From the IMG/VR virus record IMGVR_UViG_3300005253_000588, positions 1 to 26,961 of that record: a stretch of 26,961 bases of DNA. The stretch is one strand, 5' to 3'. The notes beneath the pieces are model-generated. The model did no database searches, was not told the DNA's origin, and saw only the letters and a program-made list of their open reading frames with translations. The stretch comes from a virus. The translations under genes and the position numbers were made by a program. Each line of letters starts with the position of its first letter. Position 1 is the stretch's first letter. Shown here one piece after another: positions 1 through 26,961 of this stretch.

Positions 1-1
1 C

Positions 2-136
2 ATCTACGCCTTCCTCGGAGGCTCCCGAGACGAGGACCACTTGGCCGCCGCCTCGTGGAACACGATGGCCGCCATCCACACCGAGACCTTGATCGAAGCA
101 GGGCTGCTGCCCGAGGAGCTGAACGACCTACCTTGA
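2..136 (+). CDS. Partial gene, C-terminal 44 residues; possible dATP/dGTP diphosphohydrolase-like protein
   Basis: The reading frame is open from the left edge to a TGA at 134-136, so only the C-terminus is visible. The tail contains DEDHLAAASWNTMAAIHTE and ends in LPEELNDLP. This pattern (Asp-x2-His-Leu, Trp-Asn, helical, ending in a short acidic tail) resembles the C-terminal helices of phage DUF5664/MazZ-like dATP/dGTP diphosphohydrolases. Those enzymes act in nucleotide-pool control or modified-base synthesis. The similarity is from memory of the family and is short, so the function is tentative. The stop overlaps the TTG start of the next gene by 4 bases, which suggests translational coupling. 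Confidence 0.5.
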   Translation: MYAFLGGSRDEDHLAAASWNTMAAIHTETLIEAGLLPEELNDLP

Positions 137-1065
137 CACCATCCGGGGGCCTGAACAGACTACTGAAGCAGCTCACCACTGAGGACTGGCTCGGGCCGCT
201 GGTGGACGCCGCGCGCCCATCGGAGCCGGAGCGGTGGGAGGACCCCTCGCTGTTCGTGCGACCGTCGGCCGCAGGCGGCCCCTGTACGCTGGACCTCCAG
301 CTGACGCAGGTAGGGCACCGTGGGGCTATCCGACCCGGCCTGCGGGCCCTCATGGACGCCGGTACACAGGCGCACGAGCGCATCACCAACACCGAGTACA
401 TGAACTCGGGTGTGCTGATAGCTGGCGAGGTACGCCTCACCCGCTACCTCGACGACACACCGACGCACATCTGGTACGGCATATCTCCGGGCACGTTCGA
501 TACGGAGCAGCCCACGGCTCCGGCTGGTCCTGTAGCATGGAGTGGGGAGGCAGACCTGATCGTTCGGCACCCCACGAGCGGCCTGATGCACGTCGGGGAG
601 ATCAAGAAGGCCAACAGCTTCAGGGTGAAGCGGCTACCACCGGACACCGGGGACCCGGAGGACATGGCCCGGAAGATGCTGCGCGCGGAGCCGAAGTACA
701 TGAGGCAGCTCGCCCGGTATGTAGGTGAGTTCCTCGAACACTTCGGGCCCCGGATGAGTGACCTCGCCTTCTTCCACTGGGAGAACGCGAACACGCAGGA
801 GCTACGGATCATCTGGGTTCGTGTCGAGCCGTGGCTGATCGAGGACGCGCGAGCCAACGCAGACGTAGCAGAGAGCGCGACGGCCGAGGGCCGCGTGGTG
901 GACTTCCCTTTCAAGAAGGGCAGCCCTACATGCAGCAGGTGTGACCGACAGAGGCTGTGTAACCAGCTGCGCGAGGGGGACGAGGAATCATGGCTGAAGG
1001 TGAGGACGGCGGTGGCGAAGGTGAACGAGATGAGGCCGCCAACGACCGCACGTGGGGCGGGGTAG
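133..1065 (+). CDS. Cas4/RecB-family PD-(D/E)XK exonuclease with Fe-S cysteine signature
   Basis: This is probably a single-strand DNA exonuclease of phage recombination, of the Cas4/AddB/Dna2 type. From the TTG start at 133 it has 310 residues. Visible active-site elements are His81 (AHERI), Asp141 (GEADLIV), Glu156-x-Lys158 (GEIKK) and a QLARY motif at about 192-196, matching the RecB-nuclease QxxxY motif. Four cysteines fit a 4Fe-4S cluster: Cys51 near the N-terminus, then C-x2-C-x5-C at about 267-276. The TTG overlaps the upstream TGA (TTGA), and GAGGAG lies 13 bases before it. An ATG at 55 would overlap the upstream gene by 82 bases and add 26 residues unlike the rest, so it is less likely. 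No CRISPR system is nearby. The neighbours (coiled-coil protein, phosphoesterase, RuvC) point to recombination or replication. Confidence 0.85.
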   Translation: MTPSGGLNRLLKQLTTEDWLGPLVDAARPSEPERWEDPSLFVRPSAAGGPCTLDLQLTQVGHRGAIRPGLRALMDAGTQAHERITNTEYMNSGVLIAGEVRLTRYLDDTPTHIWYGISPGTFDTEQPTAPAGPVAWSGEADLIVRHPTSGLMHVGEIKKANSFRVKRLPPDTGDPEDMARKMLRAEPKYMRQLARYVGEFLEHFGPRMSDLAFFHWENANTQELRIIWVRVEPWLIEDARANADVAESATAEGRVVDFPFKKGSPTCSRCDRQRLCNQLREGDEESWLKVRTAVAKVNEMRPPTTARGAG

Positions 1066-1547
1066 CCGGTGCAGCCATCGCGGCTAGCGCGGCGTTCATC
1101 ACCGACCACAACCTCCCCGAGATGACGGGGCCTACGGCCTTCGGGGCGACCTACGACTTCCCGACGAACGCCGGGCAGCTCACGTCGCTCCAGCTCGGGG
1201 ACCTACAGGTCCAGCTCGCGGGGTACTACACCTACACGCTCCAGCTCCTCGGCGAGCAGGAGTCTAGCCTCGGGGCCCTGCGATCGTCCTACGAGATATC
1301 GCTCGGCATGCAGATGCAGGCCCTACAGGACGGCCGGGGCACCGGCACCGGGTCGCGGGTCAACAAGGACAACCTGCGCGCACTGGCGATCACGAATGAC
1401 GCGCTGCTCCGACGGGCCACGGAGCAGCTGATAGCGCGGGAGGCTACGGTCACCCGCCTGAAGGCCCAGAGTGAAGTCTATCGGGAGCAGCTCGCACGCC
1501 TGTCGCGAGAGCAGACCCGGCGTGAAATGGAATCCCGCATTGGCTGA
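990..1547 (+). CDS. Coiled-coil helical protein, possible UvsY-like recombination mediator
   Basis: 185 residues. An acidic, glycine-rich N-terminus (about 1-22) is followed by a short hydrophobic Ala-rich stretch and then, from about residue 60, almost continuous amphipathic helix. The end is rich in Arg, Glu and Gln (SREQTRREMESR). The start ATG has a good ribosome site (GAGGAA, 3 bases upstream) and lies 76 bases inside the nuclease gene. Position just after a Cas4-like nuclease and the LSREQTRR ending recall phage proteins annotated as UvsY-type recombination mediators, which load recombinase onto ssDNA. That assignment is inference from context and shape. A plain structural coiled-coil protein is the alternative. 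Confidence 0.7.
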   Translation: MAEGEDGGGEGERDEAANDRTWGGVAGAAIAASAAFITDHNLPEMTGPTAFGATYDFPTNAGQLTSLQLGDLQVQLAGYYTYTLQLLGEQESSLGALRSSYEISLGMQMQALQDGRGTGTGSRVNKDNLRALAITNDALLRRATEQLIAREATVTRLKAQSEVYREQLARLSREQTRREMESRIG

Positions 1548-2355
1548 TCGCCGAGCTAACGGTGCTTCATTGGCCAGCCGTCGCACCTACACGGTGAAGT
1601 CTTGTGGCAAGGCCCATCCCTACTGTGGGGTGTGTCGTCCTGACGTTGCGGAGAATATCGCATCGGCACAACGCACTCCTGAGGCGCGCGAACGCGGCAG
1701 TCAACGCATGAAGCAGCGTTATGTGGATTATCCGGAGGAAATGGCACAGCGTGTTGCGGCGATGCACACGCCCGCTGCTAAGGAGAAACTCGCTGCCGTG
1801 AGGAGCGCCCCCGGGTACAGTGAGGCTATTAGTGAGCGTATGAACGAATACTGGGCGGACCCTGAGGCCCGCGAGGCCGCCCGCGAACGCGCGATCGAAT
1901 ACTGGGCGGATAACCCCGAGGCCCGCGAAGCGGCCAGCTCACGCAAGCTCCAGTACATCGAGGACAACCCTGATGAAGAGTTCTCAAGGCTAGAGAAAAT
2001 GAGAGTTACGACAAGCACCTCCGATTACCGAGAGGGGCAGCGCGAACGCGCGATCCAGCAGTGGGAGGACCCCGATGTTCGGGAGAAGACCGTTGCTTCA
2101 ATGAATACCCCTGAATATCTGGAGGCAATCAGCGAGCGAATGACTCAGTACTGGGCGGACCCGGTGAACCGTTTGGTGGCCAGTACTCTTCGACGCAGGT
2201 ACTACGCCACCGACTACGAGACCGGAGGGGCACGGGTGCCGGGGGGGTGGCGCGACGCCCACTTACGAGCACACATAGCCTACGTCGAGGAACACGGGGA
2301 ATGTATGGTCGGGCACCCAGAGTGCTTGGATCTAATAGCAGAGGAGCTTGCGTAG
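1540..2355 (+). CDS. Repeat-rich DNA-binding-like protein (NUMOD3-like modules), likely mobile
   Basis: About 271 residues from a TTG at 1540; TTG 1570, GTG 1522 and ATG 1471 are other possible starts, and none has a strong ribosome site. The N-terminus has a Cys-His motif (SCGKAHPYCGVCRPD) that could bind zinc. Then come several imperfect modules of roughly 20 residues with a core like ERxxxYWADPExRE (at about nucleotides 1830, 1890, 2040 and 2130). Such modules resemble NUMOD3 DNA-binding repeats of homing endonucleases, but no HNH or GIY-YIG catalytic motif is seen. Codons ending in A or T are more frequent than in neighbouring genes, which suggests recent transfer. It sits as a single-gene insertion between the coiled-coil gene and the phosphoesterase. 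It may be a solo DNA-binding protein or a homing-endonuclease derivative without its nuclease. Confidence 0.65.
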   Translation: MADRRANGASLASRRTYTVKSCGKAHPYCGVCRPDVAENIASAQRTPEARERGSQRMKQRYVDYPEEMAQRVAAMHTPAAKEKLAAVRSAPGYSEAISERMNEYWADPEAREAARERAIEYWADNPEAREAASSRKLQYIEDNPDEEFSRLEKMRVTTSTSDYREGQRERAIQQWEDPDVREKTVASMNTPEYLEAISERMTQYWADPVNRLVASTLRRRYYATDYETGGARVPGGWRDAHLRAHIAYVEEHGECMVGHPECLDLIAEELA

Positions 2356-3249
2356 ATGGAAGCAGTGTCAGTGAATGTGGAGACCCGCGCGAGCCTCACG
2401 CACCCCGGCCGCGATGAGCATCTGTTGATCCCGATCGGGGACATCCAGCTCGACCCCGAGCTGCCGGGACGTCCGCGCGCCGCGCACGTCGGACGGCTCA
2501 AGGAGGTCGTGCAGTGGGGTGTCGACCACGGGGCCTCGTTCATCGGCATGGGCGACTACGTGGACCCGATGTCCCCGTCCAACCGCAAGGCCATCCGCAA
2601 GGCCGACCTGTACGACTCCACGAGGGCGCTGCTGGAGAAGGCGTCTCTTGAGCTGCAAGAGGAGCTGCACGACATTCTGGCCCCGACGGTCGGGGCGTGG
2701 GTGGGCCTCGGTTCGGGGCACCACTTCTTCCCGTACGGTGAAGGAGACACCACCGACACCCGGCTGGCGGAGTACCTTGGGTGTCGCCACACCGGGGACC
2801 TCGGCATCACGCACATCTACATGCCCGCCCACAATGAGGGCAAGAAGCGCCCGATGTACAAGGTGTACTCGTGGCACGGGCAGGGTGGCGGCGCGACCGT
2901 CGCTGCGTCGCTCAACAAGCTCCAGCGCAAGGTGGGCGAGTTCGAGGCCGACGTGTACCTGATGGGCCACTACCACCGAGCCGAGGCCGTGAAGGTTCCG
3001 CGTCTCGACACGACTGGTGGCGAGCGAGGAGCGGACCCCCACGTGGTGCACCGCGACCGCATCCTCGGGGTGACCGGCAGCTTCATGCGAGCGTACCTGC
3101 AAGGCTCACGGCAGGGCGGCATCGCGGCCGGAGGCTACGTCGAAGTAGCAGGCCTCAGCCCGGCCGCCCTCGGGTCGCTGGTCATCATGGCCCGGCCCCG
3201 GTACGACAACAACTACGTCACGGTCGACCTCGACTTCATGAGCCTGTAG
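2356..3249 (+). CDS. Calcineurin-like metallophosphoesterase
   Basis: 297 residues. Metal-binding blocks appear in family order: GDIQ at 28-31 (usually GDxH, here Gln replaces the His), GMGDYVD at 64-70, GSGHH at 119-123 (in place of GNHD/E), His174 in SWHGQ, and GHYH at 204-207. Such enzymes hydrolyse phosphomono- or diesters. In phages they include SbcD/Mre11-type nucleases and other DNA-end processing enzymes. Placement between recombination genes favours a DNA substrate, but the substrate cannot be read from sequence. The ATG follows the previous stop directly, and AGGAG lies 9 bases upstream. The altered first and third blocks are unusual and may change metal preference. Confidence 0.85.
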   Translation: MEAVSVNVETRASLTHPGRDEHLLIPIGDIQLDPELPGRPRAAHVGRLKEVVQWGVDHGASFIGMGDYVDPMSPSNRKAIRKADLYDSTRALLEKASLELQEELHDILAPTVGAWVGLGSGHHFFPYGEGDTTDTRLAEYLGCRHTGDLGITHIYMPAHNEGKKRPMYKVYSWHGQGGGATVAASLNKLQRKVGEFEADVYLMGHYHRAEAVKVPRLDTTGGERGADPHVVHRDRILGVTGSFMRAYLQGSRQGGIAAGGYVEVAGLSPAALGSLVIMARPRYDNNYVTVDLDFMSL

Positions 3250-3252
3250 CTG

Positions 3253-3768
3253 ATGGTGATCCCCGCGATCCTCGGCATCGACCTCGACACCACGCGAGTG
3301 CACATGGTGCTGATCGACGGTAAGATGGACACGGACGAGATCGTGGCCCAGTCGGTGGTGCCGAAGTCGTGGGTAGCCTCGCGCAAGTTCCTCCCCCTGA
3401 TGGGGTCGGTGGAGGTGAGCCTCCAGCACATGCGGGTGCAGATGTCGAAGGCGAGGCCGGAGGATCGGGCGGTCTACATCGAAGGCCTCCCGTGGATCAA
3501 GAACCGAGCAGGCTTCGCCTCGCTCGCCAAGGTGCTGGGCGGTGTTCAGCTGCTGGTGCACCAGACGATGGGACTCGAAGCCAAGGTGCTGAACGGGGCG
3601 GAGTGGAAGCACGAGCTAGGGCTGTCCGGCAACGCCAACAAGGAGGCCATCGCCGCATGGGTGCGGGGCTACCGGGGCGAAGAGTTCGAGACGCAGGACC
3701 TGAACGATGCGTTCTGCGTGGCCCTCGCAGGCTACAGTCTGTCGATCGTTGAAGAGGAGCCCGCATGA
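3253..3768 (+). CDS. RuvC-like Holliday junction resolvase
   Basis: 171 residues with the RuvC RNase-H fold pattern. ILGIDLD gives the first Asp (about 10), VYIEG gives Glu77, and DLNDAFCVALAG gives the paired acids Asp149 and Asp152. GLSGNANKEAI at about 122-133 matches the conserved segment that carries the catalytic-loop Lys in bacterial RuvC. The enzyme would cut four-way or branched DNA, resolving recombination intermediates or trimming replicative DNA before packaging. It starts 3 bases after the phosphoesterase stop and overlaps the next gene by 4 bases (ATGA), so it sits in a tight operon. Confidence 0.85.
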   Translation: MVIPAILGIDLDTTRVHMVLIDGKMDTDEIVAQSVVPKSWVASRKFLPLMGSVEVSLQHMRVQMSKARPEDRAVYIEGLPWIKNRAGFASLAKVLGGVQLLVHQTMGLEAKVLNGAEWKHELGLSGNANKEAIAAWVRGYRGEEFETQDLNDAFCVALAGYSLSIVEEEPA

Positions 3769-4400
3769 GCACGCCGATCATCGCACTGGACATCGATGGG
3801 GTGCTCGCGGACTTTGGGTCCGACTTCCTACGCCTCGCCCAGAACCTGCACCCGGAAGATGGGCTGGAGTGGTGGACCGCAGGGGGGCAGCAGACATGGC
3901 AGCACGAGAACCTGACCACCAAGCAGAACAACGAGACGTGGGAGTATGTGTATGCTCATCCTGAGTGGTGGGGTGGGCTCTCGACGATCCCCTCGGTAGT
4001 GGAGATCAGAGAGCTGAGGGAGTTCGTGGCGGACATCGACTGTCACGTGGAGTACATCACGGCCCGAGGCACCGCGCGCTCCGCGAAGGCCCCCGAGGCT
4101 ATCACGACCATCACACAGATGTGGCTGCATGGGAACAGATTCCCTCAGCCGGACAACGTGACCCTCGCCGAGGACAAGGCCGTCGCCATCGATGAGCTGG
4201 TCGAACGCATCCCCGGTGGTCAGCTGCTAGGGTTGCTCGACGACCGACCTGCCACGCTCGCCGACCTAGCGGTGATGGGCTACCCGGTCGTGGCGCGTGA
4301 CTGGCCCTACAACCGGAGCATCTCGCAGAAGTTCGTACCTCGGGTCTATTCACTTGGAGAGTTCACGCACTTGATGCGTTTGCGTGTCGCCGCCCCGTAG
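3765..4400 (+). CDS. 5'(3')-deoxyribonucleotidase-like HAD phosphatase
   Basis: 211 residues of the HAD superfamily. Motif I is DIDGVLADF (nucleophile Asp9, general acid Asp11). Motif II is the Thr in EYITARG. A late LLDDRP supplies the C-terminal acidic pair. Length and motif spacing match the NT5C-type nucleotidases, which remove phosphate from deoxynucleoside monophosphates. In a phage this would tune nucleotide pools or dispose of host nucleotides. The start overlaps the RuvC stop by 4 bases. Other HAD phosphatase substrates remain possible. Confidence 0.85.
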   Translation: MSTPIIALDIDGVLADFGSDFLRLAQNLHPEDGLEWWTAGGQQTWQHENLTTKQNNETWEYVYAHPEWWGGLSTIPSVVEIRELREFVADIDCHVEYITARGTARSAKAPEAITTITQMWLHGNRFPQPDNVTLAEDKAVAIDELVERIPGGQLLGLLDDRPATLADLAVMGYPVVARDWPYNRSISQKFVPRVYSLGEFTHLMRLRVAAP

Positions 4401-4425
4401 TGTGTGCCCACCCCATATCTGGGTG

Positions 4426-4617
4426 ATGGGTGCGACGACGAAGCAGCTACCGAACAGCCAGCGAGGACACTGGCTGGTGGAGCGAGAGGGCACGTGTAGG
4501 CGTCGCAAGTGTGGCCTCACGAAGATGTTCGCTGAGCGAGAGTTCACGGACGATGTAGAGGGCAAGCGCGTAGGTGGGGGCACCGCGAGGCACGACCTCG
4601 AATGGGCACTAGAGTAG
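4426..4617 (+). CDS. Small protein with one CxxxxC pair, unknown
   Basis: 63 residues from ATG 4426. GTG codons at 4402 and 4384 are also in frame, and no start has a clear ribosome site. The protein is basic in the middle (GTCRRRKCGL) with an acidic end. The two cysteines are four residues apart, which could be half of a metal site. I do not recognise the family. It follows the deoxyribonucleotidase and precedes a well-supported small gene. Confidence 0.5.
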   Translation: MGATTKQLPNSQRGHWLVEREGTCRRRKCGLTKMFAEREFTDDVEGKRVGGGTARHDLEWALE

Positions 4618-4626
4618 GAAGCGCCG

Positions 4627-4980
4627 ATGGACCGGAAGATTTCACCGCGCAGGGTCTACGGACGGTTGACCTCTACGATGCAGGGGATCGACAAGGACGT
4701 AGTCGCTGCGTCCGACCGCCTAGTCGATGAGTCGCTGGAGCTGCTAGAAGACGAGGAGCCCCGCCTGCTCCATTGGCTGAAGACGAACCCGGAGATCGAC
4801 ACCCTGCTGGGGTCGCACACGGTCGCGATGCACGCGCTGCTGTTTGGTGATTCCCGTCGAGGGTACCCCCTCGAACACACGATGGGCAGGCTCGACGCAC
4901 TGAACTACAGGCTGGTCTGCACACTGGCCGTGATGGCTACGATGAGAGAGCGGCCACTAGCAAAGGAGGTACGGCCATGA
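4627..4980 (+). CDS. Hypothetical helical protein
   Basis: 117 residues with no recognised domain. The first 60 residues are charged and look helical, with an acidic run SLELLEDEEPRLLHWL. The rest is helical with a hydrophobic RLVCTLAVMATM segment near the C-terminus. AGGAAG stands upstream of the ATG. It overlaps the next gene by 4 bases. It lies in the small-gene run leading to the terminase genes. Confidence 0.7.
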   Translation: MDRKISPRRVYGRLTSTMQGIDKDVVAASDRLVDESLELLEDEEPRLLHWLKTNPEIDTLLGSHTVAMHALLFGDSRRGYPLEHTMGRLDALNYRLVCTLAVMATMRERPLAKEVRP

Positions 4981-5354
4981 TGCCAGACGACCGAGACGAC
5001 GTCCCGGGCGAGGGTGAGGGCGAGGTCCCTGTGATCACCGGAGAGATGTCCGAGGAGGCGATCACGGCCGCAGCACTGATCAACGACTCGGACTTCATGG
5101 CCCGGCTCGACACGCTCTACGATCACTTCGTGGGGATCGGGACCAAGGCCGTGTCCTCCGCTGCGTACGGCGACGCCATGAACGCGTTTGGCAACGCGAT
5201 GCAGATCGCCAACTCGATGCACAACATCGCGCTAGTGCGCGAGAGCATCGTGCGGAAGCGCCTTGACAGGCATGCCACCCGGACCGACCTCGACCTCGAC
5301 GACGATGACCCTGCCAACGACCTCTTCGGTGGTGACGCGGTGGACGACCTGTAG
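4977..5354 (+). CDS. Acidic hypothetical protein
   Basis: 125 residues, acidic at both ends (N-terminal DDRDDVPGEGEGE, C-terminal DLDLDDDDP) with a helical middle. A near-perfect ribosome site AAAGGAGGT lies 7 bases before the ATG, so strong expression is likely. No known family is recognised. The acidic tails and position just before the terminases would fit a DNA mimic or a packaging accessory, but that is only a guess. Confidence 0.75.
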   Translation: MMPDDRDDVPGEGEGEVPVITGEMSEEAITAAALINDSDFMARLDTLYDHFVGIGTKAVSSAAYGDAMNAFGNAMQIANSMHNIALVRESIVRKRLDRHATRTDLDLDDDDPANDLFGGDAVDDL

Positions 5355-5355
5355 G

Positions 5356-5643
5356 ATGATGGACGAGCGCATGCAGGAAGGGGCCGAGGGGCCGACACCC
5401 GAGTCGTCGCTCGGCTATACCCGTCGCATCCGCGCGATGGTGCACGAGGCCGCCTCCCACTACAGCCCGAGGCGCACCGGGCAGGAGATGATGGACACCG
5501 CACTCGACCTCTACGCGGTTGCGTTGGATGGGCTGTTCGGCGAGCGCTGGCGGAAGCACGCTCACCCCGAGCACCGGGACATCCTCCGGCACTACATCGA
5601 CGACCCAGTCCACTGGGAGACTGCAATGGCGGGCACCGGGTGA
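5356..5643 (+). CDS. Hypothetical protein before the terminase
   Basis: 95 residues from ATG 5356, one base after the previous stop. An upstream in-frame ATG at 5263 would overlap the preceding gene by 92 bases with unlikely Thr/Ser-rich sequence. The protein is helical and contains RRTGQEMMDTALDLYAVALDGLFGERWRKH. I recognise no family. Its stop overlaps the GTG of the next gene (GTGA). Confidence 0.7.
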   Translation: MMDERMQEGAEGPTPESSLGYTRRIRAMVHEAASHYSPRRTGQEMMDTALDLYAVALDGLFGERWRKHAHPEHRDILRHYIDDPVHWETAMAGTG

Positions 5644-6137
5644 CGCAGGGGACAGGGACACACGGTAGCAAGTTCACCCCGGAGACCCTAGCCCTTTTCA
5701 TCGAGGGTGTGCGCGACCGGGGTCTGACGCTCAAGGCTGCATGTGGCTACGCCGGGATCGCTACACGTACGTTGGAGCGCTGGCACGCCCGCGCCCGCTC
5801 CGAGGCAGCCGACGAGGACGCCAAGGAGATCGGACCCTACACCCAGTTCTTCCTCGACATCGAGCTGGCGCAGGGACGCGGGCAGGCCACGGTCGAGGAG
5901 CAGCAGTGGAAGCTCATCAATGCCGGGGACGGTCCGTCCATCCGCCGCTGGTTGGAGGCGCACGACCCACCCACATGGGGCCGCAGGACCTCAGGCCGCG
6001 CCCCGGTGGTCATCACTGGCGACGGAACGAAGGTCGCGATCCTACAGCAGGGTACCTCGGAGAACCCGGCCGACTACTTCGGCGTCGAGTCCGTGGTCAC
6101 TGACCCCACCCTAGCAATCGAGGGACCTGCCGAGTGA
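5640..6137 (+). CDS. terS: Terminase small subunit-like HTH protein
   Basis: 165 residues. An N-terminal helix-turn-helix of the kind in phage small terminases is visible (FTPETLALFIEGV, then LKAACGYAGIATRTLERWHARAR). It is followed by a helical oligomerisation-type segment and the conserved ending SIRRWLEAHDPPTWGR. Small terminases recognise packaging sites on phage DNA and recruit the large subunit. It starts at a GTG overlapping the previous stop and overlaps the large-terminase GTG by 4 bases, which is the usual order. The assignment rests on HTH plus neighbour. Confidence 0.8.
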   Translation: MTQGTGTHGSKFTPETLALFIEGVRDRGLTLKAACGYAGIATRTLERWHARARSEAADEDAKEIGPYTQFFLDIELAQGRGQATVEEQQWKLINAGDGPSIRRWLEAHDPPTWGRRTSGRAPVVITGDGTKVAILQQGTSENPADYFGVESVVTDPTLAIEGPAE

Positions 6138-7786
6138 CCACCGCCACCACAGAGAAGCAGCGGATCAATGACCCGTCCATGCTCTACCTGTTCCGCACCC
6201 CGGACGGGCGAGCGGCTCGGTGGCAACGCCCCACCACCAAGCAGGAGCTGGCGGATAGGTTCGAGCTGTTCGGCTTGAAGCTGAGTCCTAACGTGCACCC
6301 GGCGTGTGTGGATTTGGGCCACTCCGCGCCCCTCGACGTGGCGTGGTCCATCTATAGCGGCACCGATTACCGCACAGGCAAGCGCGCGCCGGTGATCGTC
6401 CTCAAGGGTTCGCGTGGCCTGTCCGGCAAGAGCACCTTGCTCGCCGGGGTATCGAGCATCGAGGGGCTGGAGGGGTACAACGGAACGGTCCTTGGTGGCT
6501 CCTTGGTCCAGTCGCAGAACGTGCAGGAGATCAGCAACAAGATCTGGGACCGCGACATCGAGACCGACGAGGCCATCTACGAGGGCGGGCTCTCGATCCT
6601 CATCGACGACCCCACCGCTTACCAGACCAAGTTCTCGTACTCGGGGGCGTGGCGTAAGGTTCTGACCGCATCGTCGAGGCAGGCCCGAGGTCCCCACCCG
6701 CACCGGCTGCGGATGGACGAGGTCGACGAGATGGTGCAGAGCGTCTTCGACAGCGCCATGGGTCAGACCATGAGCCTCGACCTAGACATGCCGATCCAGA
6801 CAGCCATCGCCTCCACCCACCAGCATGCCGACGGGACGATGACCTACGTGCTCAAGGAGGCTGCCACCAAGGGCTGGCCCGTCTACGAGTTCTGCTACCG
6901 CGAGTGCTTGCGTACCGAGGACCGCTACCTCGACGTCTGGAAGGACACGAAGTGGGACACCGAACGGCGCGCCCCTGACGACGTCCCCGACGGCAAGGAG
7001 GGCGGCTGGCTCCCGATGTGGCTGGTGGTCGAGAAGCGCGACGGCGTCTCGGTCGCCATGTGGAACAACGAGTACGAGCTGGGTGAGCCCTCTATCGAGG
7101 GCCGAGCCATCCACACCCCGGCGGTCGAGTGGACCTTCGACTCTAGTAATCAGTGGTTGGACGGGGGCAGACGTGGCGGGCCCTTCATGGGCGACGAGGG
7201 CGAGTATCTAGAGTTTCCCTGCTGCGAGCTGTACGCTGACAACCGGGTGCCTTGTGCGCGAGGTCATCGCTACATCACTGGGGCCGACTGGGCGCAGACC
7301 ATCGATTGGACGATCATCGTCACCTTCCGTACCGATGTCAGTCCGTGGCGGCTCGTCGCGTGGGAGCGCACCGGCCGCAAGCCGTGGCCCGTGATGTTGA
7401 ACCGCTTCAACATCCGCAAGACTCGCTACCCCGGCCTCGCCGTCCACGACGCCACCGGCATGGGCGGCAAGCTGGTCTCCGACTTCCTAGAGGTCTCGGC
7501 CGAGCCCTTCGTGATGGCGGGCCAGAAGCGGAACCTGCTGTTTACCGACTACGTGGTCGGCGTCGAGAACCACGAGATCATGTGCCCCCGGATCATGTTC
7601 GCCTACGACGAGCACCGGCTGTGCACTGTCAAGGACCTGAAGCAAGGCGGACGCGCCGACGGGGGCCACCCACCCGACTCCGTGGTGGCGGCTGCGCTGG
7701 CGTGGTCGATGCGTGACGTGGAGTTCGTGGAGGACCTACAGCCCGGCGGCTATGACACTGTCGGTCCGCTCGGCGGGCTGGCCTGA
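6134..7786 (+). CDS. terL: Terminase large subunit
   Basis: 550 residues. The ATPase N-half has a Walker A motif GSRGLSGKST at 92-101, a Walker B with RLRMDEVDE at 191-199 and a coupling-motif-like AIASTHQ at 224-230. The RNase-H nuclease half carries the acids Asp385 (GADWAQTIDWT), Asp439 (VHDATGMGG) and Asp515 (GHPPDSVVAA). The enzyme pumps DNA into the prohead and cuts the concatemer. It starts at a GTG overlapping the small terminase stop. All key residues are present, and the length is normal for the family. Confidence 0.95.
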   Translation: MTTATTEKQRINDPSMLYLFRTPDGRAARWQRPTTKQELADRFELFGLKLSPNVHPACVDLGHSAPLDVAWSIYSGTDYRTGKRAPVIVLKGSRGLSGKSTLLAGVSSIEGLEGYNGTVLGGSLVQSQNVQEISNKIWDRDIETDEAIYEGGLSILIDDPTAYQTKFSYSGAWRKVLTASSRQARGPHPHRLRMDEVDEMVQSVFDSAMGQTMSLDLDMPIQTAIASTHQHADGTMTYVLKEAATKGWPVYEFCYRECLRTEDRYLDVWKDTKWDTERRAPDDVPDGKEGGWLPMWLVVEKRDGVSVAMWNNEYELGEPSIEGRAIHTPAVEWTFDSSNQWLDGGRRGGPFMGDEGEYLEFPCCELYADNRVPCARGHRYITGADWAQTIDWTIIVTFRTDVSPWRLVAWERTGRKPWPVMLNRFNIRKTRYPGLAVHDATGMGGKLVSDFLEVSAEPFVMAGQKRNLLFTDYVVGVENHEIMCPRIMFAYDEHRLCTVKDLKQGGRADGGHPPDSVVAAALAWSMRDVEFVEDLQPGGYDTVGPLGGLA

Positions 7787-7801
7787 CCCGTGTATCATGA
7801 G
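7784..7801 (+). promoter_or_regulatory. Copy 1 of 18-nt intergenic element (possible promoter)
   Basis: TGACCCGTGTATCATGAG at the end of the terminase gene is identical to 13497-13514. TATCAT at 7793-7798 fits a -10 hexamer. No -35 is evident. Each copy lies 14-18 bases before the start codon of a small gene. A promoter or another conserved regulatory site is inferred from the perfect repeat. Confidence 0.55.
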
Positions 7802-7815
7802 AGAGAGGTGAACCG

Positions 7816-8136
7816 ATGAGAGGCAACCGGAATCTGCTCGTCTTCTGCCCCGAGGTCTACGACCGGCAGGAGTTCGTATCGACCCCGCAAGGCGTCGCTA
7901 CCACCGAGGCCCAGCCACAAGAGCACAGGTGGCATCAGCACTTCGAGATCGTGCAGTACAACCATGATGGTGACCGCCCTTCGGACTTCATGCTCGGCCC
8001 CGTCGGCCGGGAGTGTGGCCGGTGCCTGTCGCGCCTCAACCCTGCAGGCGAGATCGCCTACACCGACTCGGCTGAGGTCGAGCGGCAGGAAAAGGGCGAG
8101 GTAGCCCCGCCGAAGCTACTGGTACCTCGACATTGA
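7816..8136 (+). CDS. Hypothetical protein with CxxC
   Basis: 106 residues from ATG 7816, with GAGAGAGGTG upstream. It has a CGRC pair in the middle and several histidines (EHRWHQHFEIVQYNHDGDR). A second cysteine pair is not seen, so full zinc binding is uncertain. The family is not recognised. The 18-nt element in front suggests its own transcription start. Confidence 0.7.
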   Translation: MRGNRNLLVFCPEVYDRQEFVSTPQGVATTEAQPQEHRWHQHFEIVQYNHDGDRPSDFMLGPVGRECGRCLSRLNPAGEIAYTDSAEVERQEKGEVAPPKLLVPRH

Positions 8137-8513
8137 ACAGACAGCAGCGCCGCGCACAGGGACAGAGGGGTCCACTCTACACGCGCGAGCAGCGCAAGGA
8201 GGGGATGGGAGACGTCGAGCCAATCCGCCCCGGCCTCTACTACGTCACGCTCTACGCATGGCCGCAGTGGAAGGCGCTCGCGCACCCGGCCCCGATGCAG
8301 TGCCCGGTGGCCTTCGTCGAGAACGTCATGGGCTGGGGCACCGAGCGCATCCCCACCGTGACCGTCAACAAGATGCGAGCCCGGCGCATGCGCCTGTGTT
8401 ACGTCTGCTCGATGGTGGTGCTGGAGGCCCGCGCCCGAGGCTCCGAGATACGGGAGTTCCAGCGCGCGGAGCTGGTCATGAAGCGCGAGCGTGCAGCTAG
8501 GGGGGCCGCATAG
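8133..8513 (+). CDS. Hypothetical protein, basic N-terminus
   Basis: 126 residues from a TTG overlapping the previous stop (TTGA). It begins MNRQQRRAQGQRG, a basic start seen in many small phage proteins. The middle is aromatic (GLYYVTLYAWPQWK), then comes a Cys pair (LCYVC) and a charged helical end. The function is unknown. A start at ATG 8205 would lose the basic tail. Confidence 0.7.
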   Translation: MNRQQRRAQGQRGPLYTREQRKEGMGDVEPIRPGLYYVTLYAWPQWKALAHPAPMQCPVAFVENVMGWGTERIPTVTVNKMRARRMRLCYVCSMVVLEARARGSEIREFQRAELVMKRERAARGAA

Positions 8514-8638
8514 TGCTAGGTGTGATCGCGGTGACTGTGGTCTACGCCCTCGGAGGTGACCCGGCGTGGGCCATCGTGACGGGGTTCGTGGTCGAGCTGC
8601 TGATCCTCAGAGGCGAGCGCCGCCGGGGCCGTGGCTAG
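8513..8638 (+). CDS. Small membrane protein, 41 residues
   Basis: It starts at a GTG whose first base is the last base of the previous TAG, and it ends inside the next gene. The translation has two hydrophobic stretches (LGVIAVTVVYALGG and AWAIVTGFVVELLIL) and a strongly basic end RGERRRGRG, as in a membrane peptide with a cytoplasmic tail. Coding support is the tight packing and hydrophobic pattern. The function is unknown. Confidence 0.6.
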   Translation: MLGVIAVTVVYALGGDPAWAIVTGFVVELLILRGERRRGRG

Positions 8639-9209
8639 CAAGAAGCTCAGCCATGCCGACGTGCAGAGGCACCTCGCGCAGTGGCTGAGGGTACCCAATA
8701 GCAACGCCCGTCCGCCGGTTGTGGCGGAGGAGCTAGCGATCGAGGGATCGTGGGGAGACCACGGCCGCATAGACGTCCTGCTGTTCCGAGCCCTCAACGG
8801 ATACAAGCAGATCGTGCTCGAAGCCTACGAGGTGAAGGCCACGCGCGCCGACTTCCTCAGCGACATCCGCTCGGCGAAGTGGCGACGCTACCTGCCGCGC
8901 CTGACCCGCTTCAACTTCGCGGCCCCCATCGGTGTGGTCAAGGAGAGCGATCTACCGCCGGAGGCAGGGCTCATCGAGATGGGCCTGCGCAAGGACGGCC
9001 GGTACTACTGGCACCGAGTGCGCCGGGCCCCGAGCCTCGCGAAGCTCGACGGCGAGGTGAACTCGGCGGGCTATGTGTTCACTCACGAGCCCCCGACGAT
9101 CGACACCCTCGCCCGCATCCTCTACAAGGTGAACAGCCAGCGTCGCGAGCAGGGCTGGGCGGATGCAATCCGATCAGGAACACGAAGCATCTATCCCCAG
9201 CGCGGTTGA
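8631..9209 (+). CDS. MmcB-like PD-(D/E)XK nuclease-fold protein
   Basis: 192 residues from GTG 8631. The core resembles MmcB-type DNA-repair proteins. A Glu at 33 or 34 is followed by GRIDVLLFR (Asp48) and AYEVKATRADFLSDIR (Glu67-x-Lys69), then RWRRYLPRLTRFNFAAP and GVVKESDLPPEAGLIEM, the conserved metal-site and downstream blocks. MmcB relatives are linked to mutagenic repair or DNA processing, though nuclease activity is not proven for all. It overlaps the membrane peptide by 8 bases. Confidence 0.8.
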   Translation: MASKKLSHADVQRHLAQWLRVPNSNARPPVVAEELAIEGSWGDHGRIDVLLFRALNGYKQIVLEAYEVKATRADFLSDIRSAKWRRYLPRLTRFNFAAPIGVVKESDLPPEAGLIEMGLRKDGRYYWHRVRRAPSLAKLDGEVNSAGYVFTHEPPTIDTLARILYKVNSQRREQGWADAIRSGTRSIYPQRG

Positions 9210-9235
9210 CGCTCGGAGCCACTCCGATCTAAGGT
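9206..9235 (+). promoter_or_regulatory. Possible promoter
   Basis: TTGACG at 9206-9211 is followed after 18 bases by TAAGGT (9230-9235), of the TANNNT type used by actinobacterial primary sigma factors. It lies 25 bases before the start of the next gene. Seen by eye only. Confidence 0.4.
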
Positions 9236-9260
9236 GCGGGGGAGTAGAAGGAGGATCAGC

Positions 9261-9584
9261 ATGGTGGACATGAAACGAGAGCCTGAGGAGGGGTACGCTG
9301 GAGCGTACTACGGCATGGGATTCGGCACGGGCGTGGACGCGCTGGAGTGGCTGAACCTTACGCTGGCCGCATACCCGGAGCACCACATTCCGGTGTGGGT
9401 AGAGGCAGCGTCACCGCTCAAGCCGGAGGCCCCGGACCTCAGCATCGGGGTGCTGCTGCCGATCACAGGCAAGACCATGATCGTGTACGCGGTAGTCGCG
9501 GCGCAGGAAGAGATCGACGAGGCCGTCGACCTTGTGAGCGACTCGCTGGTTGCACGCGCACACTTCAGGTTCGTTAGAGGGTAG
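9261..9584 (+). CDS. Hypothetical protein
   Basis: 107 residues from ATG 9261, chosen because AGAAGGAGG ends 5 bases upstream. An upstream in-frame ATG at 9234 is not needed. The protein has alternating hydrophobic strands (IGVLLPITGKTMIVYAVVAA) followed by an acidic helix and looks like a small alpha/beta fold. The family is not recognised. A promoter-like sequence stands just upstream. Confidence 0.75.
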   Translation: MVDMKREPEEGYAGAYYGMGFGTGVDALEWLNLTLAAYPEHHIPVWVEAASPLKPEAPDLSIGVLLPITGKTMIVYAVVAAQEEIDEAVDLVSDSLVARAHFRFVRG

Positions 9585-9591
9585 GTCGCCC

Positions 9592-10149
9592 GTGCCCATT
9601 CACAACCGAGCCCTGCTGGTGCCCGGGGAAATCCTGCGGGCGCGCTACCAAGGCCGCGAGGTCATGGCCGAGGTGGTGGCCGAAGGCCTGATCCGGGTCG
9701 ACGGTGGCGAGACTCACACTTCGGTGAGTGCAGCGGCCAAGGCCATCACCGGACGCTCGACCAACGGCTGGAAGTTCTGGTCGCTCGTCAACGTGCCGGA
9801 CGTGCCCCCCGAGCAGGCCCCCTTGCTGGAGCCGCCCACACCTGATGTGAAGGTGGACTCGGACGTAAAGAAGGCTACACCCGAGCGTCCGTTCATACCT
9901 TCGGGGTCCTGCGACAGCCCGTTCCACGGGAAGGGTAAATCCTGCCCGGACTCCATCGCGGTGGTCACTCGGGTGAAGGGTGCGGACGAGCGGATGGGCG
10001 AGGTGCACGAGCGCTGTTACGACCACGTGGTCAACATCCTAATCTATTGGGATGGGTTCTGGACCACCGAACCCCTCGACGAGGAGGAGCTAGCCCGCGC
10101 CGAGCGCAAGGTAGACCTCCGCAGACGAGGTGGTAGGAAGGCTGAGTGA
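9592..10149 (+). CDS. RAMA-domain protein with C-terminal Cys/His segment
   Basis: 185 residues from GTG 9592. Residues about 11-66 match the RAMA (restriction-enzyme adenine-methylase-associated) domain: PGEILRARYQGREVMAEVV, then SVSAAAKAITGRSTNGWKFWSL. In other proteins RAMA is proposed to bind modified DNA or accompany methylases. The middle is a Pro/Asp/Lys linker. The C-terminal part has CDSPFHGKGKSC and a later Cys and may bind zinc. No methylase is adjacent. A related RAMA-like tail occurs in the SprT-like gene at 18064. Confidence 0.75.
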   Translation: MPIHNRALLVPGEILRARYQGREVMAEVVAEGLIRVDGGETHTSVSAAAKAITGRSTNGWKFWSLVNVPDVPPEQAPLLEPPTPDVKVDSDVKKATPERPFIPSGSCDSPFHGKGKSCPDSIAVVTRVKGADERMGEVHERCYDHVVNILIYWDGFWTTEPLDEEELARAERKVDLRRRGGRKAE

Positions 10150-10414
10150 TACGTACAGATTCACGCTCGATGAGGTGCGCCCATTTCGAGAGGAGGTCGG
10201 GCTATGATTACCCGATACTGCTTTCGACTGTGAGACGGACGTCCCCAGCGACGCCGCGCTGTGTAGCTCATGTGCCCGTCACCGATCCGATGGACATGAT
10301 CCTGCCACCATCTACGAGGGGCAGTGCCACGGGGCGGGGCCCGACGGACTGAACGAGAAGCGCCAAACCATCAGCAGCCCACGAGGGTTGCTAGCGAGGG
10401 AGCGGGCCCCTTAG
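10142..10414 (+). pseudogene. Possible broken small Cys-rich gene
   Basis: In one frame, 10142-10207 reads as 20 residues (SDTYRFTLDEVRPFREEVGL, if CTG 10142 is the start) and stops at TGA. The same frame then stays open from 10208 to the TAG at 10412-10414 and gives a protein-like CETDVPSDAALCSSCARH segment. That second part has no ATG, GTG or TTG start. An ATG at 10204 overlaps the TGA but reads another frame for nine codons. The picture fits a small zinc-type gene damaged by a stop or frameshift, or an unusual recoding event. The last 40 bases contain a hairpin and are probably not coding. Confidence 0.35.
10373..10392 (+). terminator. Hairpin, possible terminator upstream of the portal
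   Basis: AGCAGCCC and GGGTTGCT form an 8-bp stem (one G-T pair) around the tetraloop ACGA. There is no U-run, so a classical intrinsic terminator is uncertain. The position just before the portal promoter-like element fits a transcription boundary. Confidence 0.45.
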
Positions 10415-10428
10415 TCGGGTAGAATGGA
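10415..10428 (+). promoter_or_regulatory. Promoter-like element before the portal (copy 1)
   Basis: TCGGGTAGAATGGA is identical to 20077-20090 in front of the prohead protease. TAGAAT (10420-10425) is a good -10 hexamer. GGAGG (10427-10431) could pair with CCTCC (10447-10451), which might mask the ribosome site GGGAGA at 10441. Confidence 0.6.
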
Positions 10429-10452
10429 GGGGAGCACCTAGGGAGACCTCCA

Positions 10453-11778
10453 CTGTCCGACCACGACTTCCAAGAGTTCGGTGTCACCGGCCTGAGCGAG
10501 TTCGGTGGGCAAATCCATGAAGAGCGGCTAAGGCAGCTCATGGACCCGACGCGCCGGAACCTGACCTACCGAGAGATGTCCGACAACAGCCCCGTCATCG
10601 GCGGGGTACTGCTGCTCCTCGACCTGCTCGTGAAACAGGTTGAATGGGACATCCGCACTCCCGAGGGTATGGAGGAGGACCCGGTCGCTGTTGAGCAGGC
10701 GGCCTTCGTGGACTCGTGCTTCCTCGACCTCGGCCGCCCGTTCAAGGACGCGGTCAGCGACTTCCTTTCGTTCGTGCCCTTCGGTTGGTCGTACCACAAC
10801 GTGGTGTTCAAGAGGCGGAACGGCTTCCAGCCCGAGCCGAACATCGGTGCCGACGGCAAGGTCATCGAGGGCCCTGTGTCGTCGTTGTTCAGCGACGGGA
10901 AGGTCGGGTGGGATAAGTTCGCAGGGCGCGCCCAATCCACGCTCGACCGCTGGATCTTTTCCAGCCGGGGCGACATCGTGGCGATGGTGCAGCGCCCGCC
11001 CAACGGAGGCACCTCGGTCACGATCCCGCTGTCGCGAGCCCTTCACTTCCGCACCTCGGGACGGCACAACAACCCCGAGGGCCGGAGCGTCCTGCGCACA
11101 GCCTACCGGCCGTGGTACTTCCACAAGACGATCGAAGAGATCATGGCCATCGGGATCGACCGCGACCTCGCAGGTACCCCCGTGCTGGAGGTCCCCGGCG
11201 AGTACATGAAGGCTCGCGCGAACCTGCCAGCCAACCTCGCACGCGAGCGCGATCAGTGGGAGAAGCTGGTCCGCAACATCCGGCGGGGTGCCAAGGATGG
11301 CATCCTCATGCCGCTGGTCCGCGACCGCAACGGCAAGGAGCGGTTCAAGCTCTCGCTGCTGACCACGGGCGGCCGTCGACAGTTCGACATCAAGGGTCTG
11401 CTGGAGTACTACGACCAGCGTATGGCGATGGCCGCGCTCTCCGATGTGATCCTGCTGGGCCACGAGACGGTGGGCAGCTTTGCGCTGGCCGACTCGAAGA
11501 CCAATCTCACCGCGATGTTCGGCAGCTCGCTGACCGACATCATCACCGGCCAGTTCAACCGGCGCGCGATCCCGGCCCTGATGCGGATCAACGGTATGGA
11601 CCCGGAGCGCGCGCCCCTACTGGTCCCGGGTGATATGGAATCGCTGAACCTTGAGGAGCTGGCCATCTACGTGCAGGCGTTGTCCGGTGCAGGCATGCCA
11701 CTGTTCCCCAACGAGGCGCTGGAGGGGCACCTCCTCGCAGCAGCTGGCCTGCCGGGTGAGTCACAGGAACTCGAGTAG
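10453..11778 (+). CDS. Portal protein, apparently starting at CTG
   Basis: Portal of the dodecameric ring through which DNA enters and leaves the head. From CTG 10453 it has 441 residues. The N-terminal stretch GVTGLSEFGGQIHEE followed by LTYREMSDNSPVIGGVL and VKQVEWDI is the conserved opening of a widespread portal family, so translation must begin upstream of the first in-frame ATG at 10540. Between the in-frame TAG at 10420 and that ATG there is no ATG, GTG or TTG. CTG 10453, 6 bases after GGGAGA, is the best candidate. The protein continues with EEIMAIGIDRDLAGTPVLEVPGEY and ends 6 bases before the MuF gene. If only ATG 10540 is used, the product has 412 residues. Confidence 0.9.
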   Translation: MSDHDFQEFGVTGLSEFGGQIHEERLRQLMDPTRRNLTYREMSDNSPVIGGVLLLLDLLVKQVEWDIRTPEGMEEDPVAVEQAAFVDSCFLDLGRPFKDAVSDFLSFVPFGWSYHNVVFKRRNGFQPEPNIGADGKVIEGPVSSLFSDGKVGWDKFAGRAQSTLDRWIFSSRGDIVAMVQRPPNGGTSVTIPLSRALHFRTSGRHNNPEGRSVLRTAYRPWYFHKTIEEIMAIGIDRDLAGTPVLEVPGEYMKARANLPANLARERDQWEKLVRNIRRGAKDGILMPLVRDRNGKERFKLSLLTTGGRRQFDIKGLLEYYDQRMAMAALSDVILLGHETVGSFALADSKTNLTAMFGSSLTDIITGQFNRRAIPALMRINGMDPERAPLLVPGDMESLNLEELAIYVQALSGAGMPLFPNEALEGHLLAAAGLPGESQELE

Positions 11779-11784
11779 ACTGCG

Positions 11785-13203
11785 ATGGCCATCGGCGACC
11801 TCGCGAAGGCAGTCTACGGCCGGAACGGCAAGCGTAAGAATCGCCGCCGCGTCCGCAAGGATGCCAACACCGACCGCATCGCCCGTGCGCTGAAAGAGGA
11901 ACGCTCTCGGCTGGCGCAGGTGTGGGCCGACGTAAGCATCTCCGAGGCCACAGCCATAGCTACGGTCGCCGACTCCTCGCTTGTGGTGGCCACCGTCGAG
12001 GGCGCGTATAGCCCTGCGGCCGAGCCCACTCGTAAGGCCTTGCTCGCGGGCCTTGGGATCGGGGGGGACATCGCTCTGGAGGACCTCGCGATTGCGACGC
12101 TGCAATTCAACCTGACCAACCCGCTCGCGGTGGAGTGGGCTAGCACCAAGTCCGCTAATCTGATCGTCGAGGTCTCTACGGAGCAGGTTGCGACGGTTCG
12201 GTCCGTGATCGCCGAGGGTCTCACCTCAGGCAAGGGCGCGCGAGTTGTGGCGGTCGAGCTACGTGAGACCATCGGTTTGCACAGGCGGTACGCCACGGCA
12301 GTGGATCGGTTCCGCGAAAGACACCTCACCCAACTAATCAAGCAACACCCCCGCACTCCGATCAGTGTGCTACAGGGCCGGGCCGATGCGAAGGCAGCGA
12401 GGTATGCAGACAGGCTCCGTCGCTCCCGAGCCAAGACCATCGCCCGCACTGAGCTACAGCGCGCCGCCAACGAGGGTCAGCGACAGGCGTGGCAGCAGGC
12501 CGTACAAGCTGGGGAGCTGGAGGTTACCAACGCCGAGCGCGAGTACATCGCCACGCTGGGTGGGCACGCTGTCTGCGACGATCAGGACGGTATCCGTATC
12601 CCGTGGGACGGCGAGTTCCCGGTGGCAGGCGACCCGCCGATCCACCCCAATTGCGGGTGCACGTTCGGCCTGCGGAAGGCAGAGGTGCTCGTGCCCTCCG
12701 AGGCGGACGCGGGTCCTCTCTCGATCAGCGGTCCGACTATTACGTCCGCGCAGGTGAATCAGTTCCTCGCTAACTCACAGGTCACGAAGCCGGTGGTTCA
12801 CCGCACGAGCACGTCAGCCGCGCGCTCCATTCGTAAAGGCGGGGTGGACTTCTCGAAGACTGCACCCCGATCTACCTTCGGCGAAGGGTTCTACACGTCC
12901 GAGGAGGCCATCACCTTCTATGGTGACGAGCAGTTGAGTATCGCGATCCGCTCGCAGAAACCGTTCAGGGGAACAGCCCAGCAGATGGATGACAAGATCA
13001 CCTCGTTCGCCTTGGAGGCCCCAGAGAAGACGGTCGAGACCGTCACAGGGGAGGTGAGGGTGGCGTTCTGGGAGAGCGGCGAGCAGCAGCGGGCGATTCG
13101 TCAGGCGTTCCTCGATGAAGGCTTCGACAGCTTAATCGTTGAGTCGGGGAATGATATAATCATCGGGCTGGTCGAGGATAACATAAAGGTCGTGGTGAAC
13201 TGA
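11785..13203 (+). CDS. MuF-type head protein with C-terminal ADP-ribosyltransferase-like domain
   Basis: 472 residues. Residues 1 to about 300 are a phage Mu gpF-like minor head protein: helical, with SRAKTIARTELQRAANEGQRQAW at about 214-236 and the hallmark PIHPNCGC at 285-292. From about 335 a separate domain begins: VVHRTS (His339), then STFGEGFYTSEEAITFYGD (Tyr370), and an end GFDSLIVESGNDIII...DNIKVVV. This order matches the H-Y type ADP-ribosyltransferase or DUF3990-like fold found in MuF polymorphic toxins. The domain could modify a host target after injection or act during assembly. The third catalytic residue is not clear by eye, so activity is unproven. A small Cys-rich gene overlaps its stop. 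Confidence 0.85.
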   Translation: MAIGDLAKAVYGRNGKRKNRRRVRKDANTDRIARALKEERSRLAQVWADVSISEATAIATVADSSLVVATVEGAYSPAAEPTRKALLAGLGIGGDIALEDLAIATLQFNLTNPLAVEWASTKSANLIVEVSTEQVATVRSVIAEGLTSGKGARVVAVELRETIGLHRRYATAVDRFRERHLTQLIKQHPRTPISVLQGRADAKAARYADRLRRSRAKTIARTELQRAANEGQRQAWQQAVQAGELEVTNAEREYIATLGGHAVCDDQDGIRIPWDGEFPVAGDPPIHPNCGCTFGLRKAEVLVPSEADAGPLSISGPTITSAQVNQFLANSQVTKPVVHRTSTSAARSIRKGGVDFSKTAPRSTFGEGFYTSEEAITFYGDEQLSIAIRSQKPFRGTAQQMDDKITSFALEAPEKTVETVTGEVRVAFWESGEQQRAIRQAFLDEGFDSLIVESGNDIIIGLVEDNIKVVVN

Positions 13204-13433
13204 TGGCTGACTGGAAGCGCTCGCGGGGAGACTTTCGTGGGTGCCTAGCCTGTACCCACTACACCGGAGCCGACCGCTGCACCGCGTTTCCTGAGGGTAT
13301 CCCCTTCCCGATCCTCGCGGGGGAGATCGACCACCTCGTAGAGAGGCCGGGGCAGAAGAAGCCCCAGACGCTTCGGTTCGAGGCCCTCCCGGAGCACAGG
13401 CCATCTAGCAAACAGGGGGCCGAGCCCGCCTAG
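13203..13433 (+). CDS. Small Cys-rich protein, usual partner of MuF genes
   Basis: 76 residues; the ATG overlaps the MuF stop (TGATG). The sequence GCLACTHYTGADRCTAFPEGIPFPILAGEIDHLVERPGQ matches a small family (C-x2-C, C-x-AFP, IP, GE-x-DH) often found after MuF genes in phages and prophages. Three cysteines and a His could hold a metal. Because the upstream protein carries a toxin-like domain, a protective or chaperone role is a reasonable hypothesis. The pairing also occurs where no toxin domain is obvious, so this is not settled. Confidence 0.75.
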   Translation: MADWKRSRGDFRGCLACTHYTGADRCTAFPEGIPFPILAGEIDHLVERPGQKKPQTLRFEALPEHRPSSKQGAEPA

Positions 13434-13434
13434 C

Positions 13435-13461
13435 AAGGCTCCGTTGATTCAACGGAACCTT
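13435..13461 (+). terminator. Hairpin after the MuF operon, possible terminator
   Basis: TCCGTT and AACGGA form a perfect 6-bp stem around a 5-base loop. The flanks AAGG and CCTT extend it after one mismatch. It directly follows the last gene of the portal-MuF block and precedes an 18-nt regulatory repeat. The U-run is weak. Confidence 0.6.
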
Positions 13462-13496
13462 ACCACGATCGGAGTACACACCCCCTAACGCGCGCG

Positions 13497-13514
13497 TGAC
13501 CCGTGTATCATGAG
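13497..13514 (+). promoter_or_regulatory. Copy 2 of 18-nt intergenic element (possible promoter)
   Basis: TGACCCGTGTATCATGAG is identical to 7784-7801, with TATCAT at 13506-13511. It comes after a terminator-like hairpin and 18 bases before the next start codon, as expected for a promoter that restarts transcription. Confidence 0.6.
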
Positions 13515-13532
13515 GGTGGAGGGGAACGCCCA

Positions 13533-13823
13533 ATGCTACGTACTGCCCGACGTTTGATCAGGGGTCTGCTACGGCGGCCCTACACACCCAAGCTCGGTCG
13601 CGAGGCCGACGCTATGGAGATGTGGCACGAAGCCGCAGTCAAGGGCGGCATGTTCTGGACGGTGCTCGTCGGGGAGTGGGAGCGCGGCCGAGGAATCGGG
13701 AGGCTCAGTAGCTGGTGCGGCAGGCGCTGCGGCAACGCTGGGTGCATTCGACTGGGCTGTTCCTGTGATGCTGACGTGTGTAGCGACTTCAGGGTCGCGC
13801 TGGTGCGTCGGGAGTTCGAGTAG
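13533..13823 (+). CDS. Small Cys-rich protein, unknown
   Basis: 96 residues from ATG 13533, with GGAGGGG upstream. A GTG at 13503 would fall inside the repeat element. The N-terminus is basic (RTARRLIRGLLRRPY). The C-terminal third is dense in cysteine (CGRRCGNAGCIRLGCSCDADVC) and looks like a metal-binding or disulfide segment. No family is recognised. It is the first gene of the accessory cassette that interrupts the head module. Confidence 0.7.
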   Translation: MLRTARRLIRGLLRRPYTPKLGREADAMEMWHEAAVKGGMFWTVLVGEWERGRGIGRLSSWCGRRCGNAGCIRLGCSCDADVCSDFRVALVRREFE

Positions 13824-13826
13824 CCC

Positions 13827-14000
13827 GTGGCCAGCATGAGCCGGAGGGTCCGGCGACGCAACCGACCAACCCTGACCCCCGGCAGGCGACCGGGCCAGCC
13901 CCGTGCTGTGGATGATCCCCCGACCCCGGCGCAGCTGCGCTTCTACCGCGAGGGTCAGCTCAAGGTGCGTTGGGACTCGATGGCGGACCTTCCGGGTTGA
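13827..14000 (+). CDS. Small basic protein, about 57 residues
   Basis: Starts at GTG 13827 or ATG 13836. The first half is very basic and Pro-rich (SRRVRRRNRPTLTPGRRPGQPR). The second half, TPAQLRFYREGQLKVRWDSMADLPG, looks structured. It could bind nucleic acid through the Arg-rich tail. The stop overlaps the first of two direct repeats that precede the next gene. The family is unknown. Confidence 0.5.
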   Translation: MASMSRRVRRRNRPTLTPGRRPGQPRAVDDPPTPAQLRFYREGQLKVRWDSMADLPG

Positions 14001-14014
14001 CGAAAAGTTCCGGG

Positions 14015-14044
14015 TTGACACTGCCTGCAACGACCCCCTATTCT
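14015..14044 (+). promoter_or_regulatory. Sigma-70-type promoter
   Basis: TTGACA (14015-14020), an 18-base spacer and TATTCT (14039-14044) form one of the best promoters in the window, 21 bases before an ATG. A 12-bp direct repeat TTCCGGGTTGAC (13990-14001 and 14008-14019) puts two -35-like copies 18 bases apart and could be a binding site. Confidence 0.65.
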
Positions 14045-14064
14045 GTCATCCGGAGGCAACGCCC

Positions 14065-14184
14065 ATGAGCACACTAGGTCTGTACACGACGGTGACCTGC
14101 CGATGGGCGTGGGTGCGCCAGCTGGTAGAGGCAGGGCTCCTGCCCCAGCTGATACACGCGGTGCTGCACCCCTTCGGGTTCTGA
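14065..14184 (+). CDS. Small protein, 39 residues
   Basis: ATG 14065 has CGGAGG 8 bases upstream and a strong promoter before that. The translation is compact and hydrophobic (LVEAGLLPQLIHAVLHPFGF) and looks like an amphipathic helix. The stop overlaps the next ATG (TGATG). The function is unknown. Confidence 0.55.
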   Translation: MSTLGLYTTVTCRWAWVRQLVEAGLLPQLIHAVLHPFGF

Positions 14185-14318
14185 TGCACGACCCCATCGC
14201 CTACACATACGAGGCTGACACCCACTGTGAGGGCGGTGCTCGTGGCCCTGCTCGTGGCCCGTATGACCTTCCTACTAATCAGGGGTTGAGTTCCGGGCCT
14301 GACGAGCCGATGATCTAG
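14184..14318 (+). CDS. Small protein, possibly truncated
   Basis: 44 residues. The start MHDPIAYTYEADTHC resembles a small phage and actinobacterial family that normally continues with a second Cys and an acidic, aromatic end. Here the sequence turns into a low-complexity GGARGPARGPYD stretch and stops soon after. A truncated or frameshifted relative is likely, though the family is recalled from memory and not named. The start codon overlaps the previous stop. Confidence 0.5.
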   Translation: MHDPIAYTYEADTHCEGGARGPARGPYDLPTNQGLSSGPDEPMI

Positions 14319-14338
14319 GTGAACCGAAGGAGACGACG

Positions 14339-14545
14339 ATGGCCCTACTGACACGAACCCATCGCCCTGAGTGCGACGAGTCCCACACCGGGTTCGCCAG
14401 CCCCTGCAACACGATCAACGCCCACGCCAACGAGTGCCAGTGGTGCTCGACGGTAGCGACCGACGTGGTCCGCCGCATGTCGCTCTGCGACTCCTGCGCC
14501 GCGACGGCCAAGGTGCAGCTGATGCTCGGGATGGCCCCCGCATGA
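14339..14545 (+). CDS. Zinc-ribbon small protein
   Basis: 68 residues; AAGGAG lies 7 bases before the ATG. Cysteines at PECDE, SPCNT, CQWC and CDSC give two clear pairs plus two singles, which fits a zinc ribbon. The partner is unknown. It overlaps the next gene by 4 bases (ATGA). Confidence 0.7.
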   Translation: MALLTRTHRPECDESHTGFASPCNTINAHANECQWCSTVATDVVRRMSLCDSCAATAKVQLMLGMAPA

Positions 14546-15273
14546 CCGACAAGCCGAAGCGCTGGTACGATGAAGACTTCGCTTCCGAGGGCTACCGTGT
14601 CAGCTCGTCGAGGGCACGGAGCTACTCGATTGAGTACGGGCATCAGCACGAGCGCGTCGCGATCGAGTTCACCGATGGATCGTGGGAGCGCATCCAGCAG
14701 GACCTCCGGCGGCTCGCCGACCAAGGTGTCGACCTCGGGGAACTGGTGAACCTCGGAGTGCTCGGAGAGCACCTACTTACCGAGTTCGAGCGGGACCGGG
14801 AGCTGAGCCAAGAGATCATGGTCTCGACTGCCGAGCGCATCGACCCCTCCACCATGGCGCGGATGGAGGGCTACCACATCCTCGGAGCCAAGCTGCCCGA
14901 CACCGTCTACGGGTCTAACCAGCTGAGGGCCTACGGCAAGACCATCCACGCCTCACACGATCACTTCAACGCCATGTGCGGTCGGGAGATGAGTGTGGCC
15001 ACCGGGGACTGCGGGTCCTTCGAGGACCTCACGATCGAGAAGCTGCACGCATGGACGCACGCGATCCCCTACAGCGGTAAGCTGCGGCGCTCCCGCCCCG
15101 AGATGGTGACCATCTGCGTGAAGTGTACCAAGGTGGTCGCGGCACTGCCCGAGGGGTGGGGTGGCGTGGTCCGTGCTGAGGAGGAAGCCAAGCAGGCCGA
15201 GCGGCTACGGGCGGCCGAGCGCTTCAACGAGAACATGCGTAGCCCACACGATGCACCGGGGAGGCTGACATGA
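14542..15273 (+). CDS. Hypothetical protein with C-terminal CxxC
   Basis: 243 residues from ATG 14542. Residues 1-110 look alpha/beta and acidic. The middle has the His-rich KTIHASHDHFNAMCG. A CVKC pair lies near 205, followed by a charged helix (RAEEEAKQAERLRAAERFNE). The Cys/His set (MCG, GDCG, CVKC) could form one metal site. I do not recognise the family. It is coupled on both sides by 4-base overlaps. Confidence 0.75.
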   Translation: MTDKPKRWYDEDFASEGYRVSSSRARSYSIEYGHQHERVAIEFTDGSWERIQQDLRRLADQGVDLGELVNLGVLGEHLLTEFERDRELSQEIMVSTAERIDPSTMARMEGYHILGAKLPDTVYGSNQLRAYGKTIHASHDHFNAMCGREMSVATGDCGSFEDLTIEKLHAWTHAIPYSGKLRRSRPEMVTICVKCTKVVAALPEGWGGVVRAEEEAKQAERLRAAERFNENMRSPHDAPGRLT

Positions 15274-15716
15274 GAGACCAACGACTGCCGCGACCGCACC
15301 AGTACCAGCGCTCGCCGCTGCCGTTCACAGCCATGGAGACGGGAGGTGCCCATGGGCCCATAGCTCAGCTAGTGGTCGGGGCCGACGACTTCTTGGTGGC
15401 GAAGGCCGCAGGCAACACGCCTGAGGGGCGTCGCGAGAACGCGGCCTACCTTGCCCGGGCAGGCAATGCCTACGAGGTAATGCTGCTGGCCCTGCGCGTC
15501 GCGAAGGTGGCACTCACCCAGAACGAGCCGGACGAGGCCGACGCGACCCTCATTGACCGAGCCATCTTCTACGCTCTGCTCGACCCGACAGACCTCCCGG
15601 ACGGGGCCGACGAGCAATGCTGGAGCTGCTCAGGCGACCCCATCGACGGTCACTTCGCCATGAGCGTAGGACGCGTCATGTGTCCCCACCACCCCAACCT
15701 GCCGGTGACAGGGTGA
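15270..15716 (+). CDS. Hypothetical protein with C-terminal zinc-like site
   Basis: 148 residues. A helical middle (AAYLARAGNAYEVMLLALRVAKVAL) is followed by QCWSCSGDPIDGHFAMSVGRVMCPHH, a C-x2-C...C-x-H-H arrangement likely to bind zinc. Starts and ends in overlaps (ATGA, GTGA). The function is unknown. Confidence 0.7.
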   Translation: MRDQRLPRPHQYQRSPLPFTAMETGGAHGPIAQLVVGADDFLVAKAAGNTPEGRRENAAYLARAGNAYEVMLLALRVAKVALTQNEPDEADATLIDRAIFYALLDPTDLPDGADEQCWSCSGDPIDGHFAMSVGRVMCPHHPNLPVTG

Positions 15717-16012
15717 GCTGGCTCGACTTCCTGCGGGTCCCGAAGCCTACAGCCCAGCTGACCAGCAGGTACCCAATCGACAACGGCCGCCGCGCCGTGC
15801 GCGAGGTGAGTGCCGCGCTGCGGACGCTCGATCGGGAGGACGTGCACGTGATCCTCACGATGGACACCTTCATGTTGACACTGCGCCACCCTAGCGGTCG
15901 GCACATAGACGTGGCCGGTGAGATGGCGCTCGACTACCGAGACCCCGAGGACGCCACAGATCACATCGAGTACCTCGTGGGCTTGCTAGACAACGGGTAC
16001 TCGGACCGATGA
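15713..16012 (+). CDS. Hypothetical protein
   Basis: 99 residues from GTG 15713, which overlaps the previous stop. The sequence SRYPIDNGRRAVREVSAALRTLDREDVHVILTMDTFMLTLRHPSGRHIDVAGEMALDY looks like a small alpha/beta fold. No family is recognised. It overlaps the next ATG by 4 bases. Confidence 0.7.
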   Translation: MSWLDFLRVPKPTAQLTSRYPIDNGRRAVREVSAALRTLDREDVHVILTMDTFMLTLRHPSGRHIDVAGEMALDYRDPEDATDHIEYLVGLLDNGYSDR

Positions 16013-16113
16013 GGTGGGCATGGGAGGCGGCCAAGGTCGCCATGGTGATGCTCGCCGGAGTGGGAGCGCTCACGCTGGCCACGCTCGCCGTGTTGATGTG
16101 GAGGCTCCGATGA
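16009..16113 (+). CDS. Single-span membrane peptide, 34 residues
   Basis: ATG 16009 overlaps the previous stop and the TGA overlaps the next ATG. After MRWAWEAAK it reads VAMVMLAGVGALTLATLAVLM and ends WRLR: one clean membrane helix flanked by basic residues. Tight coupling on both sides supports translation. The role is unknown; interaction with membrane or lysis functions is possible. Confidence 0.65.
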   Translation: MRWAWEAAKVAMVMLAGVGALTLATLAVLMWRLR

Positions 16114-16319
16114 GCGACGCACCCGACACCCTCGGCGAGTCGCTGCGTCAGATGCGAAAGGCTAGCCTCCGGCGGGCCGATCGCGTATTGGTTGAGGTCC
16201 TTGCCCGGTGTTGCGATGAGTGCGGCGAGGAGATCGCGGACCCCGAGATCGCCATCGAGTGCGACGAGTGTGGAGCGGACTTCTACTACAAGGACCCGAG
16301 GGAGGGTGACGATGACTGA
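16110..16319 (+). CDS. Zinc-ribbon small protein
   Basis: 69 residues from ATG 16110. Two knuckles, CCDECGEEI and IECDECGADFYY, are spaced as in a rubredoxin-like zinc ribbon. The N-terminal 30 residues are a basic helix, and the end is acidic. It overlaps the next gene by 8 bases. The function is unknown. Confidence 0.75.
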   Translation: MSDAPDTLGESLRQMRKASLRRADRVLVEVLARCCDECGEEIADPEIAIECDECGADFYYKDPREGDDD

Positions 16320-17022
16320 CGAGCCAATGGTGCCGAGCCGTAATCATAGGTCCGATATTCGCGAGAGCATGTATGATGCCCATCCGGCCAACGTGGAGTG
16401 GCTGGAGAAGCACGGCTACGAGTTCGGGTCCGATGCCACGGGGATGGCTTACCAAGTGGTGTCCCCGAGAGGCATTCGTATAGCCGGACCAGATGGTACC
16501 GCCGAGACCTGCTCCTACAACGGTCGCCTCAATGCCGAGGCGACGCTCGCAGCCGAGAAGCAAGTTACCGGCCTCACTGCGAAGTACTCGGTGGCGCGCA
16601 CGGACGGTCGCGATGCACCGGGCGGCGACAAGGAGCGCGCGAAGTACTTCGTGCTGGACTACGAGCATGATCCTCTCGCTCAGGTCGTGGTGGGCTACTA
16701 TGCAGACCTCGCCCGGTCGGAGGGACGCATCGAGCTGGCTAACGATCTCGACCAGAGCGTGAGCGACGTGCTCGCCGCGCATGGAGACGGTCCCCGCACG
16801 ATCATGCGGTCCGACGCAGTGGAAATGCGCCACGACGCGAAGATGCGGGTTCAGATACGGAGGTTCCGTCGAGCACTCACCGCCGTCGAGCGACTACCCT
16901 CGGTCGTGGAGCCGAACGGGGCGCGAGATCTCGCCCCCAATAGCGTCGAGATGGGCCGCCTGATCGGCATGCAGGACGCGGCGCTGATTGCTCTCCGCGC
17001 GCTCAACAGGTTTGACGACTAG
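16312..17022 (+). CDS. Hypothetical phage protein
   Basis: 236 residues from ATG 16312. The central block ERAKYFVLDYEHDPLAQVVVGYYADLARSEGRIELANDL resembles a short conserved segment I associate with small phage proteins, where a YFVLD strand is followed by a helix. The C-terminal third is helical and charged. The function is unknown. It ends 13 bases before the RNA ligase start. Confidence 0.7.
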   Translation: MTDEPMVPSRNHRSDIRESMYDAHPANVEWLEKHGYEFGSDATGMAYQVVSPRGIRIAGPDGTAETCSYNGRLNAEATLAAEKQVTGLTAKYSVARTDGRDAPGGDKERAKYFVLDYEHDPLAQVVVGYYADLARSEGRIELANDLDQSVSDVLAAHGDGPRTIMRSDAVEMRHDAKMRVQIRRFRRALTAVERLPSVVEPNGARDLAPNSVEMGRLIGMQDAALIALRALNRFDD

Positions 17023-17035
17023 CGAAGAGGAAACG

Positions 17036-17983
17036 ATGACAGACACCGACAGAGGGTTCCAGCGCTACATGCACATCGAGCGCCTCGGCAACGAGGAGGT
17101 GGACGGCATCGAGGACGGCACGGTCCTTGTGTTCCCGAAGATCGACGGCACCAACTCTTCGATCTGGGTGCACAACGGCGTCACCTACGCGGGCAGCCGC
17201 AAGCGGGTCCTCACTGTGGGCTCCGACAACGCGGGGTTTAACGCATGGGTGTTCGGCGACGACCCGGCGGCCACCGCCTGCCGGAGCCTCGTGCAGTCCA
17301 ACGGCGTCCGGCTCTACGGCGAGTGGCTGGTGCCTCATACATTCAAGGGCTATCGTGATGACGCATGGCGGCGCTTCTGGGTGTTCGACGTAGCAGTGGA
17401 CCGCACCCGCGAGAAGGACCACGAGCGGTCCGTCGAGTTCCTGAGCTACGACGAGTATCAGCCCATGCTCGAAGCCTACGGTGTCGACTACATCAGCCCG
17501 CTCAAGGTCGTCACCAACGGCACGCGCGAGGACTTCGACACCCTGCTGGAGCAGAACCACTTCCTGCTCCCCGATGGTGACGGTGTCGGCGAAGGCATCG
17601 TGCTGAAGCGGTACGGCTACGAGAACCGCTACGGCCGCACCACGTGGGCGAAGATCGTGAGGCAGGCGTTCAAGGAGGCGCACGTCCGCGAGATGGGAGC
17701 GCCCCGGCTCGAACGCGCCAGCCTCGTGGAGGCCAGCATCGTCGATGCCACGGTCACGCGGGAGCTGGTCGAGAAGACCATGGCGAAGATCGCCCTGCAA
17801 CGTGACGCTACCGGCTGGCGCTCCGAGTTCATCCCTCAGCTACTGGGGACCATGTTCCACGAGGTGGTGGTCGAGGAGCTGTGGGAGCAGCTCAAGAAGC
17901 ACCGCAACCCGGTGATCGACTTCAAGCGGCTACAGCGTGAGGTGGTGAAAGCCACCCGCCTCGCTGTCCCGGACGTTTTCTAA
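17036..17983 (+). CDS. RNA ligase, Rnl2-like family
   Basis: 315 residues, ATP-dependent RNA ligase that joins 3'-OH and 5'-phosphate ends. Nucleotidyltransferase motifs are complete: motif I FPKIDGTN with catalytic Lys35, GSRKR after it, motif III LYGEWLVP (Glu96), motif IIIa FWVFDVA, motif IV EGIVLK (Glu186, Lys191) and motif V WAKIV (Lys206). The remainder is a helical C-terminal region (about 215-315). The start ATG 17036 has AGAGGAAAC upstream. It may repair host tRNAs or phage RNAs cut by defence nucleases, as T4 RNA ligases do. It stands near RtcB, which has a different chemistry. Confidence 0.9.
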   Translation: MTDTDRGFQRYMHIERLGNEEVDGIEDGTVLVFPKIDGTNSSIWVHNGVTYAGSRKRVLTVGSDNAGFNAWVFGDDPAATACRSLVQSNGVRLYGEWLVPHTFKGYRDDAWRRFWVFDVAVDRTREKDHERSVEFLSYDEYQPMLEAYGVDYISPLKVVTNGTREDFDTLLEQNHFLLPDGDGVGEGIVLKRYGYENRYGRTTWAKIVRQAFKEAHVREMGAPRLERASLVEASIVDATVTRELVEKTMAKIALQRDATGWRSEFIPQLLGTMFHEVVVEELWEQLKKHRNPVIDFKRLQREVVKATRLAVPDVF

Positions 17984-18019
17984 GCGTCATGAACTCATAC
18001 ACTTTGGGACTACTGAGGG

Positions 18020-18042
18020 GGCCCGATCGTGCCGATACTTTA
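18020..18042 (+). promoter_or_regulatory. Repeated element before the SprT-like gene (copy 1)
   Basis: GGCCCG, a short gap and GTGCCGATACT (18029-18039) recur at 22080-22100. TACTTT at 18036-18041 fits a TANNNT -10. It lies 22 bases before the next ATG. A promoter is inferred. Confidence 0.5.
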
Positions 18043-18063
18043 GGTGTACGAAGGGACACCACG

Positions 18064-18810
18064 ATGGGCCGACGAGGACGCAGCGTACCGACACCGCAAT
18101 GGGCCACCGAGCTGGCCCGCGAGGTGACCGACGCCGAGGGCACCCGCATGCCCACGATCGACTGGCGCGAGGACGGCTCGATGTACACGGGCGGCCGGAC
18201 GTGGACCTTCCGAGGCCGCATCCTGATCAACGCAGGCACCGACCTCGCCGATCAGAAGCTGGTCTTGCTTCACGAGCTGGCGCACGCGGTGCTGCCACCC
18301 CACGTCAACCACAGCGCACGCTTCTGGGCGACGGCCTTCCGCCTGTACCGCGAGCACGGCCTCGACCTGAAGGACTCATGGCAGCGCGAGCGCAGCTACA
18401 AGCAGCAGGCCACCCGAGCCGCAGCTCGAGCAGGCCTCACCGAGGCGCAGGAGATCGTGGATGGCTGGACCAACGCCGCCCGCACCCGTCGCGAGGCGCG
18501 CGCCACCATCACCGAGGATGACAAGCCGATGCAGGCAGCCCTCGGCCTCCGTCCCATCAGGCGCACCGGCCGTTACGACCGCGAGGCCCTGACCGACCGC
18601 ACGCTCTACGGTGTGTACGGTGGCAAGGTCTACGAGGGGACCGTGGTCTACGGCTACGGCCGCAGCGACGTTGGCCTCCGACTGAGCAACCCCGGCAGCG
18701 ATGTGAAGGGTGCTCGCTTCGACAGCCTGAGCGCAGCAGCCAAGGCCATCACCGGGCGCAGCGAGAACGGCTGGACGTTCTGGATGCTGGCCAAGGGGGA
18801 GAACGAGTAG
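18064..18810 (+). CDS. SprT-like zinc metallopeptidase with C-terminal RAMA-like domain
   Basis: 248 residues. Residues about 30-110 carry a SprT-type site: LLHELAHAV (HExxH, 70-74) and a third ligand in NHSARFW (His83), typical of SprT/Spartan proteases that cleave proteins on DNA. A helical linker (about 95-170) follows. Residues 180-245 (LYGVYGGKVYEGTVVYG and SLSAAAKAITGRSENGWTFWML) match the RAMA-like domain seen in the gene at 9592. Such a tail could steer the protease to DNA. Target and activity are inferred. The ATG is preceded by GAAGGGA and a promoter-like element. Confidence 0.8.
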   Translation: MGRRGRSVPTPQWATELAREVTDAEGTRMPTIDWREDGSMYTGGRTWTFRGRILINAGTDLADQKLVLLHELAHAVLPPHVNHSARFWATAFRLYREHGLDLKDSWQRERSYKQQATRAAARAGLTEAQEIVDGWTNAARTRREARATITEDDKPMQAALGLRPIRRTGRYDREALTDRTLYGVYGGKVYEGTVVYGYGRSDVGLRLSNPGSDVKGARFDSLSAAAKAITGRSENGWTFWMLAKGENE

Positions 18811-18848
18811 GTGACAGACCGAGCACTAGCAGCACAGGAGGATCGCGC

Positions 18849-20072
18849 ATGATCGCCAAGTACATGAGCCGCAGTGATCTCGGCGAGGGTGAGGTCTGGT
18901 CGTGGGCATCGATCCTCGACGACAACGCCCGCGAGCAGGCCGAGCGGATCAGCCGCGTCCCGATCGTCGAGGGCCACGTCGCACTGATGCCTGATGCCCA
19001 CTTCGGCTATGGACCCCCGGTGGGGTCGGTACTTCAAACTCGAGGGGGCGTGATGCCCGGCGCGGTCGGAGTCGACATCGGCTGCGGTATGATCGCGATG
19101 CGCACCGACATCGATCGGGAGCAGCTGGCTGGGATTGAGGGTCCGATCCTCGGCGCGATCCGTGAGCTGATTCCCTCAGGCAAGGGCACCACCCACAACC
19201 AGCCGCTGGCGCAGGCCTACAACTTCGTGGAACGCTACGGGCTGCCCCCGGGCATTGGGCCACGCAGCCAGCTCGTGACACCGAAGGGCGAGAGGCTCTC
19301 TGCCCAGTACACGCGGCTGTCCGATCGCCTGCGCATCCAGTTCGGGACCCTCGGATCGGGTAACCACTTCGTCGAGGTATGCGAGGATGGGGCGGGCAGG
19401 GTGTGGCTGCTGCTGCACAGCGGCTCGCGAGGCATCGGGAACATCCTCGCCGTGGCGCACGCTCGGGTGGCGAAGAACTTCTGCGCCGACAACGGCATCG
19501 AGCTGGAGGACACTGAGGATAGCTACGTCGTGGAGGGGACCCGACAGTTCCGGGCATACATCGCGGACATGCTGTGGGCGCAGAACTATGCCTACCACCA
19601 GCGCGAGGCCATGATGGACAACCTCGTCAAGGCGATCGAGGGCACCTTCGGTACCTTCGAGGAGCACGAGCGGATCAACTGCCACCACAACTACGCCGAG
19701 CAGACGGTGGACGGGCTGTGGCTGACCCGCAAGGGAGCCATCGACGCCTCGGTCGGGGAGCTGGGGATCATCCCCGGGTCGATGGGTGCGACCACCCACA
19801 TCGTCGTCGGTCGGGGCAACGAGGACTCGTACTGCTCCTCGCCCCACGGGGCAGGCCGGGTGATGGGCCGCAAGGTCGCGAAGCAGCGGCTCGACATCGA
19901 CGCCTTCAAGACACAGATGATCGGTCGCACGTGGCTCGACCGGGACGCCGAGGCCCTGCTCGATGAGGCCCCGAACGCCTACAAGCCGATCGCTCAGGTG
20001 ATCGAGGACTCCGCCGACCTCGTGTGCTCGGCGATCGAGTTGGAGGCGTTCCTGAACTTCAAAGGGTTGTAG
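18849..20072 (+). CDS. rtcB: RtcB RNA-splicing ligase
   Basis: 407 residues, the usual length. RtcB seals RNA 2',3'-cyclic phosphate or 3'-phosphate ends to 5'-OH ends using GTP and Mn2+. Seen are MPDAHFGYG (48-56), VGVDIGCGM with metal ligands Asp76 and Cys79, GSGNHF (His174), HSGSRG (His191), CHHNYAE near 279-285 and CSSPHGAGR with guanylylated His334. No active-site residue is missing. GGAGGA lies a few bases before the ATG. It is in the same cassette as the Rnl2-like ligase, so this phage can handle both kinds of cleaved RNA ends. Confidence 0.95.
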   Translation: MIAKYMSRSDLGEGEVWSWASILDDNAREQAERISRVPIVEGHVALMPDAHFGYGPPVGSVLQTRGGVMPGAVGVDIGCGMIAMRTDIDREQLAGIEGPILGAIRELIPSGKGTTHNQPLAQAYNFVERYGLPPGIGPRSQLVTPKGERLSAQYTRLSDRLRIQFGTLGSGNHFVEVCEDGAGRVWLLLHSGSRGIGNILAVAHARVAKNFCADNGIELEDTEDSYVVEGTRQFRAYIADMLWAQNYAYHQREAMMDNLVKAIEGTFGTFEEHERINCHHNYAEQTVDGLWLTRKGAIDASVGELGIIPGSMGATTHIVVGRGNEDSYCSSPHGAGRVMGRKVAKQRLDIDAFKTQMIGRTWLDRDAEALLDEAPNAYKPIAQVIEDSADLVCSAIELEAFLNFKGL

Positions 20073-20076
20073 CAGA

Positions 20077-20090
20077 TCGGGTAGAATGGA
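20077..20090 (+). promoter_or_regulatory. Promoter-like element before the prohead protease (copy 2)
   Basis: TCGGGTAGAATGGA, identical to 10415-10428 before the portal. TAGAAT at 20082-20087 fits -10. This would give the head-assembly protease its own transcript after the accessory cassette. Confidence 0.65.
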
Positions 20091-20097
20091 AGCAGAG

Positions 20098-20144
20098 GGG
20101 CCGTAGGACCTCAGCCCGGAGCAGCGGGCCATAGGCCACGGCCC
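20098..20144 (+). promoter_or_regulatory. Structured leader RNA of the prohead protease
   Basis: GGGCCGT (20098-20104) pairs perfectly with ACGGCCC (20138-20144). Inside it GCCCG (20114-20118) pairs with CGGGC (20125-20129) around GAGCAG. The fold lies between the promoter-like element and the start codon at 20167, so it would be in the 5' untranslated RNA. Confidence 0.5.
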
Positions 20145-20166
20145 TCCACCCATCGAAGGGGAACGC

Positions 20167-20940
20167 ATGAGCACCGACAGGGTACCAATCACGATCGGCA
20201 ATATCCCGATCGCCAAGGCGATCCGCAAGGGCGAGGGCGCGGACCGTCAGAACCTCGTGTTCGGGTGGGCGAACGCCCCGTTCCCGGGCAGTGATGGGCC
20301 CGAGGTCGTGAGCAAGCGCATCTATGGCAACGCCCCTGACGGGTCGCTGGACGAGATCCTACAGAACGTCGAGGAGGCCTACTCGCGAGCCTTCCCCTCC
20401 GATCACGAGATGGGTACGTGGTACTTCATCGTCGCCACATTCACCGATCACGTGATCGTCGAGCACCAGACGTTCGGCCCGAAGCCCGACACCAACAAGC
20501 TGTTCATCACCCCGTACACCGGGGGTCCCGACTCCGCATCGATTGTGTTCGGTACCCCCGCGGAGGTCGAGGTCGAGTTCGTCGCCAAGGCCATCGCCGA
20601 CGACCTGCTGGAGCACCACACCTCCGCCCAGCCGAAGGTCGACTTGCAAGGTGACCGGGTCCCGATGGACGAGCTGGAGCAGGCGATCTACAAGTTCGTG
20701 CTCGACAGCGGGCGCGCCGACGTCAGCCACTCCGAGGAAGTCCACGGCCGCCTTGTCGAGAGCATCGTCATCACCGACGAGAAGCTCATCGCCATGGGCG
20801 TCCCCGAGGAGGTCCACGACCAGATCACCAAGGGCGCGTGGCTCGGATTCCAAGTTGACGACGCCACCATGGACCGGGTAGAGTCCGGAGAGCTGGCGAT
20901 GTTCAGCATCGGAGGTGGGGCTGTCCGGGACCCGGATTAG
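20167..20940 (+). CDS. XkdF-like prohead protease with N-terminal extension
   Basis: 257 residues. Residues 158-257 match the phage XkdF-type serine protease: VDLQGDRVPMDELEQAIYKFVLDS, HGRLVESIV (candidate His193), GAWLGFQVDD and MFSIGGGAV (candidate Ser247). This enzyme trims head proteins during capsid maturation. Residues 1-155 form an extra domain (RQNLVFGWANAPF... GTWYFIVATFTDHVIVEH...) that I do not recognise; it could be a scaffold-like or targeting part. The ATG has GAAGGGG 5 bases upstream. The major capsid gene is expected downstream, beyond this window. Confidence 0.8.
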   Translation: MSTDRVPITIGNIPIAKAIRKGEGADRQNLVFGWANAPFPGSDGPEVVSKRIYGNAPDGSLDEILQNVEEAYSRAFPSDHEMGTWYFIVATFTDHVIVEHQTFGPKPDTNKLFITPYTGGPDSASIVFGTPAEVEVEFVAKAIADDLLEHHTSAQPKVDLQGDRVPMDELEQAIYKFVLDSGRADVSHSEEVHGRLVESIVITDEKLIAMGVPEEVHDQITKGAWLGFQVDDATMDRVESGELAMFSIGGGAVRDPD

Positions 20941-20975
20941 CAAGCCCACCCCTGCGAGGCCCTAGGAGGTCCAGA

Positions 20976-21707
20976 GTGAGCCGAACCAACACCAGCGTCG
21001 AGTCCATGACCGTCCACCTAGTGGAGGATCGCCGGTCGGTTGTCTCCCAGTGGGGCCTTGGCAACAGTAAGCTCGGCGACCGGGTCTACACCTTCAGTCG
21101 CTTGCCCGGCCGTGACAACACATGCCCCGGGTCCACCCATGCCTGCGAAGTAGCATGCTATGCGAAGCGCATGTACACCGACGCGAACGGGTTGCGCAAC
21201 CTGTTTCACCGGAACACCCACGAGCCCGACCTGAGCGGCCTACCCGAGGACGCCGAGATCGTCCGCATGCACGTCTCCGGCGACTTCGACACCGTGGCGT
21301 ACATCGACCAGTGGATCAAGCTGGTGCGCGAGCGCCGGGACGTGCGGTTCTTCGGCTACACCCGGTCATGGGCTGTGCCCGGGCTGCTGCACGCACTCAA
21401 CGAGCTACGGGCCCACATCAACGTGCAGCTGTTCGCCTCGGTCGATGAGGACCACAGCCACGCTGCACGGCAGGCCCTCGTATCCCAAGGATGGCGGCTC
21501 GCGTGGATGGGCGTCGACCTCGTGCCCGGCATCGAGCCGAGCCCGGAGCAGCTCGTGGACCAGACCTTCCTATCCAAGAACAAGATCACCTCGGTGAGGT
21601 CCAGCGCGGTGATGTGCCTTGAGGCCACCGGCACCCGGGACAACTGTGAGGCCTGCGGGTACTGTTTCAACGGGCAGCGCGGCGACGTCGTGTTCCCGAT
21701 CCACTGA
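20976..21707 (+). CDS. Gp88-like phage protein with cysteine clusters
   Basis: 243 residues from GTG 20976, with CTAGGAGGT 5 bases upstream. It resembles the phage family known as gene product 88: GNSKLGDRVYTFSRLPGRDNTCPGSTHACEVACYAKRMY at the N-terminus, VRMHVSGDFDTVAYIDQW and FFGYTRSWAVPGLL in the middle, and a closing MCLEATGTRDNCEACGYC. The N- and C-terminal cysteines could hold an Fe-S cluster or zinc. The molecular role of this family is not known to me. Confidence 0.75.
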   Translation: MSRTNTSVESMTVHLVEDRRSVVSQWGLGNSKLGDRVYTFSRLPGRDNTCPGSTHACEVACYAKRMYTDANGLRNLFHRNTHEPDLSGLPEDAEIVRMHVSGDFDTVAYIDQWIKLVRERRDVRFFGYTRSWAVPGLLHALNELRAHINVQLFASVDEDHSHAARQALVSQGWRLAWMGVDLVPGIEPSPEQLVDQTFLSKNKITSVRSSAVMCLEATGTRDNCEACGYCFNGQRGDVVFPIH

Positions 21708-21719
21708 AGGAGGCAAGCT

Positions 21720-21908
21720 ATGGGTGACTGGGCAGACGCAGCTGAGGACCTTGCCGAGGCCTACGATGTGGCCTACGATGTGGGCTGCGAGCGGTGTGGT
21801 CGCGAATTCGAGTTTCCCACTGAGGGAGGCCAGCCGGATCACGGGGAATTCGAGGGCGAGCCTGTGTGCCCAGACTGCTACCTCGAATCCATCGAAGGGG
21901 TGATCTGA
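21720..21908 (+). CDS. Zinc-ribbon small protein
   Basis: 62 residues; GAAGGAGG lies 8 bases before the ATG. CERCGREFEF and CPDCYLES form a two-knuckle zinc ribbon. The N-terminus is an acidic helix (ADAAEDLAEAYDVAYDV). The stop overlaps the next ATG. The function is unknown. Confidence 0.75.
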   Translation: MGDWADAAEDLAEAYDVAYDVGCERCGREFEFPTEGGQPDHGEFEGEPVCPDCYLESIEGVI

Positions 21909-22108
21909 TGCAACGTGCTCCCGACCTATCGCTGGTGATGGTGCGCCTCGCTGAGCGCGGGCTGTGCCCCCACGACCAACTACCGCGTTCCTCCTGCAGG
22001 TCCACGACCAACTACCGCGTTCCTCCTGCACGATCGTATGAGAAGCCGCCAAATTCCTACGAATGGGGGGCTGGTGAACGGCCCGGATTGTGCCGATACT
22101 CTAACTGA
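21908..22108 (+). CDS. Small protein with C-terminus rewritten by a tandem duplication
   Basis: 66 residues. It reads MQRAPDLSLVMVRLAERGLCPHDQLPRSSC and then passes through the second copy of a 32-bp duplication in a new frame (STTNYRVPPARSYEKPP...). With a single copy the gene would end CPHDQLPRSSCTIV. The extended tail also runs through a promoter-like repeat and looks non-native. The original product would have been about 44 residues. The function is unknown. Confidence 0.55.
   Translation: MQRAPDLSLVMVRLAERGLCPHDQLPRSSCRSTTNYRVPPARSYEKPPNSYEWGAGERPGLCRYSN
21970..22030. repeat. 32-bp tandem duplication
   Basis: A 29-base sequence at 21970-21998 is repeated exactly at 22002-22030, with period 32 (three bases GGT between copies). 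Because 32 is not a multiple of three, the duplication shifts the reading frame of the gene it lies in. Confidence 0.9.
22080..22102 (+). promoter_or_regulatory. Repeated element (copy 2) before the structured leader
   Basis: GGCCCG plus GTGCCGATACT (22090-22100) matches 18020-18039. TACTCT at 22097-22102 fits a TANNNT -10. It would start transcription about 110 bases upstream of the gene at 22223. Confidence 0.5.
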
Positions 22109-22126
22109 GGGGGGGATAGGAAGCCA

Positions 22127-22176
22127 CCGAGCCAGCCGAGCAGGCCGCAAGGCCGCCGAGCCAGCCGAGTAGGCTC
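22127..22176 (+). repeat. Repeat pair with GNRA-type hairpin in leader
   Basis: CCGAGCCAGCCGAGYAGG occurs at 22127-22144 and 22156-22173 with one mismatch. At their junction GGCC-GCAA-GGCC (22143-22154) is a 4-bp hairpin with a GNRA tetraloop. GAGCC (22158-22162) can also pair with GGCTC (22172-22176). The whole 22109-22222 gap has no plausible gene and is likely leader RNA. Confidence 0.5.
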
Positions 22177-22222
22177 CCTGCCCCGCCCCCACCGACCGGG
22201 AAGCAGTGAACGGAAGACCCCA

Positions 22223-22543
22223 ATGAACGACACCGACTACACCGCCGACGACTGGAGCCTCTTCACCCAGATGGCCGTGGCCCCCGGTGCGCCCACGCGC
22301 GACGAGGTGGCTGCCGACTTGAACGCGGCGCTGGCCGACTCGATCCGCACCAGCGACTACAGCTACATCGAGCACGAGATGAAGCACCACAGCGCAGCAG
22401 GGGCCAACGACAGTGAGGCCCACAACTTTGCAGAGCGCAAGTACCGCGCAGGCATCTTCAGCGCAGGCGCGGCAGCGATCTGCACCTACGACACCTGCCG
22501 AGAGTCCACGCACGTGGCAGCGCGAGCGCCGGTGACCTCGTGA
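22223..22543 (+). CDS. Hypothetical protein
   Basis: 106 residues. An acidic N-terminus (NDTDYTADDWSLF) is followed by helices with EHEMKHHSAAGANDSEAHNFAERKYRAGIFSAGAAAICTYDTC. The family is not recognised. The ribosome site is poor (GGAAGACC), and a repeat-bearing leader lies upstream, so post-transcriptional control is possible. It overlaps the next GTG by 4 bases. Confidence 0.65.
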   Translation: MNDTDYTADDWSLFTQMAVAPGAPTRDEVAADLNAALADSIRTSDYSYIEHEMKHHSAAGANDSEAHNFAERKYRAGIFSAGAAAICTYDTCRESTHVAARAPVTS

Positions 22544-22770
22544 CTAGCACCGCACCCTATGTCTACGCCGACCGTTGGAAGAAGGCCAACCGCTACGGGA
22601 ACCGCCTCCGCACAGCTGCCGAGCGTCGGTACGTCTTCGCTTACCTCGACTGGATGGCGTGCGGAGCGGTCACCGAGGCACCAGAGCACACCCAGCGCGT
22701 CACGAAGTCTCGGGCCACGGTGATCCGAGAGACCATCCACGGGTTCGCGCTGTGGGGAGATGCTGTATGA
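22540..22770 (+). CDS. Small hypothetical protein
   Basis: 76 residues from GTG 22540, overlapping the previous stop. The sequence KKANRYGNRLRTAAERRYVFAYLDWMACGAV and RVTKSRATVIRETIHGFALW is basic and helical and could be a small DNA-binding fold, but no clear helix-turn-helix is seen. It overlaps the next ATG by 4 bases. Confidence 0.65.
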   Translation: MTSTAPYVYADRWKKANRYGNRLRTAAERRYVFAYLDWMACGAVTEAPEHTQRVTKSRATVIRETIHGFALWGDAV

Positions 22771-22973
22771 GCTGGGACGGACACGACGAGCCCGAGGACT
22801 TCATCACCCGGTGCCGGGAGTGCGCCCGCGAAATCTACTCCCAGTGGTACCACACCGACCACGACCGCGACGACCACGACGCCCTGCCCGAGACACAGGT
22901 GCAGCGCCTAGAGCGACAGGTCCGCGAGCTACAGGAGCAGGTGCGGCTGCTCGGGCACGTGCACGAATCGTGA
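22767..22973 (+). CDS. Small protein with CxxC and coiled coil
   Basis: 68 residues. CREC near the N-terminus, a His/Asp-rich middle (HTDHDRDDHD) and a C-terminal coiled coil (VQRLERQVRELQEQVRLLG). It may dimerise and bind metal. Overlaps of 4 bases on both sides. The function is unknown. Confidence 0.7.
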   Translation: MSWDGHDEPEDFITRCRECAREIYSQWYHTDHDRDDHDALPETQVQRLERQVRELQEQVRLLGHVHES

Positions 22974-23350
22974 GCGACCACACCGACCAGATGCTGCTGT
23001 ATCTCGGGTACTACCCCGGCACGGCGCTCCTGATCATGAACGGCGACTACAACGAAGGAGTGACCGAACCCATGCGACACGTAGAGCCACCCCCGGAGTG
23101 TATCCACCGCTACGGCACCTCAAGGTATGAGGAGCCGGACGGAACACCCACCCCTCCCGAGGTCGTCAGGGCAGGCCCCGGCTGCGAGTGGGTACGACGG
23201 TGCGCGGATTGCGGAATCCGAATCGACCAACCCGGTGGCCCCACCCAGACGCGAGAGCCCGAGGTGGAGGACCCCGACACAGGGTACCGATACGCGGTCA
23301 GGGCCCATGACCCCGCCACTGGCGACAGCGACAAATATGGTGATCGATGA
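22970..23350 (+). CDS. Hypothetical protein with CxxC
   Basis: 126 residues from GTG 22970. The first 30 residues are hydrophobic (LLYLGYYPGTALLIM). The rest contains ECIHRY and CEWVRRCADCGIRI, likely a zinc site. An internal ATG at 23071 with AAGGAG upstream could give a shorter form lacking the first 33 residues. The function is unknown. Confidence 0.65.
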   Translation: MSDHTDQMLLYLGYYPGTALLIMNGDYNEGVTEPMRHVEPPPECIHRYGTSRYEEPDGTPTPPEVVRAGPGCEWVRRCADCGIRIDQPGGPTQTREPEVEDPDTGYRYAVRAHDPATGDSDKYGDR

Positions 23351-24270
23351 TGTGCTCACGAGTGTACACCGCACAGGCAGGTGTCGGCGATAACCCCGTG
23401 CAAACCCCCGAGGACCCCGACAGCAGCCGCCACGACGGACCCCACCGATGGCGTGTGGTGGATGTGCAGCACGACGGCAGCAGCGAGCCTCGATGGACGT
23501 GCATCACTCTGGGGTGGAGGTGCACCCTCGTGAGCTGCGGCAGCCTCGTTGTTGAGGGCACGTACCATTGCGCGGTCCACACCGCTGAGGCTGTGTGCGT
23601 GTGCGGCGAGCTTGAGAACAACCACGCGTACACCGTCGTCGGCCTTGAGGGCCTCCCCACGCTCGGGCTCAGCGACGGTGTGAACTGGCACGCCTACCTC
23701 GAGGAGCCCAACCCTGACCCCGAGGGGGAGCTTGCTTACATGCGCCTCAGCAGACTACCCTCAGCTCTGAACCTGTGCCGGTGTGGACACCCGAAGATCG
23801 TCCACTGGAGCACGAGCCCACCGTACCCCACATGTGGGTGCAGGGACTGCAACGACTGCATCGTATATGAGGAGGCCTCGATGGAGCTAGAACACGATCT
23901 GTCAGTGAACGGCCGCGACTGTAACGCCGAGGGCTGCGAGGCCCAGGTACGCATCGCTGGTGGCCTCCTGTGCCTCGAACACTGGCTGGTACAGATGCCT
24001 ACGCCACGACACCCTCCCGAGGAGCGCCAGCACACCACCGGCCGCTCAGGCACCGTCACGGGCCGCAGGGTCTCGAACACGCCGAACCTGCGGGAGCTGG
24101 ATCGCACGCCCGGGGCAGAGGCCTCCAAGTGCATCCGCGTCGTGCTCAGGCAGGACCACCTCAAGGCCACCATTCCCACGCCCATCGTGGCCCCACCCCT
24201 GCCTCCGGGGTTGGTGCGACATGTGTTCCGCCACTGGGCGGACCTGCTGCGAGGGGTAGGCTCCTCGTGA
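23347..24270 (+). CDS. Multi-module Cys/His-rich protein
   Basis: 307 residues. Two modules share C-x-C-G-x5-H (84-93 and 144-153). Other groups are CITLGWRC, CAVH, TCGCRDCNDC (162-171) and CNAEGC...CLEH (192-212). At least three zinc sites are likely. Residues 235-255 contain TGRxVSxTPxLxExxR, a segment shared with the gene at 24530. The start ATG overlaps the previous stop. The protein may bind nucleic acid or other proteins. No enzyme motif is seen. Confidence 0.7.
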   Translation: MMCSRVYTAQAGVGDNPVQTPEDPDSSRHDGPHRWRVVDVQHDGSSEPRWTCITLGWRCTLVSCGSLVVEGTYHCAVHTAEAVCVCGELENNHAYTVVGLEGLPTLGLSDGVNWHAYLEEPNPDPEGELAYMRLSRLPSALNLCRCGHPKIVHWSTSPPYPTCGCRDCNDCIVYEEASMELEHDLSVNGRDCNAEGCEAQVRIAGGLLCLEHWLVQMPTPRHPPEERQHTTGRSGTVTGRRVSNTPNLRELDRTPGAEASKCIRVVLRQDHLKATIPTPIVAPPLPPGLVRHVFRHWADLLRGVGSS

Positions 24271-24380
24271 GCCGCTGGGGCTGGGTGCTGTGCCTGTTCG
24301 GTCGCCACGACCTGAAGGTGCTTGACAGCATGGGCAGCCAGTGCCTACGGTGTCGGGTGTACAGATTCGAGGAGGACTAG
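24267..24380 (+). CDS. Very small Cys protein, 37 residues
   Basis: GTG 24267 overlaps the previous stop and the TAG directly precedes the next ATG. The translation WGWVLCLFGRHDLKVLDSMGSQCLRCRVYRFEED has one CxxC and a HDLK segment resembling half a zinc ribbon. The function is unknown. Confidence 0.55.
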   Translation: MSRWGWVLCLFGRHDLKVLDSMGSQCLRCRVYRFEED

Positions 24381-24530
24381 ATGGCTACCTTGACGACATG
24401 GTGTTGTGGCGCAGGGCCCGAGAGGCATTGCCCAGAGCAGACTAGGGTTCGCGGATGCCGACACACGGAGTGCGCTCTCATCCACGACCACCTGTTCACG
24501 GAGCACAAGGTGACCGTGGAGATGCAGTGA
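24381..24530 (+). CDS. Small zinc-module protein, 49 residues
   Basis: ATG 24381 follows the previous stop with GAGGAG 6 bases upstream. The protein consists mostly of a single module: CC-x6-HCP-x7-C-x4-C-x2-IH. The identical spacing occurs in the next gene (residues 180-207), so one arose from the other. The stop overlaps the next ATG (TGATG). Confidence 0.7.
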   Translation: MATLTTWCCGAGPERHCPEQTRVRGCRHTECALIHDHLFTEHKVTVEMQ

Positions 24531-25366
24531 TGCACACCCTACGAGCCCCTCTGGAGGGCAAGCCGTCCCCAGCCCATACGAGCGTGACGATCATCGTCGA
24601 CCGGCTGGAGTCCACATGGGGGTCACGGCTGCTACGCCGTAAGCCGATCCCGCACTGCACGGCGTTCCCGGCGTACAACTGGCACATCGCCAACGAGGAA
24701 TTCAAGGCCGGGGTGAGGCAGGGCATCGCTGACAGCGGAGGCGTCTGGCGCGACCCAGACCCAGAGCCGTCGCTACCCCGCACCGAGCCCGAGGTCTTAG
24801 AGGTGCAGGACATGGCTACCACCGACCTCGATCGGGAGCTGATCGTCCGCCTCAAAGCACAGGGCGGTACTCGTACCGGACGACTGGTCTCGGACACGCC
24901 GAAGCTGTGGGAACGCCAACGTGTCCCCCACGAGCCAGAGCGAGGCGTCACCGGACGCCTACCCTCGGCAGGGCCACCGGCCTTGCAGGAGATACCCTAC
25001 AGGCCCACCACAGCCCCGAGGTCAGGGCGCATGCACAACAGCAGGACCCCATTGAACGACCTCACGTGCTGCACCCTGCCCCGCACGGCCCACTGCCCCC
25101 ATGCGCTGGTGGACGGCCGATGCCCGGTGGACGGCTGCATGCGCATCCACCACGGCCGTGAGAACGCGGCCCTGTCGGGGGTGATTGAGGCCCGCCAGAT
25201 GTACGCCGACATCGTCGAACGAGGCCAGCACCTCCAGCGGTGTGGGTACAACGGCGATACGCCCTGCACGTGCTACGTGGCCGTGCGCCTCGACATCATC
25301 ATCCGCGTGGCGCGCCTCTACCCGGAGATACCACTCTACGACGTGGAAGCGAGGCCGTCGTCATGA
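24530..25366 (+). CDS. Composite protein with duplicated zinc module
   Basis: 278 residues from ATG 24530. The N-terminal 80 residues (SVTIIVDRLESTWGSRLLRRK...) look alpha/beta. Residues 113-133 carry the TGRxVSxTPxLxExxR segment shared with the gene at 23347. Residues 180-207 carry the CC-x6-HCP-x7-C-x4-C-x2-IH module of the preceding gene. The C-terminus has CGYNGDTPCTC and a helix. It looks built from mobile small modules. The function is unknown. Confidence 0.7.
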   Translation: MHTLRAPLEGKPSPAHTSVTIIVDRLESTWGSRLLRRKPIPHCTAFPAYNWHIANEEFKAGVRQGIADSGGVWRDPDPEPSLPRTEPEVLEVQDMATTDLDRELIVRLKAQGGTRTGRLVSDTPKLWERQRVPHEPERGVTGRLPSAGPPALQEIPYRPTTAPRSGRMHNSRTPLNDLTCCTLPRTAHCPHALVDGRCPVDGCMRIHHGRENAALSGVIEARQMYADIVERGQHLQRCGYNGDTPCTCYVAVRLDIIIRVARLYPEIPLYDVEARPSS

Positions 25367-25467
25367 GCCCTCTACAGGCAGCGCAGTACGTGGCCGTCGG
25401 CCTAGGGGCGTTCCTCGGGTTCGGGATCGTGGCCACGTTCCTAGCGTGGGTGAGCGGGGGCTGCTGA
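25363..25467 (+). CDS. Membrane peptide, 34 residues
   Basis: ATG 25363 overlaps the previous stop. After MSPLQAAQY it reads VAVGLGAFLGFGIVATFLAWV, one membrane helix, ending SGGC. Tight coupling to the upstream gene supports translation. The role is unknown. Confidence 0.6.
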   Translation: MSPLQAAQYVAVGLGAFLGFGIVATFLAWVSGGC

Positions 25468-25468
25468 G

Positions 25469-25711
25469 ATGGCGAAGCTCGACGATGCTGTGCAGATTCT
25501 GATCCAGCGAGCGCTCGTCCTGCGGACGATGGAGCACCGGCCCGGCTGCGAGTTCATGGTGACGCGGAACCCTGATTGCTGCGGGTGCACAGCAGCCATC
25601 ACCGTGGACATGCTGATCAACCTCGTGACAACGGCAGCCCTGCAGTCTACCCTTGAGGAGGTCCGGCGACAGGTGCGCTCGGCAGCCGACCAGTTCAAGG
25701 AGACAGCATGA
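25469..25711 (+). CDS. Small helical protein with Cys pair
   Basis: 80 residues. RPGCEFMVTRNPDCCGCTAAI in the middle gives a cysteine cluster, flanked by helices (AVQILIQRALVLRTM and STLEEVRRQVRSAADQFKE). It may bind a metal. It overlaps the next gene by 4 bases. Confidence 0.65.
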   Translation: MAKLDDAVQILIQRALVLRTMEHRPGCEFMVTRNPDCCGCTAAITVDMLINLVTTAALQSTLEEVRRQVRSAADQFKETA

Positions 25712-26052
25712 GCGACAATGGCTACCCGGTGCGCGACACCCTAGAGGAGATCGAACGCTGGGGCCGTGCCCGGCGCTTCGCTCACGACGTCAAGGCAGAG
25801 AGCAAGGAGGCCCGTGCCCTGTTCCGGAACTCAGGACACCACCCCGAGCTGGACCACATCCCGCTCATCGAGTTCGCGATGTTCCTAGTCGAGGAGATCG
25901 GCAAGGTGGCCCGAGCCACGAACAAGATGCTCATCTCCACAGACAGCCCCGAGGAGTACAATCGCTGGCTGGCCTACGGCCGCTCGCGGCTGGTGACCTC
26001 CGCCTCGTTGATCCAGCGCATGGCTGAAGTGTGGGAGGACTACGAACGATGA
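25708..26052 (+). CDS. Hypothetical helical protein
   Basis: 114 residues, mostly helical: DTLEEIERWGRARRFAHDVKAESKEARALFRNSGHHPELDHIPLIEFAMFLVEEIGKVARATNK. The spacing of charged residues and the EFAMFLVEEIGKVARATN segment recall MazG-like or similar four-helix proteins, but key metal-binding residues are not clear. The function is unknown. Confidence 0.65.
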   Translation: MSDNGYPVRDTLEEIERWGRARRFAHDVKAESKEARALFRNSGHHPELDHIPLIEFAMFLVEEIGKVARATNKMLISTDSPEEYNRWLAYGRSRLVTSASLIQRMAEVWEDYER

Positions 26053-26123
26053 CCGCCCCCGGGTCGGTGCTGCTGGACTTGACAGTCGCGATCCCCGTCG
26101 CTATCGTGGCCCTAGGAGGCTAA
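26049..26123 (+). CDS. Possible hydrophobic micropeptide, 24 residues
   Basis: ATG 26049 overlaps the previous stop, and the frame reads SVLLDLTVAIPVAIVALGG before TAA. The same DNA contains a promoter-like TTGACA-17-TATCGT, so the open frame may be accidental. Confidence 0.35.
   Translation: MTAPGSVLLDLTVAIPVAIVALGG
26079..26107 (+). promoter_or_regulatory. Promoter-like sequence
   Basis: TTGACA (26079-26084), exactly 17 bases, then TATCGT (26102-26107). It lies 20 bases before ATG 26128, which has CTAGGAGG as ribosome site. The leader would be very short. Confidence 0.5.
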
Positions 26124-26127
26124 CCCC

Positions 26128-26583
26128 ATGAGACTAGAAACGACATACGGCCTCGGCGACATCGTGTACGCCGCCCAGCCCACCAGCCGCGAGGAGCGAC
26201 ACTCGTGTCGGCCCTGTGGAGGCGAGGGCAAGATCAAGGCGCTCGACGATAGCGTCCAGAGTTGTAGCACATGCTACGGCCGCCAGTACACCGTGACCCA
26301 TACCTCGATCTACAAGACCATGGCGCTCACCATCGGGGAGGTCCGGGTTCAGCGGCGAAACACCGAGCAAGAGAACGTCTACATGTGCGTCGAGACCGGC
26401 ATCGGCTCCGGCCGCCTGTGGAAAGAGGAGAAGCTGCACGAGAGCCGAGGGCAGGCCGAGATCGATGCGGCCCACCAGCTCGTCGAGCAGGAGGCACAGA
26501 AGCAACGCCGCCGGGAGGCCGAGGTCGCGGAAGCTGAGGAGCTGGTCGAGAACCTCGCCAAGCATGAGCAGGCCTCCTCATGA
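26128..26583 (+). CDS. Protein with DnaJ-type zinc-finger-like motif and coiled coil
   Basis: 151 residues. CRPCGGEGKI and CSTCYGRQ form a two-knuckle site like half of a DnaJ cysteine-rich domain. A beta-rich middle follows, then a long charged coiled coil (about 108-148). AGGAGG lies 8 bases before the ATG. Similar small proteins are common in actinophages, and their role is unknown. A standard DnaJ J-domain is absent. Confidence 0.75.
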   Translation: MRLETTYGLGDIVYAAQPTSREERHSCRPCGGEGKIKALDDSVQSCSTCYGRQYTVTHTSIYKTMALTIGEVRVQRRNTEQENVYMCVETGIGSGRLWKEEKLHESRGQAEIDAAHQLVEQEAQKQRRREAEVAEAEELVENLAKHEQASS

Positions 26584-26900
26584 GCTGCCTAGTGTGCCAC
26601 CAGACAACACGACCCGTTCACTTTGGCGGGCCGAATGCCATCACCCACCTAGACGGCTACGGGCGTCGCCTGAATACCGGCCACGAGCCGGTGGCGGTCG
26701 TGGCGTGGCCGACGTCCTCAGTGGGCGGCCCCATGGCGGGCAACGACTGGCTGGACGATGCGTGGAACGATCTGTTCGCCACCTACGACGAGGTCGGAGC
26801 AGCATCCATTGGAGGCCACGACACCACTTCCGAGGTCGAGCGCTTCGCGAAGGCTCAGCAGAACCTCGTCGACGCGGTGGTAGAGGTGATGACCCGATGA
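26580..26900 (+). CDS. Hypothetical protein with N-terminal CxxC
   Basis: 106 residues. It starts MSCLVCHQTTRPVHFGG, a Cys pair plus His, and continues with an acidic helical half (NDWLDDAWNDLFATYDEV). An internal ATG at 26731 begins MAGNDWLDDAW and could be a separate start, but no stop separates the two parts. Overlaps of 4 bases on both sides. The function is unknown. Confidence 0.65.
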   Translation: MSCLVCHQTTRPVHFGGPNAITHLDGYGRRLNTGHEPVAVVAWPTSSVGGPMAGNDWLDDAWNDLFATYDEVGAASIGGHDTTSEVERFAKAQQNLVDAVVEVMTR

Positions 26901-26961
26901 GGCCCTTCATCGTGACGTCCGCCCACACGATCAACCTCGACCTCGTGACCTCATGGGTGTG
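26897..26961 (+). CDS. Partial gene at right edge
   Basis: ATG 26897 overlaps the previous stop, and the frame MRPFIVTSAHTINLDLVTSWV stays open to the end of the window. Too little is visible to name it. Confidence 0.55.
   Translation, partial: MRPFIVTSAHTINLDLVTSWV

Follow-up and report, generated by a model that had tools for sequence, protein, structure and literature searches.

How does a tailed phage begin its portal protein when the reading frame offers none of the usual start codons ahead of the conserved N-terminus? The question is raised by a 26,961-base virus record (G+C 65%), analysed over its full length and hereafter called the window. In its portal frame, no ATG, GTG or TTG lies between the in-frame TAG at 10420 and the ATG at 10540. 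The original prediction had noted this gap, with coordinates that we confirm, and had proposed CTG 10453 as the start, a proposal for which we find support in the positions of homologous starts, in codon usage and in a second contig. As far as sequence can tell, CTG 10453 is probably the portal start, and we consider it likely that this uncultured tailed phage tolerates a weak start at this codon. The elements concerned are the following.

10420 to 10422, plus strand: in-frame TAG, the upstream end of the portal frame.
10424 to 10441, plus strand: out-of-frame ATG opening a 5-codon frame to a TAG, as read in the sequence; disfavoured as a shifted portal start, codons 10423-10452 not being coding-like.
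10440 to 10445, plus strand: AGGGAG, the proposed ribosome-binding site as read in the sequence, with a 7-base gap to the CTG.
10453 to 10455, plus strand: CTG, the proposed start codon; sole near-cognate codon within 10423-10489, at a codon-usage boundary and 12 codons before the conserved G23.
10453 to 11778, plus strand: portal gene of the Portal_Mu family, with 441 codons when counted from CTG 10453 and a stop TAG at 11776-11778; identified by profile, PHROGs, PDB and coding score.
10540 to 10542, plus strand: first in-frame ATG, codon 30 from the CTG; rejected as a start, the codons upstream of it being conserved and coding-like.

The identity of the gene rests on several matches. Residues 49-428 of the open frame 10423-11778 scored 79.4 bits for Portal_Mu (PF06074), where the cut-off is 23.9, and the portal frame matched phrog_113 (E 5.8e-64) and, by sequence, the solved portal chains 11bp_A (E 4.3e-51), 9mt4_B and 9c39_A. 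Its downstream neighbour (11785-13203) is a Mu F-like head gene (PF04233, 35 bits against 29.6), and at the head of the phage records listed stand phages of Arthrobacter and Microbacterium, with identities of about 38-40%. Elsewhere in the window, ORF 9550-10149 matched the RAMA domain (PF18755, 38.1 bits against 35.2), and ORF 6134-7786 (550 residues), which occupies the position of a large terminase and is terminase-like by eye, had no match in PHROGs or Pfam at 0.001.

The N-terminal part of the portal was indeed found to be conserved upstream of ATG 10540, as the original prediction had claimed. In an eight-sequence alignment (A1), G20, G23, G29, E33 and E34 (open-frame numbering) were invariant, and the N-terminal motif was also found in the solved portal chains. 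A structure model of the portal, built with 44 aligned sequences, reached a mean pLDDT of 79.7; residues 1-9 stayed below 50, while residues 11-20 averaged 76 and residues 21-30 averaged 81. Nearly all of these two stretches precedes ATG 10540, which is residue 30. A portal that started at this ATG, the first in frame, would lack its N-terminal 29 residues, and we regard such a start as highly improbable. The stretch lost would carry family-invariant residues and coding-like usage, it is present in solved portals and is modelled at pLDDT of about 76-81 from residue 11, and a normal start codon ahead of the position corresponding to ATG 10540 was missing in none of the 197 homologous loci described below.

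Codon usage drew a boundary at the same place. The codon model had been trained on 21 ORFs of the window other than the portal, among them ORF 14371-15273, whose real start is probably 14542. With it, the tail codon-usage score was maximal exactly at 10453, among the 45 codons for which it was printed, and the best coding segment in the portal frame was 10453-11775, with 188.1 bits. The ten codons 10423-10452 scored so low that just 0.14% of 5535 ten-codon gene windows did as poorly. The 29 codons 10453-10539, by contrast, ranked at the 48th percentile among 1036 gene windows, a score attained by just 0.2% of 2072 wrong-frame windows. This boundary favours CTG 10453 and disfavours both ATG 10540 and any start further upstream.

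Within the leader, CTG 10453 is the sole codon at most one base away from ATG between 10423 and 10489, the codon of G23. The other motifs announced by the original prediction are all present in the sequence: GGGAGA (10441-10446), the end of which is separated from the CTG by 6 bases, TAGAAT (10420-10425), a gap of 27 bases separating it from the CTG, and GGAGG (10426-10430) and CCTCC (10447-10451), which could pair. In random leaders of the dinucleotide content of the window, a CTG occurred by chance 14 to 9 codons before G23 in 12% of cases, and together with a Shine-Dalgarno-like tetramer in 1.2%. The anti-Shine-Dalgarno duplex upstream of the CTG, scored as the best one anywhere within 20 bases, reached -7.9 kcal/mol; it was equalled or exceeded at 13 of 36 other starts, a comparison set made up mostly of longest-ORF starts, some of them surely false. 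The same region bears on a start at ATG 10424, followed within the next dozen bases by a change into the portal frame upstream of the CTG, in which case the CTG would be an ordinary Leu codon. This ATG is the nearest one upstream, and in some homologues start codons do occur 20 to 30 codons ahead of G23. However, the intervening codons would be some of the least gene-like ones in the contig, and the Shine-Dalgarno site is absent before this ATG, GGAGG and AGGGAG both lying after it, which makes this reading very unlikely.

The original prediction had proposed an alignment with homologous portals as a check, and in this comparison the CTG fell within the interval of the start codons of the homologues. 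Relatives were sought in viral contigs with the portal, a degenerate N-terminal DNA pattern, the terminase-like protein P0003 and the small upstream ORF described below, and in genome contigs with a portal profile; the loci retained are a sample, namely the best 80 of 568, of 96 and of 582 relatives. Among these, no relative nearer than 45-48% identity (alignment A2) was found apart from contig L010, presented below. A first pass considered 170 loci minus L001, L003 and L010 (the window itself or the near-identical contig), and an ATG, GTG or TTG lay upstream of the motif in 167 of 167. In a second pass, 250 loci minus L001, L003, L010 and L171, set aside on the same grounds, were reduced to 197 distinct ones by merging identical 500-base cores, and all 197 had such a codon 6 codons before G23 or further upstream; it should be noted that these counts record the presence of a start codon, which does not prove its use. 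The positions peaked at -13 (36 loci) and -10 (40 loci) relative to G23, and 121 of the 197 loci had a start codon at -14 to -9, the CTG of the window being at -12. An ATG was available within the start interval in 164 loci, and GTG or TTG alone in the other 33, so weak portal starts are not general in the family.

Could the CTG merely reflect a wrong base, or an insertion or deletion in the G-rich leader, the real genome having a normal start? Given the rarity of CUG starts, errors in the consensus may well compete with them as an explanation, and the CTG is not the only oddity of this patch, as the following element lies just upstream.

10204 to 10414, plus strand: small CxxC..CxxC ORF, its Cys-rich body shifted by +1 with respect to the frame of its ATG.

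ATG 10204 is followed by nine codons and a stop, and the Cys-rich body runs on in the +1 frame after TTT-CGA to 10414. The ribosome site of this ATG (-13.2 kcal/mol) was the strongest of 37 starts scored, tied with that of 4977. The codon usage of the small ORF was intermediate: its score of -1.9 bits was attained by 0.45% of 888 wrong-frame windows and was as low in 3.6% of 444 gene windows. No match was found in PHROGs and Pfam at 0.001; with E values up to 10, the sole family match was a weak one to DZR over a 27-residue piece (E 0.032), alongside one weak phage tblastn match (E 6). The small ORF may be a decayed gene, the site of a programmed +1 frameshift or the product of an error. As a second frame oddity within 250 bases of the CTG, it lends somewhat less trust to the patch. 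The other apparent frame breaks examined in the window, several adjacent ORFs that the coding score had made suspect, resolved into separate, intact, short overlapping genes. A different short CxxC ORF was observed at most 500 bases upstream of the portal in 4 of 164 loci with sufficient upstream sequence (L030, L041, L079 and L092).

The accuracy of the leader can be judged against the second contig, L010 (IMGVR 3300005663_001450, 11,051 bases), which aligned with positions 3586-14637 of the window at 99.7% identity, with 31 mismatches and one gap. Its isolated differences from the window (6289, 8001, 9113, 9320 and 14362) are all five silent, third-position changes and fall on both sides of the leader. 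Such changes make L010 appear a distinct strain, separated from the window by evolution and not by sequencing noise, although the two possibly do not come from separate samples. The leader 10415-10545 was nevertheless identical in both, as was the frame change of the small ORF, and on this sequence comparison the CTG leader seems common to two strains. Apart from these five, the differences were packed in three clusters (3815-3887, 4247-4257 and about 5091-5123), a pattern resembling recombination or mixed assembly; in the last cluster, a one-base deletion of L010 near 5110 disrupts gene 4977-5354, which is whole in the window. This broken gene, like the frame change of the small ORF, speaks for error. 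Against it stand the exact match of an apparently distinct strain over 10415-10545 and the in-frame codons before the CTG, which are not coding-like, and we therefore judge an error in sequence or assembly unlikely.

From a mechanistic point of view, a start at CTG 10453 would involve a ribosome bound to AGGGAG 10440-10445 and the initiator tRNA reading CUG, mismatched at its first base, at a low rate. The product would be a portal of 441 residues with the N-terminus Met-Ser-Asp-His-Asp-Phe-Gln-Glu-Phe-Gly. The lineage of this phage probably once had an ATG, GTG or TTG at or close to 10453, for which CTG was substituted. The low initiation rate would reduce the output of portal, which could be tolerated since one ring of portal subunits suffices per virion. 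According to published figures, quoted second-hand in PMC11497404, CUG accounts for 0.024% of the starts in bacteria, and its output is 0.86% of that of AUG. Among reconstructed ancestral AUG starts, 2 of 61,358 became CUG, according to PMC5622118, and the Mycobacterium smegmatis data of PMC4633059 give no enrichment of CTG even after a Shine-Dalgarno site; the top-listed phage records infect actinobacteria. Such published rates count against a CTG start, mark CUG as weak and make a lower portal yield plausible; its regulation, or selection for it, could only be inferred from there.

It is on this last point that the results depart from the original prediction, which had seen a foldable leader masking the ribosome site and, with the rare start, deliberately limiting the portal. 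The structure in question can be drawn as follows.

10415 to 10460, plus strand: drawable hairpin with the CTG in its stem and GGGAG in its loop, -16.5 kcal/mol, within chance.

A portal is required in few copies per virion. This, the weakness of CUG and a predicted stem that pairs the CTG while its loop holds GGGAG would all suit a limiter. The fold itself, however, did not exceed chance. As many as 15% of 3845 46-nt windows of the contig were as stable as 10415-10460, and among the same 36 comparison starts, 3 had a local fold as stable and 8 an opening cost as high as that at CTG 10453. The 86-nt leader 10415-10500 was less stable than the mean of its shuffles (z +0.93), 167 of 200 folding equally well or better, and for 10415-10545 (z -0.71) 41 of 200 shuffles were at least equal. 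The hairpin was thus rejected as a regulator. The leader is invariant between L010 and the window, with no covariation to back its pairing, and the ATG present in the start interval of 164 of the 197 homologous loci also argues against a deliberate device. We hold the deliberate limiting of portal synthesis by CTG and hairpin to be quite improbable, and a role of the CTG start or of the surrounding RNA fold as a control device is unsupported beyond what can be drawn. TAGAAT, described in the original prediction as a promoter-like box, was rejected as a promoter, a scan of 9900-10700 giving no sigma-70-like site where 0.3 were expected. The same interval contained no terminator, and neither Rfam matches nor tRNA genes were found across the whole window.

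A weak but tolerated CTG start thus remains the reading that we prefer, and it has practical consequences. Gene finders limited to ATG, GTG and TTG would cut 29 largely conserved residues off this portal, and a CTG-started portal would offer a simple test of the minimum portal supply for a phage. Should the CTG leader prove to be a regulatory device after all, it would matter more.

Known systems help to place this locus. In phage Mu, the Com/mom pair (PMC6483171) resembles it in having a small Cys-rich ORF upstream and a weak start codon that can be drawn in a stem. The window differs in that its small ORF does not continue in the frame of the ATG, its target would be the portal and its hairpin is within chance. 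A similar relay acting on a head gene would require that a CxxC protein, made via a +1 frameshift at TTT-C, bind the leader hairpin and free the CUG, switching the portal on post-transcriptionally. Three marks of Com/mom were looked for. The loop motif CC(N)2-3GAG (PMC6483171) is absent from the leader loop, which reads CCTAGGGAG with a spacing of 4; an intact small zinc-finger activator gene is absent upstream of the portal, the Cys-rich body being out of frame in both contigs; and the stability of the hairpin that holds the start codon does not exceed chance. As all three count against it, such a relay appears exceedingly improbable.

Other counterparts are the Portal_Mu portals of the Arthrobacter phages Waltz, Salgado and Kovu and of the Microbacterium phage ValentiniPuff, which share with the window the family (about 38-40% identity) and the N-terminal motif. 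By contrast with the CTG of the window, their start codon is ATG (for Salgado, as listed); the portal of Ottawa is annotated from a TTG. Among the titles and abstracts listed in literature searches on CTG or CUG starts, phages and portals, no CTG-started portal was found, and a search on portal dosage gave nothing relevant. The closest parallel for the start codon itself is ORF10 of the Bacteroides phage phiB124-14, for which CTG was likewise chosen for want of ATG, GTG or TTG (PMC3338817). There, the codon is an annotation mention only, while the CTG of the window draws support from the place of homologous starts, from the boundary in codon usage and from a second strain. Its gene also encodes a head protein. 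The portal gene described here would thus constitute a well-supported single-gene case of a rare but known type of start, in a phage head gene.

Follow-up and report, generated by a model that had tools for sequence, protein, structure and literature searches.

The window analysed here, a complete 26,961-base virus record, is a 27 kb fragment of a tailed phage with a GC content of approximately 65% and with essentially all of its genes on the + strand; the host of the phage is probably a high-GC organism. We found that three intact and collinear open reading frames encode a T4 Rnl2-type RNA ligase, a putative metallopeptidase and RtcB, each located where the original prediction, made from the letters of the DNA, had placed it (Table 1). 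The gaps between the genes are 5 nt (ligase/protease) and 38 nt (protease/RtcB), and clear Shine-Dalgarno sequences are located 5' of the ligase gene (GAGGAAA) and of the RtcB gene (AGGAGG); for the protease, a later ATG at 18064 is a possible start. The three genes had been described as a cassette. The preceding gene, however, ends 13 nt from the ligase gene, so that no boundary exists there and the three genes sit inside a longer array, and, since nearly all genes of the window are on the + strand and no + strand terminator was predicted around the three genes, this wording is left unconfirmed. The GC3 values of the three genes (0.84-0.89) resemble those of the portal and terminase genes, suggesting that their acquisition, if any, was not recent.

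Table 1. Features of the 26,961-base window
Positions	Strand	Feature	Basis or remark
3765-4400	+	NT5C-like phosphatase of the HAD type, weakly similar to the phosphatase portion of polynucleotide kinase	Pfam NT5C 28.7 bits (cut-off 24.8); phrog_415 6.8e-5
5640-6137		Terminase small subunit	
6134-7786		Terminase large subunit	Weak match
9550-10149	+	Second RAMA-domain protein	Pfam RAMA 38.1 bits (cut-off 35.2); 3' of terminase gene, 5' of portal gene
10540-11778		Mu-type portal	
11785-13203		Mu F-like head protein	
17036-17983	+	T4 Rnl2-type ATP-dependent RNA ligase, 315 aa	Pfam PF09414, phrog_548, profile, structure, motifs
17989-18810	+	Plausible HExxH metallopeptidase (zincin; M78/YgjP/WLM-like) with C-terminal RAMA/DUF4357-like tail	Weak Pfam matches, relative in contig L139, shared tail
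18849-20072	+	RtcB RNA ligase (3'-P/2',3'-cyclic-P to 5'-OH), 407 aa	Pfam, phrog, PDB, residues
20167-20940		XkdF-like protease domain protein	3' of RtcB; matches DNA methyltransferase phrog as well
20976-21707		GP88 family protein	3' of RtcB

The first of the three products matched Pfam RNA_ligase PF09414 (4e-15, 56.8 bits, over the cut-off) and phrog_548 (2e-39). As a check of Rnl2 membership, nucleotidyltransferase motifs I, III, IV and V, including the catalytic lysine, were compared in 55 sequences, and the residues K35-x-D37-G38, E96, E186-G187-x-V189-x-K191 and K206 were invariant. T4 Rnl2 was the first PDB match of a profile built from 58 relatives, and it was also the best Foldseek match (5e-12) of an AF2 model based on 55 relatives, which had a mean pLDDT of 88. 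In a VIA-align comparison, the model superimposed on T4 Rnl2 (1s68) with Z 17.1 and an rmsd of 2.8 over 194 residues, outranking T4 Rnl1 and DNA ligases, with a Naegleria Rnl2-like RNA ligase within 1 Z of T4 Rnl2, which amounts to a tie. Residues 231 to 310 of the model were entirely helical; a second-domain HMM gave no significant score on the ligase, and the alignment with 2hvr_A spanned residues 6-315 but at an rmsd of 12.7. By its nucleotidyltransferase motifs and predicted fold, the ligase is a member of the Rnl2 family, having the nucleotidyltransferase domain and motifs of T4 Rnl2 (gp24.1). Its relatives comprised 308 related stretches in viral contigs, with that of Cellulophaga phage phi19:3 sharing 47% identity, and 39 loci on contigs of bacterial genomes, for the most part Bacteroidota and Bacillota.

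The third product matched Pfam PF01139 (1.4e-95, 321 bits), phrog_1075 (9e-118) and the RtcB entries of the PDB. The metal and guanylylation residues D76, C79, N172, H173, H190, H280, H333 and K405 were invariant in 12 homologues, and the protein is, judged by its metal ligands and guanylylated histidine, an RtcB. Genes for RtcB are common in phages, being present in 645 of 50,697 records, many of them mycobacteriophages and other actinophages. Thus, the catalytic residues of both ligases, predicted to be intact, were found to be so at every motif position checked, and both enzymes look active.

The middle product had been named a SprT/RAMA protease. The sequence HELAH (H95, E96 and H99), together with a further histidine within NHSARFW (H108), makes a zincin plausible; HExxH with a third zinc histidine is a feature that other zincins have in common and is not specific for SprT. 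The SprT part of the name did not hold, as PF10263 was not matched at E<=0.1 with the whole protein or at E<=1 with the isolated domain. The best Pfam matches, all of them weak, were to Peptidase_M78 (23 bits for the isolated domain, cut-off 22), YgjP-like and WLM families. The tail scored 18.6 bits against Pfam RAMA, under the cut-off of 35.2, but 19 of 28 residues (68% identity over 28 aa) are identical to those of the second RAMA-domain protein of the phage, which itself passes the cut-off and thereby backs the description of the tail as RAMA-like. The presence of that second protein might mean that the phage DNA is modified. The only relative of the protease detected, with a relaxed DNA pattern, was a standalone zincin of 154 aa (positions 3835-4299 of the 72.9 kb contig L139), which is 36% identical to it across 127 aa, retains H95-E-x-x-H99 and N107-H108, lacks the RAMA tail and scores above the cut-off in no Pfam family; its contig carries no RtcB. 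No relatives were found with the strict DNA pattern, by peptide-pattern searches of viral and genome contigs, or by tblastn in phages or plasmids. In addition, phmmer returned chance matches only, a two-sequence profile found nothing significant in the PDB, and a library of defence systems was matched by the RAMA tail only (PDC-S14).

RAMA is linked by name with DNA modification enzymes. Because of this association, and because the second RAMA-domain protein weakly matches the C-terminus of a CcrM DNA methyltransferase model, the tail of the protease may be directed to DNA. The middle gene might then encode a protease that clears DNA-protein crosslinks or debris, similar in action to SprT or Wss1, with the RAMA-like tail directing it to modified phage or host DNA and with no relation to RNA. 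The HExxH motif with its third histidine, the weak similarity to WLM and YgjP, and the RAMA core shared with a second phage protein that itself recalls CcrM all favour such a function, whereas the failure to match PF10263 and a single-sequence AF2 model too poor for fold use (pLDDT 44) speak against it; we regard it as a tentative assignment with somewhat less than even odds, and one compatible with the explanation preferred below. SprT-like peptidases of phages are described in a jumbo phage survey as probable cleavers of host proteins (PMC7824862).

The original prediction attributed a joint counter-defence or repair role to the three genes and proposed a search for their co-occurrence in other phages, naming missing linkage as one finding that would speak against it. 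A second IMG/VR contig (L129) was 99.7% identical to the window over 3586-14637, indicating that the phage had been assembled from a second dataset too. This sole near-identical contig ends at window position 14637, short of the three genes, and linkage was judged against more distant relatives; the closest portal relatives amounted to an 11 kb stretch belonging to this phage and a relative at 38% that has no RtcB. The co-occurrence search was run on relatives of the ligase, of RtcB and of the protease, and no conserved linkage was observed in anything sampled. RtcB was present in 2 of the 50 contigs bearing the closest ligase relatives, one ORF away in one (L084) and approximately 22 kb away in the other. 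Conversely, a PF09414 ligase was present in 5 of 35 contigs with RtcB relatives, 4 to 144 kb from RtcB; all five were among the 15 such contigs of at least 40 kb, and this figure of 5 of 15 has no base rate to set it against. Neither the closest full-length relative of the ligase (L070) nor the closest relative of RtcB (L005) had any of the other genes nearby. The ligase and RtcB were adjacent in one of seven contigs carrying both, and the chance of finding at least one such pair within 1.5 kb is P ~0.21; adjacency at this chance level is no evidence of conserved linkage. The SprT model reached its cut-off in none of the 50 ligase contigs and in none of 23 contigs mostly bearing RtcB, and none of the other ligase and RtcB loci retrieved had a homologue of the protease of the window next to it, the latter search being the more direct since this protease itself escapes the SprT model.

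These data bear on the possibility that the three genes form one joint system, in which the protease would act on a host factor at sites of nucleic acid damage, clearing or activating it, and the ligases would reseal the breaks. The tight spacing on the same strand and the proximity of the ligase and RtcB in L084 agree with such a system, but it is made improbable by the searches described above, by the lack of RtcB in the contig of the only protease relative and by the occurrence of the tail in a protein encoded next to the portal gene. A more specific version, in which the two ligases directly seal both classes of break and a RAMA-tethered protease frees phage DNA of an attacking nuclease or of a stalled complex, thereby linking repair to elimination of what causes the damage, is considered very improbable. 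The protease in particular, once tied to RNA repair, parts from it on two counts: its tail, being shared with a protein encoded near the terminase and portal genes, appears to be a reusable module of the phage and no hallmark of RNA-repair genes, and its sole relative has neither the tail nor RtcB in its contig. In the relatives sampled, the trio thus does not seem to travel together as a conserved three-gene system, and the arrangement appears to be peculiar to this phage.

The ligase and RtcB are themselves most likely neighbours with separate histories, derived from different phage lineages, since the ligase relatives are AT-rich (median GC of homologue loci 0.38, with 1 of 110 at 0.60 or more, as compared with 0.65 for the window) whereas two of the three nearest RtcB loci are GC-rich (0.64, 0.66 and 0.45). 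As the codon use of both genes matches that of the genome, they would have been joined long ago. The contig L084 (87,340 bp, from IMG/VR) may leave room for a weak functional coupling of the two. In this independent phage, a ligase of the same family (47% identity) and an RtcB (35%) are likewise encoded near each other, one ORF apart at positions 5774-8281; the phage differs from that of the window in being AT-rich, in having no protease between the pair and in its unrelated neighbours, which we read from their translations as thyX-like, DNA ligase and ribonucleotide reductase genes.

The explanation that we favour, with a probability of about 0.68, is that the phage carries two independent and complementary RNA-repair ligases as accessory genes, beside an unrelated protease. 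The known end chemistries of the two families are complementary: ligases of the Rnl2 type join 5'-P and 3'-OH ends, whereas RtcB joins 5'-OH to 2',3'-cyclic-P or 3'-P ends. A tailed phage would have acquired the two genes independently. With ATP, the Rnl2-type ligase would reseal RNA breaks with 5'-phosphate and 3'-hydroxyl ends, for example those made by metal-dependent nucleases such as the AriB tRNase of PARIS, and, with GTP, RtcB would reseal the 5'-hydroxyl/2',3'-cyclic-phosphate breaks of metal-independent ribonucleases. Together, they could keep tRNA or mRNA usable while host nucleases fire during infection. The zincin, which its RAMA-like tail probably connects with DNA of the phage or the host, or with a complex bound to DNA, would belong to the same gene array but to a different pathway. 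Anticodon nucleases such as PrrC leave 5'-OH/cyclic-P ends. AriB leaves tRNA ends of the 5'-P/3'-OH kind (PMC12409363). Since these two types of nuclease leave the two kinds of ends, a division of labour between the two ligases is plausible. That phage RNA ligases repair the damage done by nucleases is, moreover, a standard prediction (PMC7824862), and a counter-nuclease role had been anticipated for the present pair. The stronger expectation that the pair could reseal nearly every break with no enzyme for end healing goes too far: such repair would fall short of universal, as mixed end pairs require healing, 3'-P/5'-P and 3'-OH/5'-OH pairs being sealed by neither class. In addition, the window has a gene for a HAD-type phosphatase, which is to be set against the claim that no end-healing enzyme is involved.

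Alternatively, the ligases may serve the RNA processing of the phage, by repair or circularisation of its own RNAs or by intron-related joining, and not counter-defence. Annotations frequently call RtcB a tRNA splicing ligase, RtcB of mycobacteriophage Rey adjoins a large tRNA array, and deletion of the host rtcB left the plating of phage PAK_P3 unchanged. Intron removal has been suggested for the Rnl2 ligases of the haloarchaeal tailed virus HGTV-1 (PMC8651126). We found no tRNA gene in the 26,961-base window and no match to Rfam, so that it is without a known intron or riboswitch; on this count, RNA processing is an unlikely purpose, although the window is a fragment and such genes could sit outside it. 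If, as we favour, the two ligases protect the phage, the locus would offer a compact test case for whether separate ligases are needed against tRNases of the AriB type (5'-P/3'-OH) and of the PrrC type (cyclic phosphate).

The combination had been thought not to correspond to a described system, but RtcB and an Rnl2-family ligase in one phage have been published before (PMC7824862; PMC8651126). Jumbo phages with RtcB, Rnl1 and Rnl2 are exemplified by Burkholderia phages BcepSaruman and BcepSauron, and the authors of the survey read these ligases as repairing RNA cut by different host RNases and infer specialised, non-redundant roles for the three (PMC7824862); in the literature consulted, we found no test of this non-redundancy. 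The jumbo phages differ from the phage of the window in their much larger genomes, and a protease in between is not reported in the passages of the survey consulted, whereas here the two ligase genes are approximately 0.9 kb apart. HGTV-1, with two Rnl2-family ligases and one RtcB (PMC8651126), likewise combines the two families in a tailed virus, but it is archaeal and has 36 tRNA genes. The ligase pairing therefore adds one more case to a pattern already on record, and the locus combines known parts in a reasonable but unexceptional way. Less familiar among the three is the protease with its RAMA-like tail, which may hint at a phage factor acting on modified DNA.

RtcB of the window has the same catalytic residues as that of the RtcB/RtcA repair operon of E. 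coli, although neither RtcA nor RtcR was found among the window genes scanned. Against PrrC, T4 uses Pnkp to heal the ends and Rnl1 to seal them; here, unlike in this Pnkp-Rnl1 repair of tRNA, RtcB would join the ends directly, with no prior healing. Among the 50 contigs with relatives of the Rnl2-type ligase, six carried polynucleotide kinase (phrog_415), and in three of these (L046, L052 and L096) its gene was located within approximately 3 kb of the ligase, representing the more usual heal-and-seal pairing.
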